From Martelella lutilitoris (GTDB taxonomy: Bacteria; Pseudomonadota; Alphaproteobacteria; Rhizobiales; Rhizobiaceae): a DNA stretch of 64,000 nucleotides. The notes below the pieces were generated by a model that did no database searches, had not been told where the DNA came from, and saw only the letters and a list, made by a program, of their open reading frames with translations. Of this stretch, positions 1 through 64,000 are shown one piece after another; position 1 is the first letter of the stretch; every line of letters begins with the position of its first letter. Made by a program: the position numbers and the translations under genes. The stretch spans positions 1 to 64,000 of the forward strand of contig NZ_VCLB01000011.1 in NCBI RefSeq assembly GCF_005924265.1. Reading direction: 5' to 3'.

Positions 1-117
1 ATGGAAAGTCGCATCGCTGACGCCGTATTTGCGGCACAGATCAGCCGCCGACATGCCCGCCTGATGCTCCTTCAAAATGCCGATGATTTGCTCATCGGAA
101 AACCTGGATCGTTTCAT
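1..117 (-). CDS. IS3-family transposase OrfA, N-terminal part only
   Basis: The minus strand encodes 39 residues from an ATG at 115-117: MKRSRFSDEQIIGILKEHQ, then AGMSAADLCRKYGVSDATFH, running off the window. This is the helix-turn-helix start of IS3-family OrfA proteins, which bind the terminal repeats; OrfAB made by -1 frameshifting is the active transposase in this family (known of the family, not visible here). A ribosome site (GAAGGAGACAGGC) sits just before the ATG. The gene is truncated only by the window edge, so it may be intact. Confidence 0.85.
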   Translation of the reverse strand, partial: MKRSRFSDEQIIGILKEHQAGMSAADLCRKYGVSDATFH

Positions 118-183
118 TGCCTGTCTCCTTCGTTGGGGAACAGACTAACCAAAAAAACGAGGATCATTCAGGGAAGCAGGTCA
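1..183 (-). mobile_element. IS3-family insertion sequence, left end (cut by window start)
   Basis: The terminal inverted repeat is read on the minus strand as TGACCTGCTTCCCTGAATG, ending at position 183. It is followed inward by a 43-bp leader with a GGAGA-type ribosome site and the start of an orfA transposase gene. The 5'-TGA terminus, the distance from terminus to orfA and the OrfA sequence all fit the IS3 family. The rest of the element, the second inverted repeat and any target duplication lie outside the window, so integrity cannot be judged. Confidence 0.85.
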
Positions 184-457
184 GTTGAGGGACGTCTCGC
201 CACTCAGTTGGGAGCACATAAATCTCACCGAAATATCCTCCTGGGACTATGAACAGCACATGCCAGGAGAGTTCAGACCCTTGCGATTTCCGAACGGTCG
301 CGCGCTTGCTGCATAAAGTTCACATTTCATTCGCACTTAGCGCAGGATTTTGAACTCCTCTTGTTGCGAACCCTATCACAAGTCCCTGTGGCCTCTGCGC
401 CCAGACCTCTCTCCCGGTCGGACAAATCGCATCGGACGCCGCCTTCCGACGGCTGGC

Positions 458-1789
458 CTATCGCGTGGCAGGCCCCGTCACCCAGCGCTTTCGCGGAAGG
501 TTGTCGATGCCGTGATCGGCCAGCATCCGGTCGATATGGACGGTCTCACCGCCTTTCGCGATCGAGGCATTGGCGGCGATGCCGGTAAGAATCGACCAGG
601 CGCCGTCGATATGGCTCGAGGAACGGCCGTATTTGTCTTCGCCGATATCGGCGTCGAACAGATGCGCAAGCATCACCGGGTCGGCCCCGCCATGGTCGCC
701 GGCGCCACTCCAGACCTCGAGCTGGCGCGGTTTCTCGCCGGCGATGTAGAGCGTCGTCGTCATCGACTCCGAGCCTTCGGCCTTGTCGCGCTTGCCGGCA
801 AAGATGCCGTGAACCTCGACATGGCGGTGGGTCAGTTCACCCTTGGTGCCGTAGAACTTGATCTCCAGGCCCTCCCAGGGGCTGTAGGCCGAGAGCGTGT
901 AGTTCAGGGTCGCGCCGGTATCGTAGCTCGCCTGAACCTGCATCGTATCCTCAATGGTGATGTCCTCGTCGAACAGGCAGCGGTCACGCAGATAGCCATC
1001 CGCGTCCTCGGCATCGAGGAACAGTTCCTTGAGCTTTGCGTGGTGCGCGAGATCGAGACGAAGATCGCAACGGTCGCCGACGGGACAGTCGAGGCAGCGC
1101 GGCCCATGGCCGGAAAGCCCTCTGGCGGCAGCGGTTTCCGGCGTGTAGAAGGCACGCCTTCCCCTGGCCGTCACCGATGTCGGCGTGCCGCCAAGCCACC
1201 AGTTGACGAGATCGAAATGATGCGTTGACTTATGTACAAGCAGGCCGCCCGACTGGTTCTTGTAGCGGTGCCAGCGGCGGAAATAGTCCGCGCCGTGCTC
1301 GCGATCAAGGAACCAGGAGAAATTGACCGCCGTAACCTCGCCGATCGCGCCGGACATCAGGATGTCCTTGAGCTGCGTGCGGGCCGGCGTGTAGCGGTAG
1401 TTGAAGGTCACCGCCACCTTGCGGCCAGTTTCGGCCTGCGCGTCGAGGATCGCCTTCAGCTTGGCAAGGTCGATCGTCATCGGTTTTTCAGTCATGACAT
1501 CGCAGCCCGCCCGCATGGCCGCCACGGCATAGTCGTGGTGGAGATAGTCGGGTACGGTGCAGATCACGGTGTCGGGCTTCTGCTCGTCGAGCATCGTGGC
1601 GAACTCGTGGGCAAGATAGGTGGCGATGCCATTGCCCTCGCGTGGCGGCACCCGTCCTGCGGAAAGGGCGAGCCGCTTGTCGTTGATGTCGCAAAGGCCG
1701 ACCAGCTCATTGCCGTCTGCGAAATCGCGGGTGACGGCGTCACGAAACATGCCGTGGCGCGACCCCGTGCCGACGATTGCGTATTTCAT
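458..1789 (-). CDS. Gfo/Idh/MocA-family oxidoreductase
   Basis: Predicted 443-residue NAD(P)-dependent sugar or polyol oxidoreductase. The N-terminus MKYAIVGTGS is the Rossmann nucleotide-binding strand-turn, and the family EKP motif lies at residues 101-103. The second half has the GGLLVHKSTHHFD segment (181-193), which in this family carries the catalytic histidine and substrate contacts. The start at 1789 is chosen because GGAGAAG precedes it; an upstream in-frame extension lacks homology. Three cysteines in CLDCPVGDRC (232-241) form an insert not typical of glucose-fructose oxidoreductases. It is the last gene of the LacI-flanked sugar transporter operon, 123 nt after the ATPase, so it probably oxidises the imported mannoside-derived sugar. 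The exact substrate is unknown. Confidence 0.88.
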   Translation of the reverse strand: MKYAIVGTGSRHGMFRDAVTRDFADGNELVGLCDINDKRLALSAGRVPPREGNGIATYLAHEFATMLDEQKPDTVICTVPDYLHHDYAVAAMRAGCDVMTEKPMTIDLAKLKAILDAQAETGRKVAVTFNYRYTPARTQLKDILMSGAIGEVTAVNFSWFLDREHGADYFRRWHRYKNQSGGLLVHKSTHHFDLVNWWLGGTPTSVTARGRRAFYTPETAAARGLSGHGPRCLDCPVGDRCDLRLDLAHHAKLKELFLDAEDADGYLRDRCLFDEDITIEDTMQVQASYDTGATLNYTLSAYSPWEGLEIKFYGTKGELTHRHVEVHGIFAGKRDKAEGSESMTTTLYIAGEKPRQLEVWSGAGDHGGADPVMLAHLFDADIGEDKYGRSSSHIDGAWSILTGIAANASIAKGGETVHIDRMLADHGIDNLPRKRWVTGPATR

Positions 1790-1912
1790 GGTCTTCTCCA
1801 ATGTTTCAAGAGCCGCAAAGGGGCCGCCGCGAAAACCATCGGTGGCGCCTTTGCGGGAGGGGGAGGGAAACAGCGCTTCGTGGGGCAGGTCGAACCTCTG
1901 CCCCACATGCGC

Positions 1913-2989
1913 CTACGCCCTGAGTGACTTGCCCGAGCCATCGAAGGCGTGGCAGAGCGCGGGGTTGACCCGGATCGGAATAACCGTCCCGTTGGTGATC
2001 ATGTGCTGGCCGTCGGCCATGATCGTCAGGTTCTCGCCGCCTGCGGTCGTGGCGTAGATCACGGTCGTACCGCCGAGGTGTTCGACGAGCTGAACGCTGA
2101 CTTCGCCCAGCGAAATGCCATCCTCACCGCCAACGACGATATGTTCCGGGCGGACCCCGAACGTCACCGGCGTCCCTGGGTTTGCCACGGGCACCATGCC
2201 GGGCAGCGTGATGTCGCAGCCGGAGACCGAAAATAGGGTGGGCGACAGGGTCTTTCCCGTCAGGAAGTTCATCTTCGGCGAACCGATGAAGCCCGCGACG
2301 AACTGGTTGGCCGGGCGATTGTAGAGATCGAGCGGCGAACCGACCTGCATTACCTCGCCGGCCTTCAGCACCACGATCCGGTCAGCCATGGTCATGGCCT
2401 CGACCTGGTCATGGGTCACGTAGATCATCGTGTTGCCGAGACGTTCGTGCAGCTTGGCGATCTCGACGCGCATCTGCACACGCAGCTCCGCGTCCAGATT
2501 GGAAAGCGGTTCGTCGAACAGAAAGATGTTCGGGTCGCGCACGATGGAGCGGCCGATCGCGACGCGCTGGCGCTGGCCGCCGGAAAGCGCCTTCGGCCGT
2601 CGCTCCAGATAGTCGGTGATCTGCAGCGTCTCGGCTGCCGCGCGCACCCGCCTGTCGATTTCGGCCCGCTTGTAGCCTGCCGTCTCCAGACCGAAGGCCA
2701 GGTTCTTGTAGACGGTCATGTGCGGATAGAGCGCGTAGGACTGGAACACCATCGCGATCCCGCGCTTTGAGGCGTGGACATCGTTCATCCTGTCGCCTGC
2801 GACCAGAAGATCGCCGCTGGTGATGTTCTCGAGACCCGCGATCATCCGCAAAAGGGTCGATTTTCCACAGCCCGACGGGCCGACGAACACCGTGAATTCG
2901 CCAGGCGCGATGTCGAGGTCGATCCCCTTGATGACCTCGACCGCGCCGAAGCGCTTCACCACTTTTCTGAGTTCAATACTCGTAGACAT
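1913..2989 (-). CDS. sugar ABC transporter ATP-binding protein (UgpC/MalK type)
   Basis: Predicted 358-residue ATPase that powers sugar import in the cytoplasm at the inner-membrane permeases. Walker A GPSGCGKST is at 37-45, the signature LSGGQRQR at 135-142, and Walker B FLFDEP at 156-161 followed by the D-loop SNLDAELR. A C-terminal part of about 120 residues has the OB/TOBE character of the MalK/UgpC subfamily. The ATG at 2989 (MSTSIELRK) is preferred to one four codons upstream because it fits the family N-terminus; no strong ribosome site decides it. It follows the second permease by 78 nt and precedes the oxidoreductase, completing a one-ATPase, two-permease CUT1 transporter. Confidence 0.95.
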   Translation of the reverse strand: MSTSIELRKVVKRFGAVEVIKGIDLDIAPGEFTVFVGPSGCGKSTLLRMIAGLENITSGDLLVAGDRMNDVHASKRGIAMVFQSYALYPHMTVYKNLAFGLETAGYKRAEIDRRVRAAAETLQITDYLERRPKALSGGQRQRVAIGRSIVRDPNIFLFDEPLSNLDAELRVQMRVEIAKLHERLGNTMIYVTHDQVEAMTMADRIVVLKAGEVMQVGSPLDLYNRPANQFVAGFIGSPKMNFLTGKTLSPTLFSVSGCDITLPGMVPVANPGTPVTFGVRPEHIVVGGEDGISLGEVSVQLVEHLGGTTVIYATTAGGENLTIMADGQHMITNGTVIPIRVNPALCHAFDGSGKSLRA

Positions 2990-3067
2990 ATCGTGTCTCA
3001 CCTAATTTGGCTTTGTTGTGCGCTGGAAAACCGGCCGGCGCCCGACTGCGCGGCGGCCGGCCCGGCG

Positions 3068-3943
3068 TCAGCGTTTCATTCCCGTTGTGGCGATGCCTTC
3101 GATGAGCAGGCGCTGGAAGAACAGGAAGATCAGGAACAGCGGAACCAGCGACAGGATCGACATCGCAAAAAGCTCGTTCCAGCTCGATGTGCCGCTCGAG
3201 TCGATGAACGAGCGCAGGCCGAGCTGCACCGTGTAGTTCTTCATCTCGCTGATGTAGATCAGCGGTCCGAAAAAGTCCTCCCAGGTCCAGATGAAGGAGA
3301 AGATCGCCGCGGTCGCCAGCACCGGCATCGACAGCGGCAGCATGATCCGGCTGTAGATCCGCCATGCGCTGCAACCGTCCATCATCGCCGCCTCGTCGAG
3401 CTCACGCGGAATGCCGCGGAAGAACTGAACCATCAGGAACACGAAGAAGGCATCGATGGCGAAATACTTCGGCAGGATCAGCGGCAGCCAGGTGTTGACC
3501 CAGCCGAGTTTCAGAAACACCACATATTGCGGGATCAGCGTGACGTGATAGGGCAGCATCAGCGTTCCGAGCATCAGCGCGAACCAGACGCCGCGACCCC
3601 AGAATTTCATGCGTGCAAAGGCGAAGGCGGCAAGCGAGGCGGCCAGAACATTGCCGATCGTCGCCAGCACCGAGATCACCAGAGAGTTGACGAAGAAGCG
3701 CCCGAAACTGACCTTCAGGCCGAACCAGCCGTTGGTATAGGCCTCGAGCGTCACCTGCGAGGGGATCAGGCTGACATTGCGGCCGAACAGGTCGGATGCC
3801 GGACGAAGCGAGCCCGCCAACATCCAAAGCACCGGATAGAGCATCACGAAGGATACCGCCATCAGGGCGGCATGCATCAGCGCCGAGCGCAGGTAGGGAT
3901 GCTGGCTCGATGTGCCGGGAAGCGGTTGTGTCGTATCAGTCAT
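3068..3943 (-). CDS. carbohydrate ABC transporter permease (MalG type)
   Basis: A 291-residue inner-membrane permease with about six hydrophobic segments. The cytoplasmic EAA loop, DEAAMMDGCSAWRIYSR and following LPLSMP, contacts the ATPase. The ATG at 3943 (MTDTTQPLPG) overlaps the end of the upstream permease by 8 nt, which suggests translational coupling; the longer in-frame version upstream is only the other permease read in another frame. It belongs to the CUT1 sugar importer encoded by the four adjacent genes. Substrate is inferred from context (alpha-mannosidase and LacI regulator upstream), not from the protein itself. Confidence 0.94.
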   Translation of the reverse strand: MTDTTQPLPGTSSQHPYLRSALMHAALMAVSFVMLYPVLWMLAGSLRPASDLFGRNVSLIPSQVTLEAYTNGWFGLKVSFGRFFVNSLVISVLATIGNVLAASLAAFAFARMKFWGRGVWFALMLGTLMLPYHVTLIPQYVVFLKLGWVNTWLPLILPKYFAIDAFFVFLMVQFFRGIPRELDEAAMMDGCSAWRIYSRIMLPLSMPVLATAAIFSFIWTWEDFFGPLIYISEMKNYTVQLGLRSFIDSSGTSSWNELFAMSILSLVPLFLIFLFFQRLLIEGIATTGMKR

Positions 3944-4886
3944 CGTAGTGAACCCAATAGCGCGTTGAGAGGAACGACAGCGCCGTGAATGCCGCGATGA
4001 TGACCACCAGAACCCAGGCGAGCGCCGAGGCATAGCCCATGCGGAAGTAACCGAAGGCCTCCTGGTAGAGGTAGAGCGTGTAGAACAGCGTCGAGTTGAT
4101 CGGCCCGCCCGTGCCGCCCGAAACGATGAAGGCGGGGGTGAAGGCCTTGAAGGCCTCGATCGTCTGGATCACGAGATTGAAGAAGATCACCGGCGACAAG
4201 AGCGGCAGGGTGATCCTGAAGAACTGGCGCACGGCGGAGGCGCCGTCGAGGCTCGCCGCCTCGTACATGTCCGTCGGGATCTGCCGAAGGCCGGCAAGGA
4301 AGATGATCATTGGCGAACCGAACTGCCACACCGACAGTACCACCAGCGTGTAGAGCGAGTAGTTCGGATTGGAAATCCAGCTTGGGCCTTCGATGCCGAA
4401 CAGCCCGAGGATGCTGTTGATCAGGCCATCAGCGGCGAAAAGCTGGCGCCACAGCACCGCGATCGCGACCGACGAGCCGAGCAAAGACGGCAGATAGAAG
4501 ACCGCCCGGTAGACTGTCAGTCCCTTCAGTCCCCGGTTGAGCGCCATGGCCACCGCGAGCGCGAAAATGAGCTTCAGCGGAACGGAGAGCGCGACGAACA
4601 GGAAGGTGACCCGCATGGCCGCGGAGAATTTCGGATCCTCGGTCATCATGCGAACGTAATTGGCGGCGCCGACGAAATGCGGCGATTGCAGCAGGTCGTA
4701 ATCCGTAAACGAAAGATAGAGTGAGACCAGCGCCGGCCCAAGGGTGAGACAGAGAAAGCCGATGAGCCAGGGCGACAGGAACAGATAGCCTGGCAGATTG
4801 CGGAAAAAGGCCCCCTGCCGCCCGCCGGCGGGCCTTGGCGGCCCGCCGGCAACGACCGAGGCAGTGACTTGCCTGGTAGTATTCAT
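3936..4886 (-). CDS. carbohydrate ABC transporter permease (MalF type)
   Basis: A 316-residue inner-membrane permease with six hydrophobic stretches and the EAA loop YEAASLDGASAVRQFFR followed by ITLPLLSP. It pairs with the MalG-type permease just downstream (8-nt overlap) and follows the binding-protein gene by only 9 nt. The N-terminal cytoplasmic tail is rich in Gly, Pro and Arg (residues 12-25) and is encoded by a perfect 11-bp inverted repeat at 4824-4834/4840-4850. That hairpin near the start of the message could affect translation of the permease relative to the binding protein. Confidence 0.94.
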   Translation of the reverse strand: MNTTRQVTASVVAGGPPRPAGGRQGAFFRNLPGYLFLSPWLIGFLCLTLGPALVSLYLSFTDYDLLQSPHFVGAANYVRMMTEDPKFSAAMRVTFLFVALSVPLKLIFALAVAMALNRGLKGLTVYRAVFYLPSLLGSSVAIAVLWRQLFAADGLINSILGLFGIEGPSWISNPNYSLYTLVVLSVWQFGSPMIIFLAGLRQIPTDMYEAASLDGASAVRQFFRITLPLLSPVIFFNLVIQTIEAFKAFTPAFIVSGGTGGPINSTLFYTLYLYQEAFGYFRMGYASALAWVLVVIIAAFTALSFLSTRYWVHYDD

Positions 4887-4895
4887 TTTGAGCCG

Positions 4896-6182
4896 TTATC
4901 CTCGCTGAAGCACGGAATTGGCTTCCTTCACCAGGCTTTCGCCGCCCTTTTCGGGACTTGCAGCCTCGAATGCGACCTCCTGGCTGACGCGCATGAAGAC
5001 GTTATAGACTTCACCCGCACCCTGCGGCGGCGCCGGCGGCAGCGGGCCGACATAGGGCGTCAGCTTCGAGATGAAATCGACGACCTTGCGGCTTGCCGCG
5101 TCGAGATCGGGCATCAGCGCATCGCGGATGGCAGGCGATGCCGGAACCCCGCGTTCCATGCCGAGGATCAGCGCTCCGCGCGGATCGCGCACAAGAAAGT
5201 TCGCGAGTTCGACCGCAGCGTCGGGGGCCTTCGATTTGGCGTAGACCGAGAACATCTGCGACGGCTTCAGATAGCTCGAAGGCTTGCCGTCCTTGACCAC
5301 CGGCTGGGCGGCAAGGCCAAGCGGCACCTTGCTCAGTTTCTGGAACGCCACGAACTTGTTCGAGGTGATGCTGTCGGTCGCGGAATAGCCGAGGATGAGC
5401 GGGGAATTTTCGACCGACTCCTTGTCGAGCGCCTGGATATCCGGCGGCACGCAGCCACCGCCCTTGCGCATCTCCACCCACATGGCGAACCATTCGGCCG
5501 CGTCCTTCGCGTCATAGCCGAGTTGACCGTCCTGCGTATAGAGAGACTTGCCGCGACCACGCAGCCAGCCTTCGAACAGCGCTTCCTTGCCGCTGCCGTC
5601 GACACTGGCGTAGAAACGCTTCCGGTCGTTGCCCTTGGCAAAGGCGATGCACTTTTCAACGTAGTCTTCCCAGGTGGTGCCATAAGACGGCGGTTCGACG
5701 CCGGCGTTTTCCCAGGCGGCGGGATCAAGGATCAGACCGATCGCGTTCACGCCGACATTGGCGCCGTAGAGCTTGCCGTCGACGCTGCAAGATTCCAGAT
5801 TGGCCGTGCCGAAGTCCTCGATCTTGAGTTCGTTGCCGAGATAGCTGTCGAGCGGCAGCAGCGCGCCGCGCCGGGCATATTCGAAGACGTAGCGATAATC
5901 CATCTGGATAAGGTCGGGCGCGTTTCCGCCGGCGATCTGCGTTGCGAGGCGAGGCCAGTAATCCCCCCAACCCATATATTCGCCCTCGACGGCGACATTG
6001 GCGAAAGCCTGTTCGAAGGCCTCGATTGCGGCATTGGTGCGGTTGGCCCGCTCCTCGGACCCCCACCAGACCATGCGGATGTCGGTTTCGGCGGCGCGGG
6101 CCGCACCCCCGAACATGGATAGGCCGACCACGCCCGCGCTTGCGCCCAGGAAATGACGTCGGTTGATCACAAAACTGCTCAC
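4896..6182 (-). CDS. extracellular sugar-binding protein, Tat-exported
   Basis: A 428-residue periplasmic binding protein of the CUT1 importer. The N-terminus carries a Tat-type signal: NRRHFLGASAGVVGLSMFGG, with likely cleavage after AARA near residue 30. The mature part begins ETDIRMVWWGSEE, typical of family 1 solute-binding proteins. The start is a GTG at 6182 supported by a strong GGAGG 7 nt upstream. It is the first gene of the transporter operon, and an operator identical over 20 bp to the one before the alpha-mannosidase lies 175 bp upstream (6357-6376). Likely ligand: mannose-containing oligosaccharide, by inference from the neighbours. Confidence 0.93.
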   Translation of the reverse strand: MSSFVINRRHFLGASAGVVGLSMFGGAARAAETDIRMVWWGSEERANRTNAAIEAFEQAFANVAVEGEYMGWGDYWPRLATQIAGGNAPDLIQMDYRYVFEYARRGALLPLDSYLGNELKIEDFGTANLESCSVDGKLYGANVGVNAIGLILDPAAWENAGVEPPSYGTTWEDYVEKCIAFAKGNDRKRFYASVDGSGKEALFEGWLRGRGKSLYTQDGQLGYDAKDAAEWFAMWVEMRKGGGCVPPDIQALDKESVENSPLILGYSATDSITSNKFVAFQKLSKVPLGLAAQPVVKDGKPSSYLKPSQMFSVYAKSKAPDAAVELANFLVRDPRGALILGMERGVPASPAIRDALMPDLDAASRKVVDFISKLTPYVGPLPPAPPQGAGEVYNVFMRVSQEVAFEAASPEKGGESLVKEANSVLQRG

Positions 6183-6505
6183 TGAAATCCTCCACTATGC
6201 CACGCGGGGACGGTCCCGGGCACAGGTGTCCGGGCCGCCGTCACGATCGCGATGGCCTGCATGTTCAACTCCCTGCCGAAACCGGCGACCCCGGAATCAG
6301 CGCCCGGCATCGCTGATACCTCGTTCCGGCGACCGGGCTATGACGGACAATAAGCGCAAAATCGCAACGTTGCAATGATTTTATCGTAAATGTCGGATAT
6401 CCAATAAAAAGTAATTATTTCATAAGCTTATGACAATCATGATGCAACTTTGGCCGGACACGACTTCCCCGCCGCGCTCCCGCGCCGAAAGTCCGTACGG
6501 CCGGA
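6183..6505. other. intergenic region between lacI-type gene and sugar transporter
   Basis: A 323-bp promoter region for the minus-strand transporter operon. The stretch 6380-6440 is AT-rich compared with its surroundings and holds the LacI-type operator at 6357-6376. No open reading frame here has family likeness. Confidence 0.7.
6357..6376. promoter_or_regulatory. LacI-type operator upstream of the sugar transporter
   Basis: CAAAATCGCAACGTTGCAAT. The core GCAACGTTGC is a perfect 10-bp palindrome centred on a CG step, as usual for LacI/GalR operators. The 20 bp are identical to 11056-11075 before the alpha-mannosidase. The regulator gene at 6506-7555 is the obvious candidate protein. Confidence 0.8.
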
Positions 6506-7555
6506 TCAGGAAGCAGTGACGCCATAGCGCCAGCGGGGCACCGGCGCGCCGAGAGTCTGCAGGTTTTCCACCGGCGCGTCATCGAGACGGGCGAGCAGGA
6601 GCCGGGTCAGTTCGACGCCGGTCGCCACCATATCCTCCTCGATGCCGTCGGAATGCGGGAAGATGATCGGCAGGATGTCGGAGGTCTGCTTGCAGACCAG
6701 CTTCATATCGCGCCCGATCAGGACGCCGCGTTCCTGCAGACCGCTGCACAGCGCGATTGCGTAGAGTTCCCCGCTGCAGATGACCCCGTCCGGTCGGTCG
6801 CCGTCCGCGGCGAGTTGACGGCCCAACCGGCGAACCTCGTCAAAGCCACCGGTGGCGACGAGGTTTTCGCCGCGGATCACGCCCTCGATGCCCCTCGCCC
6901 GGCAGGCCTTGCGGAAGGCATTGACGAGGTTGCGGTAGTTGGTCGTGTTGCTGCTTTCCTGCGCGAGGATGAGGCTCCGGCACCCGAGTGTGTCGAGGCG
7001 CGCCACGGCGAGATCGATGAAGGCCTCGGAATCGAAGTCATGGAAAGGATGCGGCGTTTCGAACTCGGTTCTGCCGAGGCTGACAAAGGGCAGGCCGGCA
7101 TCCATCATCATCTTGACGCGCTTGTCACGCGGGATCGTGTGGGTCAGGATTACGCCGTCGGCGGTGTTGTTTTCGAGGATGTGGCGGACCGCGTCGAGCG
7201 AATCGACATCCTCGAATTCAGGGCTGACGGTCAGATGATAACGGGTTCCCTTGAGGCTTTTGGCGACCCCCTGCAGCAGCCGGCTGGTGAACTCGACCGA
7301 ATGACCGCCGTCGTGCAGGATCAGGGAGATGACGTTGGTCTTGCCGGTTCTGAGGCGCACGCCGGCCCTGTCGGGGACATAGCCGACCTCGGCGGCAACC
7401 TCCATAACCCGGCGACGCGTCTCTTCCTTCAGCGGCTTTCCGCCCCGCAACGAGAGCGATACCGTCGACAGGCTGTATCCCGTCAGGTCGGCAATCGTCT
7501 TTAATGTCGCCCGTTTGCCGGGAACCGGCCGTTCATCGTCGTCAACCTGCTTCAT
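6506..7555 (-). CDS. LacI-family transcriptional regulator
   Basis: A 349-residue repressor. The N-terminal helix-turn-helix (TLKTIADLTGYSLSTVSLSL, about residues 17-36) and the hinge region are followed by a periplasmic-binding-protein-like effector domain (from VISLILHDGG). The ATG at 7555 is chosen; a TTG eleven codons upstream is possible, and neither has a clear ribosome site. It lies between the alpha-mannosidase and the transporter, all on the same strand. Palindromic sites with the core GCAACGTT(G/A)C are found before all three units, including a degenerate one 72 bp upstream of this gene, so it likely represses the mannoside genes and itself. Confidence 0.93.
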   Translation of the reverse strand: MKQVDDDERPVPGKRATLKTIADLTGYSLSTVSLSLRGGKPLKEETRRRVMEVAAEVGYVPDRAGVRLRTGKTNVISLILHDGGHSVEFTSRLLQGVAKSLKGTRYHLTVSPEFEDVDSLDAVRHILENNTADGVILTHTIPRDKRVKMMMDAGLPFVSLGRTEFETPHPFHDFDSEAFIDLAVARLDTLGCRSLILAQESSNTTNYRNLVNAFRKACRARGIEGVIRGENLVATGGFDEVRRLGRQLAADGDRPDGVICSGELYAIALCSGLQERGVLIGRDMKLVCKQTSDILPIIFPHSDGIEEDMVATGVELTRLLLARLDDAPVENLQTLGAPVPRWRYGVTAS

Positions 7556-7626
7556 GATAACACTGCTGAATTCCGCATACTCACGCAAACGCGTCTAGCA
7601 CGGGTGAGTATGGTCCGTCCCCACAG

Positions 7627-7642
7627 AATTGCAACGTTACCT
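7627..7642. promoter_or_regulatory. degenerate LacI-type operator upstream of the regulator gene
   Basis: AATTGCAACGTTACCT. It keeps the left half and centre (TTGCAACGTT) of the operator found at 6357-6376 and 11056-11075 but has a mismatched right half. Its position upstream of the LacI-type gene suggests weaker autoregulation. Confidence 0.55.
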
Positions 7643-7643
7643 T

Positions 7644-7676
7644 GAGGCGCCGCCACGGTCTTTTTGGCAGCGCCTC
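7644..7676 (-). terminator. hairpin after the alpha-mannosidase gene
   Basis: Arms 7644-7654 and 7666-7676 (GAGGCGCCGCC and GGCAGCGCCTC, one G-T pair) form an 11-bp GC-rich stem 10 nt past the mannosidase stop. There is no long T-run on the minus strand, so it may be a weak terminator or an mRNA-stabilising hairpin. Confidence 0.45.
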
Positions 7677-7685
7677 CCGCAAGCC

Positions 7686-10600
7686 CTAGGCCGGTTCGAT
7701 TTTCAGCGTCTGGATCTCGAACGGCCGGAGGTCGATGTCGACGCCATTGTCGCTGAGCGTAAGCTCCCGGCCTTCATGTTCTTCCATCAGGTTGGTAATC
7801 CTGACGGATTTCACGGGTATGCCGAACACGATCCGGCCTTCCGCGCGGATATTGGCATGTTCGAACATGCGGAGGATGAGCGCTTCGCTTTCCTCGGCCT
7901 TTTTAACGGTCTCCAGCGTGACATTTGCGGCGTCGCAGGTAGCAAAGGAGAAAGCCGCGTGCGAAACCGGCACTTGCGATGGCCTGGATGCATCCCCCAC
8001 CACGACGATCGGATTGTTGAACCGCTCGGCGGCGCGTTGGACCTCGGAAAGATCCGTCAGACCGCCATGCACCATGATCGCGTAGCTCATGCGGTTTTCG
8101 CCGCGATCCGGCATTTCGGCCGGCGCCATCGAGCCGCGCAGCAGCGTCAGCCGCACGAGTTGCTCGACCGCGTCATAGCCATATTTGCAGTCGTTCAGGA
8201 AAGCGGCGCCGAAATTCGTCTCGCTCATGTCGATCCAGCGGTGCATCGAGGTTTCAAATCGGGCCTTGTCGACGCTGGTGTTGCGGTGGGTTGCCCGTTT
8301 GACATGGCCAAACTGGATTTCCGAGCGAATTTCAGAGCAGTTGAGATCGAGCGGGAAGCAGGCCTTCAGAACGGTGTGCTGCTCCTGCCAATCGACGAGA
8401 GTCTCGAAGCGCACCATCGACGCACCTGCTTCGAGCGATACGATCTGCACGAGCGTCGACGACTGGTAGGTCCGCGAAATTCTGAGAGCGGCGCGGTAAG
8501 GCCCCTGCTCGACCACCTCGAACGTGACCGGGCCATCCGCAAGCGGCCAGTACTGTTCCTCGAAATAGTGGTCGATATCCCAGGCGTCATACTTCTTTGG
8601 CTTGTCCTCATAGGCGATCAGCCGGTTGGCGGTGCTGCCGGCTTTCACGAGTTCGCGGTCGCGCGTCTTGTCGAAAAGCGAGGTGATCTCGCCGCGATCG
8701 TCGAGGCTGACACGGATATGCTCGTTTTCGAGATGGCTCGTGGAAACCGAGAGGACGGAGGTGGCTGGCGCGGCGGCGGACGCGCGCAAGGCCGCCTTCG
8801 ACCAGCCGAGCGGCCTGACCGTTGCCGGCGCGGCGAAGACCGCCGTTCCATCGGCCTTTTCCAGCCGCTGCAGGGGCGCCACGGTACCGGCCGATTCGAG
8901 CCCGAGCCCCGCAAGCGCGGATGCCGAGCCGATCGTGACGAGTTCGCCCGCGCGATCCTGCCCGGTCGCGTTCACCAGCGTCAGCTCTTCCTCTTCGCGC
9001 TCGCACACCGCGCCGAGGGCTGCATGCCAGAGGCCATCCTTCGAAGCGATGGCAGAAAACAGCGCGCCGTATTCAACGTCGGTGTCCTGATAGACCTCGG
9101 CGATCGAGGTGCCCGGCAGGATGTCGTGGAACTGGTTGATCAGGATGGTTTCCCAGTAGCCGCGGAGTTCGTCCCCGGGATAGCTCCGTCCCTTCAGCAC
9201 GAAAGCCATGGAAGAGAGGAATTCCAGTTCCCGCATCAGCCGCTCGGCCTTGCGGTTGCTGGCCTTGTTGCGCGCGAGCGTGGTCAGCGTTCCGCGGTGA
9301 TATTCGAGATAGAGCTCGCCGTTCCAGGTCGGGAATTTTTCGGCGCGCGCTTCCATGCGCGCACCGAGGCGGTCGAGGAACGGGCCGATGCCCTCCAGCC
9401 TGAGTTCTGGCGCGCCGGGAATGCCGCGCTCCAGCCGGCTGCCGCGCTCGATCATGTCGCGCGTCGGGCCGCCCCCGCCGTCGCCATAGCCGTAGCACAT
9501 CAGCACTTCGCGGCTGGCGCTTTTCGGCTCGTAACGCCGCCAGGACCCGAAGACCTCGCTGACGGTCAGTTCCGGATTGTAGATCGTGTAGAAGGTCTTG
9601 CTTTCGAGCGCCTGGGTGGTGATCAGCTGCGCCTTTGTGGTCGAGCCATCGATCCCGCGCCAGAAGAAGGTGTCATAGGGATGGCGGTTGGTGTCGTTCC
9701 AGGAGAGCTTGGAGGTGATGAAGTAATCGAGCCCCGAGCCGCACATGATCTGCGGAAGGTTGGCCGAATAACCGAACGTATCGGGCAACCACAGCGACTT
9801 CGGCACCACGCCGAACTCGTCGCGGTGGAACTGCCGGCCCCGCATGATCTGGCGCACCAGCGATTCGCCGGAGACGATGTTGGCGTCGGGCTCGACCCAC
9901 ATCGCGCCCTCGATCTCGAACTGGCCGCTCCTGACCTTTTCCTTCACCCGTTCCCAGAGCTCCGGATAATCCTGCTTCAGGAAATTGAACAGGACGGCCT
10001 GGTTGTACATGAAGGCGAAACCGGGATACTCGTCCATCAACTTCAGCGCTGTCGCGAAAGACCGTCCGGCCTTGTCACGGGTGTGGGCCACGCGCCAGAG
10101 CCAGGCGATGTCGATATGAGTGTGGCCGACGGCGGTGATCAGCGGCTTGATGCCGCCATCCGGCAGGGCATAGATTTCGGCGGCGATCGCCTCGGCCGCC
10201 GGCAGGCTTTGCCGGAATTCCGGCGTGTCGCCATCCCGTCGGTCAAGCGCGCGCAGCGCCTGGTCGACGAGATCGAGCACCACGTGGCGCCGTGGATCGG
10301 TCTGCGGCAGGTAAGTCGCGACCTGATAGGGCACGAGAAGATCGTAATAGAGCTTCTCCACCCGTTCGTCGCGCAGATGGAAGCTGGTCGCAAGCCCGAC
10401 CAGCGGCCGGTCGAAAAAGGTGAAGGCATTGACGTGGACGGTATGCGTCGTGCCAGCCACGGCGCTGCGGGCAATCTCGAGCTCCATGTGGTTGCCGTCG
10501 ATCGCCTGGGCGATCCGGCCATCGAGATAGGCAAGACATTGCGGGTCGGTCGAGCCCTTGCGCTCCTCCCACTGCGACGCGATCCTCAGCACCAGGATAC

Positions 10601-10889
10601 GTCCATGCGCTTCTTCCGGAACGGTGAAAGCACCAGCGAACCAGGTGTGGCCCTGCTTTTTGCTCCACACCGACCGCGGCCCGAATGGCGGCCAGGATGC
10701 CCACTCGGCCGAAAGGGCCTCGGACGGTGTCATCGGCGTTTCGCTGAAATGCCAGGCCAGGGCGGCATCGACGGGGCTGGTCACCTTCGTCTTCAAATCG
10801 TCAAGCAAGCGCTTCAGCTTGGCTTCCTGCTTGATATCGTCCGGCAACAGGCCGAGTTCTCCCGCAAGCGGGCTGGCATCCCTCATCAT
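7686..10889 (-). CDS. alpha-mannosidase, glycoside hydrolase family 38
   Basis: A 1067-residue cytoplasmic enzyme predicted to hydrolyse alpha-D-mannosides to mannose. GH38 hallmarks are clear: the zinc-binding GHTHIDIAWLWR at 255-266 and LPDTFGYSANLPQI at 368-381, where D370 is expected to be the nucleophile, followed by a long beta-rich C-terminus. An N-terminal region of about 250 residues precedes the catalytic domain, as in long bacterial GH38 enzymes. No signal peptide is seen. The ATG at 10889 has GGGAG 3 nt upstream; an in-frame GTG at 11039 would add 50 residues but has no good ribosome site. An operator lies at 11056-11075. With the LacI regulator and sugar importer it forms one mannoside-use module. 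Confidence 0.95.
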   Translation of the reverse strand: MMRDASPLAGELGLLPDDIKQEAKLKRLLDDLKTKVTSPVDAALAWHFSETPMTPSEALSAEWASWPPFGPRSVWSKKQGHTWFAGAFTVPEEAHGRILVLRIASQWEERKGSTDPQCLAYLDGRIAQAIDGNHMELEIARSAVAGTTHTVHVNAFTFFDRPLVGLATSFHLRDERVEKLYYDLLVPYQVATYLPQTDPRRHVVLDLVDQALRALDRRDGDTPEFRQSLPAAEAIAAEIYALPDGGIKPLITAVGHTHIDIAWLWRVAHTRDKAGRSFATALKLMDEYPGFAFMYNQAVLFNFLKQDYPELWERVKEKVRSGQFEIEGAMWVEPDANIVSGESLVRQIMRGRQFHRDEFGVVPKSLWLPDTFGYSANLPQIMCGSGLDYFITSKLSWNDTNRHPYDTFFWRGIDGSTTKAQLITTQALESKTFYTIYNPELTVSEVFGSWRRYEPKSASREVLMCYGYGDGGGGPTRDMIERGSRLERGIPGAPELRLEGIGPFLDRLGARMEARAEKFPTWNGELYLEYHRGTLTTLARNKASNRKAERLMRELEFLSSMAFVLKGRSYPGDELRGYWETILINQFHDILPGTSIAEVYQDTDVEYGALFSAIASKDGLWHAALGAVCEREEEELTLVNATGQDRAGELVTIGSASALAGLGLESAGTVAPLQRLEKADGTAVFAAPATVRPLGWSKAALRASAAAPATSVLSVSTSHLENEHIRVSLDDRGEITSLFDKTRDRELVKAGSTANRLIAYEDKPKKYDAWDIDHYFEEQYWPLADGPVTFEVVEQGPYRAALRISRTYQSSTLVQIVSLEAGASMVRFETLVDWQEQHTVLKACFPLDLNCSEIRSEIQFGHVKRATHRNTSVDKARFETSMHRWIDMSETNFGAAFLNDCKYGYDAVEQLVRLTLLRGSMAPAEMPDRGENRMSYAIMVHGGLTDLSEVQRAAERFNNPIVVVGDASRPSQVPVSHAAFSFATCDAANVTLETVKKAEESEALILRMFEHANIRAEGRIVFGIPVKSVRITNLMEEHEGRELTLSDNGVDIDLRPFEIQTLKIEPA

Positions 10890-11055
10890 TCGCTCCCATG
10901 CGGCCAAGGCCGGCGATTTTCTGAACGCCCGTCCTCCGGATGTGGCGGGCGATGGAACCGGAGAAGTCCCCCGATTTCTTATGACGTGCGAGAGCGAAAC
11001 CACGCCCTTGCAGATATCAAGGTGCGATTTTCCGCTCACCTCGCAGCAGTAAACT

Positions 11056-11075
11056 CAAAATCGCAACGTTGCAAT
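11056..11075. promoter_or_regulatory. LacI-type operator upstream of the alpha-mannosidase
   Basis: CAAAATCGCAACGTTGCAAT, a 20-bp match to 6357-6376. The perfect core palindrome is GCAACGTTGC. Its position fits repression of the mannosidase by the LacI-type protein encoded at 6506-7555. Confidence 0.8.
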
Positions 11076-11240
11076 TAAAACCTGAAAGCAAGAGATCGGC
11101 GACGTCCAACAGACAGTGCGCCGTTCTGGGCTGTCTGACGATCGCGTCTCATCATTGACCAACGTCGCCAGCGTCAGGGTGATGATCACGAGCCTCGCAA
11201 GACAAGTTACCTATCTGAACTATTGAAGCGGGCTCTTGGA

Positions 11241-11262
11241 GGTCTTGAAGGGATATGAACCG
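11241..11262. repeat. 22-bp direct repeat, copy 1
   Basis: Begins GGTCTTGAAGGGATATGAAC and ends CG; copy 2 is at 54371-54392. A shorter 14-bp match (GGTCTTGAAGGGAT) is at 39196-39209. All three lie just before gene debris or non-coding DNA. The nature of the repeat is not recognised. Confidence 0.6.
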
Positions 11263-11288
11263 TCGACCCGCTATTTCTCGCAACGGAT

Positions 11289-12050
11289 GACTGCATTGCC
11301 CGTGTTTTTGTGGACACCCACCTCATCAAACCGGTGTTCCTTGGCCTTAAGGGGCTTTCCGTCTATCTGAAGGATGAGAGCATGCATCCGAGCGGAAACC
11401 TGTTTCGCCCGGATCTTGCACCTGACCTTCATCGCCGTGATGGCGCACCGCATCGCGCCTGAAAACCGAGACGATCAAACGATTCGGCGACCCGTGCCGT
11501 CTGGTCGAACGCTCCGGCGAGGTTTACGCGGCCGCAAAATAGGTCGCCGATAAAGCCGGCGGTCCTTATCTTGACCCGTTCAACTTTGCCGAATGCGCCA
11601 CCGGCTGGCAGGGCAATAACAAAATCGCCTAAAGCATGCTTGCGCAGTTCGAAAACGAGGAGCGCCCCCCCCAACGGGTAATGATGAGCGCGGGCATCGG
11701 TCGGCTCCACGTCGAACAGTCCTTCTGGCCGGCAGTCATCGATCACATGATCCGGGTTCCCGAAAAGGCCTCGCTGGCGGCCATGCACGTTTCGCCCAAA
11801 CGTATCTTCCGCCAGGCCGGCAACTCGACCGGCACGAATTTCTTCGGCCTGCGCCGGATTGCCGCGAAAATGATGCAAGAAAAGTGTGAAAGCTCGTTCG
11901 TGGCGCTGATCTGCGACAGCGGCGCACGCTATGCCCTCACTTATTACAATCCGGTATGGCTCATCGAAAACGGCCTCAATATCGCCCCTTACATCAAGCG
12001 GCTCGAACGCTCTCTGGATACCGGCAAGCTGAAGGCGTTAGCCTGTGATT
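11289..12050 (+). pseudogene. decayed cysteine-synthase-family (PLP) gene
   Basis: Reading the plus strand in pieces recovers a diverged PLP-dependent cysteine synthase family protein. First comes DTHLIKP then VYLKDESMHPSG (from about 11311), the N-terminal signature of this family. After a gap comes GGPYLDPFNFAECATGWQGN (about 11553-11612), and then MIRVPEKASLAAMH and CDSGARYALTYYNPVW near the C-terminus (about 11747-11961). In-frame stops interrupt it (TAG 11540-11542, TAA 11630-11632). The stretches expected to hold the PLP lysine and the phosphate-binding glycine loop are missing or unreadable. It cannot make an active enzyme. The ORF remaining from 11636 is only its C-terminal third. Family assignment is from remembered motifs of these enzymes. 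Confidence 0.75.
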
Positions 12051-12069
12051 CCCGATCAGCCTGCGCAGC

Positions 12070-13002
12070 TCAGATAACAATACCGTTGCGGAAAGGATCG
12101 TCGGGCTGGAATACCAGTTCGGCCACCGACATGACATAGGCCTGACCGGTGATCGACGGGATCACGCCCCCTTGGCTTCCCGCCGTATAGGAGAGCCGGT
12201 AGGTGGAGCCGATAATGCTTTCCTGCACGATTACCGATCCTTCGCCCAGCTGGCCGGCTGCAGCAAGGCAGGCCAGCCGCGCCGACGAGCCGGTTCCGCA
12301 GGGGGAGCGGTCATAGGCGTCATCCGGGCAGAGCACGAAATTGCGGCTGTGGGCCGCCCGGTCTTTGGCGGGGCCATGGAAGATGACATGGTCGACCGGC
12401 TCGCCATTTTCGCCGCCGATCTCCTGCGCGTTGAGCGCGGTTCGCGTCGCGACGGCGAGATCCGTCAGCGCGCGGATATTGTCCGGAACCACCGGAATGG
12501 GGCTCGGGTCAACGAGGAAAAACCAGTTGCCGCCATAAGCGACGTCGCCGGTCAGCGGGCCGAAATCCGGCACATCGACCGTGACGTCGGCCTTGGCCCG
12601 GCGGCTCTCGATATTGGTGACGGTGACGGTGCTTTCATCCTGCACATCGACCGCGACGACGCCGGCCGGCGTTTCGATGCGATGCAATCCCGTGCCGATC
12701 CGGCCCATGTGGTAAAGCGTGACGGCAAGACCGATCGTGCCATGGCCGCACATGCCGAGAACCGCGCCGACATCGAAATAGATGACGCCTGTGACGCAGG
12801 TCGGGTCCACCGGCGGCACCAGCAGCGCGCCGACCATGGCCACCTGGCCGCGCGGCTCAAGCACCACGGCGCGGTAATCGTCGTAATATCGCGTCGCAAG
12901 GAGCGCCGCGCGTTCGGAAAGCGGGCCCGAACCGAGATCGGGAAAGCCGTCGAGGATGACCCGCGTCGGCTCGCCTGCGGTGTGGCTGTCAATCACATGC
13001 AT
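12070..13002 (-). CDS. 4-hydroxyproline 2-epimerase (proline racemase family)
   Basis: A 310-residue cofactor-independent epimerase predicted to convert trans-4-hydroxy-L-proline to cis-4-hydroxy-D-proline in the cytoplasm. Both catalytic cysteines of the family are present: C85 in MCGHGTIG and C235 in SPCGTGSSA. The Cys-Cys pair separates it from trans-3-hydroxyproline dehydratases, which carry Thr at the second site. The ATG at 13002 has GGAGAG upstream. It follows a DapA-family deaminase by 41 nt in one operon, and the oxidase and aldehyde dehydrogenase needed for the rest of the pathway are encoded at 27929-29188 and 23943-25466. Proline racemase activity is the main alternative; context favours hydroxyproline. 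Confidence 0.9.
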   Translation of the reverse strand: MHVIDSHTAGEPTRVILDGFPDLGSGPLSERAALLATRYYDDYRAVVLEPRGQVAMVGALLVPPVDPTCVTGVIYFDVGAVLGMCGHGTIGLAVTLYHMGRIGTGLHRIETPAGVVAVDVQDESTVTVTNIESRRAKADVTVDVPDFGPLTGDVAYGGNWFFLVDPSPIPVVPDNIRALTDLAVATRTALNAQEIGGENGEPVDHVIFHGPAKDRAAHSRNFVLCPDDAYDRSPCGTGSSARLACLAAAGQLGEGSVIVQESIIGSTYRLSYTAGSQGGVIPSITGQAYVMSVAELVFQPDDPFRNGIVI

Positions 13003-13043
13003 TCGATGCTCTCCGCTCAGGCTCGATTTCCGGTTGCCGGTTT

Positions 13044-13976
13044 TCAGGCCGCCCAGTTGGCGTACCAGGTTTTGAACTGCTTGTACTGCTCTTCGACGAA
13101 GGCCTGCTGCGACGGCGTCAGGGCGTCGGTTTCGTTGAAATGCAGGCTATATTCCGCGTCGCCGTTCAGCACCATCAGATATTTATAGAACAGCACGAGA
13201 TCAACGCCCTCGTCGAATTTCGACAGCACCAACAGCGCTTCTTCGAGCTGAAGCGCCTTGACGCGGGCCTCGCTGTCGCCCTTGGCTGCGGCTTTGCAGA
13301 GCGAAACGAGATGCAGGACCTCCTTCGGAAGCGCGTTGCCGATGCCGGTGATCGCGCCGGTGGCGCCGCATTTGACGAAGCCATGAAAGACCTGGGTATC
13401 GACGCCGACCATCAAGGTCAGCTCGTCGTCGCCGGAGGTGATGTTCTCGGCGGCGTAGGAGAGCGAGGCCGCGCCGCCGAATTCCTTGAAGCCGATCAGG
13501 TTGGGGTAATCGGCGCGCAAGGCGAAGAACAGATCGGCGCGGGTCTCGAAGCCGTAATGGGGGCTGTTGTAGATCACGGCAGGCAGGCCGTTTGCCGCTT
13601 CGAGAATCGCCGAGAAATGCGCCTTTTGCGCCGAAACCGAGCTGCCGCGCGAGAGAACGCGCGGAATGACCATCAGGCCGGCGGCGCCGACGCGGGCGGC
13701 GTGCGCGGTGATCGCCACCGCGGATTTCGTGTTGATCGCGCCGGTGCCCACGATCACCGGAACACCGGCCTCGACCAGCGCCTCGACGCCCTGCATGCGC
13801 TGCTCATCCGTCAGAAGCGGCCAGTCGCCCATCGACCCGCAATAGACGACGGCCGACATGCCCGCATCGACAAGTTCCCGGCCCTTGCGCGCCAACGCTT
13901 CAAAGTCCGGCGTGCGGTCGGGCTTGCACGGGGTCATCAGGGCCGGAATGCAGCCGGTGAAGATTGTATCGCTCAT
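13044..13976 (-). CDS. DapA-family aldolase/deaminase, likely hydroxyproline pathway
   Basis: A 310-residue (beta/alpha)8 enzyme of the dihydrodipicolinate synthase family. The Schiff-base lysine is K164 in IGFKEFGG and the conserved tyrosine is Y136 in VIYNSPHYG. Next to 4-hydroxyproline epimerase the best role is delta1-pyrroline-4-hydroxy-2-carboxylate deaminase, giving alpha-ketoglutarate semialdehyde. True DapA is less likely because no lysine genes are nearby. The ATG at 13976 (MSDTIFTG) has AAAGGA upstream and is preferred over a start 7 codons earlier. A TGTCGACA operator candidate lies 114 bp upstream (14090-14097). Confidence 0.87.
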   Translation of the reverse strand: MSDTIFTGCIPALMTPCKPDRTPDFEALARKGRELVDAGMSAVVYCGSMGDWPLLTDEQRMQGVEALVEAGVPVIVGTGAINTKSAVAITAHAARVGAAGLMVIPRVLSRGSSVSAQKAHFSAILEAANGLPAVIYNSPHYGFETRADLFFALRADYPNLIGFKEFGGAASLSYAAENITSGDDELTLMVGVDTQVFHGFVKCGATGAITGIGNALPKEVLHLVSLCKAAAKGDSEARVKALQLEEALLVLSKFDEGVDLVLFYKYLMVLNGDAEYSLHFNETDALTPSQQAFVEEQYKQFKTWYANWAA

Positions 13977-14089
13977 CAGGGGTCCTTTCATGGGCACAAG
14001 GAATTGGTCTCTGCGGGCGCGATTTTTTGGTCGTGGTTCGACACCGCAGGCCGGTCACTTACAAATCTAGTAACACCGATAATTTATAG

Positions 14090-14097
14090 TGTCGACA
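14090..14097. promoter_or_regulatory. candidate GntR operator TGTCGACA (deaminase-epimerase operon)
   Basis: TGTCGACA in the AT-rich gap upstream of the DapA-family gene. The same perfect palindrome recurs at 14957-14964, 27841-27848 and 30186-30193, each upstream of a gene of the hydroxyproline cluster. Confidence 0.65.
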
Positions 14098-14155
14098 AAT
14101 AAAATACTAAATTACGCGACACAATCCTCCGCTTCATCGGGGAAGACGAACAAGC

Positions 14156-14878
14156 CTAGAGCGAAATGGAGGAAACGCTACGCGAATCCGCTGCAATATA
14201 GGCGCGGATCTGTCGCACGATCTGGTCGGCGTGCTGCACCGCGAGACGGTCGGATTCGTCGACGTCCCGGGCGATCATCGCGCTGACGATGTGTTCATGT
14301 TCGGCCACGTACTGGCGCGGCAGGTCATCATCATAAGACCGGTAATAAAGGCGAAGGATACGACGTCCGTCATCCAGCACACGCCGGAACAGGTCGGTGT
14401 AGTATTTGTTACGGCCGGCCTCAGCGATGGCGATATGAAAATCGCGGTTGGCTGAAATCATGGCCAGCACATCCCGGGCTTCCACGGCTGCGGCGAAGCG
14501 ACTTTGATGCGCGCGAATTCCGGCGAGATCGGCCTGGTTGTAATGAATGGCCGCAAGACGCGCAGTCACCCGGTACATCAGCGTCAGGGCGTCGAAGAAG
14601 GCGCCGAGCTGCACGAAATCGATATTGGAGACGATTGTCGTGCGGTTGGTCAGCGCGGTGATCAGGCCTTCCGCCGCAAGCCGCACGAGCGCTTCGCGGA
14701 TCGGCGTGCGCGACATCGCGAACCGCTCCGACAGTTCCGTCTCGTCGACCGGACTGCCCGGAGCAAGCTTCAGTTCGATGATTTCGTTGCGCAGGATTTC
14801 GTACACATGCGCCACGCCGCCGCCGCGCTTCACCTGCTGGCTCTGGAGCGCGTTGTTTTCCGACGATGTCTTGACCAT
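14156..14878 (-). CDS. GntR-family regulator, FCD subfamily (copy 1)
   Basis: A 240-residue DNA-binding regulator. The winged helix-turn-helix spans about residues 20-85, with the recognition segment FAMSRTPIREALVRLAAEGL; the C-terminal all-helical FCD ligand domain carries the His/Asp metal-site residues typical of the subfamily. It is a close paralogue of the regulator at 29341-30039 (shared SRTPxREAL, TLMYRxxAR and AEQIVRQI segments). The ATG at 14878 has GGAGAG upstream; a start 21 codons earlier is unlikely. It is divergent from the GAF/transporter/hydantoinase unit and upstream of the epimerase operon, with TGTCGACA sites on both sides. It probably senses hydroxyproline or a breakdown product (inference). 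Confidence 0.92.
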   Translation of the reverse strand: MVKTSSENNALQSQQVKRGGGVAHVYEILRNEIIELKLAPGSPVDETELSERFAMSRTPIREALVRLAAEGLITALTNRTTIVSNIDFVQLGAFFDALTLMYRVTARLAAIHYNQADLAGIRAHQSRFAAAVEARDVLAMISANRDFHIAIAEAGRNKYYTDLFRRVLDDGRRILRLYYRSYDDDLPRQYVAEHEHIVSAMIARDVDESDRLAVQHADQIVRQIRAYIAADSRSVSSISL

Positions 14879-14956
14879 GATATTCGGCTCTCCTGAACTT
14901 TTTTGTACTATGCAACACTCCATGCACACATTCCATGACAAGTTTCAAATTTTTTT

Positions 14957-14964
14957 TGTCGACA
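14957..14964. promoter_or_regulatory. candidate GntR operator TGTCGACA (divergent GntR/GAF region)
   Basis: TGTCGACA, 79 bp upstream of the GntR start at 14878 and 165 bp upstream of the GAF gene. It could serve both divergent units. Same 8-mer as at 14090, 27841 and 30186. Confidence 0.65.
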
Positions 14965-15128
14965 GAATGAATTTTGGGCGATAATGTAGAGACCTGTTCA
15001 TCAAGACTGCAATCTGGATTGGCGCATGATGAGGATAAATGCACGAACCTCTGCTTACTTACCCTTGCAGCGGCAAGACCGGCGGGCGATGGGCGTGAGG
15101 CTGCGCACAGCCGGAAGGACGAACGCCG

Positions 15129-15671
15129 ATGTCCTGTGACATGACGGCGTTATTTCGTCTTGCGGCAGAGCCCTACGCGGCCCGACGGGTCTTTGCCTAC
15201 CTGCTCGACGGGCTGAATGCGGAAATCGGCAAGGGGCTGACCACCGCGTCGGTTTATGATCTGTCGCGCATGCGGTCGCGCCGGGTGTTTTCGGAAAATG
15301 TCGAAGCCTATGCGCTTGGCGGGTTCAAGCCGCTTGAGAGAAACCGCTATTACGAAACGGTAATCGCCAGCAACCGGCATTTCAGCACAACGACCATCGA
15401 ACAGATCGCCGAGGTCTTTTTCGACTGGGAGAAGATCCGCGATCTCGGCTTTGAATCCAACATGAACCTGCCTGCGATCGCTGACGGGCGTGTGATCGGA
15501 ACGGTCAACCTGCTGGGACCACGCGGTCATTTCACGCAAGAAACAGTCGCCCGCGCTCTGGCCTGGCAGCCAGCGGTAACCGCCGCGTTTCTTCTTCTGA
15601 ATCTCGAAGATACCGAAACGGCAACCTTTCACCCCGACACAGCGAGAGCCGCCCGACCGGACCAAGCCTGA
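15129..15671 (+). CDS. GAF-domain protein
   Basis: A 180-residue soluble protein with the layout of a stand-alone GAF domain: an N-terminal helix (MTALFRLAAEPYAARRVFAY), then strands and a C-terminal half FESNMNLPAIADGRVIGTVNLLG, the core GAF strand pair. Similar proteins often sit with hydantoinase-type operons; their role is not settled, and binding of a small molecule or regulation of the neighbouring enzymes are options. It starts a plus-strand series with the sugar-type ABC transporter 95 nt downstream. The start could also be the ATG at 15141. No DNA-binding or kinase domain is attached. Confidence 0.75.
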   Translation: MSCDMTALFRLAAEPYAARRVFAYLLDGLNAEIGKGLTTASVYDLSRMRSRRVFSENVEAYALGGFKPLERNRYYETVIASNRHFSTTTIEQIAEVFFDWEKIRDLGFESNMNLPAIADGRVIGTVNLLGPRGHFTQETVARALAWQPAVTAAFLLLNLEDTETATFHPDTARAARPDQA

Positions 15672-15766
15672 TCTGACCTGACATAAAGGGGCCGAAGAGC
15701 CTCGAAAAATGGCCGTTCAAAAGCCGCATAACAAGATGAAGACCTCTCAAACCGGAGAAACAGACT

Positions 15767-16756
15767 ATGAACACTGCACTCAAAGCAGCTATTTTCTTCT
15801 CGACGATGGCAGCCCCTCTGGCCGCGCAGGCCGAGGATTTCAACGTCGCCTTCCTCGCCGCCTCGTCGCAGAACGGCTTCAACCAGGCGATCTATGACGG
15901 CATCAAGGAAGCCGCGTCCGGCTACGACAACGTCAACACCCAGATCTTCGATGGCGAGTTCTCGGCCACCGCCCAGTTCTCGCAGGTCGAGGACATCGTC
16001 GCCGGCGGCAAGTTCGATGCCATCATCATCACGCCGAACGACACGGTCGGCATCGCGACCGCGCTGGAAGATGCGGTGAAGGCGGGCGTCAAGGTCGGCA
16101 CCACGCTGTTTCCCGTCGGGCCCGAACTAACCGAGATGGATCCTCAGGTGCCGGGCCTCACCGTTACCGTCGCCTCCAACCCCGTGGTCGGCGCGACCGC
16201 CCAGGCCAATGCGGTGGTCGATTACTGCGCCGACAAGGATCCGTGCAAGGTCGTCGTCCTCATCGGCCAGCTTGTCTTCCCCTTCGACAATGTCCGAAAC
16301 GATACCTATAAGGAAATCCTCGGCGAGCACGACAATATCGAGATCGTCGCCACCGGCGAGGGCAATTATTCGCCCCAGGATTCGATGATCGCCATGCAGG
16401 ACATTCTGCAGGCCAATCGCGACATCGACGTCGTGCTCTCCAATGCCGACCAGCATCTGATGGGTGCCGAGGTCGCGATTGCGGATGCCGGCCTCGATAT
16501 CACGCAGATCTACACGCTGGGCGGCGGGCTGAACCAGATCGCCGTTGACGCGATCAAGGCCGGCAGCTGGAGCGGCACGCTGGCGCAGTTCCCGAAATCC
16601 ATGGGGGCGGCCGCGCTCGACACCATGGTCGAAACGCTCAATGGCGAAACCGTTCCGACCTGGATCGACGAGTATTCGCTGCGCGAAACGCCGAAGATCA
16701 TCACCAAGGAATGGCTGGACGAAAACCAGGATTTCGAGCCGGAATGGCAGGGCTGA
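15767..16756 (+). CDS. sugar-type ABC transporter periplasmic binding protein (RbsB-like)
   Basis: A 329-residue periplasmic binding protein with a Sec signal peptide of about 22 residues (cleavage after AAQA). The mature protein starts EDFNVAFLAASSQNGFNQAI, the usual start of ribose/xylose-type (CUT2) binding proteins, and contains the domain-hinge repeats expected of that fold. A long, strongly folded gap of 93 nt with two GC hairpins separates it from the ATPase gene, which fits higher expression of the binding protein. With HyuA/HyuB downstream, the ligand may be a cyclic amide or a glycosylated or polyhydroxylated compound and not ribose. The ligand is unknown. Confidence 0.9.
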   Translation: MNTALKAAIFFSTMAAPLAAQAEDFNVAFLAASSQNGFNQAIYDGIKEAASGYDNVNTQIFDGEFSATAQFSQVEDIVAGGKFDAIIITPNDTVGIATALEDAVKAGVKVGTTLFPVGPELTEMDPQVPGLTVTVASNPVVGATAQANAVVDYCADKDPCKVVVLIGQLVFPFDNVRNDTYKEILGEHDNIEIVATGEGNYSPQDSMIAMQDILQANRDIDVVLSNADQHLMGAEVAIADAGLDITQIYTLGGGLNQIAVDAIKAGSWSGTLAQFPKSMGAAALDTMVETLNGETVPTWIDEYSLRETPKIITKEWLDENQDFEPEWQG

Positions 16757-16767
16757 TCCCGATATTC

Positions 16768-16790
16768 CCGGCGCGCATCTGACGCGCCGG
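16768..16790 (+). terminator. hairpin between binding protein and ATPase genes
   Basis: Perfect 8-bp arms CCGGCGCG (16768-16775) and CGCGCCGG (16783-16790), 12 nt after the binding-protein stop. No T-run, so it is better read as an mRNA-stabilising or attenuating hairpin. A second hairpin follows at 16807-16829. Confidence 0.5.
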
Positions 16791-16806
16791 ATCCCGGCTT
16801 CACACG

Positions 16807-16829
16807 GCGCGCCTGCGAGAGCGGCGCGC
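16807..16829 (+). terminator. second intercistronic hairpin
   Basis: Arms GCGCGCC (16807-16813) and GGCGCGC (16823-16829) with a 9-nt loop, 21 nt before the ATPase start codon and just ahead of its ribosome site GAAAGGA. Confidence 0.45.
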
Positions 16830-16849
16830 TGAAGATCGAAAGGAAAGCC

Positions 16850-18382
16850 ATGACCGACATCGCCATCCGGCTTCGGGGCGTCGCCAAGAGTTTTGGCGGC
16901 ATGCGCATCCTGGACGACATCAATATCGACATTGAAAAAGGCTCCGTGCACGCGCTCGTCGGTGAAAACGGCGCGGGCAAGTCTTCGGTCGGCAAGATTG
17001 TCGGCGGTTATTACTCGGCGGATGAAGGCACGGTCGAGGTATTCGGCGAGGCGGTCACCCGGTTTTCGCCGCGCGACGCCCTTGGCCGCGGCATTGCCAT
17101 GATCCACCAGGAGCTCCAGCTCGTGCCCGAGCTCACCGTGCTGGAAAACGTGTTCCTCGGGCTGGAAAGCAATACCGCGGGCTTTCTGCGCAAGGGCGAC
17201 CTCGCCCGCTTCCACGCGCTGGAGGAGACCTGCGATTTCGGCCTGAACCCGCATACCCGGATCGCCGACATGCGCATCGCCGAGCGCCAGAAGGTCGAAA
17301 TCATGCGGGCGATTGCCCGCGACGCGCGGGTGATCATCATGGACGAGCCGACCTCCTCGCTGACGGAGGACGAGGCCGAACGACTGCACCAGTTGATCGC
17401 GCGGCTGAAAGCGCGCGAGGTCACGGTCATCTATGTCAGTCATTTTCTCGATCATATCCTCGCCAATTGCGACCGTGTCACGGTCATGCGTGACGGAAGG
17501 GTCATCCGCACCGATGCGATCGCCGGCGAGACCAAGGACAGCCTTATCGACGCCATGCTGGGCGAGGCGTCCGAGATCATCTGGCCCGCTTTGCCGCCGC
17601 GCCCGGCAGGGGAAGGCACGCCCGTCGTCGAGATGGAGAATGTCGCCACCGACACCGGCCTCTCCGATATCTCGCTCAGAATCTATCCCGGCGAGATCGT
17701 CGGGCTGATCGGCCTTGTCGGTTCCGGCCGTTCGGAGGTCGCGCGCGCGCTGTTCGGGGCCGACCCGATCGCCGCCGGCCGCTATTCCATTCAAGGCGTC
17801 GCGCAGAACCGCCGGCTTAAAGTGCCGCGCGCCATCGCCCAGGGCATTGCCTTCGTGCCCGAGGACCGGCGCAAGCAGGGCTTGGTCCTGACCCAGACCA
17901 CCAGGCCCAATATCTCGCTCGCCTCGCTCGGCAACATCTCGCGCTACGGCTTTATCAACCACGGGCTGGAACGCAGCCGGGCGCAAAGCATGATCGATCA
18001 TTTCGGCATCGTCCCCTCCGCCACAGACGGCGAGGTCGCCTACTATTCCGGTGGTAACCAGCAGAAGGTGCTTCTGTCGAAATGGGCGGTGGAAAAGCCG
18101 CGCCTGCTGATCCTCGACGAGCCCAGCCGGGGCGTCGATATCGGCGCCCGGCAGAGCATCCATGAATTCATCGTCGAAATGGCGGAAAACGGCGTGGCCG
18201 TGCTTCTGATCTCCTCCGAACTCGAGGAGGTCATCAACCTCTCCCATCGCGGCTATCTGATGAGCGACGGCCGCATCTTCGCGGAGACCGACTGCCGCGA
18301 CACCACGGTCGACGAGGCACTGCACCGCATCTTTGAAGAACAAGGCGCCGTCTCCCGCGGCAAGGAGGTCACCCAACCATGA
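16850..18382 (+). CDS. sugar-type ABC transporter ATPase, two ABC domains (RbsA/MglA type)
   Basis: A 510-residue duplicated ATPase of the CUT2 family. Domain 1 has Walker A GENGAGKSS at 38-46 and the Walker B/D-loop VIIMDEPTSSLT near 160-171. Domain 2 has the usual degenerate Walker A (GLVGSGRSEVAR) near 285-296, the signature SGGNQQK near 400 and LLILDEPSRGVD. This asymmetry is normal for the family. The ribosome site GAAAGGA is 6 nt upstream of the ATG. It overlaps the permease gene by 4 nt (ATGA). It energises import by the adjacent permease and binding protein. Confidence 0.95.
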   Translation: MTDIAIRLRGVAKSFGGMRILDDINIDIEKGSVHALVGENGAGKSSVGKIVGGYYSADEGTVEVFGEAVTRFSPRDALGRGIAMIHQELQLVPELTVLENVFLGLESNTAGFLRKGDLARFHALEETCDFGLNPHTRIADMRIAERQKVEIMRAIARDARVIIMDEPTSSLTEDEAERLHQLIARLKAREVTVIYVSHFLDHILANCDRVTVMRDGRVIRTDAIAGETKDSLIDAMLGEASEIIWPALPPRPAGEGTPVVEMENVATDTGLSDISLRIYPGEIVGLIGLVGSGRSEVARALFGADPIAAGRYSIQGVAQNRRLKVPRAIAQGIAFVPEDRRKQGLVLTQTTRPNISLASLGNISRYGFINHGLERSRAQSMIDHFGIVPSATDGEVAYYSGGNQQKVLLSKWAVEKPRLLILDEPSRGVDIGARQSIHEFIVEMAENGVAVLLISSELEEVINLSHRGYLMSDGRIFAETDCRDTTVDEALHRIFEEQGAVSRGKEVTQP

Positions 18383-19344
18383 GCGACGTTCAGACACCTG
18401 CCCGGCGTTTTTCCATCACGCCCGGCGATTTCGCCCGCGAATACGGCGTTCTCACCATCATCGTCATTCTGATGGTCGGGCTCAGCCTGATCTCCGACAG
18501 TTTCCTGACGGCCCGCAACCTGCTCAACATTCTCAACCAGTCGGCGCCGCTGGCGATCATCGCCTGCGCGCTCACGCTCGTCATCATCGGCGGCGGGTTC
18601 GACCTGTCGACCGGCGCGGTCTTCGGCGTGGCTTCTGTCGCCGCCGGCTGGATCGCCGTTCATGTCGATCCCTATACGGCCATTATCGCCGGTCCGCTGA
18701 TCGGGCTGGCGCTCGGCACGCTCAACGGCGCGATCATCACCGGCTTCGGCGTGCACTCCTTCCTGGTGACGCTGGCCACCAGTCTCGTCTATCGCGGCAT
18801 CGCCATCCTGATCACCGGCGGCGCGCTGATCCCGGTCAGGATCGCCGAATTCTCCTGGATCGGCCGCGGCCGCATCGGCATGGTCAACATCGCCGTGATC
18901 GTGCTGATCATCTTCATGGTGATCTTCATGGTGCTGTTGAACCGGACCACCTTCGGACGGCGCGTCTTCGCCGTCGGCGGCAACGAGGAAGCTGCGATCC
19001 TGTCGGGCATCCGCACCAATCTGATCAAGATCGTCACCTTCTCACTTTCGGGCATGGCCGCAGGTCTCGCAGGCGTGATCGCGGTGTCGCGCATCTCCAT
19101 GGCATCCCCGCAGGCCGGCATCGGGATGGAGTTCGAGGCAATCGCGGCCGTCATCCTCGGCGGAACCTCGATCATGGGCGGTTCGGGCGCGATCTGGCGC
19201 TCGGTCGCGGGCGTGCTGTTGATGGCGCTGATCGGCAACGGCTTCAACATTCTCAACGTGAATCCTTTCTTCAAGGACCTCACCACCGGCGTGATCATCG
19301 TGGCCGCGGTCTCGCTTGCCGCCTCCGGCAAACGGGTGCGGTGA
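18379..19344 (+). CDS. sugar-type ABC transporter permease (RbsC type)
   Basis: A 321-residue inner-membrane permease with 8 to 10 hydrophobic segments. The segment GGGFDLSTGAVFGVAS and the later ILGGTSIMGGSGAIWRSVAG are characteristic of RbsC-like CUT2 permeases, which lack a classical EAA loop. The start overlaps the ATPase stop (ATGA). The gene is followed after 30 nt by hyuA, so transporter and hydantoinase are probably co-transcribed. Only one permease gene is present, as usual when the channel is a homodimer. Confidence 0.93.
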   Translation: MSDVQTPARRFSITPGDFAREYGVLTIIVILMVGLSLISDSFLTARNLLNILNQSAPLAIIACALTLVIIGGGFDLSTGAVFGVASVAAGWIAVHVDPYTAIIAGPLIGLALGTLNGAIITGFGVHSFLVTLATSLVYRGIAILITGGALIPVRIAEFSWIGRGRIGMVNIAVIVLIIFMVIFMVLLNRTTFGRRVFAVGGNEEAAILSGIRTNLIKIVTFSLSGMAAGLAGVIAVSRISMASPQAGIGMEFEAIAAVILGGTSIMGGSGAIWRSVAGVLLMALIGNGFNILNVNPFFKDLTTGVIIVAAVSLAASGKRVR

Positions 19345-19374
19345 CAGCCTTCGATACATCAACAGAGATTTGCA

Positions 19375-21444
19375 ATGACTGACAAAATCACACGTGTCTC
19401 GACCGATGTCGGCGGCACCTTCACCGACCTCGTCTATTTCGAGACCGATCTTGAAACCGGCGTCCAGACCGTGCGCACGGAAAAATCCGACACCACGCCG
19501 CCGGATTTCGAAAAGGGCGTCCTCAACGTTCTGGAAAAGGCCAAGGTCGATGTCGGCTCGGTCGATTTCTTCGCCCACGGCACCACCGTGGTCATCAACG
19601 CGCTGACCGAACGCAAGGGCGCCAAGGTCGGGCTGATCACCACCAAGGGGTTTCGCGATTCCATCGAGATCGGCCGCGGCAACCGGCCGGACTTCTTCAA
19701 TCTCAGATACAAGAAACCGGCCCCCTTCGTGGAGCGCTATCTGCGCCGTGAGATCGTGGAGCGCATGGATTATCACGGCAACGAGGTCACGCCGCTGGAT
19801 CTCGCTTCGCTCGATGAGACGCTGGCGCTGTTCCGCGCCGACGGCATAGAAGCCATCGCCATCAGCCTGCTGCATGCCTATGCCAATCCGGAACACGAGG
19901 CGAGGCTGAAGGCCGAGGTCGAGGCGCGCTGGCCCGAGGTGACGGTGGTCGCATCGCACCAGATCACCCGCGAATGGCGCGAATATGAGCGCACCAACAC
20001 CGCGATCCTGTCGGCCTATGTTCAGCCCAAGGCCCAGCGTTATCTGGAGAAGCTCGAAAGCGGCCTCACCGGCAAGGGCTATGCCGGGCAGCTTTTCATC
20101 ATGCAGTCGAATTGCGGCGTCGATTCGCTCGACGCGATCAAGGCCGTGCCGATCACCATGGTCGAAAGCGGCCCGGCGTCGGGCTTCTGGGGCGCGGCCG
20201 AGCTTGGCCGCATCATCGGCGAACCGAACATTCTGGCGCTCGATATTGGCGGCACCACCGCCAAATGTTCGCTGATCGAAAACAACCAGGTGACGATCAA
20301 GACCGATTACTGGATCGAGCGCGACGGTAAATCCGCCGGTTACCCGATCATGGTGCCGGTGGTGGACCTTGTGGAAATCGGCAATGGCGGCGGGTCGATC
20401 GCCTGGGTCGACGATTTCGGCAAGCTGCATGTCGGCCCGCACTCGGCCGGCTCCACGCCCGGCCCCGCCGCCTATGGACGCGGCGGCGAGGACGCGACGA
20501 CGACGGACGCCAATCTGGCGCTCGGGCGGATCAACAGGGACTATTTCTGCGGCGGGTCAGTGGAGGCCGATATGCCGGCGCTGGAAAACGCGCTCGGAAA
20601 GCTGGCCGAACGCATGGGCAATACGCCCGAGGACGTCGCGCGCGGCATCATCCGCATCGCCAATTCCAACATGGTCAACGCGCTGAAACTGGTCTCCGTC
20701 AACCGCGGTTATGACCCGCGCGACTTCACGCTGGTGGTGTTCGGCGGCGGCGGCCCGATGCATGGCGTGGCGCTCGGCCAGGAACTGGGCGTCAAGAAGG
20801 TTGTCGTGCCGCGCGGCGCGCCAGTGTTCTCGGCCTGGGGCATGATGATGTCGGACCTGCGCCGCGACTATTTCGTCACCCGGCTGATGGACAGCACGGA
20901 TCGCGAAAGTCTGAACGCCTTGCTGGAGCACACCATGGAAAGCGCCCGCACCGAGTACGCCCGCGAGGGTTTCGGCCCCGACAAGGTTTCGCTCAAGCCG
21001 ATGGTGCGCTGCCGCTACCAGAACCAGGAGTTTGCCGTCGAGGTGCCGGTGCCCGCCGGCCCCGTGACCGATGAAACCCTGACGAAGATGGTCTCGGAAT
21101 TCCACGAGATCTATGAGCGCGAATATACCTATCGCCTTGCCGCAGGCGTCGAGATCATCGGCCTGCATCTGGTCGCCGCCGCCGAGGTCGGCAAGCTTGA
21201 ACTGGTGGCGCTGCCGAAAACCGGCGCGAAGCTGGAGGACGCGGTAAAGGGCCGGCGCATGGTCGACTACGCCACCGAAGGCCGGCACGAGGCCACCATC
21301 TATGACAGCACGAAGTTCGAGCCGGGCATGCGCTTTACCGGACCGGCGGTGATTGAGGACCCGGGCACGACCATCGTCGTTCATCCCGGCAACCGCGTCT
21401 TCATCGACGATTTCGGCAACACGCATATCGAGACGAGGGGCTGA
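19375..21444 (+). CDS. hyuA: hydantoinase/oxoprolinase subunit A (HyuA)
   Basis: A 689-residue ATP-dependent subunit of the hydantoinase/oxoprolinase/acetone carboxylase superfamily. The N-terminal nucleotide-binding motif STDVGGTFTDLVYF (residues 6-19) and the second phosphate motif LDIGGTTAKCSLI near 290 are both intact, and FGGGGPMHGVALGQELGV near 460 is conserved. These enzymes use ATP to activate a lactam or cyclic imide for ring opening. The gene lies between the transporter and hyuB (3-nt gap), giving the usual A/B pair. Substrate cannot be read from sequence: hydantoins, 5-oxoproline or another lactam are possible. The D-carbamoylase at 34180-35112 is compatible with hydantoin use. 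Confidence 0.92.
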   Translation: MTDKITRVSTDVGGTFTDLVYFETDLETGVQTVRTEKSDTTPPDFEKGVLNVLEKAKVDVGSVDFFAHGTTVVINALTERKGAKVGLITTKGFRDSIEIGRGNRPDFFNLRYKKPAPFVERYLRREIVERMDYHGNEVTPLDLASLDETLALFRADGIEAIAISLLHAYANPEHEARLKAEVEARWPEVTVVASHQITREWREYERTNTAILSAYVQPKAQRYLEKLESGLTGKGYAGQLFIMQSNCGVDSLDAIKAVPITMVESGPASGFWGAAELGRIIGEPNILALDIGGTTAKCSLIENNQVTIKTDYWIERDGKSAGYPIMVPVVDLVEIGNGGGSIAWVDDFGKLHVGPHSAGSTPGPAAYGRGGEDATTTDANLALGRINRDYFCGGSVEADMPALENALGKLAERMGNTPEDVARGIIRIANSNMVNALKLVSVNRGYDPRDFTLVVFGGGGPMHGVALGQELGVKKVVVPRGAPVFSAWGMMMSDLRRDYFVTRLMDSTDRESLNALLEHTMESARTEYAREGFGPDKVSLKPMVRCRYQNQEFAVEVPVPAGPVTDETLTKMVSEFHEIYEREYTYRLAAGVEIIGLHLVAAAEVGKLELVALPKTGAKLEDAVKGRRMVDYATEGRHEATIYDSTKFEPGMRFTGPAVIEDPGTTIVVHPGNRVFIDDFGNTHIETRG

Positions 21445-21447
21445 TCC

Positions 21448-23106
21448 ATGACCGACAAGACCTTTGATCCCGTCACCTTCGACATTATCCAGAACGCGCT
21501 GGAAGCGATCGCCGACGAGATGTTCTACGCCCAGGTGAAGACCTCGATGAGCGCGATCATCTACGAGGTGCTCGACCTCTCGACCTCGATCCTCAACCCT
21601 GAAGGCCAGATCGCCGCATCCGGCGCGGGCATTCCGGCCTTCATCGGCGTTCTCGACAAGGCGATCGCGGGGATTCTCGCCAAGTTCCCGCTCGAAGACA
21701 TCCGCGAGGGCGATGTGTTCGCCTCAAACGACCCCTATTTCGGCGGCGTCACCCATCTCAACGACATGGTGCTGGCGGCACCCGTCTTCCACGAAGGCCG
21801 CATGGTTGCCTGGGTCGCCAATATCGCTCACTGGAACGATGTCGGCGGCAATGTGCCCGGTTCGATGTCGGCGGAAGCCACGGAAATCTTCCAGGAAGGC
21901 ATCCGCATTCCGGCGGTGAAGCTGTTCACCGCAGGCGTCGAAAACCATGCGGTTTTCGATATCATGAAGATCAATTCCCGCCTGCCTGATTACCTGAACG
22001 GCGATCTGTGGGCCGCGATTGCCGGTCTGCGCATCGGCGAGCGCCGTGTGCTGGAACTGGCCGAAAAATACGGCGCGGACACGTTTGCCGCTGCCGTCAC
22101 CGACTATATGGACCTCGGCGAACGCCGTGCCCGGGCGGCGCTCGCGAACATTCCGCAGGGCAGCTACAGCTTTTCCGAGGAGCAGGACAGCGGCGTGGTC
22201 CATAAGGTCACGCTGACGGTGACCGCAGACGAATTTATCGTCGACCTCACCGACAACCCGGCCCAGTCCGGCTCGCTCAACTGCTCGCGCGAGGGCACCG
22301 AGATTGCCGTGCAACTCGCCTTCAAGGACTTCACCGATGCCGATGCGCCCGGCAATGGCGGCTTCTTCCGGCCGCTCAAGGTGGTGACCAAACCCGGCAC
22401 GATCTATCACGTCGAAGCCCCCGGCGCGCTCGGCTATTATGCCGAGGTCGAGATCCGGCTGTTCGACATGCTGCTCAGGGCGATGGCCGAGCATTTTCCG
22501 GGTTCGGTCCCGGCCGGAAACTTCGCCTCGATCTGCGGCACCAATATCGGCGGCCCGCATCCCGATACCGGTCGCCACTACACCATCGTCGAGCCGCAGG
22601 TCGGCGGCTGGGGCGCATGGGAAGGCTCCGATGGCGTTTCCGGCCAGTTCTCCGGTTTCCATGGCGAGACGTTCAATTGCCCGGCCGAAGTCGCCGAAGC
22701 CCGCTACGGGCTCGGCATCGAGCAGGTGGCGCTGAACTCAGAACCAGGCGGCGAAGGCCAGTGGCGCGGCGGCAAGGGCATCGAGGTGCATTACCGCGTC
22801 CGCGCCGACAACAATTTCCTCTCGGTCGGCTACACCCGCTCGCGCATGCCGCCCTGGGGCGCGTCCGGCGGGCTCGACGGCTCGGTCAATTATGTCGAGG
22901 TGATGCGCCGCGACGGCTCCCGCGACCGCCACGCGTTTACCACCAACCTCACGGTCAACGAAGGCGATATCATCCGCGTGGTCACCGGCAATGGCGGCGG
23001 CTATGGCGACCCGAAATTGCGCAGCCGCGCCGATATCGAGCGTGACCTGAAGAACGAATACCTCACGCCCGAACGCGCGAAAGAGATCTACGGCTACAAG
23101 GCGTGA
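21448..23106 (+). CDS. hyuB: hydantoinase/oxoprolinase subunit B (HyuB)
   Basis: A 552-residue partner of HyuA. Family landmarks: the start FDPVTFDIIQNALEAIADEM, ASNDPYFGGVTHLNDMVLAAPVF near 92-114, WVANIAHWNDVGGNVPGS near 119-136, and the glycine-rich C-terminal NGGGYGDPKLR. The ribosome site GAGGGG is 7 nt upstream. The length matches the family. It ends the plus-strand operon, and a perfect 16-bp hairpin (23175-23216) follows. HyuB carries part of the active site in known relatives; the specific substrate is unknown. Confidence 0.92.
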   Translation: MTDKTFDPVTFDIIQNALEAIADEMFYAQVKTSMSAIIYEVLDLSTSILNPEGQIAASGAGIPAFIGVLDKAIAGILAKFPLEDIREGDVFASNDPYFGGVTHLNDMVLAAPVFHEGRMVAWVANIAHWNDVGGNVPGSMSAEATEIFQEGIRIPAVKLFTAGVENHAVFDIMKINSRLPDYLNGDLWAAIAGLRIGERRVLELAEKYGADTFAAAVTDYMDLGERRARAALANIPQGSYSFSEEQDSGVVHKVTLTVTADEFIVDLTDNPAQSGSLNCSREGTEIAVQLAFKDFTDADAPGNGGFFRPLKVVTKPGTIYHVEAPGALGYYAEVEIRLFDMLLRAMAEHFPGSVPAGNFASICGTNIGGPHPDTGRHYTIVEPQVGGWGAWEGSDGVSGQFSGFHGETFNCPAEVAEARYGLGIEQVALNSEPGGEGQWRGGKGIEVHYRVRADNNFLSVGYTRSRMPPWGASGGLDGSVNYVEVMRRDGSRDRHAFTTNLTVNEGDIIRVVTGNGGGYGDPKLRSRADIERDLKNEYLTPERAKEIYGYKA

Positions 23107-23174
23107 TCGCTCGGGTCGCGGCCGAGCGCCGGCGGCAATACGGCCCAAATTGCCGACGCGGCAAAGGAAAGAAA

Positions 23175-23216
23175 CTAGATCATCGGGCGCTTCATACTAG
23201 GCGCCCGATGATCTAG
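23175..23216. terminator. bidirectional hairpin between hyuB and the acetyltransferase gene
   Basis: Perfect 16-bp arms CTAGATCATCGGGCGC (23175-23190) and GCGCCCGATGATCTAG (23201-23216) around a 10-nt loop. It lies between two convergent genes and includes the stop codon of the minus-strand acetyltransferase (23213-23215). No long T-run on either side. Confidence 0.7.
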
Positions 23217-23824
23217 GTGCCGACGGGCTTTGTCATCTGGGTCGCCGTTGAGAAGCCGAAAACAGGGCTTAGCGGCCCGAGCGTTTGAACGGATTTCTCG
23301 ACGAAGCCCTCCCGTTCGTAGAGGGCGCGGGCGCGCGGATTGGTGTCGATAACGTCGAGGCGAACATGGTGAAGGCCCATGGCCGCGGCACGTGACTCGA
23401 TGGCCTTCAACAGGGCTTTCCCGATTCCCCTCCCGCGCGCATGGGGCTCGACGAAAATTCCATCCATAAGCAGTGTGCCCGGCTCGCAATCACGCTCCAG
23501 AATGCCGATCAACAGACCGCGAAATGTCGCGCCGAACCATCCAAACGTTGCCGCCAAGTCCCTGAAACCGCCGCCGATAAACGCCCCTTCCGGCGACTTG
23601 AAACCGGCCACGCCAAGGAAATCGCCGTTTTGCGAGACCGCGCTGATCGCATGGTCGGGATCGATTGCGCGTTCAATGAAAGCGACCGCCTTCGGCTCCG
23701 GGCCGAGCGGATAGCGCAGCTTGCGCGAAAATGCCCGCCAATATCCCCGCGCGGCGAGATTACGGTGTTGCGAACGCAAGCCGGCCTCGATCCGAAAAGG
23801 CGCTGAATTCCGATCTTCACTCAA
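23213..23824 (-). CDS. GNAT-family N-acetyltransferase
   Basis: A 203-residue acetyl-CoA-dependent acyltransferase. The acetyl-CoA pyrophosphate loop is visible as VEPHARGRGIGKALLKAIE (about residues 124-142), followed by the late-domain strand LHHVRLDVIDTNPRARALYE and EGFVE, the usual C-terminal GNAT signature. The start is a TTG at 23824 with GGGAG 8 nt upstream; no ATG in frame is close to the domain start. Small-molecule or peptide acceptor unknown. It is convergent to hyuB and upstream of the aldehyde dehydrogenase gene on the same strand, so its link to the hydroxyproline genes is only positional. Confidence 0.85.
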   Translation of the reverse strand: MSEDRNSAPFRIEAGLRSQHRNLAARGYWRAFSRKLRYPLGPEPKAVAFIERAIDPDHAISAVSQNGDFLGVAGFKSPEGAFIGGGFRDLAATFGWFGATFRGLLIGILERDCEPGTLLMDGIFVEPHARGRGIGKALLKAIESRAAAMGLHHVRLDVIDTNPRARALYEREGFVEKSVQTLGPLSPVFGFSTATQMTKPVGT

Positions 23825-23942
23825 TCCGCTGTCTCCCTCGATATCCCATCAGATGGGGAGAGCCGGGCGCAGGTTCAATCGAGATCGCGCCCGGTACCGA
23901 CAGTCTTGGCAACCGGGCGCGACGGGTAGCAATGCGCAGCCG

Positions 23943-25466
23943 TTACCCGCGCAGGGCGTCCGGCAGCAGGTCCGCCGGCATGTCCTGATAGGACACCGGG
24001 CGCAGGAAGCGGTCGATCGCGAGCGTGCCGACCGAGGTCGAGCGCACATCCGAGGTTGCCGGATAGGGACCGCCATGGACCATGGCCGGAGACACCTCGA
24101 CGCCGGTGCCAAACCCGTTGACGAGCAGGCGTCCCGCCAGCATTTCAAGCTTCGGCAACAGTTTTGCCGCCGCCGGATAGTCTGCTTCGTCGATGTGAAG
24201 CGCCACCGTCAACTGGCCCTCGATGCCGTCCACCACGGTTTCAAGCTCCGCCATATCGCGGCATTTGACGATCAGGCCAGCACCGCCGAAGACTTCATCA
24301 TGCAGGCTTTTGTCCTTGAGGAACGAGGTGGCCGTCGTTTCGAAAAGGGCTGCCTGGCCGTGATAATCATCGCCTTCCTGACCTTCCGCCAACTTCGTCA
24401 CATCGCTGTGGCCAACCAGTTTTGCCACACCTTCGCGGTAGGCCTTGCAGATGCCGGAAGTCAGCATCGTCTGCGCCGGTATTGCCTTCAGCGCCTCAAC
24501 GGCGCTCGCCTTGAAGGCTTCCAGACCCTCGCCTTCGACGGCGAGGATCAGGCCCGGATTGGTGCAGAACTGGCCAGCGCCGAGCGTCAGCGACGCCGCA
24601 AACGCCGCGCCGATCTTGCCGCCGCGCGCCTTCAGCGCCTCGGGGAACAACAGGACCGGGTTGATCGCGCTCATCTCGGCATAGACAGGGATCGGCATGT
24701 CGCGTTTGGCGGCAATGTCTACAAGCGCGAGACCGCCCCGGCGCGAGCCGGTGAAGCCGACGGCCCGGATCAGCGGATGGGCGACCAGGGCGCTGCCAAT
24801 CTCATAACCGGTATCATGCAGCATCGAGAACGTGCCAGCCGGCATGCCGCAGTCGATCACGGCCTGCTGCACGGCGCGGGCGACCAGCTCCGAGGTGCCG
24901 GGATGGGCCGGATGGGCCTTGACCACGACCGGGCAACCGGCCGCCAGCGCCGAGGCGGTATCGCCGCCCGCCACCGAAAACGCCAGCGGGAAATTCGATG
25001 CCCCGAAGACGGCGACCGGGCCGAGGCCGACCTTGCGCAGCCGGAGATCGGGTTTCGGCGGCGTGCGCGCCGCATCGGCGGGGTCGAAACGCAAATCCTG
25101 AAACGCACCTTCGCGCACGACGCCGGCGAAGAGACGCAGCTGGTTGACCGTGCGCATGCGCTCGCCCTCGAGCCGTGCGCGCGGCAGGCCGCTTTCGGCC
25201 ATGGCGCGCTCGATCAGCGGATCGCCGATGGCGAGGATGTTAGCGGCTGCCTTTTCCAGAAACGCGGCGCGGTCTGCCAGCGCCGTCTCGCGATAGGCGA
25301 AGAAAGCCTGCCAGGCGAGCCGAACCGCCTCGTCCAGATCGGCCGCGCTCGCGCCGCCGAACGCGCCGGAAAGCGCCTTGCCGGTGGCCGCTTCCACGCA
25401 CGTCAGCGTGCCGTTTTCGCCCATGCGGGTCTGATTGCCGATCAGCAATTCGCCGGTGATCTTCAT
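23943..25466 (-). CDS. aldehyde dehydrogenase, alpha-ketoglutarate semialdehyde type
   Basis: A 507-residue NAD(P)-dependent dehydrogenase. Catalytic C301 sits in [10 protein letters not shown] and the general base E264 in [10 protein letters not shown]; the cofactor turn is GFTGSRRGG (237-245). The AEMSAINP and [10 protein letters not shown] versions of these motifs are those of bacterial ketoglutarate-semialdehyde/2,5-dioxovalerate dehydrogenases. It would oxidise the deaminase product of 4-hydroxyproline breakdown to alpha-ketoglutarate. The ATG at 25466 has GAGGA 8 nt upstream; the 59-residue upstream extension is unrelated. It is the third gene of the minus operon with the M24 peptidase and Ldh-family enzyme (22-nt gap). 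Confidence 0.92.
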
Positions 25467-25488
25467 TGGTGCATCCTCAGTCTGGTTG

Positions 25489-26529
25489 TCAGTTCGATTT
25501 CGGTGTCGATGCCGCGGCGCGTGTCCGCAGTTCATCGAGCACGTTCGTGCGCACCGGCATCGCGCCGGCCTTGGCGTTGCGGGCCCGCGCGCGATAGCGC
25601 CTCGCGGAGGGAAGGCGCGCGCCCTGCCCTTCGATGGCGTCAAACAGCGTCTCGCCGCGCTTCAGATTGTCGAGCGCCGCATGCCCCATGAAGGAGGCCG
25701 GATCGAGCGCGATGATCAGTTCGCCGTGGAACGGCGTGACCTTGGCGTCATCGTCAAACGCCATGGATTCGGCGCTGGTGAGATCCCCGATCAGCGGGCC
25801 GGCGAGCAGCTCGATCATCGCCGAAAGCGCCGATCCCTTATGCCCGCCAAAGGTAAGCATCGCGCCGTCCACGGCTTCCTCCGGGTCGGTCGTGGGCTTG
25901 CCGTCGGCATCGATCGCGGTTCCTTCCGGCAGTGGCGTTTGCGTGCGCCGGTGCAGTTCGATATCGCCGCGCGCAATCGCCGAGGTGGCGAAGTCGAATA
26001 CAAAGGGGTGTTTGCCGGGCCGCGGCCAGCCGAATGAAAACGGATTGGTGCCGAACACCGGCCTGCTGCCGCCGGCGGGCGCGACCCAGGCATGGCTGAC
26101 CGTGACGGCGATGGCGACAAGGCCTTCATCGGCGATCCTTTCCACCTCCGGCCAGAGTGCGGAGAAATGAAAGCAATTGTTGACCGCGAGCGCCGCGATC
26201 CCGCAATGCCGCGCCTTTTCGGCGAGAACCGGAAGTCCGGCCCCGAAGGCGACAAGCGAAACGCCCCGGCGGGCATCGGCGCGGACGATTGCCGGCGCGC
26301 GGTCTTCGACAACCGGCGTGGCAGCCGGATCGACCTTGCCGCGCTCGATCAGCTCCAGGCAGCTGATCAAGCGGTAGAGCCCGTGCGAATGGCACTCGTC
26401 CACCTGCGCGCGCACGACGCAATCGGTGATCGTGCGGGCATGGTCTTCGGAATAGCCGGCGGCCAGCAGCATGCCCTCGCCCAGCGCCTTTGCGTCATCA
26501 ATCGTGATCGTTTCGAAGTCGTCGCTCAT
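25489..26529 (-). CDS. Ldh-family (malate/lactate dehydrogenase type 2) oxidoreductase
   Basis: A 346-residue NAD(P)H-dependent oxidoreductase of the LDH2/MDG2 family, which lacks a classical Rossmann fold. Family segments visible: [20 protein letters not shown] near 45-64, the [20 protein letters not shown] stretch, and [12 protein letters not shown] near 164. Members near hydroxyproline genes reduce delta1-pyrroline-2-carboxylate to L-proline (trans-3-hydroxyproline route); others act on malate, ureidoglycolate or 2,3-diketogulonate. Neighbours favour an imino-acid reductase, but this is inference. The ATG at 26529 has GGGAGA upstream. The gene lies between the M24 peptidase (97-nt gap) and the aldehyde dehydrogenase. 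Confidence 0.87.
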
Positions 26530-26626
26530 GCCGTCTCCCTTCAGGCGTGGTTTTGCATGCGCGCCGTGCGGAAAGCGCGCCGAAAACAATCGGCCCCATG
26601 GATGAAGTCGATGTGAACCCCGGCGC

Positions 26627-27760
26627 TCAGGCGAAGGGCTCGGTCGGGCCATTGCCGGGCGTTGTGAACCAGATCGGCCCGTTCTCGCCCATATGGATGA
26701 TATCCTCCAGCCGGACGCCGAATTTTTCGGGCACGACGATCATCGGCTCGTTGGAAAAGCACATGCCGGGCTGAAGCGGCGTGGCATTGCCGCGCACGAT
26801 GAACGGTGCTTCGTGGATATCCATGCCGAGCCCGTGCCCCGCCCTGTGCGGCAGGCCGGGCAGGCGATAATCCGGGCCGAGGCCATGGGCTGCGATCACG
26901 CGGCGCGCCGCGTGATCGAGGGTTTCAGCCGAAACGCCCGGCTTCGCGGCGTCGAACACGGCCTGCTGCGCCTCGCGCTCAATTCCCCAGATCCGGGCGA
27001 ATTCGGCCGACGGCTCCGCCTTCACATAGGTGCGCGTCATGTCCGACTGGTAGCCGCCAACAATGGTGCCGGTGTCGACCAGAATGATATCGCCCTCGGC
27101 ATAGGTCTGGTCGTCATCGACGCCATGCGGCAGCGACGTGGCCGCGCCAAAGGAGCAGATCGCGAAGGTGCTGCCCGATCCACACAGCGCCCGGTGGGTC
27201 TCGTCGATGAAGCGTACCACATCGGAAGCGCGGATGCCCGGTTCGATCATGGCGTGGACGCGCTTGTGCACTTCCAGCGTCGCGTCCATCGCATATTGCA
27301 TAAGAGCGATTTCGGCCGGCGATTTAACCGCCCTGAGCCCCGAGATCATCGGCCCGCCATCGGTAAGTCGCTCCGGCGCGATCTGCCGAGCAAGCGCCGA
27401 ATAGATGGCGAACGGCAGCGCATCGTCGAGCGCCAGCGTTTTGCCCTGACCGAGCAGCTTTGCCGTCAGCGCCGCGGGGTCTTCATGCTCGTCCCAGGCG
27501 GCGATATCGCCGTCGAGCCGCTCCAGCGTCTCGATCTTCGAGACCTCGAAAGCGGGCGCGATATAGGTCAGGCTGTCAGCGGTGACCAGCGCGCCGACCA
27601 GGCGTTCGCTTTGATGCCAGACAAGGCCGGTGAAATAGGCAAGGCTGGTGGTCGAGCCCAGCAGCACCGCCTCGGCGCCGGCGGTCTGCATGGCCGCGCG
27701 CAGGCGTTCAATCCGGCCCTTGCGTTCGTCTTTGCTGATCGGTTCGGGGCGGTTGGTCAT
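26627..27760 (-). CDS. M24-family metallopeptidase (Xaa-Pro dipeptidase-like)
   Basis: A 377-residue cytoplasmic peptidase with the pita-bread fold. All five dinuclear metal ligands are in place: D229 (ILVDTGT), D240 (YQSDMTRT), H309 (HRAGHGLGMDIHE), E338 (CFSNEPMI) and E352 (VRLEDI). It likely cleaves Xaa-Pro or Xaa-hydroxyproline bonds and so feeds hydroxyproline into the pathway next door; creatinase-like activity is the alternative fold member. The ATG at 27760 has GGAGA upstream and is preferred over a GTG seven codons earlier. It is the first gene of the operon, with a TGTCGACA site 81 bp upstream (27841-27848). Confidence 0.9.
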   Translation of the reverse strand: MTNRPEPISKDERKGRIERLRAAMQTAGAEAVLLGSTTSLAYFTGLVWHQSERLVGALVTADSLTYIAPAFEVSKIETLERLDGDIAAWDEHEDPAALTAKLLGQGKTLALDDALPFAIYSALARQIAPERLTDGGPMISGLRAVKSPAEIALMQYAMDATLEVHKRVHAMIEPGIRASDVVRFIDETHRALCGSGSTFAICSFGAATSLPHGVDDDQTYAEGDIILVDTGTIVGGYQSDMTRTYVKAEPSAEFARIWGIEREAQQAVFDAAKPGVSAETLDHAARRVIAAHGLGPDYRLPGLPHRAGHGLGMDIHEAPFIVRGNATPLQPGMCFSNEPMIVVPEKFGVRLEDIIHMGENGPIWFTTPGNGPTEPFA

Positions 27761-27840
27761 CGCAGCGGTCTCCGTCTTCACTCGATCAAAGACCGAGATT
27801 TTTCATCCTTCAAACTCGCCTACCATATTTGTCGTCAGTT

Positions 27841-27848
27841 TGTCGACA
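27841..27848. promoter_or_regulatory. candidate GntR operator TGTCGACA (peptidase operon)
   Basis: TGTCGACA in the gap between the oxidase gene and the M24 peptidase, preceded by the related TTGTCGTCA half-match at 27830-27838. Third of four copies in the hydroxyproline cluster. Confidence 0.65.
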
Positions 27849-27928
27849 GCACGATAGGCGGGCATTTACAATCAGGAAAAACCATAGCTGTAGCCGACGG
27901 ACGTCGCCCGCCGGAACGACCGAGCGCC

Positions 27929-29188
27929 CTACCGGCCGGAAAACCGGTCGAAGCGCAGGTTCTCAAGGTTCACGGATGGCTTTTGCTGCCCGGCCAGTTC
28001 GGCAATCAGCCGACCCGTCGCCGCCGACTGGGTCAATCCCAGATGGCCGTGGCCGAAGGCGTAGAGCACGTTCGGCGCGGCCTTCGAACGGTCGATCACC
28101 GGCAGGCAGTCCGGCATGGAGGGGCGGAACCCCATCCACCGCTCGCCGCTCTCGGTCTCAAGGCCGGGCAGGAATCGTTTAGCAAGCGTCAGCAATGCCT
28201 CGGCGCGTTTGAAATTCGCCGGCAGGTCGAGACCGCCGAACTCCACCGCACCGCCGACGCGGATACCGGACGACAGCGGCGTGACGACAAAGGAGTGATC
28301 GTTGAAATAAAGCTGGCGCTTCAGCGGGAAGGCCGTCGCCGGCAAGGTGGTGTTGTAGCCACGCTCGGTATCGAGCGGCACCTGCTCGCCAAGGCTTTTC
28401 GCAATCCGCTTCGACCATGCCCCGCAGGCAACCACGACGGTGCGCGCTTCAAGGGCGCCGCCATCGGCAAGGCGGATGCGCGCCCCCGCCTCGGTCGGCT
28501 CGATGGCGGCGGCTTCTCCGATCGTGATCGTGGCGCCGTCCGCCCGTAGGCTTTCGGCGAGCGCGCGGGTAAAGCCGGCCGGATCGGAGACCTGCAGCCC
28601 GTCCTCGCTGTAGATCGCGTGTTCGAACTGAGGCGCGAGACCGGGCTGAAGCATCTCGATCTCGGCGCGGCCGACGCGGTGGAACGCGAAGCCGGCCTCG
28701 CGCTTCCGCGCCCAGTCGGGCGCCGCGGCGGCAAAACTCTTCTCGCTATCATAGAGGTCGAGCGTGCCGGTATTGACGATAAAGGACGCCAGCCGTGCAT
28801 CCTTGCGGACAGCTTCGTATTCGACGACCGCCAGCCGCATCATCGCCGCCTGAACCTTGAGCCCGCGCTCGAAACTGGCCCTGGAGCTCGCCCGCCAGAA
28901 ATGCCAGAGCCAGGGCGCGAGCCTTGCCGCATAGGCCGGGCGAATGGCGAGCGGCCCCAGCGGATCGAGCAGCCAGCCGGGCGCTTTCCAGGTGATTCCG
29001 GGCGCGGGAATCGGCACGATCTCGGGGAAGGCGAGAATGCCGGCATTGCCCGCGCTGGCTCCCGCCGCGATCGCGCTGCGCTCCAGGATCGTGACCTCTC
29101 GCCCGGAAGCCAGAAGATAACGCGCGGCCATGCAGCCGATAATACCGCCACCAATGACGACAACGTCCGCATCAAATGGGTCTTTCAT
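27929..29188 (-). CDS. DadA-like FAD oxidoreductase, likely cis-4-hydroxy-D-proline oxidase
   Basis: A 419-residue flavoprotein of the D-amino-acid dehydrogenase (DAO) family. The FAD-binding motif is VVVIGGGIIGCMAARYLL (residues 9-26) and the C-terminal GFRPSMPDCLPVIDRS plus GHGHLGLTQSAATG close the FAD site, as in DadA. The length is normal for the family. In this context it would oxidise cis-4-hydroxy-D-proline, the epimerase product, to delta1-pyrroline-4-hydroxy-2-carboxylate. General D-amino-acid dehydrogenase is the alternative. The ATG at 29188 has GAGGAA upstream. It lies 152 bp after the second GntR gene on the same strand and may be co-transcribed with it. Confidence 0.9.
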   Translation of the reverse strand: MKDPFDADVVVIGGGIIGCMAARYLLASGREVTILERSAIAAGASAGNAGILAFPEIVPIPAPGITWKAPGWLLDPLGPLAIRPAYAARLAPWLWHFWRASSRASFERGLKVQAAMMRLAVVEYEAVRKDARLASFIVNTGTLDLYDSEKSFAAAAPDWARKREAGFAFHRVGRAEIEMLQPGLAPQFEHAIYSEDGLQVSDPAGFTRALAESLRADGATITIGEAAAIEPTEAGARIRLADGGALEARTVVVACGAWSKRIAKSLGEQVPLDTERGYNTTLPATAFPLKRQLYFNDHSFVVTPLSSGIRVGGAVEFGGLDLPANFKRAEALLTLAKRFLPGLETESGERWMGFRPSMPDCLPVIDRSKAAPNVLYAFGHGHLGLTQSAATGRLIAELAGQQKPSVNLENLRFDRFSGR

Positions 29189-29340
29189 GTGTTCCTCACG
29201 CCGTGGGAACCGATGGTCGCTTGTCGCCGCGACAACCGGCCGACCTGAACCTGCGTCCGCCGGACGTATTCTCCGATCTCGCAGCATCAGGTCCCTGTTG
29301 TGTTGATGTCGTTTGGCGGGCCATTGCCTGGGGCCGCCTC

Positions 29341-30039
29341 TCAGTCCAGTGACAGCGCGCGCGCCTGCTCGGTCTCCCGCGCGAGATATTCCTGTATCTG
29401 CCGCACGATCTGTTCGGCATGATCGACCGCCAAACGGTCAGCCTTTTCGGCATCGCCCGCCTCAATCGCCGCAATGATATCCTCGTGCTCATTAACATAT
29501 TGACGCGGAAGCCGATCCTCGAAAGTGGAATAGTAGAGACGCAGGATACGTCGTCCTTCGTCGAGCAGTCGCGAGAAGAAACCGGTGTAATAGGTATTGC
29601 CCGCAAGCTCGGCGATGGCGACGTGAAACTCGCGATTGGCCTCGATCATGGCGGAGGCGTCCTGGGCCGCCACGGCAGCGACGAATTCGTCCTGGCGGTT
29701 GCGGATCTCAGCCATCAACGCCGGATCATGCGGCGCGCGCGCGGCGGCGCCTCTCGCGCTGATGCGATACATCAGCGTCAATGCTTCGAAATAATACGGC
29801 ATTTCGGCGAAATTGATGGCGGAAACGATGGTGTTGCGATTGGGCAGCGTTGTCACAAGCGCGTCGCTTGCAAGCCTGAGCAGTGCTTCGCGCACCGGCG
29901 TGCGCGACATGCCGAACCGCACCGACAACCTAACCTCGTCCAAGGGACTTCCCGGCGCAAGTTCGATCGCCAGAATTTCCTTGCGCAGCGTCTCGTAAAC
30001 CCTTTGGGTCCCCGACCCGCGCATTTTCGCTTCTGTCAT
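29341..30039 (-). CDS. GntR-family regulator, FCD subfamily (copy 2)
   Basis: A 232-residue regulator closely related to that at 14156-14878. Winged helix-turn-helix at about 11-75 (FGMSRTPVREALLRLASDAL) and a helical FCD domain with the conserved NREFHVAIAELAGN segment. The two proteins share motif order and most recognition-helix residues, so they may bind the same operator. A perfect 14-bp palindrome AAATGTCGACATTT lies 144 bp upstream. The ATG at 30039 follows GGGGAATGGG. It heads the unit that contains the D-hydroxyproline oxidase gene. Whether the two copies act redundantly or on different effectors cannot be told from sequence. Confidence 0.92.
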   Translation of the reverse strand: MTEAKMRGSGTQRVYETLRKEILAIELAPGSPLDEVRLSVRFGMSRTPVREALLRLASDALVTTLPNRNTIVSAINFAEMPYYFEALTLMYRISARGAAARAPHDPALMAEIRNRQDEFVAAVAAQDASAMIEANREFHVAIAELAGNTYYTGFFSRLLDEGRRILRLYYSTFEDRLPRQYVNEHEDIIAAIEAGDAEKADRLAVDHAEQIVRQIQEYLARETEQARALSLD

Positions 30040-30501
30040 CCCATTCCCCCATGCCGCAGACTCTCATGGTGCTTCGCCAGCCGGTTTTTGCACGCTTCCG
30101 CGAAGCCCAAAACATGCGAACGGCTCGTCAAAGCGAGGACATCAACAACCCGTCATTACTGAAGCATAGGATGCCATAAGCCAAATGTCGACATTTTGTA
30201 TGGAGTAGAGACGCAAACCGCGGCCGGCGTGGCGGGCTCACCGGCAACCTCATGCCGCGGCCAATCGCGGCATGTGTTCCGGCGGCATAGTCACATTAAG
30301 TTTGCCAGGCCAAGAAAGGCCAGCGGCTCTAGAATTTTCAGGCGTTTCAGGCGGCTGTTTTCCATGCTTCGAACGCTTCGAGGCGATGGAAGCGAATTGT
30401 TTGTGCAGTAAGGCGGCGGGACGGAACTGAGCGGCATGGCGTGCCTCTCCGGCGTCGGGTCAAGGATGCAGCTTGGCTCTGGTTGGCGCCTTCACTTTCG
30501 G
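30040..30501. other. intergenic region upstream of GntR copy 2
   Basis: A 462-bp gap holding the palindrome AAATGTCGACATTT at 30183-30196. From 30200 to 30501 no gene, terminator or repeat was recognised; it also forms the 3' flank of the D-carbamoylase operon. Confidence 0.6.
30183..30196. promoter_or_regulatory. candidate GntR operator, extended palindrome
   Basis: AAATGTCGACATTT, a perfect 14-bp palindrome with the core TGTCGACA (30186-30193). It is the most symmetric of the four copies and lies upstream of the GntR copy 2 and oxidase genes. Confidence 0.7.
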
Positions 30502-31668
30502 TCAGGGAGCGTTTGCGGAGGCGTCGGCTCTTCGGGTAGCATCGATTGCGAGCGGTGACGCTCTTCCCCCGTCAAGCAGGGTCAGGCGGGGAGCGAGGTT
30601 GACGACAACGCAAGCGTGGTTGGGATAGATCAGCAGGCGCTGACCGATTTCAAGATCGCTGCCCTTGCGTGCGACCATGCCATGCTCCTCCGACAGTTTT
30701 TCGACGGAAAGCGGCCTGTCGAGCTCCGCACTCCACGCCTCGCCGAACCCCGCGCCCGAACCCGTGCTGTGCGCGCCGAGGTCGGAGCTCAGCGTCTTCG
30801 AACCCGCGTCGACGATGTAGAAATCACGGTTCCTGGAGATGATTGTCGCGGATACGGCGAGAGACAGGCTCTCGCGGCCGACAATGCCGAGGCGGACGGC
30901 GGTCATATCAAAGAAGACATAATTGCCCGGACGGATTTCATCGATGCCGTCGAAACCGTCATTGGCAATGAGGGACGGCGTGCTGCCGACCGAAGTCAGC
31001 GGCACTTCGATGCCGTGGCGCAGGAGCCTCTCCCTGACGTCGAGAAGAATACGGCGCTCCGTCGCGGCCACCGCGCGAATGCCGTCCACATTTCCGGCGC
31101 CATAGGCCTGTCCGGCATGGGACAGCAGCCCGCAGAACGTCAGCAGGGACGCTTCGAGCCTCTGCGCCAGCGCGATACCGGTTTCGGCCAGAGGATCAAC
31201 GCCGCAGCGATGCAAGCCGACATCCACCTTGATGAACACATCAGCCGTCTGCCCGGCCTTTGCGGCGCCGGCCTCCAAGGCTTCAAGGCCCGTCATGCTG
31301 TCAGCGATGAAGCGGACCCGGACGCCGTGCTCACCGGCGAGTGTGAGAAGGCGGGCCACCGGTTCCGGGCGCACCAACGGATAGGCGAGTGTGACCGGCG
31401 AAAAGCCGGCGCGGATGAACACGGCCGCTTCACCGGGATGCGAGGCCGTCACGCCGCTGGCGCCGGCATCGCGCTGCAGGCCGGCAATGGCCAGCGATTT
31501 ATGCGTCTTGATGTGCGGATGAAGCGCTACGCCGCCGTCTGTGGCAATCGCCTGCATGCGCGCGATGTTGGCTTTCAGGCGCGCCGCGTCGACAACGACT
31601 AAGGGCGTTTCGAGCCGCTCCACGCCTTCGAATGCCGGGCGGGCGGCGGTTTCCGCGGTGATGCTCAT
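30502..31668 (-). CDS. PLP-dependent DSD1/D-threonine aldolase-like enzyme
   Basis: A 388-residue fold-type III PLP enzyme (alanine racemase-like barrel). The N-terminal TPLVVVDAARLKANIARM and PHIKTHKS (residues 51-58) hold the PLP lysine. The C-terminal YPNHACVVVN has the His-x-Cys pair that binds Zn in eukaryotic-type D-serine dehydratases; D-threonine aldolases have His-x-Asp here as I recall. So D-serine dehydratase or a related D-3-hydroxyamino acid lyase is somewhat favoured over aldolase. The ATG at 31668 is 4 nt after the stop of the amidohydrolase gene. It is the last gene of an eight-gene operon with a D-carbamoylase, which fits D-amino acid disposal. Confidence 0.85.
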   Translation of the reverse strand: MSITAETAARPAFEGVERLETPLVVVDAARLKANIARMQAIATDGGVALHPHIKTHKSLAIAGLQRDAGASGVTASHPGEAAVFIRAGFSPVTLAYPLVRPEPVARLLTLAGEHGVRVRFIADSMTGLEALEAGAAKAGQTADVFIKVDVGLHRCGVDPLAETGIALAQRLEASLLTFCGLLSHAGQAYGAGNVDGIRAVAATERRILLDVRERLLRHGIEVPLTSVGSTPSLIANDGFDGIDEIRPGNYVFFDMTAVRLGIVGRESLSLAVSATIISRNRDFYIVDAGSKTLSSDLGAHSTGSGAGFGEAWSAELDRPLSVEKLSEEHGMVARKGSDLEIGQRLLIYPNHACVVVNLAPRLTLLDGGRASPLAIDATRRADASANAP

Positions 31669-31672
31669 GGCC

Positions 31673-33514
31673 TTACCAGACGATCCTGTGCGTTTCGCCC
31701 GTCGCGACATTGACGAGCCCCTCCGGCGCGTAATTAGACGGCGCGACCAGAACCCAGCGCCAGGGCGCGCAGGTCAGCGTCGCGAAGGCAAGTCGTTCGG
31801 GAAAGCCGGCCCACCAGCGCGGCGAGGAGGACGGCTCGAACATCCATTCGATTTTTTCGCCTTCCGCGTAGAGCTTCTGCATGTCGGCATCGAGATCTTC
31901 GGCGGAGCGTTGCGACATCAGCCCGGCGATCTCGTAGCGCACGGTGGCGACCACCGTGTTGTCGCGCACCAGCGCCCAGCCGCCGCCGGTTTCGATCAGC
32001 GCGTTGACAGCCGTCGCCATCGCCCGATCGGAAGAGCCGACGCACCAGATATTATGCTTGTCATGGGCAAGCGAGCTTGCCAGCGCGCAGTCCGGCGTCT
32101 TCGGTCCCGTGCCGGCCCAGAACATTTTCGAGACGGACTTTTTGCCGGAAAACCGGTCGACGATGGCGAATTTGGTGATGTTTTGCGCCGTGTCGCGCTG
32201 AACGAGGCCGCCCTCCACCGGAAGTTCATAGGTCAGGAAGTCGTCTTCCCAATGGAACGGGCGCAACACCGCCGCCGTCATCGTTTCGCGACCGGCCTCG
32301 GCATGGATCGCGAAGTCAGCGGCCTGGAAGGTGCCGCCGGTATCAACCGTGTTGCAGGCCCAGTCCGGCCAGTCGATGGCGGGGACGGGAACAATGTAGT
32401 CCTTGCCGCGGGAGACCTGTTTTCCATCGGCCCAGACCTCGGCGATCTCGAAGTTCTCAAGATCCGACAGAAGCACGGCATCGGCAAAACGGCCCGGTGC
32501 GATCATGCCGACCCAGGGCGTCAGCCGCATGTGCCGGGCGGGATTGATTGTCACGCACTGAATGGCGATTTCGGGCGCCAGGCCGGACTGGATGGCGAGC
32601 CGGACATTGTAGTCGGTCGCGCCCTTCTCCAGCGTCTCGGAGGCGGAACGGTCATCGGTGGCAAAGGCAATCTGCGACCAGTCGGCAAGACCGCGCTCCA
32701 GGAGACCCTTGATCACATCGGGCATGGAATGCGGCCGGAGCTCGGCAAACAGCCCGTGGGTGAGCTTGTCCCAGAACTCCTCCGCCGTCCAAGCCTCGTG
32801 GTCGGATGCCAGACCCGCGGCGGCAAAGGCATTGATCGTTGGCAGGTCCCGGATGCCTGCGGCATGGCCCTCGACAACGCCGCGTGCGGCGAAGGTGGCC
32901 TCGATCATGCCCCAGAGCCGTTCGTGGGACCCGTTTTCCGGGTTCCAGACCGCCGGCCAGTCCATCACCTCGTCGAGACCCGCGACCATCAGGCTGCCGG
33001 CCAGAAAATCGCGCTGCTCGTCATGACCGAGATAGCCGCCGCCATGCTCATAGGCCGTCGGCGGCACGGCGGAACCGGGAAGCGGGAAGATCTTCAGCGG
33101 CGAGCCGTGTTGGCGCGCCGTCATCCAGAAATCGAGCGTCTTCGAACCGCGCACATTGGAGAATTCATGGCTTGCCTCGCAGGTCCAGGTATTGCCGCGC
33201 GGCATTACCAGCGCGGCCTCCCATTCCGGCGTCAGGTGCGAACTTTCGATATGCTTGTGGACTTCTCCGAGGCCGGGAATGGCCATCAGGTCGAGGCGCT
33301 CGTCGATGACATCGCATGTCCCTGGCCACGACCCGGCGGGTCCGGCATAGGCGATGCGGTCGCCGGCGATGACGATCTCCTGCTTGTCGGCCCATGTGCG
33401 GGTTGCCGTGTCGAGCAGCCAGCCGACGCGCAGGATACGGTCGGCCGGCGCCTTTCCAAGCGCGACAAGGGTCAGCCGCTGACGCAGCCGGACTTCGGAT
33501 TTTGCATCGATCAT
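31673..33514 (-). CDS. adenine deaminase-like amidohydrolase
   Basis: A 613-residue metal-dependent amidohydrolase with the domain order of adenine deaminases: small beta-domain, TIM barrel and C-terminal Ade-specific domain. The first metal motif reads GLGEVHKHIESSHLTP, where classical enzymes have D-x-H-x-H-I-E-S. Here the DxH is EVHKH, so the aspartate is replaced. Later GHAAG and ATDDRSA (barrel Asp) are conserved, as is NPARHMRL. The activity may therefore be hydrolysis of another cyclic amide or N-carbamoyl compound. The ATG overlaps the XRE-cupin stop (ATGA). Its operon with D-carbamoylase suggests ring opening upstream of carbamoyl hydrolysis; this is inference. Confidence 0.82.
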   Translation of the reverse strand: MIDAKSEVRLRQRLTLVALGKAPADRILRVGWLLDTATRTWADKQEIVIAGDRIAYAGPAGSWPGTCDVIDERLDLMAIPGLGEVHKHIESSHLTPEWEAALVMPRGNTWTCEASHEFSNVRGSKTLDFWMTARQHGSPLKIFPLPGSAVPPTAYEHGGGYLGHDEQRDFLAGSLMVAGLDEVMDWPAVWNPENGSHERLWGMIEATFAARGVVEGHAAGIRDLPTINAFAAAGLASDHEAWTAEEFWDKLTHGLFAELRPHSMPDVIKGLLERGLADWSQIAFATDDRSASETLEKGATDYNVRLAIQSGLAPEIAIQCVTINPARHMRLTPWVGMIAPGRFADAVLLSDLENFEIAEVWADGKQVSRGKDYIVPVPAIDWPDWACNTVDTGGTFQAADFAIHAEAGRETMTAAVLRPFHWEDDFLTYELPVEGGLVQRDTAQNITKFAIVDRFSGKKSVSKMFWAGTGPKTPDCALASSLAHDKHNIWCVGSSDRAMATAVNALIETGGGWALVRDNTVVATVRYEIAGLMSQRSAEDLDADMQKLYAEGEKIEWMFEPSSSPRWWAGFPERLAFATLTCAPWRWVLVAPSNYAPEGLVNVATGETHRIVW

Positions 33515-34143
33515 GATGACACCGTGAGGTGGTCCGGCGCCTCGCCGGAACCGGAATAGCAGATGGAAAGAATGCGGGCGTTGCCGGGGCCAGTGGCGTA
33601 GAACCCGTGCTCCGATGCCGCGTCGAAATAGACGGTGTCGCCTTCGGCCAGGATGACCGGGGCGTAGGGGACCATCTCGAAGATCACATCGCCGGAGAGC
33701 ACATAGACGAACTCCTCGCCGCTGTGGACGCTGCGGGCCGGCTCGGTGTTTTCGGCTGCCGGCGGAATGTCGATCACCATCGGCGTCAGGGCCTTGGCGG
33801 CGAGTTCGGTGGCGAGCAGCCGGTAGACGCCCATGTCGTTTTCGAGCCGCTTGCCCTCCCCCCGGCGATTGATGGTCCGGGCGGCGCGGGCGAAGCTTGG
33901 GCGACCGCCCCGCCCCTCCAGGAGGTCGGCAAAATCGACGCCGAGTCCGCTCGAAAGCCGGGTCAGCACCGAAAAGGCCGGCTGGCTCTGGCCGTTCTCG
34001 ATCTTGGAGAGCGCCGAGATCGAGACGCCGGTGCGCTTCGACATTTCGGCAAGCGTCCAGCCGTTCTCCCGGCGCATGTCCGACAGGATACGGGCAACCG
34101 AACCGGCTTCGTGCTCGGCCGTCACGCCTTCAGCGTCTGGCAT
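33511..34143 (-). CDS. XRE-cupin transcriptional regulator
   Basis: A 210-residue regulator with an N-terminal XRE helix-turn-helix (LAEMSKRTGVSISALSKIEN, about 31-50) and a C-terminal cupin-2 domain (HSGEEFVYVLSGDVIFEM near 140-157). Proteins of this layout (PuuR, SutR types) often repress amino-acid or polyamine catabolic genes. The start at 34143 has a strong GGGAGGAG upstream. It lies inside the operon it probably controls, 36 nt after the D-carbamoylase gene and overlapping the next gene by 4 nt. A GGAAAA-N3-TTTTCC palindrome in the operon leader (38919-38933) is a candidate binding site. Confidence 0.92.
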   Translation of the reverse strand: MPDAEGVTAEHEAGSVARILSDMRRENGWTLAEMSKRTGVSISALSKIENGQSQPAFSVLTRLSSGLGVDFADLLEGRGGRPSFARAARTINRRGEGKRLENDMGVYRLLATELAAKALTPMVIDIPPAAENTEPARSVHSGEEFVYVLSGDVIFEMVPYAPVILAEGDTVYFDAASEHGFYATGPGNARILSICYSGSGEAPDHLTVSS

Positions 34144-34179
34144 TTCTGTCTCCTCCCGGTTGCTACAGTCTTCATGCGT

Positions 34180-35112
34180 TCAGTCCGATACCGGTCCCCT
34201 GGTCTCGACGATCAGCCGGTAGGCTTCCGGTTCGCGGTGGCGGGCGAAGTCGAAAATCGTCTTGCGGTAAAGGGCCGCCATGTCGAGATCGCATTTCGCC
34301 ACGATCACCTCGTCGGCGGTTGAGGTTGCCATGGCGACGATCTGACCGGACGGGGCGACGATCATCGACTGGCCGATCAAATTCGAGCCTTCCTCGTGTC
34401 CCGCCTTCGCCGTCGCGATCACCCAGTTGGAATTCTGGTAGGCGCCGGCCTGGATCGACAGCTGGTTGTGGAACTGCGTCAGGCTGTCGAAATCGAAATC
34501 GCCGGTATGGTCGTCGGGCGTGTTGTAGCCGACGAGGATCATTTCCGAGCCCTTCAGCGCCATGACCCGATAGGTCTCCGGCCAGCGGCGGTCGTTGCAG
34601 ATCGCCATGCCGATGCGCGTTCCCATGGTCTCGAAGACGTTGAAGCCGAGATTGCCGGGCTCGAAATAGTATTTTTCCAGATGCTGCGAGACCATGTCCG
34701 GCTGCGGCCTGTCCCAGCCCGGCAGGTGGATCTTGCGGTATTTGCCGACAATGCCACCGTCGCGGTCGACAAGAATGGCGGTGTTGTAGCGGTGCTTCAC
34801 GCCGTTTTCGACGGCGAGTTCCGCATAGCCGAGATAGAAGCCGATCTTCAGCCTTTTGGCCGCCTCGAACAGCGGCAGCGTCTCCGGACCGGGCATCTCC
34901 TTCTCATAAAACGCGTCGATCTCATCCGGGTCGGTCATGTGCCAGCGCGGAAAGAAGGTCGTCAGCGTCAGTTCCGGAAACACGACAAGTTCCGCGACCC
35001 TGGATGCTGCCTCGGCGAGAAGCGCGATCAGGCGCTCGACAACGGCCTTGCGGGTGTCCGAGCGGGCGATCGGCCCCATCTGGGCCGCGGCTGCAACGAT
35101 GGTCCGGCTCAT
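34180..35112 (-). CDS. N-carbamoyl-D-amino acid amidohydrolase (D-carbamoylase)
   Basis: A 310-residue nitrilase-superfamily hydrolase that cleaves N-carbamoyl-D-amino acids to D-amino acid, CO2 and ammonia. The catalytic triad falls at exactly the positions of the Agrobacterium enzyme: E47 in VFPELTLTTFFPRW, K127 in KYRKIHLPG and C172 in MAICNDRRWPE. HLEKYYFEPGNLGF is also conserved. The length and spacing leave little doubt about family, though side-chain preference is unknown. The ATG at 35112 has GGGAGG upstream and overlaps the ATPase stop by 4 nt. It lies in one operon with an importer, so an external N-carbamoyl or hydantoin-derived compound is the likely substrate. Confidence 0.93.
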   Translation of the reverse strand: MSRTIVAAAAQMGPIARSDTRKAVVERLIALLAEAASRVAELVVFPELTLTTFFPRWHMTDPDEIDAFYEKEMPGPETLPLFEAAKRLKIGFYLGYAELAVENGVKHRYNTAILVDRDGGIVGKYRKIHLPGWDRPQPDMVSQHLEKYYFEPGNLGFNVFETMGTRIGMAICNDRRWPETYRVMALKGSEMILVGYNTPDDHTGDFDFDSLTQFHNQLSIQAGAYQNSNWVIATAKAGHEEGSNLIGQSMIVAPSGQIVAMATSTADEVIVAKCDLDMAALYRKTIFDFARHREPEAYRLIVETRGPVSD

Positions 35113-36185
35113 GGCGCCTCCCCCTCGTCTTCCAGAATGCAGCAATGGGCGAAGTCGAAGGCAAGGCCGACATTCCGCTCCGCCTCAATCGGGGTCGAAA
35201 GCGAACCATTGGCGATCAGAATGCCTGCGGCGGTCTCGATCTTGTACTGATAGGCGCGGCCGAGATAGGAACGCATATGGGACTTGCCCGCAATCGCATT
35301 GTCACGACCCGCATCCGTCAGGGTCAGGCCTTCCGGGCGGGCGCCGATGACAAAACGCTCCGGCAGCGGGCCGGTCTTGCGCTCGTCGAGGTCGATCCTT
35401 TCGCCGCCCGCAAGCTCCGCCGTCACCGTCTGACCGTTGCGGGCGATGACATGCATCGCAATCAGATTGTCGAAGCCGACGAAGCGGGCGACGAAGGCGT
35501 TGACCGGTCGGGTATAGAGCACTTCCGGCGTGTCGAGTTGAACGATATTGCCGGCATTCATGATCGCCACGCGGTCGGAAATGGAAAAGGCTTCTTCCTG
35601 GTCGTGCGTCACATAGATGGCGGTGCGGCGGTTGGCCTTCTGCAGCTCACGGATTTCCACCCGCATGTCGACCCGCAGCTTGGCATCGAGATTGGAAAGC
35701 GGCTCGTCGAACATCAGGAGCGGCGGATCGATGGCAAGCGCGCGGGCCACGGCGACGCGCTGGCGCTGCCCGCCGGAAAGGGCGGCGGGCAGGCGGTCGG
35801 CAAAGCCTGAAAGCCCGACGCGTTCCAGCATGCCGGCCACGCGTTTCTCGCGTTCGGCGGGCGCCATCTTGCGCTGCTTCAGCCCGAAACCGACATTTTC
35901 GGCGACGGTCAGATGCGGGAACAGCGCGTAGTTCTGGAACACAATGCCGGCATCGCGCTTGTGCGGCGGCAGGCCGGTGACATCGCGCCCGGCAACCGAG
36001 ATGTGCCCGCCCGTCGGCTGCAGGAAGCCGGCGAGCAGCCGCAGCGTGGTGGTCTTGCCGCAGCCGCTGGAGCCAAGAAGCGAGACCAGTTCTCCCTCGC
36101 CGACGGAAAGGTTCAGCCCGTGCAGAACCTGCGTCGTTCCGTAATGGGCGGTGACATTGTTCAGGATGACGGCGTTCTCAGCCAT
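35109..36185 (-). CDS. polyamine-type ABC transporter ATP-binding protein (PotA type)
   Basis: A 358-residue importer ATPase. Walker A GSSGCGKTT at about 35-43, signature LSGGQRQRVAVAR near 135-147, Walker B LLMFDEPLSNLDAKLR near 155-170, and a C-terminal TOBE domain (IGARPEGLTL). The ATG at 36185 has AGGAG 5 nt upstream; the long in-frame extension to 36839 is only antisense-free read-through of the permease in another frame. It follows the PotC-type permease by 8 nt and overlaps the D-carbamoylase gene by 4 nt, so transport and hydrolysis are co-expressed. Confidence 0.94.
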   Translation of the reverse strand: MAENAVILNNVTAHYGTTQVLHGLNLSVGEGELVSLLGSSGCGKTTTLRLLAGFLQPTGGHISVAGRDVTGLPPHKRDAGIVFQNYALFPHLTVAENVGFGLKQRKMAPAEREKRVAGMLERVGLSGFADRLPAALSGGQRQRVAVARALAIDPPLLMFDEPLSNLDAKLRVDMRVEIRELQKANRRTAIYVTHDQEEAFSISDRVAIMNAGNIVQLDTPEVLYTRPVNAFVARFVGFDNLIAMHVIARNGQTVTAELAGGERIDLDERKTGPLPERFVIGARPEGLTLTDAGRDNAIAGKSHMRSYLGRAYQYKIETAAGILIANGSLSTPIEAERNVGLAFDFAHCCILEDEGEAP

Positions 36186-36193
36186 GGAAACTC

Positions 36194-36985
36194 CTATTGA
36201 ACGGTCTTCGACAGACCGAGGCTGCGTTCGATCAGCATCATGACGAGAATGGTGACGCCCATCAGCAGCACGGATACGGCGCTGACGGTCGGGTCGAAAA
36301 ACTGCTGGACATAGGTGAAGACCTCGATCGGCAGGGTGGAGATGCCGGGTCCGGTCAGGAACAGCGCCACGGCCATGTCGTTCAGCGAGGTGATGAAGGC
36401 GAGCACCATGCCGGCAATCACGCCGGAGCGGATATTGGGCAGGACAATGGTCCAGAACGCCTTGACCGGATGCATGCCGAGGCTGATGGCGGCTTCCTGG
36501 ATGGAAAAGTCGAAGCCTGCAAGGCTCGCCCCGATCACCCGCACCATATAGGGCAGGCACAAGATCGCGTGACCAAGGATGAGCGATGGCAGGATCGGCA
36601 GCTGGAACTGGACGATCAGCGTCTTCAGGAGCGAAAAGCCGAAGACGATTTCCGGAATGAAGAACGGCAGGAAGAACACCGAACCGTACCAGCCGGGGAT
36701 CTTCATCTTGTAGCGGGTCAGGGCATAGGCTGCCGCCAACCCGGTCACGAGCGCGATCAGTGTGCCGCCAATGGCCACCTGCATCGATATGATGAAGGTG
36801 TCGAGAAAGCCGCTGTGATTGAACACATTGGCATACCATTTGAGCGTGAAGCCCTGCGGCGGGAAGGCAAGATAGGGCGTGTCAGACACGGAAGTGCCGA
36901 TAACGATCACGATCGGCCCCGCCAGAAACAGGATGACCAGCCAACCGAAAAGCTTCGAGAGCGGATGAATACGACGACCGGTCAA
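36194..36985 (-). CDS. polyamine-type ABC transporter permease (PotC type)
   Basis: A 263-residue inner-membrane permease with six hydrophobic segments. The cytoplasmic coupling loop is QEAAISLGMHPVKAFWTIVL, the PotC/PotB-type EAA region. The ATG overlaps the stop of the upstream permease (ATGA, 36982-36985). The pair of permeases, the PotA-type ATPase and the binding protein make a complete importer of the spermidine/putrescine/2-aminoethylphosphonate class. Because the operon encodes N-carbamoyl-D-amino acid hydrolysis, the cargo need not be a polyamine. Confidence 0.94.
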   Translation of the reverse strand: MTGRRIHPLSKLFGWLVILFLAGPIVIVIGTSVSDTPYLAFPPQGFTLKWYANVFNHSGFLDTFIISMQVAIGGTLIALVTGLAAAYALTRYKMKIPGWYGSVFFLPFFIPEIVFGFSLLKTLIVQFQLPILPSLILGHAILCLPYMVRVIGASLAGFDFSIQEAAISLGMHPVKAFWTIVLPNIRSGVIAGMVLAFITSLNDMAVALFLTGPGISTLPIEVFTYVQQFFDPTVSAVSVLLMGVTILVMMLIERSLGLSKTVQ

Positions 36986-37842
36986 TGGACGGCCCTCCGT
37001 GCCGAGATGCGGCTGGCGATCGTGCCGAGCACGACAACGCAGAAGATCGCGGTTGCCATCATGATGGCGGCGATGGTGTTGGCAACGCCCCAGTCGAACG
37101 AGATCATCGCCTTCTGGTAGAGCAGTGTCGCGAGCGTCATCTGCGGTTCACCGCCGAGCAATGTCGGGGTGACGAAGGTGGCGAGCGAACCGGTGAACAC
37201 CAGGATCGAGCCGACGATCATGCCGGGCACGGCCAGCGGCAGCGTCACCTGGAAGAAGACAGATATCGGCGAGGCGCCGAGCGAACCGGCCGCGAGATAG
37301 AGGTCATCCTCGATGTTCTCCAGCACGCCGACCAGCGACAGGATCATCAGCGGCGTGAACAGATAGGCAAGGCCCGCAATAACGGCGCCTTGCGTAAAGA
37401 GCATTTCCAAGGGTTCGCTGATGATGCCGAGCTTCATCAGCGCGGTATTGACCACGCCGTTGCGACCGAGGATCGCCATGAAGGAAAAGGAACGCACAAC
37501 CACACTCGTCAGCAGCGGGAAGACCGACAGGATCAGCAGGACGCGCTTCACCCCTTGCGACGCATTGGCGATCATATAGGCGCCGCCGAAACCGAGAATA
37601 AGCGCCGTCAGCGTCGACAGGAAGGCGATGCGGAACGAACGGATCATCACCGTTCGGTTATAGCTGTCGGCGAAGAAATCGCGGTAGTTGGCGAAAAGCC
37701 CGGCCGGATTGGAGAAGCTTTCGGCAAGCGTGCCCGCCACCGGAATGACCAGGATGAAAAGCAGCACCGCGGTTGCCGGCAGAACCAGCAACCACGGGCC
37801 AAGCGCGCCGATGCGCTGAACGATGGAGACGCGGGACGACAA
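36982..37842 (-). CDS. polyamine-type ABC transporter permease (PotB type), TTG start
   Basis: A 286-residue inner-membrane permease with six hydrophobic segments and the coupling loop LYLAAGSLGASPISVFFQVTL. No ATG or GTG precedes the first membrane segment; the first usable start is TTG at 37842, 11 nt after the binding-protein stop. A TTG start and poor ribosome site suggest lower translation than the binding protein, as is common for permeases. It overlaps the PotC-type gene by 4 nt. Confidence 0.92.
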   Translation of the reverse strand: MSSRVSIVQRIGALGPWLLVLPATAVLLFILVIPVAGTLAESFSNPAGLFANYRDFFADSYNRTVMIRSFRIAFLSTLTALILGFGGAYMIANASQGVKRVLLILSVFPLLTSVVVRSFSFMAILGRNGVVNTALMKLGIISEPLEMLFTQGAVIAGLAYLFTPLMILSLVGVLENIEDDLYLAAGSLGASPISVFFQVTLPLAVPGMIVGSILVFTGSLATFVTPTLLGGEPQMTLATLLYQKAMISFDWGVANTIAAIMMATAIFCVVVLGTIASRISARRAVH

Positions 37843-37853
37843 TTTGGATTCCG

Positions 37854-38891
37854 TCAGCGCCCGAAGACTTCGTTCCAGCGGCGTTCCCAGTCGTCATTGA
37901 CGTCGAGAAGTTTGTCGTAGGGCGTCGGTTGCATGCTGAGTACGGCCTTTTCGCCATAGACGAGTTGGGATGCCTGTTCAGGCGTCAGTTCCACGGTCTT
38001 GTTGACCGGGCCGGAACCGCTGACCAGTTCGATCGCCGCATCCTTCTGTGCCTGCATCGAAATCGAGAAATCGATGAAGGCGAGCGCCAGCTCCTTGTTC
38101 TTGGCGTTCTTCGGGATGTTGTAGGTGTTCATCATCCGGAAATCGCCTTCGGAAAGCTCGGCCCAGCCGATATTCGGATTGGCGGCCTGGATGGCCGGAA
38201 AGGCATAGTCCTGCGCCAGACCGATGAAGGCCTCGCCGGTCGAAAGCAGATTGGTGAGCTCCGAGCCCGAGGAAAATGTCTTGACGATGTTCGGCTTCAG
38301 CTCGGCCATCTTCGCAAAGGCGGTATCGGGGTCTTCGAAGGCATCCGAGCCGGCGCATTTGCCGGCCATCATCACCGTCAGCGGACCGCCGGTCGTGTTG
38401 AAGGCCGGCATGGCGACGGCGCCGGCAAAATCGTCACGCCACAGATCGCACCACGAGGTGATCGGCGTGTCGGTGCGGGTCTTGTCATAGACGATGCCAT
38501 AGCGGCCGAAGGTGTAGGCCGGACCATAATCGCCCTGCGGGTTCTTGGCGGCATCGTAGAGCTCATCGAAATTGGAGAGCTTGGAGGAGTCGATCGTCTC
38601 GAATGCGCCCTGATTGATGCCGATCTGGGAGAACTTGTCGGTCAGCAGGATGACGTCGACGCCGCCGCGAATGCGGGCCTTGTTGAGACGCTCCGGCGCA
38701 CCGCCGGTTTCCACGACGATCTTGACATCATGCGCCTTTTCGAAGGGCTCGAAGATGAAGGGCTCGTAGAAATCGTTGGAATAGCCCCAGTTGGAAACGA
38801 CGAAGGTTTCCTCGGCATGAGCCGAAACGGCGGGAAGGGCGAGAAGCGCGGCAACGGCGCTTGCCCGGAGAAAAGACTTGGAAAGCGGCAT
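37854..38891 (-). CDS. polyamine-type ABC transporter binding protein
   Basis: A 345-residue periplasmic binding protein of the PotD/AfuA class. The Sec signal peptide is about 26 residues (cleavage after SAHA), then EETFVVSNWGYSNDFYEPFI. The central GRYGIVYDKTRTDTP and FIGLAQDYAFPAIQ segments are typical of the class. It is the first gene of an eight-gene minus operon ending at 30502. Ligand is unknown; the enzymes in the operon suggest an N-carbamoyl or cyclic amide compound. The GGAGG ribosome site is visible upstream of the ATG. Confidence 0.92.
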   Translation of the reverse strand: MPLSKSFLRASAVAALLALPAVSAHAEETFVVSNWGYSNDFYEPFIFEPFEKAHDVKIVVETGGAPERLNKARIRGGVDVILLTDKFSQIGINQGAFETIDSSKLSNFDELYDAAKNPQGDYGPAYTFGRYGIVYDKTRTDTPITSWCDLWRDDFAGAVAMPAFNTTGGPLTVMMAGKCAGSDAFEDPDTAFAKMAELKPNIVKTFSSGSELTNLLSTGEAFIGLAQDYAFPAIQAANPNIGWAELSEGDFRMMNTYNIPKNAKNKELALAFIDFSISMQAQKDAAIELVSGSGPVNKTVELTPEQASQLVYGEKAVLSMQPTPYDKLLDVNDDWERRWNEVFGR

Positions 38892-39464
38892 GCGGGAGGT
38901 CCTTCAATATCTCGATAAGGAAAACTTTTTTCCAACTAGAGAATTATTGGAGACATGTCAATTTTTATGCAGTGGAATTCTATGCCTAAATTATAGGCCA
39001 CACCTCCCCATGTCGATTCGTTTCGAAACCGGGACATTGATTGGCGCCGAGATCTGACGGGAGTTGGGGGAATTGTCTTCGAGATTTGATCCCGTTTTTT
39101 CAATCAGGGCTGCATAGCCCGGCCTTGATACGACACTTCTGAGCCCCATTGATCTTGCCGCAAAACAAGGCCGCAGAGGAGAGGAGAAAGCATCAGGTCT
39201 TGAAGGGATCGGGACTGGCGAGGCGTTATCGGAACGGCTCAGCACGCAGGAACATCGGCACGTTCTTGTTGTGAACCAGCGCGATGCCGAAGCCCTGCCC
39301 GAATAACGAGGCTATTGCCCGAAAGTCTGGGACCAGCCGCCAGATATTCATGTGGGTTCGCGGTGATAGCTCCTGTTCCGTTCGACCGGAGCACTGCCCT
39401 TTTCCACCCATCAACGTAAACGGCTTGTCCTGTTTCATTGCCTTTTTCGGTAAACAAGCGTCTT
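38892..39464. other. intergenic region upstream of the D-carbamoylase operon
   Basis: A 573-bp gap. It holds a palindrome at 38919-38933, a possible -35 box TTGACA on the minus strand (38956-38961), an AT-rich stretch to 38995, and a 14-bp partial copy of the 22-bp repeat (39196-39209). Next to the aldehyde dehydrogenase is a doubtful 80-codon ORF (39226-39468). No recognised gene. Confidence 0.6.
38919..38933. promoter_or_regulatory. palindrome GGAAAA-N3-TTTTCC in the operon leader
   Basis: GGAAAACTTTTTTCC, 28 bp upstream of the binding-protein start. A symmetric AT-rich site of this size fits an XRE-family dimer, and the operon encodes one (33511-34143). Function is inference. Confidence 0.45.
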
Positions 39465-39468
39465 TCAT
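39226..39468 (-). CDS. doubtful 80-residue ORF coupled to the aldehyde dehydrogenase stop
   Basis: An ORF of 80 codons whose ATG overlaps the TGA of the aldehyde dehydrogenase gene (ATGA, 39465-39468), the arrangement seen in translationally coupled genes. The product has no recognised domain; its C-terminal half (LVPDFRAIASLFGQGFGIAL) is only vaguely like the effector domain of LysR-type regulators and could be debris of one. Base composition and the absence of a family argue for a non-coding or relic origin. Reported with low confidence because of the overlap alone. Confidence 0.2.
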   Translation of the reverse strand: MKDACLPKKAMKQDKPFTLMGGKGQCSGRTEQELSPRTHMNIWRLVPDFRAIASLFGQGFGIALVHNKNVPMFLRAEPFR

Positions 39469-40925
39469 CGTTGCACGGTCACAAGATGGTCCGTGGTGAA
39501 CTCCTCGATGATCCAGTGACCGTTGAAGCGGCCAAGGCCGGAGTTTTTTTCGCCGCCGAACATCACGTGTGGAAAATCATGGATCGTGATGTCGTTAATG
39601 TGGGTCATTCCCGCTTCCACGCTCTGAGCGAAACGCATTCCGCGCTGCTCGTCTCCGGTGATCACCGCGCTTGAGAGCCCGTATTCGGTATCGTTGGCGA
39701 AAGCGAGCGCTTCGCCTTCGTCGGCGGCGCGGATCACCGGGGCGACGGGCCCGAATATCTCCGTCTGCGCCAGGCGCGAGTGATGGGCGACGTCGGCAAA
39801 GACGTGCGGCGGCACGATCCGCCCCTCCACCGCGCCGGAGACGCGCAGATCGAAACCCTGCTGGCGACCGGACTCGATCAGTCCGGTGACGGACTGGACC
39901 TGCGCATCATTGCACAGAGGTCCGATCATCGTATCCTCGGCATTCGGGTCACCACATTTGATGCCCGACACCGCTGCGCAATAGGCATCCAGGAAATCGT
40001 CATAGAGCGCTTTATCGACAATGATGCGATTGGTGCTCATGCAGATCTGCCCGCAATGCAGGAAACGTCCGACAAGCGCGGCATTGACGGCCGTGGCAAT
40101 GTCGGCGTCATCGAGAATGACGAGCGGCGCATTGCCGCCAAGCTCCAGACCAAGCTTTTTCAACCGGCTTGAACCGGCGGCGACCCGCGCGATTCGCTGG
40201 CCGACCTCGGTCGAGCCGGTAAAGCTGATGATCCGCGGGATCGGATGGGCGCAGAAGGCATCGCCAATCTCCGACCCTGCGCCGATCACCACATTGAGAA
40301 CGCCGGCGGGCAGGCCTGCTTCCTCGTAGATCTTCGCCAGAAGAAGACCGCCGGTCACCGGCGTGTCGCTCGCGGGCTTGAGCACCACCGCATTGCCGAG
40401 CGCAATGGCCGGCGCGACCGAACGGTTGGAGAGATGCAGCGGAAAATTCCACGGGCTGATGACCCCGATCACCCCCACAGGCTTGCGGTAGACGCGCGCC
40501 TCCTTTCCCGGGTGATCGACCGGCATGATCATGCCATGCATCAGGTAGGGCATGCTGGCGGCTTCGGCCATGCCGGCGCGAACCGCCTCGAACTCGGCCG
40601 TGGCTTTCATCCGCGTGGAACCGGATTCGCGGATAACCCAGCCGATGATTTCGGCGCGCCGGCTGTCGAGAATGCCGACCGCGTTCTGGAAGATCGCCGC
40701 CCGTTCCTTCGGAAGGGCGAGCGCCCAGGCTTTCTGCGCCGCGCGCGCGGCCTCATAGGCCCTGTCGAGATCGTCCCGCCCCGCCATGGCGATCCGGGTC
40801 AGCAAGCTGTCGTCGTAGGGGTTGATATCCTCGAGCTCGCGCATCGCCGAACCGGCGCACCACTGCCCGTTGATATATTGCCCCGTGAAGCCCTCATAGG
40901 CCGGCGATGATGTCTGCGCTTTCAT
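39465..40925 (-). CDS. aldehyde dehydrogenase, benzaldehyde/vanillin type
   Basis: A 486-residue NAD(P)-dependent dehydrogenase. Catalytic C295 is in HCGQICMSTNR and the base E261 in LELGGNAP; the cofactor turn is SFTGSTEVG (234-242). The HCGQIC(M) form is typical of vanillin/benzaldehyde/salicylaldehyde dehydrogenases, which oxidise aromatic aldehydes to acids. The ATG at 40925 has GGAGGAAA upstream. It is the last gene of the minus operon with the TRAP transporter and aromatic ring enzymes and would use the aldehyde formed by the Zn alcohol dehydrogenase (52947-54074). Confidence 0.92.
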   Translation of the reverse strand: MKAQTSSPAYEGFTGQYINGQWCAGSAMRELEDINPYDDSLLTRIAMAGRDDLDRAYEAARAAQKAWALALPKERAAIFQNAVGILDSRRAEIIGWVIRESGSTRMKATAEFEAVRAGMAEAASMPYLMHGMIMPVDHPGKEARVYRKPVGVIGVISPWNFPLHLSNRSVAPAIALGNAVVLKPASDTPVTGGLLLAKIYEEAGLPAGVLNVVIGAGSEIGDAFCAHPIPRIISFTGSTEVGQRIARVAAGSSRLKKLGLELGGNAPLVILDDADIATAVNAALVGRFLHCGQICMSTNRIIVDKALYDDFLDAYCAAVSGIKCGDPNAEDTMIGPLCNDAQVQSVTGLIESGRQQGFDLRVSGAVEGRIVPPHVFADVAHHSRLAQTEIFGPVAPVIRAADEGEALAFANDTEYGLSSAVITGDEQRGMRFAQSVEAGMTHINDITIHDFPHVMFGGEKNSGLGRFNGHWIIEEFTTDHLVTVQR

Positions 40926-40962
40926 GGTTTCCTCCATACGCTCCTGAAATACATCAGGTTAA

Positions 40963-42234
40963 TTACAATCCGGCGACCGAGGGCAACCAGACAGAAAGGG
41001 CAGGCAGCAGGATGATGATCGCCAGAACCACCAGGAAGGCCGCGAGAAACGGCAACGCGCCGCGAAACACCTGCATCATCTTCAACCCCGTGGCATCCAT
41101 GGCGAGATAGAGCCCCGGCCCAACGGGCGGCGATACCAACCCGGTCAGCGTGGCGATCGCCAGCACCACGCCGAAATGCACCGGATCGACGCCGAATTGG
41201 CCGGCGATCGGCAACAGCACCGGGACGGTCACGATCAGCACGCCGATCCCGTCGAGAAACATCCCCAGGACGAACACTGCGGCACAGACAAGAACGAGAA
41301 AGCTTACCTGTCCAATCGCGACGGAGGCGATCCCGCGCGCGAGCATATCCGGCACGGCCTCATAGGCCAGCGTCCAGCCGAGAAGCGTGGCAAAGCCGAT
41401 CAACATGATGATCGAAGCGGAGGACAGCACGACATTGTGCATGATCGGTACGAAATCGCGAAGCCCGAGCCGGCGATAGACCACCGTCGACAGCACGAGC
41501 GCGACCACCGCCGCCAGCGCTCCGGCTTCCGTCGGCGTCATGGCGCCAGAGACGACGCCCCAGATGATCGTCAGCGGAATGAGCCCCGGCAGCGCATCCG
41601 CCGCGATGTCGCGCCAGGTTCCGCCCGGAAGCCGGCTCTCGTCCACCTCCGGCAGATGCGACTTCGACAGCCAGACCGTCACAAAGAAGGCTGCCATGAG
41701 CAACAGGCCGGGAATGAGCCCGGCAATGAACAGCGCCGCCACCGACTGATAGGCCAGAACGCCATAGATGATCATCAGCATCGAGGGCGGAATGATCGGC
41801 CCCAGAAGCCCGGTGGCGACAGTCAGGCCGGTGGCAAACTGACGATTGTAGCCCTGCCGCTCCATTTCCGGCACGATGGAGCGCGACATGATCGCGATCT
41901 GCGCGGTCGCCGAACCGAGAATGGCGGCGGCGAATGCGTTTGTCAGCACGTTGACGAAGGCCAATCCGCCGCGCATCCGGCCGACGATCCGCATCGATGT
42001 GCGGATCAGCCGCTCGGTAATGCCGCCCCGGTTCATGATCTCGCCCACCAGCATATAGAGCGGGATGGCCAGAAACCCGTTGGCTTCGATGCCTTTCACC
42101 GATTGCACGAGAAAACTGTCGAACAGGACCGAGGCGTCATTGGTCCATGCGAACACAATCGCCGCCATCAGCAAAAGAAAGACGATCGGCAGGCCGAGAC
42201 ACAGGAAGAGAAAGAAGGCGGCCAGTGTGATCAT
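40963..42234 (-). CDS. dctM: TRAP transporter large permease (DctM)
   Basis: A 423-residue membrane protein with about 12 hydrophobic segments of the TRAP large-subunit family. PSMLMIIYGVLAYQSVAALFIAG and the C-terminal LTGLVSPPVGPGLYLAMDA are conserved in DctM proteins. It forms the channel that couples import to the sodium gradient. Its ATG overlaps the DctQ stop (ATGA). With DctQ and DctP it gives a full organic-acid importer encoded among aromatic ring-cleavage genes, so an aromatic acid is the likely cargo. Confidence 0.94.
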   Translation of the reverse strand: MITLAAFFLFLCLGLPIVFLLLMAAIVFAWTNDASVLFDSFLVQSVKGIEANGFLAIPLYMLVGEIMNRGGITERLIRTSMRIVGRMRGGLAFVNVLTNAFAAAILGSATAQIAIMSRSIVPEMERQGYNRQFATGLTVATGLLGPIIPPSMLMIIYGVLAYQSVAALFIAGLIPGLLLMAAFFVTVWLSKSHLPEVDESRLPGGTWRDIAADALPGLIPLTIIWGVVSGAMTPTEAGALAAVVALVLSTVVYRRLGLRDFVPIMHNVVLSSASIIMLIGFATLLGWTLAYEAVPDMLARGIASVAIGQVSFLVLVCAAVFVLGMFLDGIGVLIVTVPVLLPIAGQFGVDPVHFGVVLAIATLTGLVSPPVGPGLYLAMDATGLKMMQVFRGALPFLAAFLVVLAIIILLPALSVWLPSVAGL

Positions 42235-42740
42235 GTCGCGCCCTCAACATGTTGCCGGCCGCTGCGGAAAGGCCAGGTATCAACAAGCTGCACAAGCTGA
42301 TGGAACACCAGAAAACACAGTTCCGCGGTCACGATCGCATAGAGAAGCGCGCGCGGCAGGCCAAGCGTGGCGGAGTGTTCCGCCCAGACCCAGGGCACCA
42401 TCAGATAGCGGATGGAAAAGGCTGTCAGTGCCGCCGCCAGGGCAAGCACCGTCAGCCGCATCGCCCAGCCGATGACGGCATGGACGCGAGCGCCGACCCG
42501 TCCACCGAAAAGGTCGATCGTGATCAGCCGCCCTTCCGCCACCATCAGGCTGAAACCGGCGAAGGTCGCGACAATCATGAGCACGAGCGCCAGTTCCTCG
42601 GCAAAGAACAGCGGCGATTGCAGCAGGTAACGGCAGATCACCTGCGCGATCAGGATCGCCACAAGCCCCGTCATCGCAAGCACGGCGATGCAAAGCTCCA
42701 GGCGAAACAGGGACCGGTCGAGCATTCTGACATGTTTCAT
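42231..42740 (-). CDS. dctQ: TRAP transporter small permease (DctQ)
   Basis: A 169-residue membrane protein with four hydrophobic segments, as expected for DctQ, which joins DctM in the inner membrane. Signature-like stretches are ICRYLLQSPLFFAEELALVLMI (residues 33-54, containing the conserved W/F-x-E-E) and FSIRYLMVPWVWAEHSATLGLP. The ATG at 42740 has GGGAGA upstream. It lies 57 nt after dctP and overlaps dctM by 4 nt. Confidence 0.92.
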   Translation of the reverse strand: MKHVRMLDRSLFRLELCIAVLAMTGLVAILIAQVICRYLLQSPLFFAEELALVLMIVATFAGFSLMVAEGRLITIDLFGGRVGARVHAVIGWAMRLTVLALAAALTAFSIRYLMVPWVWAEHSATLGLPRALLYAIVTAELCFLVFHQLVQLVDTWPFRSGRQHVEGAT

Positions 42741-42797
42741 GGATATCTCCCGCACAGGGATCTGCCGCCGGCACGGCGTGTGCCAGCGGCAAAGCGC

Positions 42798-43769
42798 TCA
42801 GTTCTGGTTGGCTTCATAGAAGCGGCGGATCAGCGGATCACGGTCAAGAAAAGCGTTTCGGACCGTCTCGCCCGCCGCGGGAAGCGCCGGATCATCGATC
42901 GTGCCGATCTGCGCGCCATCGGCGGCGAGTTGATCGAGCAATGCCGCCTCGCCTTCCGTCTGGGTCATGATCGCCCAATCCTGCGTCTCGGCCACCATCT
43001 CCTCGAAGCCGGACTGTTCCTCGGGCGTCAAGCTGTTCCACCAGCGCGCCGAGGCCAGTATCGCGGCGGGAAAGGCCATGTGGTTGGTCAAGATCAGGTA
43101 GGGCGCCTGTTTTTGCATCTGCAGGCCGGAGACGATGTCGATATCCACGTCGACCGCGTCGATCACGCCCGTCACGAGCGAGGGCATGATTTCCGGCAGA
43201 GGCAGGGCCGTGGGCGCTGCCCCCAGCTCGCGCCACCAGCTGTTGAAGATATCATTGGGAAAGGCACGAACCTTCAGGCCGGAGATCTCTTCGGCTGACG
43301 TGATTGGCTGTTTCGAAAGCAGATGGCGCTGACCGGGGAAAACATAGCCGAGCCCCTTGATGCCTTGAGAATCGAGCCGGGCGAGCATCTCCCGCGCCGG
43401 TCCGCTGTCGGCGGCCGCGCCCGCCTCCGCCAGCGTATCGAACTGATAGGGCAGAAACCACGCCAGGAACGACGGATCGCGATTGGCGAGATCGCCCACC
43501 GGCACGACGGCGAGTTCAACCGCGCCGCTTTGCAGCAATGATAGAACGGTCGGAACATCGCCAAGCTTGTTGACGGGGAAGACCGCGATCGTATCGCCCA
43601 TCCCCGCCTGCGCAAAAGCATCGGCGAGATGGTGCGCTGATTTGGTCATGATATGCGGTTCGGGCGTGGGCGTCGAAAACTTCAACTCCCTTGAGTGTGC
43701 CGCCATGCCTGCGCCGAGCCAAAGGCAGAGTGTCAGGCTGGTCAAAAGCCCTGCTGTCAAACGTTTCAT
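42798..43769 (-). CDS. dctP: TRAP transporter solute-binding protein (DctP)
   Basis: A 323-residue periplasmic binding protein. The signal peptide (about 25 residues) is followed by RELKFSTPTPEPHIMTKSAH. The DctP-family ligand arginine region is LKVRAFPNDIFNSWWRELGA near 168-187, and AFPAAILASARWWNSLTPEE follows. The ATG at 43769 has GGAGGAG upstream. Divergence from C4-dicarboxylate DctP and its position next to the aromatic hydroxylase gene point to an aromatic or other carboxylate ligand. Confidence 0.9.
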   Translation of the reverse strand: MKRLTAGLLTSLTLCLWLGAGMAAHSRELKFSTPTPEPHIMTKSAHHLADAFAQAGMGDTIAVFPVNKLGDVPTVLSLLQSGAVELAVVPVGDLANRDPSFLAWFLPYQFDTLAEAGAAADSGPAREMLARLDSQGIKGLGYVFPGQRHLLSKQPITSAEEISGLKVRAFPNDIFNSWWRELGAAPTALPLPEIMPSLVTGVIDAVDVDIDIVSGLQMQKQAPYLILTNHMAFPAAILASARWWNSLTPEEQSGFEEMVAETQDWAIMTQTEGEAALLDQLAADGAQIGTIDDPALPAAGETVRNAFLDRDPLIRRFYEANQN

Positions 43770-43791
43770 ACGGGTCTCCTCCCTCATGGTT

Positions 43792-45441
43792 TCAAGATCG
43801 CTTTCGCGCGGGCTCCTCTTCCGACGCGAAAGTTCCGTGTTTTGCCACGGTGACCGGCGCCGCGAGGCGTTCGATCATGGGCAGTAATTTCTCGAGCGTT
43901 GCGACAGGTTCGATCGCTGCCACATACCGGTCCCGGCGCAGCAACAGCCCGTGCGCGAGACAGCCCCGGAACGGCTGGTTCGAGAAGAACCGGCTCCGGT
44001 CGTGCAGTATCGGAAACGACGCGGCGACCGGGTTAATCCACTCGGGCGTCAGGCCGACAACGGCAGCGCCTGCCGCCGCGAACCGCGCATTGAGTTCGGC
44101 GCTGACAAAACGATCGGGCATCTCGTCGAAGACCAGCACCACCGGACGATCCGGCAAGCAATCGTCGAGCAGGCATTCCTCCCGGCCGGGCCGGGTCACC
44201 AGCGGCTGGGGTATCATGCGCCCGACGGCAGCCGCGCCTGCGCGTGCCGCAGACGGCTGGATCATGCCCGCGTGGAATTTCGGCTTTGGCTTGTATTTCA
44301 TCTGCGCGACGTAATCGCGCGCCGGCCCGTATAGCCCCAGGAGCCGGAAACCCGTTCGGATCGCCATTCCGCGCAAGGCTGAATCAGGCATCATCACCTT
44401 ACCCATCCTGAGCGCCAGTTCGATCATCGACCAGGCATGCGGCTTGCGTTCCGTCTGGTAGCTGTCGAGCAAGTCCTCGGGATCGGCCATGGCAAGCGCC
44501 TCGGCCAGTTTCCAGGCCAGATTATGCGCATCGCGCAGGCCGCTGTTCATGCCCTGCCCCGCGAAAGGCGGCGTCAGATGCGCGGCATCGCCGGCCAGGA
44601 ACACGCGCCCTTCGCGCCAGCGCGAGGCGATGCGGGCATGAAAGGTGTAGACCTTCTGCCGCCGGATCGGCTCATCGCCATCCGGCCCTACCTCTGCGAG
44701 AAGGCGTCGCGCGAAAGCCTCGCGCTCGGCTTCCTCGACGGTTTCACCGGGATTGAGCTTGAACTCGTAGCGGCGAATGCCGCCCGGACCGGGCAAGGTG
44801 ATCGCGGAGCGCTTCGGATCGCAAAAAACCTCGGTGTGGAAGCAGCGGTTCCTTGTGGTTTCAAGATCCACGATCAGCCAGGGCTCCTCGAACGTAGACC
44901 CCTCCATCTCGATGCCGAGGGCCTTGCGCACCATCGAGCGTCCGCCATCGGCGGCCACCATGTAGCGGGCACGCACTTGATGCGCCTTGCCGTTTTCCAG
45001 CACCTGCGCAACAACGTGATCCCCGGTCTGTTCAAAGTCCGTCAGGGCTAACCCGAAACGGGCGTCGACCATGGCATGGCGTGCGAGCGCGCGGCGGAGC
45101 GTGGCCTCGAATTCGGGCTGCTCGAATGCATTGCGCTTGTCGAAACCGTATTCCTTGACGAAGGGTTTGACTTCGGCAAAGACGCGCCCCGATGGGCCCT
45201 TGTAGAGCGATCCGTATCCCTTGGCCGTGATCGCGGAAATTTCCGAAGACAATCCGGCTGCCTGCAGCGCGCGCATTGATTCATCATCAATGGACACCGC
45301 CCGCGGCTCCCCAACCGTGGTTTCGTTGCGCTCGATGAGGATGGTGCCTATCCCCATCGAACCGAGAAGATTGGTCAGCAAAAGACCGGTCGGCCCCGCC
45401 CCGACGACAAGGATATCTGCATCCAGAGATGTGGCCCGCAT
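43792..45441 (-). CDS. FAD-dependent aromatic hydroxylase (MhpA/PheA type)
   Basis: A 549-residue class A flavin monooxygenase. The FAD-binding GxGxxG is VVGAGPTGLLLTNLLGSMGI (residues 11-30), and the second FAD motif is VFLAGDAAHLTPPFAGQGMN near 285-304, followed by SGLRDAHNLAWKL. The length and C-terminal extension match 3-(3-hydroxyphenyl)propionate hydroxylase and phenol-type hydroxylases, which add an oxygen ortho to a ring hydroxyl using NAD(P)H and O2. The ATG at 45441 is 1 nt after the FAH-family stop. Next to an extradiol-type dioxygenase it would make the catecholic substrate for ring cleavage. The precise ring compound is unknown. Confidence 0.9.
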   Translation of the reverse strand: MRATSLDADILVVGAGPTGLLLTNLLGSMGIGTILIERNETTVGEPRAVSIDDESMRALQAAGLSSEISAITAKGYGSLYKGPSGRVFAEVKPFVKEYGFDKRNAFEQPEFEATLRRALARHAMVDARFGLALTDFEQTGDHVVAQVLENGKAHQVRARYMVAADGGRSMVRKALGIEMEGSTFEEPWLIVDLETTRNRCFHTEVFCDPKRSAITLPGPGGIRRYEFKLNPGETVEEAEREAFARRLLAEVGPDGDEPIRRQKVYTFHARIASRWREGRVFLAGDAAHLTPPFAGQGMNSGLRDAHNLAWKLAEALAMADPEDLLDSYQTERKPHAWSMIELALRMGKVMMPDSALRGMAIRTGFRLLGLYGPARDYVAQMKYKPKPKFHAGMIQPSAARAGAAAVGRMIPQPLVTRPGREECLLDDCLPDRPVVLVFDEMPDRFVSAELNARFAAAGAAVVGLTPEWINPVAASFPILHDRSRFFSNQPFRGCLAHGLLLRRDRYVAAIEPVATLEKLLPMIERLAAPVTVAKHGTFASEEEPARKRS

Positions 45442-45442
45442 G

Positions 45443-46300
45443 TCAGAGCCCACTCTCGTCCATGACCGGATTGACGAGCGTGCCAAGCAGGCCGATCTCG
45501 ACCTCGACCACATCGCCGGGCTTGAGGTAAACCGGCGGATCGCGGCGATCGCCAACGCCGCCGGGCGTTCCGGTGACAATAACATCGCCCGCCGAAAGCG
45601 GCGTATAGGTCGAGATATAGGCGATCAATCGCGGGACCGGGAAGATCAGGTCGGCCAGCGTTGCATCCTGCACCACATCGCCATTGAGGCGCGTGCGGAT
45701 CGGCAGTTGCCTGTAGTCGCCAACCGCGTCGGCGCTGACCATGAAGGGCCCGAAAGCACCGGTGCCCGGAAAGGTCTTGCCGGGGCTGAACTGGTGGGTG
45801 TGGCGCTGCCAGTCGCGGATTGTGCCGTCATTGTAACAGGCAAAGCCCGCCACATGCGACAGCGCGTTCTCCTCCGCGATGTTGCGCCCGCCGCGCCCGA
45901 TGATGACGGCCATCTCTCCCTCGTAATCCAGTCGGTCGGAGACGGCCGGGCGGATCATCGGCGCGCCATGCGCGATCTGGCTGTCGGCGTAGCGGGTGAA
46001 CATCGTCGGATATTTCGCGTCGGGACGCTTGGTCTCGGCGCGGTGAGTCTCGTAGTTGAGCCCCACGCAGAGTATCTTGCCCGCATCCGGGATCACCGGC
46101 AGCAAGGTGACATCGCCGGGCGTCAGTTCCGGCGCGCGCGCCTTAGCATAATCGGCGGCCTCGGTGAGCAGATCGGCGGCGATCAAAGCCTTGAGGCTGT
46201 CGATCTCCGGGCGGATCCGCCCGGTCAGATCAACGATTCCGCCATCGACCAGAGCGCCCATGCCGGTCTTGCCAAGGCGGATGAAGCTGATGAATTTCAT
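45443..46300 (-). CDS. fumarylacetoacetate hydrolase (FAH)-family enzyme
   Basis: A 285-residue FAH-family hydrolase or hydratase/decarboxylase. The metal-binding core is visible as KILCVGLNYETHRAET (75-90), DYEGEMAVIIGRGGRNI (about 124-140) and CYNDGTIRDWQR (155-166); LSAGDVIVTGTPGGVG near the end is the family C-terminal signature. In meta-cleavage pathways such enzymes act on 2-hydroxymuconate-type products or as isomerase/decarboxylases. The ATG has AGGAGG upstream. It is 13 nt downstream of the VOC dioxygenase gene, which supports action on the ring-cleavage product. Confidence 0.9.
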   Translation of the reverse strand: MKFISFIRLGKTGMGALVDGGIVDLTGRIRPEIDSLKALIAADLLTEAADYAKARAPELTPGDVTLLPVIPDAGKILCVGLNYETHRAETKRPDAKYPTMFTRYADSQIAHGAPMIRPAVSDRLDYEGEMAVIIGRGGRNIAEENALSHVAGFACYNDGTIRDWQRHTHQFSPGKTFPGTGAFGPFMVSADAVGDYRQLPIRTRLNGDVVQDATLADLIFPVPRLIAYISTYTPLSAGDVIVTGTPGGVGDRRDPPVYLKPGDVVEVEIGLLGTLVNPVMDESGL

Positions 46301-46313
46301 GGGTGTCCTCCTG

Positions 46314-47165
46314 TCACGAGCGCAGAATGGCGCGTCCCCATTTGTTGAGCGTGCGTGGATCCTGCGGCCAGTCGATGACCGCGCGATCGTAGATCGTCTC
46401 CAGTTCGCCGGAGATTTCGATCCAGTTGCCGTCCGGGTCTGTGTAGAACACGAACAAATTGTTGCCCGGCCCGTGACGTCCCGGCCCCCAGGTCAGAAGA
46501 ACGTTGTTGGCGGCGAACCGGTCGCAGAACTTCTTGATGTTTTCAAAGCTGCCCGCTTCGTAGGAATGGTGATCGACGCCGGTGCGATCGGACAGGAAAC
46601 AGGCGATGGTGTGGTGCTCGTGATTGGTCGTGGTGAACACCGTCGCTGGCTGACCGCTCTCGTGCAGCACCCGATCCGAGAGGAAGAAGCCAAGCTTGTC
46701 GACATAGAATTCCTTGAAGCCGGCAAGGTCCTGCGTGGCAAAGGTCAGGTGCTGGGTGGGGCCGTGAAGCCCTTCGCGCTCGGGCAGATAGGCGGTGGTG
46801 CGCTGCCTGGCGACTCCGAAGCAGATCAGGTGCCCGTCATTGTCGCGAACGGCAAAAGCGCCATCCTCGAAATAGGGCGAGACGCTTTCAAGGATCTCGA
46901 CGCCATTGGAAACCGCCTGCGCGCGCTGTGCTGCAAGCACATCCGCATTCCGGTAGGCCAGCCCGGCATAAGCCAGTTTTCTGTCCTCGCCCTTCACCGC
47001 CACAAACCGGCGCATCGGGCCCAGGCACCGATATTCGGTATCGGAAACCCTTTCGACCTCCATGTCCATATTGGCGGCGTAGAAATTGGCGAGCCGCTCC
47101 GGATCGGAACTCTCGAAGGCGACGTGATGCAGATATGCCCCCGCCTGAACAGCATTGTGCGACAT
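46314..47165 (-). CDS. VOC-superfamily extradiol-type dioxygenase
   Basis: A 283-residue protein with two vicinal-oxygen-chelate modules (about 10-120 and 135-255). Likely ligands for the Fe(II) are in the second module: H139 (GPTQHLTFA), the VDHHSYEA pair near 197-198, and E252 (DPDGNWIEIS), matching the His-His-Glu set of catechol 2,3-dioxygenases. Hence it likely cleaves a catecholic ring with O2. It is the first gene of the minus operon, divergent from the IclR regulator, with GGGAGGAC before its ATG. Glyoxalase-like roles are possible, but the hydroxylase and FAH neighbours favour ring cleavage. Confidence 0.87.
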   Translation of the reverse strand: MSHNAVQAGAYLHHVAFESSDPERLANFYAANMDMEVERVSDTEYRCLGPMRRFVAVKGEDRKLAYAGLAYRNADVLAAQRAQAVSNGVEILESVSPYFEDGAFAVRDNDGHLICFGVARQRTTAYLPEREGLHGPTQHLTFATQDLAGFKEFYVDKLGFFLSDRVLHESGQPATVFTTTNHEHHTIACFLSDRTGVDHHSYEAGSFENIKKFCDRFAANNVLLTWGPGRHGPGNNLFVFYTDPDGNWIEISGELETIYDRAVIDWPQDPRTLNKWGRAILRS

Positions 47166-47189
47166 TATGTCCTCCCACTAAGATTTTCG

Positions 47190-47201
47190 AGATAATTATC
47201 T
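47190..47201. promoter_or_regulatory. candidate IclR operator AGATAATTATCT
   Basis: A perfect 12-bp palindrome 25 bp upstream of the dioxygenase start. A second, half-conserved copy (AATAATTATCT) is at 47232-47242 and a third (GATAATTAT) at 48262-48270, before the branched-chain-type transporter operon. Confidence 0.6.
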
Positions 47202-47231
47202 ATATATGGCAAATTAACAAGTGTTAAATTT

Positions 47232-47242
47232 AATAATTATCT
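47232..47242. promoter_or_regulatory. second IclR-type site AATAATTATCT
   Basis: Shares ATAATTATCT with 47192-47201; the start-to-start spacing is 41 bp, about four helix turns, placing both on one face of the DNA. Confidence 0.5.
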
Positions 47243-47441
47243 CTTTTAGGTAATTTTCATATCCCATGAATCCCAGATGACCATCATGCATCAAGTTTGC
47301 CCGGCGCAAAAAATGCCTTCCAGAAACAGACTGAGGAAAGGCCTATGAAATCCTGTTATCCGGAACCAAACCGCTGTTGATTTTCGGTTTTTACCGATAA
47401 AAGATAAAAATGATGTCCAGAAGAAAGCATGAGAGAGAGCC

Positions 47442-48209
47442 ATGACGACGACGGGAATTACGCGCTACACACGGATCCTTGCGTTGTTTGATGAGACGCA
47501 TCCGACTTGGACCGTCGCCGAGATTTCGGCAGCTCTCGACACCTCTGCCAGCACGCTCTACCGGCTGATCCGGGAAATGGTCGCCGCAGATCTGCTGGAG
47601 AGCACCGTGGAATCGCGCTACCGGCTCGGGCCGCTCTTCGTGGAATATTATCGCCGCCTGAAACTGACCGATCCCCTGGTCCTGTCCGGCTCGAAATTTC
47701 TTCGCCCGCTGCTGAGCCAGATACCCTGCCCCTGCACAACCATTCTTGCCCGGCTTTACGGCAGAACGGTCATGTGCGTCGCCGAAGAGCGCTCAAGCGT
47801 TGCCACCTTCGTCACAAGCTATGAACTCGGCCGCCCCATGCCCCTGTTGCGCGGCGCCACATCGAAAGCCGTGCTCTCAACGCTGCCAAAACGGCAGATC
47901 ATGTCGCTCATAGCGCAAGGCGCCAGCGGTGCGAAAGAAGACGCCGAGGCACTTTACACCGAGTTCACAAGCATCCGGAAAATCGGGATCAGCGAAACCC
48001 ATGGGGAGATCGATACCGGCCTTGTCGGGATCGCGGCCCCGCTGCGAAGCACCGAACTCGGCATCAACGCATCGCTCTCGGCCATCATCGAGGAGCGGAC
48101 GCTCACCGAGGAAATACGACCGCAACTCTATGCTGCCCTCTCCTCGACCGCGCGGATGATCGAAGGCTTCATGGCCGAACGCGCTGCCGACGCTAAGGAG
48201 GTGAGCTAG
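47442..48209 (+). CDS. IclR-family transcriptional regulator
   Basis: A 255-residue regulator. The N-terminal winged helix-turn-helix is WTVAEISAALDTSASTLYRL (about residues 23-42), and the C-terminal effector domain has VTSYELGRPMPLLRGATSKA (about 126-145), the usual IclR small-molecule-binding loop, with SLSAIIEERTL near the end. IclR proteins commonly control aromatic acid catabolism. The gene is flanked by AT-rich intergenic regions and lies between the ring-cleavage operon (divergent) and the branched-chain-type transporter operon (same strand), and shared palindromes suggest that it controls both. The ATG follows a GAGAGAG purine run. Confidence 0.93.
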   Translation: MTTTGITRYTRILALFDETHPTWTVAEISAALDTSASTLYRLIREMVAADLLESTVESRYRLGPLFVEYYRRLKLTDPLVLSGSKFLRPLLSQIPCPCTTILARLYGRTVMCVAEERSSVATFVTSYELGRPMPLLRGATSKAVLSTLPKRQIMSLIAQGASGAKEDAEALYTEFTSIRKIGISETHGEIDTGLVGIAAPLRSTELGINASLSAIIEERTLTEEIRPQLYAALSSTARMIEGFMAERAADAKEVS

Positions 48210-48261
48210 CGCTGAATAGCAATAAAATTGAATTCATATAATGTCGATTTTACCTAATTTC

Positions 48262-48270
48262 GATAATTAT
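48262..48270. promoter_or_regulatory. third IclR-type site GATAATTAT
   Basis: GATAATTAT in the AT-rich leader of the branched-chain-type transporter operon, 100 bp upstream of its first start. It matches 47191-47199 exactly. A possible -35 box TTGACT lies at 48282-48287, without a convincing -10. Confidence 0.5.
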
Positions 48271-48369
48271 AAGATTTTAGTTTGACTATTAAATTGATTT
48301 TTGCGAATTCTATCGTAGAGACCCTTTCGTTTTATGTGATCGTGCGAGGGTCGTTTCGGGAGGATAGCA

Positions 48370-49656
48370 ATGTCATTTAAACCCACGCGGCGCGAAGCGC
48401 TGCTGCTCGGCGGCGCATACGCGATTGCCGGAACCCTCATCGGCCGTTCCATCCGTCCGGCGTTTGCCGCCGGGCGCACGCTCAAGATCGGGATCGTCTC
48501 CCCCAAGACCGGCCCCATGGCCGCCTTCGCGGAACCGACCGAGTTCGTCGTCGCGCGTATTCTGGAAGCGACCGGCGGCGTCATCGAAAACGCCGGCGTG
48601 CGCTATCCGCTTGAAATAGTCGAACGCGACACCCAGTCGAACCCCAACCGCGCGGCGGAGGTGACGCAGGACCTCATACTGTCCGAAGGCGTCGATGTGG
48701 TCCTGTGTTACGGCGGCCCGGAAAACACCAACCCCGCCTCAGACCAGTGCGAGCTGAACGGGGTGCCGTGCCTGGCCTCCGATGTGCCGATCGAGCCATG
48801 GTTCTTCGGCCGCAATGGCGATCCAAAGCAGGGCTTTGACTACACCTATTGCGCCTTTTTCGATGTCACGACCTATGCCGGCGCCATGCTCGCCTTCATG
48901 GACAAGATCGCGCCCGGCGGCACGGTCGGCGGCCTCTGGCCGAATGATGCCGACGGCGTGGTTCTGTCCCAGGCCTTTACCGATGGCTTCGGCGCCGCCG
49001 GATACACCATCGTCGACCCGGGTCGCTTCGACCTGCCGGCCTCAAGCTTCTCGACCCAGATCGCGAAATTCCGCGACAGCGGCGTGAACATCGTCCAGGG
49101 CATCATGCCGCCGCCGGACTTCACTCTGTTCTGGACCCAGTGCGCCCAGCAGGGTTTTCAGCCGAAAGCCATGATCGCGGGCAAATCCTCCGAGTATCCG
49201 GCCTCCGTCCAGCCTTTGGGCGACAAGGCCGTCGGGGTTTCAGTGCCGATCTGGTGGACACCGGAATTCCCCTATGTCTCCTCCCTTGACGGCGCCTCGG
49301 CCTTTCAGATCGCCCGCGCCTACGAGGCGGAGACCGGGCGCCAATGGACGGCAGGCGTCGGCTCACGCTACGCCATGCTCGAGGTGCTCATCGATACGCT
49401 GCGGCGCACCGATGATCTCGATGACCCGGACAGCGTCAGCGCCGCCCTGGGGGCGACCCGGCTGGAAACGATCTGCGGCACCATCGATTTTTCGACCGGT
49501 CCCGTTCCGAACTCGGCGAAACTCGGGCTGGTTTCCGTGCAGTGGGTGAAGGCGAGCGAAGACTATCCGTTCCCCTATGACATGGCGGTGGTCGAAAACA
49601 GCTTCCATCCAAGCGTGCCGGTCTCGCGTGCCCCCTTCCCGATCCCTTACGACTGA
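48370..49656 (+). CDS. branched-chain-type ABC transporter binding protein, Tat-type signal
   Basis: A 428-residue periplasmic binding protein of the LivK/amide-binding family. The Tat-type signal TRREALLLGGAYAIAG is followed by a hydrophobic stretch and cleavage after AFAA near residue 34; then RTLKIGIVSPKTGPMAAFAE, the standard start of these proteins. The GGGAGGATAGCA ribosome site precedes the ATG. This family binds amino acids, amides, urea or aromatic acids; context points to aromatic compounds. First gene of a six-gene plus operon ending with an alcohol dehydrogenase gene. Confidence 0.92.
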   Translation: MSFKPTRREALLLGGAYAIAGTLIGRSIRPAFAAGRTLKIGIVSPKTGPMAAFAEPTEFVVARILEATGGVIENAGVRYPLEIVERDTQSNPNRAAEVTQDLILSEGVDVVLCYGGPENTNPASDQCELNGVPCLASDVPIEPWFFGRNGDPKQGFDYTYCAFFDVTTYAGAMLAFMDKIAPGGTVGGLWPNDADGVVLSQAFTDGFGAAGYTIVDPGRFDLPASSFSTQIAKFRDSGVNIVQGIMPPPDFTLFWTQCAQQGFQPKAMIAGKSSEYPASVQPLGDKAVGVSVPIWWTPEFPYVSSLDGASAFQIARAYEAETGRQWTAGVGSRYAMLEVLIDTLRRTDDLDDPDSVSAALGATRLETICGTIDFSTGPVPNSAKLGLVSVQWVKASEDYPFPYDMAVVENSFHPSVPVSRAPFPIPYD

Positions 49657-49671
49657 GCCGCCGGCTTGACC

Positions 49672-50382
49672 ATGCTTGAGGTTTTACAACTCAAAAAGCA
49701 CTTCGGCGCGCTCAAGGTCATCGACGGGATCGACCTGTCGGTGGCGCGCGGGGAGGCTCTCGGTATTCTCGGCCCCAACGGGGCCGGGAAAAGCACATTG
49801 TTCAACCTGATTTCCGGCAACCTTCGCCCGACCGAGGGAAGCATACGCCTGGACGGGAAGGACATTACCAGGGCCAACCCGTGGACGCGGGTCCGCGGCG
49901 GAATCGGACGCACATTTCAGATCCCGCATCCGTTTGTCCATCTGTCCGTCTTCGAAAACGTGCTGGTCAGCGCGACCCAGGCCAAGGGCCGCGGCATCGC
50001 CGTCGCCCGGCCGGAGGTCAACCGGATACTCGATCTTTGCAAGCTATCGCATCGGGCACGAACCCCGGCGGGCGAGCTCCCATTGCTTGACCTCAAACGG
50101 CTTGAACTGGCCAAGGCGCTCGGCACTTCCCCGCAGCTTCTGCTGCTCGATGAAATCGCCGGCGGGCTGACCAACAGCGAATGCGGCGCGCTTCTGGACA
50201 TCCTGGAAACGATCAAAGCCGAAGGCGTCACCATCGTCTGGATCGAACATATCGTTCACGCCCTGATCCGGGTGGCGACACGGCTCGTCGTTCTGGCCGA
50301 GGGCAGCCTGATCACCAGTGGCACGCCTGAGCAGGTCATGGCCGATCCGAAGGTGCGCAATCTCTATCTGGGGGTAGAATAG
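49672..50382 (+). CDS. livG: branched-chain-type ABC transporter ATPase (LivG)
   Basis: A 236-residue ATPase. Walker A GPNGAGKST is at 34-42; Walker B LLLDEIAGGL near 155-164. In the signature position LPLLDLKRLELAKAL replaces the usual LSGGQ-type motif, a variation that is common in LivG/BraF. The Q-loop region RTFQIPHPFVHLSVFENVLV is typical. The ATG at 49672 follows the binding-protein gene by 15 nt without a strong ribosome site. Its stop overlaps the GTG start of the second ATPase by one base. Confidence 0.9.
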   Translation: MLEVLQLKKHFGALKVIDGIDLSVARGEALGILGPNGAGKSTLFNLISGNLRPTEGSIRLDGKDITRANPWTRVRGGIGRTFQIPHPFVHLSVFENVLVSATQAKGRGIAVARPEVNRILDLCKLSHRARTPAGELPLLDLKRLELAKALGTSPQLLLLDEIAGGLTNSECGALLDILETIKAEGVTIVWIEHIVHALIRVATRLVVLAEGSLITSGTPEQVMADPKVRNLYLGVE

Positions 50383-51083
50383 TGAGCACGCTGCTGGAAA
50401 TTCGCGGCCTCAACGTCTTTTACGGTGCGTTTCATTCGGTGCACGGTGTCGACATCATTTGCCGGGAAGGCGAGATCCTGTCGCTCATCGGCGCGAACGG
50501 GGCGGGCAAGAGTTCGACGCTGCGCGCCATCATAGGCCAGGTGCCGCGCGCGACTGGCGTGATGCGCTTTGCCGGCGAGGACATTTCCGGACGCTCGACC
50601 CCCGATCGGATTGCCTCGGGCATCGCCCTGGTGCCGGAGGGTCGGCAGCTTTTCCCCAACCTGACGATCGAGGAGAACCTCAGGATCGGCGGATATACGG
50701 GACGGCCGGGAGGGATCGGCCTGCCGCAGGTCTACGAGATTTTCCCGGTTCTGTCCGAGCGCCGCAAGCAACGCGCGCGTCAACTGTCCGGCGGTCAGCA
50801 GCAGATGGTCGCGATCGGCCGCGCGCTGATGATGAACCCCCGTCTCCTGCTCTGCGACGAAATCAGTCTCGGACTGTCGCCCCGGATCATCGCGGACATT
50901 TACGAGGTCCTGCCGCGGATTCGCGACCACGGGGTCAGCATGATCCTTGTCGAGCAGGATATCACCCGCGCGCTCGCTATGGCGGATCACTTCGTATGCA
51001 TGCTCGAAGGTCGCGTCTCGCTGGCTGGCCGCACCGGCGAAGTCCCGCGCGACCAGATTGCCGCCAGCTATTTCGGAGAATGA
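50382..51083 (+). CDS. livF: branched-chain-type ABC transporter ATPase (LivF)
   Basis: A 233-residue ATPase with Walker A GANGAGKSS near 38-46, the signature RQLSGGQQQMVAIGRALM near 134-151 and Walker B LLLCDEISLGLS. The segment ALVPEGRQLFPNLTIEENL is diagnostic of LivF. It starts at GTG 50382, overlapping the LivG stop by one base, and is followed by the permease gene after 1 nt. Together with LivG it forms the ATPase heterodimer of a branched-chain-type importer. Confidence 0.93.
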   Translation: MSTLLEIRGLNVFYGAFHSVHGVDIICREGEILSLIGANGAGKSSTLRAIIGQVPRATGVMRFAGEDISGRSTPDRIASGIALVPEGRQLFPNLTIEENLRIGGYTGRPGGIGLPQVYEIFPVLSERRKQRARQLSGGQQQMVAIGRALMMNPRLLLCDEISLGLSPRIIADIYEVLPRIRDHGVSMILVEQDITRALAMADHFVCMLEGRVSLAGRTGEVPRDQIAASYFGE

Positions 51084-51084
51084 C

Positions 51085-51948
51085 ATGACCGGCCTTCTCG
51101 ACCAGATTGTTCAGGCCAGCCTTCTCGGCGGTCTCTATGCCATCTTCGCCCTCGGCCTGGCGATTTCCGTGGGCGTGTTGAAATTCATCAACGTCGCCCA
51201 TGGCGATCTCATCGTCGCCATGTCTTTTCTGATGCTGACGCTGACAGAGAGCCTGGGCCTGCCCGCACCTATCGCGCTTGCGGCGCTGATTCCGATCGGC
51301 GCCGGCATTGGCTGGCTGCTGCAATTCGGATTGCTGCAACGCGCGGCGAGCCAGAACGAGCTGCAGATCATCCTGATCACATTCGGTCTTTCGGTCATCC
51401 TGCAGAATGGTCTGCTCACCATCTACGGCGCCGATACCCGCAAGGTAACCGCCGGCGGCATCGAACTGGCCTCGATCCATCTCTTCGGCAATATCAACAT
51501 CGGGGTTCTGCCGCTGATCATCTTCGCAACGGCCTGCCTGCTGATCTGGGCGCTGGAGCAACTCCTGTATCGCACATCGCTGGGCGTGAAGATCCGCGCC
51601 ATCGCGGACGCGCCCGAAGCCGCGCACCTTGTCGGGCTCAAGGTCGCAGGGCTCATGGCCACAGCCATGGCGCTCGTCGGCATCACCGAGGCCTTCTCGG
51701 GCGGGCTGATGTCGATCTGGACCAATTTCGACCCCTCCTCCGGCTCCAGCCGCCTGCTGATTGCCTTCGAGGTGGTCGTGCTTGCGGGGCTTGGCAGTTT
51801 CTGGGGCGTTCTGGTGGGCGGCATCATCATTGCGCTCGCGCAGACCTTTGGCGGCATGATCGACAGCGCCTACCAGATGCTCGCCGGGCACGTCGTCTTT
51901 CTCATTCTCTTTCTTGCCCGTCCCCAGGGCCTGTTTCCGAAAGCGTGA
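51085..51948 (+). CDS. livH: branched-chain-type ABC transporter permease (LivH)
   Basis: A 287-residue inner-membrane permease with eight or more hydrophobic segments. The N-terminus QASLLGGLYAIFALGLAISV and GVLKFINVAHGDLIV are classical LivH sequences; VRAIADAPEAAHLVG-like IRAIADAPEAAHLVGLKV is the coupling region. The ATG at 51085 is used because the longer frame upstream is LivF in another frame. It lies 9 nt before the LivM gene. Confidence 0.93.
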   Translation: MTGLLDQIVQASLLGGLYAIFALGLAISVGVLKFINVAHGDLIVAMSFLMLTLTESLGLPAPIALAALIPIGAGIGWLLQFGLLQRAASQNELQIILITFGLSVILQNGLLTIYGADTRKVTAGGIELASIHLFGNINIGVLPLIIFATACLLIWALEQLLYRTSLGVKIRAIADAPEAAHLVGLKVAGLMATAMALVGITEAFSGGLMSIWTNFDPSSGSSRLLIAFEVVVLAGLGSFWGVLVGGIIIALAQTFGGMIDSAYQMLAGHVVFLILFLARPQGLFPKA

Positions 51949-51957
51949 GGTGACATC

Positions 51958-52950
51958 ATGACATCCGGTTTGGTTCTTCTCGGACGGCTGGCGCTGATCA
52001 TCGGCCTGTTATGCCTCTGCATCGCGCCTTTCGCCTTCTCCCCGGCAAGGCTGGTGCTGCTAACACAGGCCTTGACCATGCTCTCTCTCGCCATGCTTTG
52101 GAATCTCGTTGCCGGTTACGGCAATGTGATGGTGATCGGCCAGCATGCCTTCGTCGGCATCGGCGCCTATGCGTTTTACGGATTTGCGATGCTTGCGGGT
52201 TGGCATATGGCGGTGGCGCTGCCCGCGGCCATGACAGTCACTCTGGTTTTCGGCATTGTTGTCTACGCCATGCTGTACCGGTTGCGCACCGCATATCTGG
52301 CGGTCGGAAGCTGGGTGGTCGCCGAGACGCTGATGCTTGTCGCCAGCCGTCTACCCGGCTTCGGCGGCGGATCGGGCGCGAGCCTGCCGGCAAGCCTGCT
52401 GCGCACCCTTGGCGCCCGGGCGCCCGAACGGCTCTCGACGATCTATATCCTGGTCCTCGTGGTGACCGTACTGACATTCGCCCTGATCTGGATGCTGATG
52501 CGCTCGCGCATCGGTCTTGGCCTTGCCGCCCTGCGCGACAGCGAGGAAGGCGCCGCCGTGGCCGGGGTCAACACCCGGCTGGTGCGGGCCGCCTGCTTCA
52601 TCCTCGCCGCCCCGATCGTCGGGCTGGTCGGCGTGCTCGTGACACTGCAAAAAGGGCGTATCTCGCCGGTCGCCTCCTTCTCGATGCTCGACTGGACCAT
52701 CTATGTCCTGTTCATCGTCGTCATCGGCGGCCTCGGCAGCCTTGAGGGACCGATCATCGGGACGCTCGTGTTCTTTCTGCTGCGCGAACTGCTGCAGGAT
52801 TACGGCACGCTCTATCTGATTACGCTCGGGGCCATGTCGATCGTGATCGTGCTCTTCGCGCCCAAGGGTCTCTGGGGTCTGGCCCGGCGCAAGCTCGGAC
52901 GCGACCTCGTTCCGCTCACCCATGATCCCAGGACAGGAGACCTCCCATGA
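51958..52950 (+). CDS. livM: branched-chain-type ABC transporter permease (LivM)
   Basis: A 330-residue inner-membrane permease with about ten hydrophobic segments. AMLWNLVAGYGNVMVIGQHA and FVGIGAYAFYG are LivM signatures, and GLGLAALRDSEEGAAVAGVN is the cytoplasmic coupling loop; GGLGSLEGPIIGTLVFFLLR is also conserved. It completes the importer with LivH, LivG, LivF and the binding protein. The stop overlaps the alcohol dehydrogenase start by 4 nt, linking transport and oxidation in one message. Confidence 0.93.
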   Translation: MTSGLVLLGRLALIIGLLCLCIAPFAFSPARLVLLTQALTMLSLAMLWNLVAGYGNVMVIGQHAFVGIGAYAFYGFAMLAGWHMAVALPAAMTVTLVFGIVVYAMLYRLRTAYLAVGSWVVAETLMLVASRLPGFGGGSGASLPASLLRTLGARAPERLSTIYILVLVVTVLTFALIWMLMRSRIGLGLAALRDSEEGAAVAGVNTRLVRAACFILAAPIVGLVGVLVTLQKGRISPVASFSMLDWTIYVLFIVVIGGLGSLEGPIIGTLVFFLLRELLQDYGTLYLITLGAMSIVIVLFAPKGLWGLARRKLGRDLVPLTHDPRTGDLP

Positions 52951-54074
52951 GAATTCAGGCCGCCGTCGCCCGTGAGCCCGGAACACTCGTCTATGAAACC
53001 CTCGATCTCGACAGCCCGCGCGACAACGAAATTCTCGTGCGCGTCGTCGCGACCGGGATCTGCCATACCGATTTGTCGGCGATCGGCCAGCTTTTGCCGG
53101 CACGCCTGCCGATGGTTCCCGGACATGAGGGAGCAGGCGTCGTCGAAGCCGTCGGGGCTGGCGTAACGAAGGTCGTACCTGGCGATCATGTGGTGATGAC
53201 CTACGATTATTGCGGCGATTGCCGCGCCTGCGACGACCACGATCACACCTATTGCCACCACGCCGTGGAACGCTGTTTTCTCGGAGACCGTCCCGACGGA
53301 AGCGCCACCCTCCATGATGCGGAGCGTAAAGTCGTGCACGGGAGTTTCTTCGGCCAGTCCTCCCTTGCCACCTATGCGCTTTGCTACGACCGCAATGTGG
53401 TCAAGGTCCGCAAGGACGCACCGCTGGCGCTTCTCGGTCCGCTCGCCTGCGGCATCCAGACCGGCGCCGGGGCGGTGCTCAATGCGCTCGATGTCAACGC
53501 GAACACCGATTTCGCCGTCTTCGGCGCAGGCGCCGTCGGGCTGAGCGCCGTGATGGCTGCCCATGTGGCCGGCGCGCCCATCATCATCGCCGTGGACATT
53601 TCAGACGATCGTCTTGAGATGGCGCGCGCACTTGGGGCCACGCATGTCTTCAACAGCAAGAACGGCGACCCCGTCGCCTTCATCCGCAGCGTGACCGACG
53701 GCGGCGTATTGCGTTCGCTCGACACAAGCGGCGTCCCGACCGTCATGCAACAGGCGCTGGCGGCGACCGCGCCCCGTGGCGTCTGCGGCTGGCTCGCCGG
53801 GGTCGATCCTGCGCTGGAAGTGCCGGTAAACCCGACCTTCCTGCTGGCCGGCCGCAGCGTGAAAGGCATCATCGAAGGCGAAAGCCACGACGCCCAGGCC
53901 TTTATCTCCCGGCTGATCGACCTTTACATGGATGGCCGCTTCCCCTTCGACAAGTTGTGCCGGTTCTACGAGATGGATCAGCTTGCAGAGGCGTTGGATG
54001 ACAGCAGGTCCGGCAGAACGATAAAGCCTATCGTCAGGTTTGGAGACATTTCTGGGCGCGGCATTGACCAATAG
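52947..54074 (+). CDS. Zn-dependent alcohol dehydrogenase, aryl-alcohol type
   Basis: A 375-residue NAD-dependent medium-chain dehydrogenase. The catalytic Zn ligands are C39 (TGICHTD), H60 (PGHEGAG) and C168 (GPLACGIQTG); the structural Zn site is C89, C92, C95 and C103 in CGDCRACDDHDHTYC. The Rossmann motif is FGAGAVGLSAVMAA with an acidic VDISDDRLEMA indicating NAD preference. GPLACGIQTGAGAV is close to benzyl-alcohol dehydrogenases. The ATG overlaps the LivM stop. It would oxidise an imported aryl alcohol to the aldehyde used by the enzyme at 39465-40925. Aliphatic alcohol activity is an alternative. Confidence 0.92.
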   Translation: MRIQAAVAREPGTLVYETLDLDSPRDNEILVRVVATGICHTDLSAIGQLLPARLPMVPGHEGAGVVEAVGAGVTKVVPGDHVVMTYDYCGDCRACDDHDHTYCHHAVERCFLGDRPDGSATLHDAERKVVHGSFFGQSSLATYALCYDRNVVKVRKDAPLALLGPLACGIQTGAGAVLNALDVNANTDFAVFGAGAVGLSAVMAAHVAGAPIIIAVDISDDRLEMARALGATHVFNSKNGDPVAFIRSVTDGGVLRSLDTSGVPTVMQQALAATAPRGVCGWLAGVDPALEVPVNPTFLLAGRSVKGIIEGESHDAQAFISRLIDLYMDGRFPFDKLCRFYEMDQLAEALDDSRSGRTIKPIVRFGDISGRGIDQ

Positions 54075-54132
54075 ATGTGCGGACTGCAAATGCGTGCATG
54101 ACGATATCCCAACGGCCAGAAGAACCGAAACC

Positions 54133-54238
54133 CTAGAGCGCCGTGCGTCCTTTAGGACGCACAAAGGACGCTCTAACTTATTGAATCTACGCATCGTTCT
54201 TTTCGAAAATCGATTCCGATTTTCGAGCCGATGCGCTA
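54133..54238. repeat. RIME-like palindromic intergenic element
   Basis: Two nested stem-loops: TAGAGCG/CGCTCTA (54134-54140/54169-54175) enclosing GTGCGTCC/GGACGCAC (54143-54150/54155-54162), then GCATCG/CGATGC (54191-54196/54229-54234) enclosing TCGAAAATCG/CGATTTTCGA (54203-54212/54217-54226). This two-hairpin layout, with the ACTTATTGAATCTACGCAT linker, is that of the repeated intergenic elements of Rhizobiales. It may also end transcription of the alcohol dehydrogenase operon. Confidence 0.8.
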
Positions 54239-54370
54239 AAGGAATTCGCCTCCGCGCCCGGCTATACAAAGATCGTTGCCATTGACGACCGAAATGGAGG
54301 CGCAAAGCTCTCCTTTGAACCTTCAATCAATTCTTGAAGTCACACCTTCCGGAGGCTCGGACGGCATCAA

Positions 54371-54392
54371 GGTCTTGAAGGGATATGAACCG
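54371..54392. repeat. 22-bp direct repeat, copy 2
   Basis: Identical to 11241-11262 (starts GGTCTTGAAGGGATATGAAC). It lies 155 bp before a hydrolase fragment, as copy 1 lies just before the cysteine-synthase pseudogene. Origin unknown. Confidence 0.6.
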
Positions 54393-54547
54393 GCGGTTCG
54401 GCAGGCGTGATATTATCCCGAGCAAGGTGTAAAACCTGTATCGAAAATCGCAGCTTCGCTTCCTGGCTCTGGAAATTTTCTGCAATTTGGCTCTCTATCT
54501 CGCCTTTCAGCCGTGTTTCAGAAACCAGCAGCCCGCCGTTTCTGGCT

Positions 54548-54690
54548 GTCTGGACCAAGCACGATCTGGCCTTCATACCGCCGGCCGCCGAGACCTTCAC
54601 CCGCGATCGCCCGGACGCGGAAATCCATCTTATTGACGCGGGCCATTTCGCCCTGGGAGCCCACCACGCAGAAATCGCGAGTTATGGGCG
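54548..54690 (+). pseudogene. alpha/beta hydrolase fragment (C-terminal part)
   Basis: The plus strand reads VWTKHDLAFIPPAAETFTRD, then AEIHLIDAGHFALGAHHAEI. This is the end of epoxide-hydrolase-like alpha/beta hydrolases: the strand leading to the acid residue (W-x-K-x-D), then the catalytic His in DAGHFAL. Everything before it, including the nucleophile elbow, is absent, so it is a relic of about 47 codons. Confidence 0.7.
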
Positions 54691-54747
54691 CGACGTTCCT
54701 GGGTCGTTCGACCTTGGCGTCACGCGGCGACAGGGCGTATTACGCCG

Positions 54748-56160
54748 CTAACGCCTTTCGCCAGGCCGCTTCCGCCCGGTCTTTTCGCTCCATTCGGCCC
54801 ATGTTTTGTCGATGAGTTCCGGATCGGCGGCGGCTTTGAGGCCGGTGGCGGCGATGGTTTTGGCGGCGTGGACGAAGGCCTTGTGGGCGGCCGGGCTCTT
54901 GCCCTGGGCAACCACCTGCCAGGTGTGGGGATTGGTGCCGATCGCCCAGGCCGGCGTCCAGCACTGTGCCGTGGGAATAACCCAGCTGACGTCGCCGACA
55001 TCGGTCGAGCCCGCGCGGAAATGCGACTTGCCTTCGAACGCCCTCAAGCCCCGGTGGAGAGGCTGAGACCCGTCGACGCGGCTGTTGGAAAGCGCGTCAT
55101 CCCTGACCTGATAGAGCCGGATACTGCTATCGATCGCCTCCTGCGAGAAGGTCGCCTGAATGTCCTTCGCGAAAGCCTCGTCGGCCTCGTCGAAAGGCAC
55201 GGGGCCGAGCGCCGTCATCTGCTCATGCATCGCCGTTTCGAGCGTGATGTTGGGCAGCAGGCTGTTGGTTGCCTTGCCGAGTTCCAGCTCAACGCTGGTC
55301 TCCGTCATCATGGCAGCGCCTTCGGCGATCTTTTTCACCCGTTCGGCAAGCGACCGCGCACCGACGATTTCCGGAGCCCTGATCATGTAGCGGCCGGCCG
55401 CGCGGGCCTGCACGACATTGGCCGCGACGCCGCCGGTCTCGGTGATGGCGTAATGGACCCGGCAATCGGACGGCATGTGCTCGCGCAGGAAGTTGATGCC
55501 GATATTGGTCAGCTCCAGCGCGTCGAGCGCGGAACGGCCGAGATGGGCGGCGTTGGAGGCATGCGCGGCCGTGCCCTTGAAGCGGATATCGTATTCGATC
55601 ACGGCGAGATTGTTGGTGGAGCGCACGCCGTTGAAGGGCGCGGGATGCCAGGTGAGCGCGAGGTCGACATCGTCGAACACGCCGGCCTCGGCCATGATCG
55701 TCTTGGCGCCGCCGCCTTCCTCCGCCGGGCAGCCATAATAGCGCACAGTGGCCGCAATGCCGTTCTTGTCAAGATGACGGGCAAGGCCCACGGCTGCAAG
55801 CAGCGAACCCGCGCCGAGCAGGTTATGACCGCAGCCATGGCCGCTCGCGCCCGGCTTGTCGGACTTCTCCTCGGCAATGCCGGCGACCTGGTTCATGCCG
55901 GCCAGCGCGTCGAATTCGCCGAGGATCGCGATCACCGGCTTTCCGTGGTCATATTCCCCGCAAAAGGCGGTCTCAATGCCGGCAACGCCGCGCGTGACGG
56001 AAAACCCGTATTTCTCCAGAAGCGCCGCCTGGAGCTTCGCCGATTCGAATTCCTCGAATTTCAGTTCGGCAAGCTCCCATATCCGGTCGGAGAGTTCGAT
56101 GAATTCCGGCTTCAATGCCTCGATTTCATTCGCGAGTTGTTCGATCGCCTGCTGCGTCAT
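54748..56160 (-). CDS. M20-family amidohydrolase (AbgB-like)
   Basis: A 470-residue metal-dependent amidohydrolase of the aminoacylase/AbgB group. Metal-site motifs: GASGHGCGHNLLGAG near 104-118, YYGCPAEEGGGAKTIM near 140-155, and DLALTWHPAP near 165-174; the smaller dimerisation domain follows. Such enzymes hydrolyse N-acyl amino acids or p-aminobenzoyl-glutamate. The ATG at 56160 has AGGA upstream. It is 134 bp downstream of the peptide-binding protein gene in the same orientation, so the imported compound may be its substrate. Length agrees with AbgB proteins. Confidence 0.9.
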   Translation of the reverse strand: MTQQAIEQLANEIEALKPEFIELSDRIWELAELKFEEFESAKLQAALLEKYGFSVTRGVAGIETAFCGEYDHGKPVIAILGEFDALAGMNQVAGIAEEKSDKPGASGHGCGHNLLGAGSLLAAVGLARHLDKNGIAATVRYYGCPAEEGGGAKTIMAEAGVFDDVDLALTWHPAPFNGVRSTNNLAVIEYDIRFKGTAAHASNAAHLGRSALDALELTNIGINFLREHMPSDCRVHYAITETGGVAANVVQARAAGRYMIRAPEIVGARSLAERVKKIAEGAAMMTETSVELELGKATNSLLPNITLETAMHEQMTALGPVPFDEADEAFAKDIQATFSQEAIDSSIRLYQVRDDALSNSRVDGSQPLHRGLRAFEGKSHFRAGSTDVGDVSWVIPTAQCWTPAWAIGTNPHTWQVVAQGKSPAAHKAFVHAAKTIAATGLKAAADPELIDKTWAEWSEKTGRKRPGERR

Positions 56161-56259
56161 GGGGAGGTCCTGTTTGCTGCCGGGGCAGCGGGTATGGGGT
56201 CATGAAAGGTCGCGCGGCCCATGTCGACGGGCCGCGGGATAAGGGTGTTTGAGGAGAAA

Positions 56260-56285
56260 CGCCGCGCCGCAGAAGCAGCGCGGCG
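56260..56285 (-). terminator. hairpin after the peptide-binding protein gene
   Basis: Arms CGCCGCGC (56260-56267) and GCGCGGCG (56278-56285), followed on the minus strand by GTTTCTCC. It is 9 nt past the stop. Another hairpin follows at 56213-56236 (CGCGGCCC/GGGCCGCG). Together they could separate the amidohydrolase gene from the transporter operon. Confidence 0.55.
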
Positions 56286-56294
56286 ACGAGCCGG

Positions 56295-57836
56295 TCAGTC
56301 GACCGAGACTTCCCATACGCGGGGATTGCCCTGCCATACGGGGGAGCCCTCGAGGCTCGCGGTCGCGGCCCAGATGTCGACCATGTCGTACATGAACAGG
56401 CCCGGCATATCCTCGAGCATCAGCGTGTGGAAATCGTCGAAGATCTGCTGGCGCTTTTCCTGATCGGTTTCGCGATAGGCGGCGTCGAGCAGTTCGATGG
56501 CCTCCGGATTTTCCCACATCAGCGATGTGTTGTCGTCCTTGTCGCCGACATAGAAGCTCATCATCAGCGCCGGATCGAGACGCGGCGAGACCGACTGCGA
56601 GATCACCTGGTAATTGCCCGAGCGGCGGCGTTCCACCTGGGTGGCATAGTCGAGCACCTCGATCTGCACGTTGAGGCCGGCCTGCTGCATCATCGCCTGG
56701 GCGATGATCGCCGCCGGATAGCTCGGCACATTGCCGCGACGGTTGGCGATGATCGAGATCGGTTCACCGTTGTAGCCGGCGTCCTTCAACTCCTTCTTCG
56801 CCGCCTCGATATCGTAGGGCAGGCACTCTTGCTGGGTCTCGCTGTAATAGATCGAGTTGGTCGCGATCATCGAGCAGTTGGGGGTGCCGGTTCCGTTGGA
56901 GGCGGCGGCGACAAGCTGCGGCAGATCGAGCGCCATGGCCATGGCGCGGCGAACGCCCGGATTGGCGAGCACCGGGTCGCGGGTCTGCATGTAGAACAGG
57001 TTCTTGCCGTTGTTGACGGCGACGATCAGCTTGCTGTCATCGCGATCCTCGAATTCCGGCATCAGGTCGGGCGAGACTTCGGCGAGATCGAGCGCGCCGG
57101 ACTGGATGCCGGCCTTCACCGTCGAGGCATCCGGAACCACCATGAACTTGACGCCATCGGCGAGCGGATCCTTGGCCCCGACCGTGCCGTCCGGCGCGCC
57201 GTCGTTTGGCGGGGAAACATAGGCGTCATTCTTGACGAGATGGACATATTCGCCCTTCTTCCACTCGTCCCACTTGAACGGGCCCGTGCCGATCGGGGCG
57301 ACGAAGCTGCCGTCCTCGCCTACGGATTTCGGCGAGATGATGCCGGTGAAGCCGCATTCCGGGCGGGCCATCAGGCCGAGGAAGACCGCCGAGGGCTCGG
57401 CAATCGTCATCGTCACGGTCGCATCATCGACCTTCTCGACGCCGGTCAGCTTGACCACGCGGCTGCCGTCGAAATCCGGCAGGCAGCGCCACTTGCTGTC
57501 GGCGTCCATGTAGCGGTTCATGGACCAGACCACGTCGTCGGCGGTCATCTTGTCGCCATTGTGGAAGGTGACGTCGTCGCGCAGCGTGAAAGTGTATGTC
57601 AGCTCGTCATCGGACATGCTGACGGACGTGGCGAGAAGCGGCTTAACCGCGCCATCCTCGGTATAGCCGACGAGACCTTCGAGAATGTGCATCATGATCG
57701 CGTCGGTATTGCCGTCGCGGTTGACGCCCGGATCGTTGGAGCGCAGGTCGGAAGAGAGCGCGACGACGATATCGCGCGCGGCCGCCGTCTGGGTAAGCGC
57801 CGCCAGCATCACGCCGGCAAGGAGTAGTTTCTTCAT
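56295..57836 (-). CDS. peptide-type ABC transporter binding protein (DppA/OppA family)
   Basis: A 513-residue periplasmic binding protein (family 5). The signal peptide is MKKLLLAGVMLAALTQTAAA, cleaved before RDIVVALSSDLRSNDPG. TYTFTLRDDVTFHNGDKMTADDVVWS (about 79-104) is the family signature. The ATG follows GAGGGATAAAC. It is downstream of the permeases, the ATPase fusion and a serine hydrolase gene, an unusual order because binding-protein genes commonly come first. Ligand could be a peptide or an N-acyl compound later cut by the M20 enzyme. Confidence 0.92.
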   Translation of the reverse strand: MKKLLLAGVMLAALTQTAAARDIVVALSSDLRSNDPGVNRDGNTDAIMMHILEGLVGYTEDGAVKPLLATSVSMSDDELTYTFTLRDDVTFHNGDKMTADDVVWSMNRYMDADSKWRCLPDFDGSRVVKLTGVEKVDDATVTMTIAEPSAVFLGLMARPECGFTGIISPKSVGEDGSFVAPIGTGPFKWDEWKKGEYVHLVKNDAYVSPPNDGAPDGTVGAKDPLADGVKFMVVPDASTVKAGIQSGALDLAEVSPDLMPEFEDRDDSKLIVAVNNGKNLFYMQTRDPVLANPGVRRAMAMALDLPQLVAAASNGTGTPNCSMIATNSIYYSETQQECLPYDIEAAKKELKDAGYNGEPISIIANRRGNVPSYPAAIIAQAMMQQAGLNVQIEVLDYATQVERRRSGNYQVISQSVSPRLDPALMMSFYVGDKDDNTSLMWENPEAIELLDAAYRETDQEKRQQIFDDFHTLMLEDMPGLFMYDMVDIWAATASLEGSPVWQGNPRVWEVSVD

Positions 57837-57868
57837 GTTTATCCCTCTTTGGTTCTGTTTTCAGGCCT

Positions 57869-58729
57869 TCAAAGTCCGGTGAAACAGGCGCGGGCGAGCC
57901 GGCCGATCGTCTCGAGTGCCACCGTATAGCCGGGAAGCCCGTCCGGCATGGTGAGCGGTACCCCGTCCGTGTAGACGGCGAGGATGAAGAGCGGCGCGCC
58001 GTCGCGATAGACGATACCCGCATCCATGCGTCCGCGCTTTCCCCTTCCGCCCTTGCTGGCGATCACCGTGTCGAAGGGAAGGCGCGAATGGATTCCGTAG
58101 CGCAGGACCTGCGATTTCAGCATTTTCAGCGCGAAGGCCGACAGCTCCTGCGAAATGCCGAGCCGCGCCGAGGCCGCGGCATCGGTCTGGGCGGCAAGGA
58201 TCGTGTCGAGCAGCATCACCTGATCGGCGGCTGTCGTCACCGTCACCGCGTCGAGCGGATGGTCATGCGGCAGCGCGATCGGCGGGATCAGGAAGCGGTG
58301 ATGGGTGCCGATCATGCCGATTTCCGCGCAATAGGCCTGAACCTCTTCCAGAGTCAGCCGTTCGAACACCATATGGGTGCAGACATTGTCGGAAAGCGTG
58401 ATCATGCCGGCGATCGCGTCCCGGAACGTCAGGACCATGCCGGGGGTCATGTGGCGCAACACGCCGCTTGCCACCTGTTCGGCGTGATGCGGTTCATAGA
58501 CGATCTTCTCGTCGAAGCTGAGCCGCCCCTCCCCGATCGCCTTCAGCGCCGCCATCATGATCGAGATCTTGCGGGTCGAGGCCGACGGGGTCTCCTCGGT
58601 GGCGCCGCGCTCGATGGTTTCGCCTGTCAGCAGGTTCTTGACCTTGAAGCGGATGGTGAAATCCTGCGCATCGCAGATCTTCGCGAGTTCGGCGGCCGTC
58701 GCTTCGGTCTTTTCGGTTGTTTCAGTCAT
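57869..58729 (-). CDS. cytosolic serine hydrolase of the class A beta-lactamase fold
   Basis: A 286-residue protein with three penicillin-recognising motifs: S51-x-x-K54 (PSASTRKIS), S113-D114-N115 (MITLSDNVC) and K226-G227-G228 (ASKGGRGKRG), the last in place of KTG. No Glu-x-x-Leu-Asn omega-loop motif is visible between residues 116 and 225, so the deacylating glutamate of true class A beta-lactamases appears absent. There is no signal peptide, and it starts with a Glu/Thr-rich tail. The fold is thus lactamase-like, but the activity is probably on an amide or ester taken up by the adjacent transporter. The ATG has GGAGGAAC upstream and overlaps the ATPase gene by 8 nt. Confidence 0.87.
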   Translation of the reverse strand: MTETTEKTEATAAELAKICDAQDFTIRFKVKNLLTGETIERGATEETPSASTRKISIMMAALKAIGEGRLSFDEKIVYEPHHAEQVASGVLRHMTPGMVLTFRDAIAGMITLSDNVCTHMVFERLTLEEVQAYCAEIGMIGTHHRFLIPPIALPHDHPLDAVTVTTAADQVMLLDTILAAQTDAAASARLGISQELSAFALKMLKSQVLRYGIHSRLPFDTVIASKGGRGKRGRMDAGIVYRDGAPLFILAVYTDGVPLTMPDGLPGYTVALETIGRLARACFTGL

Positions 58730-60356
58730 CTTGTTCCTCCAGACGCCATTTGAGCTTTACGCCGCCGCTCTCGTTGAAATCGAGGGCCGGAATGGCCCGG
58801 AGCAGGCGTTGCGTATAGGCATGCTGCGGGCGGTCGAAGATCTCGTCGCGCGGGCCTTCCTCAACAATCCTGCCGTGCTGCATCACGATCACCCGGTCGG
58901 CAATCTGCTCGACCACGGAGAGGTCGTGGCTGATGAACAGGCAGGAAAAGCCGTGCTTCTTCTGCAGGTCGGCGAACAGCGCCAGCACTTGCGCCCTGAC
59001 CGTCACGTCGAGCGCGGAGACCGGCTCGTCGGCGATCAGCAGTTTCGGCTCGCGCACCACGGCGCGGGCGATTGCCACGCGCTGGCGCTGGCCGCCGGAG
59101 AGCTCGTGCGGCAGGCGGTCGGCGAACTCGCCGGGCAGACCCACCTCGGCAAGGGTCGCAAGCGCCCGCCGGCGCCGCTCGGCGGCGTTGAGGCCCGGCA
59201 TGGTGCGCAGCGCCTCTTCGACGAGCTTGACGATGGTGATGCGCGGGTCGAGCGAGGAATACGGGTCCTGAAACACCATCTGGCAGTTCTGCCGATAGTG
59301 CGCCCAGTCCTGTTCCCGCGGCTTGCCGTTGAAAAGGATATCGCCCTCAGTCTGGCGGATCAGGCCGGCAATGGTGCGGCCGAGCGTGGTCTTGCCGGAG
59401 CCCGAGCCGCCGACCAGCGCCACCACCTCGCCCTGCCGGATATCGACCGAGACACCGTGCAGGGCGCGCTTGGCCTGGCCCTTGCGAAACAGCGCGCCGG
59501 CCTTGTGATAGTCGACGATCACGCTCTTGACGGACAGCACCGGCGTATCGTCCGGCGGGAATGCCCGCGTTTCACCGCGCCCGGGCAGCGACGACAGCAG
59601 CTTGCGGGTATAGGCATGTTGCGGGTTGGTCAGAATGTCGTCGGTGGTGCCGGTCTCGACGACGACGCCCTTTTCCATCACCGCGATGCGGCTGGTATAG
59701 CGCGCCACCATCGGCAGATCGTGGCTGATCAGCAGAACCGCCGTACCTTCGGCGCGGGTAAGCTCCACCATCAGTTCCATCACGTCGCGCTGGATCACGG
59801 CGTCAAGCGCGGTGGTCGGCTCGTCGGCGATCAGCAGCGCCGGTTTCAACAGCATCACCGAGGCCAGCATGATGCGCTGGCGCATGCCGCCGGAAAACTC
59901 GTGCGGATAGGCTGACAGCGCGCCCTTCGGATCGACGATACCGACGCGGTCCAGCATGGCGAGGATCGCGTCCCGGCGTTTTTCTCGGGAAAGCCCGGTA
60001 TGGAGCTTGAGCCCTTCCTCAAGCTGCCGCCCGATCACCATCGACGGGTTGAGCGAGGTCATCGGCTCCTGGAACACCATGCCGATCCGCGCGCCGCGCA
60101 GCGATCGGAGATCGCGCGGGCTCATGGTCAGCGTGTCGCGGCCCTCGAATACCGTCTCGCCGCTCACGGGCGTGATGCCGGCGGGCAGAAGCGACATCAG
60201 CGCGCGGGTCGCCAGCGTCTTGCCGGAACCGGATTCACCGACAATGCCGAAGATCTCGCCGGGTCGAACGTCGAAGGAGACGTTGTCGACGAGCTTGACG
60301 CCATTGCCGAGGGAAAGCGTCAGGTCGCGGACGGAAAGGAGAATATCCTTCATCAT
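58722..60356 (-). CDS. dipeptide-type ABC transporter ATPase, DppD-DppF fusion
   Basis: A 544-residue protein with two complete ABC domains. Domain 1 has Walker A GESGSGKTLATRAL near 40 and signature FSGGMRQRIMLA; domain 2 has GGSGSGKTTLGRTI near 315 and LSGGQRQRVAIARA, with Walker B LLIADEPVSALDVT. Both domains end with the linker typical of oligopeptide transporter ATPases. The ATG at 60356 (MMKDILLSV) has GAGGGG upstream and overlaps the permease stop by 4 nt; the longer frame upstream is noise. It drives the DppB/DppC-type importer and overlaps the serine hydrolase gene. Confidence 0.94.
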   Translation of the reverse strand: MMKDILLSVRDLTLSLGNGVKLVDNVSFDVRPGEIFGIVGESGSGKTLATRALMSLLPAGITPVSGETVFEGRDTLTMSPRDLRSLRGARIGMVFQEPMTSLNPSMVIGRQLEEGLKLHTGLSREKRRDAILAMLDRVGIVDPKGALSAYPHEFSGGMRQRIMLASVMLLKPALLIADEPTTALDAVIQRDVMELMVELTRAEGTAVLLISHDLPMVARYTSRIAVMEKGVVVETGTTDDILTNPQHAYTRKLLSSLPGRGETRAFPPDDTPVLSVKSVIVDYHKAGALFRKGQAKRALHGVSVDIRQGEVVALVGGSGSGKTTLGRTIAGLIRQTEGDILFNGKPREQDWAHYRQNCQMVFQDPYSSLDPRITIVKLVEEALRTMPGLNAAERRRRALATLAEVGLPGEFADRLPHELSGGQRQRVAIARAVVREPKLLIADEPVSALDVTVRAQVLALFADLQKKHGFSCLFISHDLSVVEQIADRVIVMQHGRIVEEGPRDEIFDRPQHAYTQRLLRAIPALDFNESGGVKLKWRLEEQDD

Positions 60357-61171
60357 TTCAGCCCCCTCATGCGCGGGTCGAGCCGGTCGCGCAGCGCGTC
60401 GCCCAGAAGATTGATGCCGAGCAGCGTGAGCGCGATGCAAAGGCCGGGAAAGACGCCGAGCCAGACGGCCTGCTCGATGAACGGCCGGCCGGCGGCCAGC
60501 ATATTGCCCCATGTGGGCGCCGGCGGCGGCACGCCGAGGCCGAGGAAGGAGAGCGCGCTTTCAGACAGGATCGCCCAGCCGAACATGGTGGTCGCCAGCA
60601 CCGACATCGGGGCGAGGCAGTTCGGCAGGATATGGCGAAACACCGTGTAGAACTCGCTGTTGCCCATCAGCTTCGAGGCTTCGATGAATTCGGATTCGCG
60701 CAGCGTCAGCACCACGCCGCGCACCAGCCGCGCCATTGACGGCGTGTAGGCGATGCCGAGCGCGAAGATGATGCCGTACTGGTTGGCCCCGAAGACGGCG
60801 AGCAGGCCGAGCGCCAGCAGGATGCCCGGAAAGGCGAGCAGCGCATTGTTGACGGCCATGATCAGACCGTCCGTCAGCCCCCGCGTATAACCGCTGACGA
60901 GGCCGATCAGCGTGCCCATGACAATGGTGAAGGTGACGGTCAGTGTGCCGATCCACACGCTCGCGCCGGCGCCGACCATGATCCGGCTGAGCACGTCGCG
61001 GCCGAATTCGTCGGTTCCCATCCAGTGGGCAAAGCTCGGCCGCTCAAGCCGGGCGACGAAATCGAGTTTGAGCGGATCATAGGGCGTCCAGAACGCGCCG
61101 AGAAGGGCGACAACGAGCAGGAGACCGATCAGGAAACCGCCGATCGCGGCATTATAGGACAGTTTTCTCAT
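60353..61171 (-). CDS. dipeptide-type ABC transporter permease (DppC)
   Basis: A 272-residue inner-membrane permease. SFAHWMGTDEFGRDVLSRIM (about 45-64) is the DppC/OppC signature, and the coupling loop is FIEASKLMGNSEFYTVFRHI. Six hydrophobic segments. The ATG at 61171 (MRKLSYNAAIGG) is used; the longer upstream frame is the other permease misread. It overlaps DppB by 4 nt and the ATPase by 4 nt. Confidence 0.94.
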   Translation of the reverse strand: MRKLSYNAAIGGFLIGLLLVVALLGAFWTPYDPLKLDFVARLERPSFAHWMGTDEFGRDVLSRIMVGAGASVWIGTLTVTFTIVMGTLIGLVSGYTRGLTDGLIMAVNNALLAFPGILLALGLLAVFGANQYGIIFALGIAYTPSMARLVRGVVLTLRESEFIEASKLMGNSEFYTVFRHILPNCLAPMSVLATTMFGWAILSESALSFLGLGVPPPAPTWGNMLAAGRPFIEQAVWLGVFPGLCIALTLLGINLLGDALRDRLDPRMRGLK

Positions 61172-62112
61172 TGTGCCGTCACCCGGGGATCGAACAGCGG
61201 ATAGAACAGGTCGATGATCAGGTTGACGACGACATAGGAGAGCGCGACGAACAGCAGGCAGCCCTGAATGACCGGGTAGTCGCGCTGGAAGATGCTGTCG
61301 ACCATCAGCCGACCAAGGCCGGGGATCGAGAACACGGTTTCGATCACGGCAATGCCGCCGAGCAGATTGCCGAGGATCAGCCCGATCATCGTCCAGGTCG
61401 GACCGAAGGCGTTCTTGAAGGCGTGACGCCACAGAACCGCCATTTCGGAAAGTCCCTTCGCGCGGGCATGGGTGATATAATCAAGCCGCAGCACTTCCAG
61501 CGTCGAGGCGCGGGACATGCGCAGCAGCACGCCCATCTCATGCATGACGAGGGTGGCGACCGGCAGGATGATATAGATCAGGCCCTCGGTGAAATTGTCG
61601 CGCAGCGAGACATAGCCCAGCACCGGCAGCCAGCCGAGCTTCAGACCGAACAGCAGAAGCAGCAGCAGGCCGAGCCAGAAGGTGGGGATCGAAAGAAGCA
61701 GCGTCGCACTGCCGACAAGCGCGAGGTCCGTCACCGAATTCTGCCGCCACGCCGCGATAATGCCCGCGGGCACGGCCAGAATGGCCGCCAGCACCACCGC
61801 GATCAGCACGATCTCGCCGCTGATGACAAAGCGCGAGGCGACCAGCGGCAGCACCGGCTCGTCATTGATGATCGAGCGGCCAAGATCGCCGGAGAGCGCG
61901 TTTTCGCTCCAGATCAGAAATTGCTGCGGCAGCGACTTGTCGAGGCCAAGCTCGGTCTCGAGCGCGGCGATCTGCCGGTCATCGGCCATGTCGCCGAGCA
62001 ACAGTTCCGCCGGATTGCCGGGAATGAGACGGATCAGGCCGAACACCGTGATCGATACGATGATCACCGTCGGTATAGCCATCGCGACGCGATGGAGGAA
62101 AAATCTGAGCAT
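61168..62112 (-). CDS. dipeptide-type ABC transporter permease (DppB)
   Basis: A 314-residue inner-membrane permease that begins the transporter operon. MLRFFLHRVAMAIPTVIIVS and the following FGLIRLIPGNPAELLLGD are DppB/OppB-type; VLRLDYITHARAKGLSEMAV (about 205-224) is the coupling loop. The ATG at 62112 has GAGGGG upstream; an in-frame extension to 62211 is rejected because it precedes the conserved N-terminus. The LysR regulator gene lies upstream on the same strand, across a 166-bp gap. Confidence 0.93.
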   Translation of the reverse strand: MLRFFLHRVAMAIPTVIIVSITVFGLIRLIPGNPAELLLGDMADDRQIAALETELGLDKSLPQQFLIWSENALSGDLGRSIINDEPVLPLVASRFVISGEIVLIAVVLAAILAVPAGIIAAWRQNSVTDLALVGSATLLLSIPTFWLGLLLLLLFGLKLGWLPVLGYVSLRDNFTEGLIYIILPVATLVMHEMGVLLRMSRASTLEVLRLDYITHARAKGLSEMAVLWRHAFKNAFGPTWTMIGLILGNLLGGIAVIETVFSIPGLGRLMVDSIFQRDYPVIQGCLLFVALSYVVVNLIIDLFYPLFDPRVTAQ

Positions 62113-62278
62113 CAGAACCCCTCTGAGCCCTGCCCTTGCGGCGGCAGGTTTGTTTATTGTCAAAAGTATGACGAAGCGAAAAAGATACCGCAACACTATG
62201 ATAATCTTCATAGGAATATGCAGTCGTGCTCACCGTTCGGGGGCATGTTTCATCAGGGAAACCGGCAACGGGGACGGT

Positions 62279-63184
62279 CTACTCGTCCACCTGAGAGCGT
62301 TCGATCTGGCGCTTCAAAGCCGCCATCAGCCCCTTCGCGGCAAGCGACATCGGTACGCCCTCGGCAGTCGCGATCCCGAAGCGCTGCGTCAGCCTGGGCT
62401 CGAACGGCCGTTGCACCACGGGCAAGTGCTTGTAGAGATTGGCGTAGAAACTGCTGGCCAGCGCGATCCCCAACCCTTCGGCGGCATAGGCGCAGGCGGA
62501 GGAGTTGGAATGCGTTTCGATGCGCACGTCGGCACGCACGGCCTCGTTCTGCAACAGCCGGTCGAGCATCACCCGATGGGCGCGCAGCCGGCCGAGCATG
62601 ATCAGCGGTTCGCCGCGCAGATCCTCCGGCCGGATGACGTCGCGGGCAGCGAGCGGGTGGTCCCGTTGCATGACGGCCACGCTTCGCCCCTCGGCAACGA
62701 TCTCGAGCCGGATGCCGGGACTGATTTCGCCCTCGTGGCGCAGGAAGCCGAAATCGATCACACGCTGGTCGATCATCCGCTGAATGGTCATGGTTGTCTC
62801 GAAAAAGGTCTCGACCCTGACGCCGGGAAAACCCTCGCGATAATCCTTCAGCATGGCGGGCGCGAAATTTTCCCACATGCTGCTCGGCAGGCCGATGCGC
62901 ACCGCCTCGGTTTCCGACGCCCCGGTGCGGATTTCATCGGCAAGCTGGCTGAAGCGCGCCAGGTTCAACAAAACGGTCTTCGCCTCGGCCTCCAATGTGC
63001 GCGCCTCCGGCGTCGGCACCAGCCTTCCCTTTACGCGCTGAAACAGCGTCAGATTGAGATCGGATTCCAGGTGCTGGATCATGCGACTGACGCCCGACTG
63101 GCTGAGCCCTGTGCTCTTGGCCGCACCCATCGTGGAGCCCGTCGAAAGCACCGCGCGGAAAACTTCGAGCTGTTTTATGTTCAT
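62279..63184 (-). CDS. LysR-family transcriptional regulator
   Basis: A 301-residue regulator. The N-terminal helix-turn-helix is MNIKQLEVFRAVLSTGSTMG and then LSQSGVSRMIQHLESDL, the standard LysR pattern; the remainder is the two-lobed effector domain (EGLGIALASSFYANLYKHL). The ATG at 63184 gives the usual family N-terminus; a start 7 codons upstream is possible. It is the first gene on the minus strand ahead of the dipeptide-type transporter, serine hydrolase and amidohydrolase genes and likely controls them. The effector may be the imported amide, by inference. Confidence 0.92.
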   Translation of the reverse strand: MNIKQLEVFRAVLSTGSTMGAAKSTGLSQSGVSRMIQHLESDLNLTLFQRVKGRLVPTPEARTLEAEAKTVLLNLARFSQLADEIRTGASETEAVRIGLPSSMWENFAPAMLKDYREGFPGVRVETFFETTMTIQRMIDQRVIDFGFLRHEGEISPGIRLEIVAEGRSVAVMQRDHPLAARDVIRPEDLRGEPLIMLGRLRAHRVMLDRLLQNEAVRADVRIETHSNSSACAYAAEGLGIALASSFYANLYKHLPVVQRPFEPRLTQRFGIATAEGVPMSLAAKGLMAALKRQIERSQVDE

Positions 63185-63641
63185 TGCACCCGTCGCTGCT
63201 TGCATCGCGCTACTATCGAGCGCTACGCCATCTTCTCGGTCCTGTCGCGTACCATTTCCATTGCTGGCTTAACGCGGCCACCGTCGATCTCAAGTCGTCA
63301 ATCGGTCTCTGTTATCCATTCCTTCAGGTTCCTTCGAAGAAATCAATGAAAGACCGTCTGTTCAAGACATATTGAAGCCACTTGGGTTTGCCGGGGTAAT
63401 TTCTACTTCCAGACAGATTTAACGAGGACTGAGCGCGTCTAGCGTTATGTGAACGAGACATTTCCGAATGCTGACGGATCATCGCGGACTTTGAGGAAGA
63501 ACCGTTTGAAGTGTAAGGCGACAGGCGTGCTATCGCGCCGCCGAGGCATCAAACCGGTAGGTCGGATAACCTTTCCATTCTCTCCTGTGCCGCTTCATGG
63601 TCGCGAAGCGCGACATTCAGGAATTAGATATCGCCGGCCTC
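63185..63641. other. non-coding region upstream of the LysR gene
   Basis: A 457-bp gap. I recognise no gene, repeat or RNA here; the plus-strand ORF at 63449-63691 has no family likeness and no ribosome site. Confidence 0.5.
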
Positions 63642-63893
63642 TTAGCAGCCGCCAATCCGCAAGCCCGCGTTGCATGACACTTCATAGGTAGCGAGCAACG
63701 CCTGCGCATCCCCCCGTTTTTTTTCCGCCGCCACGCCAGTCTGCCAGCAACTGTCCGCATTCGCCACCGATGCACAGCCCAGAATGGTTTGTGCAGCCAT
63801 CGACATTACTGCGCTCTGCATCGGTTCGGCTGCCGAAGCGCCCGGAAGAACCGCCGCGACCATAATAAGAAAGGCCGCCAAGATTGATCGCAT
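63642..63893 (-). CDS. small secreted cysteine-containing protein
   Basis: An 83-residue protein with a clear Sec signal peptide: MRSILAAFLIMVAAVLPGAS, cleavage after ASAA or nearby, leaving a mature part of about 59 residues. Four cysteines remain (LGCASV, DSCWQ, VSCNA and the last residue, GGC), enough for two disulfides in the periplasm. The ATG at 63893 has GGGAGAAAC upstream, which decides the start over a frame extending to 63980. No family is recognised. The function is unknown. Confidence 0.7.
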   Translation of the reverse strand: MRSILAAFLIMVAAVLPGASAAEPMQSAVMSMAAQTILGCASVANADSCWQTGVAAEKKRGDAQALLATYEVSCNAGLRIGGC

Positions 63894-64000
63894 TGTTTCT
63901 CCCAGCCAGCGGTTCGGTCTTGCCCGAGGATCACCCCGCGCCGCGCTATATTCCAGAGACGGCCTGCTGCTGTTCCCCATATCGCGTTTGATCGCGGTTC

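Follow-up and report, generated by a model that had tools for sequence, protein, structure and literature searches.

An eight-gene operon of Martelella lutilitoris that may degrade adenines carrying a carbamoyl-linked amino acid

Gene content of the operon

Eight co-directional genes occupy the minus strand from position 38891 to 30502 of the window (the whole stretch of DNA that was analysed, 64,000 nucleotides of Martelella lutilitoris contig NZ_VCLB01000011.1), and they were assigned as follows.

37854..38891, minus strand: periplasmic substrate-binding protein (SBP), PotD/PhnS-like, SBP_bac_8 (family matches)
36982..37842, minus strand: ABC permease, PotB/PotH-like (family matches)
36194..36985, minus strand: ABC permease, PotC-like (family matches)
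35109..36191, minus strand: ABC ATPase, PotA/PhnT-like (family matches)
34180..35112, minus strand: N-carbamoyl-D-amino-acid hydrolase-type enzyme (CN_hydrolase), with Glu47-Lys127-Cys172 present
33511..34143, minus strand: XRE-cupin transcriptional regulator (family matches)
31673..33514, minus strand: Ade-like amidohydrolase of a separate clade, with the motif EVHKH (Adenine_deam_C and Amidohydro_1); putative N6-(aminoacylcarbamoyl)adenine hydrolase
30502..31668, minus strand: DSD1-like PLP enzyme with His-x-Cys (Ala_racemase_N and D-ser_dehydrat; reading frame open to 31710)

The gaps between them are 11, −4, 2, −4, 36, −4 and 4 nt in this order, in agreement with the original prediction of an eight-gene operon whose members overlap or lie within 36 nt of each other, and its assignment of the families (importer, D-carbamoylase-type enzyme, Ade-like enzyme and His-x-Cys PLP enzyme) was borne out by both profile and PDB matches. 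The GntR and DadA-like genes downstream (27929–30039) were considered as further members and excluded, because the Martelella loci L099–L103 show no genes so labelled.

Regarding the importer, the nearest models of its proteins in profile comparison were those of the Pot/Phn families, and the term polyamine importer is correct at the family level only. Polyamine use was rejected as a function: the importer family fits it, yet no product of the operon reached the cut-off of any polyamine-degrading enzyme; the carbamoylase scored 138 bits against the N-carbamoylputrescine amidase model, whose cut-off is 410.

The top PDB matches of the carbamoylase were N-carbamoyl-D-amino-acid hydrolases (3.2e-113), and its E47, K127 and C172 are invariant in 16/16 operon copies. 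Excerpts of PMC11503299 give Glu-Lys-Cys as the catalytic triad of these hydrolases and describe D-carbamoylases as acting on N-carbamoyl-D-amino acids. The PLP enzyme matched PF14031 (D-ser_dehydrat) at 65.3 bits (cut-off 22), and the predicted His-x-Cys was found, as PNHxC, in all 14 orthologues, where we take it to have a metal role. These orthologues are 50–76% identical in the operons described below and in locus L142, and one relative of 50% identity (genome G050) is without linkage to an Ade-like gene. The hydroxyaspartate pathway was also considered and rejected, as the enzyme scored 122.6 bits against the 3-hydroxy-D-aspartate aldolase BhcC model (NF045642), under the cut-off of 690.

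Conservation of the operon and its neighbours

Scanning 84,980 species genomes gave 381 relatives of the Ade-like protein, and the best 80 of the 381 were taken together with up to 10 kb per side; these loci are the most similar ones, many of them from close kin, and not a random draw. The full order SBP-permease-permease-ATPase-carbamoylase-XRE-Ade-DSD1 was present in 11 of the 80 in addition to the window, namely in five Martelella, Neorhizobium petrolearium, Chelativorans sp., Rhizobium sp. RM, Aquamicrobium sp. LC103, Agrobacterium vitis and Nitratireductor aestuarii. Since the full order recurs in this way, the arrangement is beyond chance, the co-occurrence of the genes in other genomes was confirmed, and the eight genes are one real, conserved catabolic operon. 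Several variants were also found: in L110, a metagenome-assembled genome, carbamoylase-XRE-Ade-DSD1 is retained and a divergent BMP-type importer replaces the Pot-type one; in L105 (Cohaesibacter marisflavi), L037 and L038 an M20 carbamoylase-family gene replaces DSD1; and L142 has Ade-DSD1 only. The XRE-cupin gene was present in all 13 of the best 80 loci where a carbamoylase adjoins the Ade-like gene. These 13, the window and two further genomes made a total of 16 carbamoylase operons among the 101 clade copies counted. In a tree of 99 rows, made by a quick method and rooted at the midpoint after two identical rows had been dropped from the 101 copies, all 16 fell inside one supported clade of 42 rows, and L037 and L038 group with L105.

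The carbamoylase, XRE-cupin, Ade-like and DSD1 genes are thus linked across genera with their ends overlapping or nearly so, which argues for a single pathway. The majority of the Ade-like clade loci lack both carbamoylase and DSD1, so that the substrate of the clade as a whole may be another or a broader one, and other members adjoin TRZ/ATZ-type amidohydrolases, cytidine deaminase, creatininase-family or M20 enzymes. Both the size of the clade relative to the 16 operons and this variety of neighbours would suit an Ade-like enzyme that strips other or a wider range of N6 substituents (methylated, isopentenyl, succinyl or other acyl groups), with the carbamoylase and the PLP enzyme serving one such compound or a different one that enters through the same importer; YerA and NdmH, compared below, are precedents for dedicated enzymes of alkylated bases. 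We consider this somewhat unlikely, given the tight four-gene linkage.

As a control, 27 carbamoylase loci without an Ade-like gene (high-ranking hits, not a random draw) were searched in six frames, and none of the 27 had a DSD1, Ade or nucleoside hydrolase gene within about 10 kb, indicating that the association with DSD1 and Ade is special to the operon and not general to such carbamoylases. The same loci had a hydantoinase-like gene in 6 cases (a label checked by family search on two genes), an M20 carbamoylase-type gene in 8 and BMP parts in 1. Hydantoinase directly adjoins the carbamoylase in L091, L094 and L204, and the L091 carbamoylase, the nearest full-length one outside the operon (68% identity), lies beside a true D-hydantoinase-family gene. 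These loci bear on the pathway that was originally proposed, in which the Ade-like enzyme would open a cyclic ureide, either a hydantoin (perhaps 5-(1-hydroxyethyl)hydantoin) or a dihydropyrimidine, and so yield an N-carbamoyl-D-amino acid for the carbamoylase and the DSD1-like enzyme. Its attractions are that both of these families are known for D-amino acids, that a hydantoinase lies within about 10 kb in the 6 control loci including L091, and that DSD1 is exchanged for an M20 carbamoylase-family enzyme in L037, L038 and L105, as if both enantiomers occurred. No hydantoinase was found among the eight window genes, and a hydantoinase-like gene was near only 1/80 clade loci and 1/16 carbamoylase operons, the latter being L099, where the hydantoinase-like gene is partial and lies upstream together with a gene of the M20 carbamoylase type.

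Ring opening would also leave the nucleoside-type neighbours of the clade unexplained. By six-frame search, with the families checked, the best 80 loci had nucleoside hydrolase in 37, phosphoribosyltransferase in 24 and BMP parts in 6 (binding proteins and permeases only were tallied); as a background, 28 nucleoside hydrolase genes were found in 16 of 61 genomes of the order, which are not the same genomes as those of the 80 loci. Nucleoside hydrolase adjoins 4 of the 16 carbamoylase operons (L122, L105, L038 and L037), and the last three being one lineage, this amounts to two lineages; none adjoins the operon in the window. The nucleoside-type BMP importer was found by 2/16 carbamoylase operons versus 1/27 controls; in L110 it is the replacement and in L125 it lies immediately downstream. 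In the Martelella genome itself, contig 12 carries an SBP-permease-permease-ATPase-nucleoside hydrolase-Ade module, whose Ade is 30% identical to the window Ade-like enzyme and whose importer proteins are 32–54% identical to those of the window (SBP, 32%), and contig 18 encodes a 63% relative of the nucleoside hydrolase of L122 (Aquamicrobium).

Active site and fold of the Ade-like enzyme

An Ade-like match at 1e-30 was found in 145 of 297 genomes sampled from the order. Twenty copies in 17 of the 297 were 62–100% identical to the window enzyme and the next matches, among those listed, were at most 37% identical, a split by which we treat the enzyme as a separate clade. The predicted substitution of Glu for the expected Asp in EVHKH proved to be a mark of this clade: the first position is Glu in 48/48 clade sequences and Asp in 9/9 other aligned Ade sequences, which have D-x-H-M/I-H in place of E-V-H-K-H, and both His residues of the motif are intact. 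Glu84 and Lys87 are invariant and clade-specific in the same comparison. In addition, the clade has Arg289 beside the general base, after the TDD motif, where 8 of the 9 other Ade rows have Ser or Cys and the ninth, most distant row also has Arg.

The residues H86, H88, E182, H217, H239 and D287, which by homology we take to be metal ligands, are invariant in 57/57 aligned rows. The adenine contacts of Atu4426 given in excerpts of PMC12133300 (Arg260, Asp289 and His94, with Asp290 as the general base) align to R260, D287, H88 and D288 of the window enzyme, where a numbering offset of 3 for Atu4426 was deduced from the alignment, and these four residues are invariant in 48/48 clade members. An AlphaFold model built from 57 sequences reached a pLDDT of 90.2 and superseded an earlier model (pLDDT 71.4) with a poor active site. 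The newer model matched adenine deaminase 3nqb with Z 45.8 over 578 residues at 30% identity, and the next structural family with Z 29.6 over 325 residues; of the 50 structures listed, adenine deaminase alone was matched over the whole length. YerA was represented in the PDB match list only by its C-terminal domain (9jql), a weak match (E 0.14).

Since the fold, the metal ligands including Glu182 and the adenine contacts are all kept, the substrate probably contains an adenine ring, and a role in opening a hydantoin is unlikely. The structure prediction, the nucleoside-type neighbours and the near absence of hydantoinase-like genes from the best 80 loci all went against ring opening as the first step of the original pathway. 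That step is probably wrong, and the later part of the pathway, an N-carbamoyl compound ending in a hydroxy amino acid, was retained.

These features might also belong to a diverged plain adenine deaminase, with the carbamoylase and DSD1 pair handling an unrelated compound. The best NCBIfam match of the enzyme was TIGR01178 ade (270.7 bits, cut-off 472.5) and its adenine contacts are conserved; the score below the cut-off is not decisive, because the Atu4426 relative of the same genome falls below it too (380.9 bits). On the other side, that second Ade, a close relative of Atu4426 (824 bits to 3nqb), is encoded elsewhere in the genome, and the invariant Glu84 and Lys87 and the Arg289 differing from 8/9 other Ade rows set the clade apart. 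Judged from the sequences, these points argue against an ordinary adenine deaminase, and we regard such an assignment as improbable.

A possible route for t6A breakdown and its relation to known systems

The Ade-like enzyme points to an adenine, the carbamoylase to a ureido group and the PLP enzyme to a beta-hydroxy amino acid, which are the three parts of N6-threonylcarbamoyladenosine (t6A), and for this reason we propose it as the substrate; we know of no other natural nucleoside that combines them. Substrates of the willardiine, lupinic-acid, guanidinohydantoin and dihydrouridine types were considered and dropped, as each is missing one of the three (adenine, ureide or beta-hydroxy amino acid). 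According to excerpts of PMC7694415, t6A carries threonine on N6 of A37, is present in the tRNAs of all three domains, and has a cyclic form, ct6A, that is a hydantoin. Our preferred reading, to which we give a probability of about 0.4, is that the operon imports and degrades adenines with an N6 carbamoyl-linked amino acid, most likely of the t6A family (t6A/ct6A) from tRNA turnover. Among the open-licence literature matches listed, none concerned t6A catabolism or a t6A-linked catabolic gene cluster.

We infer the reactions and the substrate from gene content, synteny, families, active sites, fold and neighbours. The ABC importer would take up a t6A-family nucleoside or base, and ribose would be removed by a nucleoside hydrolase, whose gene adjoins the operon in some genomes and has another location in that of Martelella. 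The Ade-like enzyme would then direct water onto adenine C6 to give hypoxanthine and N-carbamoyl-threonine, presumably a better leaving group there than ammonia; the carbamoylase would convert the latter into threonine, CO2 and ammonia, and the HxC PLP enzyme would dehydrate (or cleave) the beta-hydroxy amino acid, while the XRE-cupin protein may sense a pathway intermediate. It is a tentative proposal that bacteria possess such a dedicated t6A/ct6A pathway, in which a relative of Ade cuts the C6-N6 bond of N6-(threonylcarbamoyl)adenine and a carbamoylase and a threonine-destroying PLP enzyme follow.

One objection is stereochemical, because the known D-carbamoylases and DSD1-family enzymes act on D-amino acids whereas t6A holds L-threonine. 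Either the operon enzymes have changed specificity, or the amino acid arrives as the D-allo epimer via the hydantoin form. For the second route the relevant background is epimerization of ct6A to D-allo-Thr; one published passage uses the word epimerization for hydantoin/oxazolone isomers, a usage that does not settle the question of D-allo-Thr. Loci with both M20 and nitrilase-type carbamoylases would fit a mixture of epimers. Further points against the t6A reading are that nucleoside hydrolase adjoins no more than the 4 operons named above, the one in the window not among them, that carbamoylase and DSD1 are missing from most of the clade, and that L099 has its hydantoinase-like gene.

If the t6A reading is right, a tRNA modification shared by every domain of life serves as food, and since t6A occurs in all three domains, the nucleoside is to be expected wherever RNA decays. 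There would be specific enzymes for its breakdown, which would explain why a relative of Ade has a carbamoylase and a PLP enzyme for hydroxy amino acids as neighbours, and the wider Ade-like clade, seen in the best 80 of the 381 relatives, would consist of N6-modified-adenine hydrolases. It would also suggest what some members of the industrially used D-carbamoylase family do in nature, and offer a function that can be tested for a clade likely to be labelled adenine deaminase by automatic annotation.

Among known systems, adenine deaminase (Atu4426, 3nqb, TIGR01178) shares with the window enzyme the fold, the metal-ligand columns, the general base Asp and the equivalents of Arg260 and His94, whereas the window enzyme differs in having E-V-H-K-H for D-x-H-M/I-H, Arg289, and carbamoylase and PLP neighbours. 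Bh0637/YerA (N6-methyladenine/N6-methyladenosine deaminase) are Ade relatives and set a precedent for expelling a substituted amine from C6, and the identity of their true substrate is described as debated (both from excerpts of PMC12133300); the substrate proposed for the window enzyme is instead a ureide. NdmH, the N2,N2-dimethylguanine hydrolase related to AtzB, is an amidohydrolase-superfamily enzyme that likewise strips a modified amine from a nucleobase (excerpts of PMC13054789), but it belongs to another subgroup and acts on guanine N2, whereas the proposed target here is adenine N6. The TRZ/ATZ amidohydrolases neighbouring the clade (d7/d29 group) were themselves considered as NdmH and rejected, the CQxxN motif being absent from the 14 sequences inspected. 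The D-hydantoinase/D-carbamoylase (hyu) operons have the same carbamoylase family and triad, and in some cases (L091) an ABC importer, but the window has Ade-like and DSD1-like enzymes in place of a hydantoinase. Finally, D-threo-3-hydroxyaspartate dehydratase and D-serine dehydratase (3wqc, 3anu) share with the window PLP enzyme the Ala_racemase_N and D-ser_dehydrat domains and the His-x-Cys motif.

Genes flanking the operon

Two gene pairs on the operon's strand border it in the window:
27929-30039, minus strand, immediately downstream of the eight genes: a GntR regulator and an oxidase of the DadA-like type
39465-42234, minus strand, upstream of the importer genes: ORFs that read as an aldehyde dehydrogenase and a TRAP large permease

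Neither the GntR nor the DadA-like gene was seen at the corresponding place in the Martelella loci among the 80 best relatives of the Ade-like gene (L099-L103).

Other D-carbamoylase clusters

Another D-carbamoylase, 59% to that of the window, is encoded in the same genome (locus L095, contig 11, cluster 8178-19158), where it adjoins an M20 carbamoylase-type gene. This cluster, which also has a Pot-like importer as well as a gene of the D-hydantoinase family, is probably a separate one of hydantoin type. In loci L096 and L097, a D-carbamoylase adjoins a presumed M20 carbamoylase-type gene, together with presumed TRAP transporter-like genes and a gene presumably resembling diaminopropionate ammonia-lyase; on these labels, both would represent another ureide cluster.

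Ade-like genes and the adenine deaminase paralogue

In five loci (L113, L115, L116, L117 and L118), a creatinase-type M24 hydrolase comes after the Ade-like gene, with an AdhE-like aldehyde/alcohol dehydrogenase as a flanking gene, the families being assigned by family search in L113 and by clustering in the other four. The M24 enzyme of these loci could substitute for the carbamoylase. Elsewhere (L128, L132 and L134), the Ade-like gene adjoins a putative xanthine-dehydrogenase-type enzyme and a TRZ/ATZ amidohydrolase. Faunimonas pinastri (L041 / L163) carries a pair of Ade-like paralogues whose identities to the window enzyme are 71% and 62%; a creatininase-family gene lies between them, and a xanthine/uracil-type permease adjoins the pair.

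The genome of M. lutilitoris itself also contains a paralogous module on contig 12 (L182, 95000-109000; locus positions 4609-13300), accompanied by a divergent M20 amidohydrolase and comprising a Pot-like importer, a nucleoside hydrolase, a regulator read as LacI-like, and a protein closely related to the known adenine deaminase Atu4426 (PDB 3nqb).
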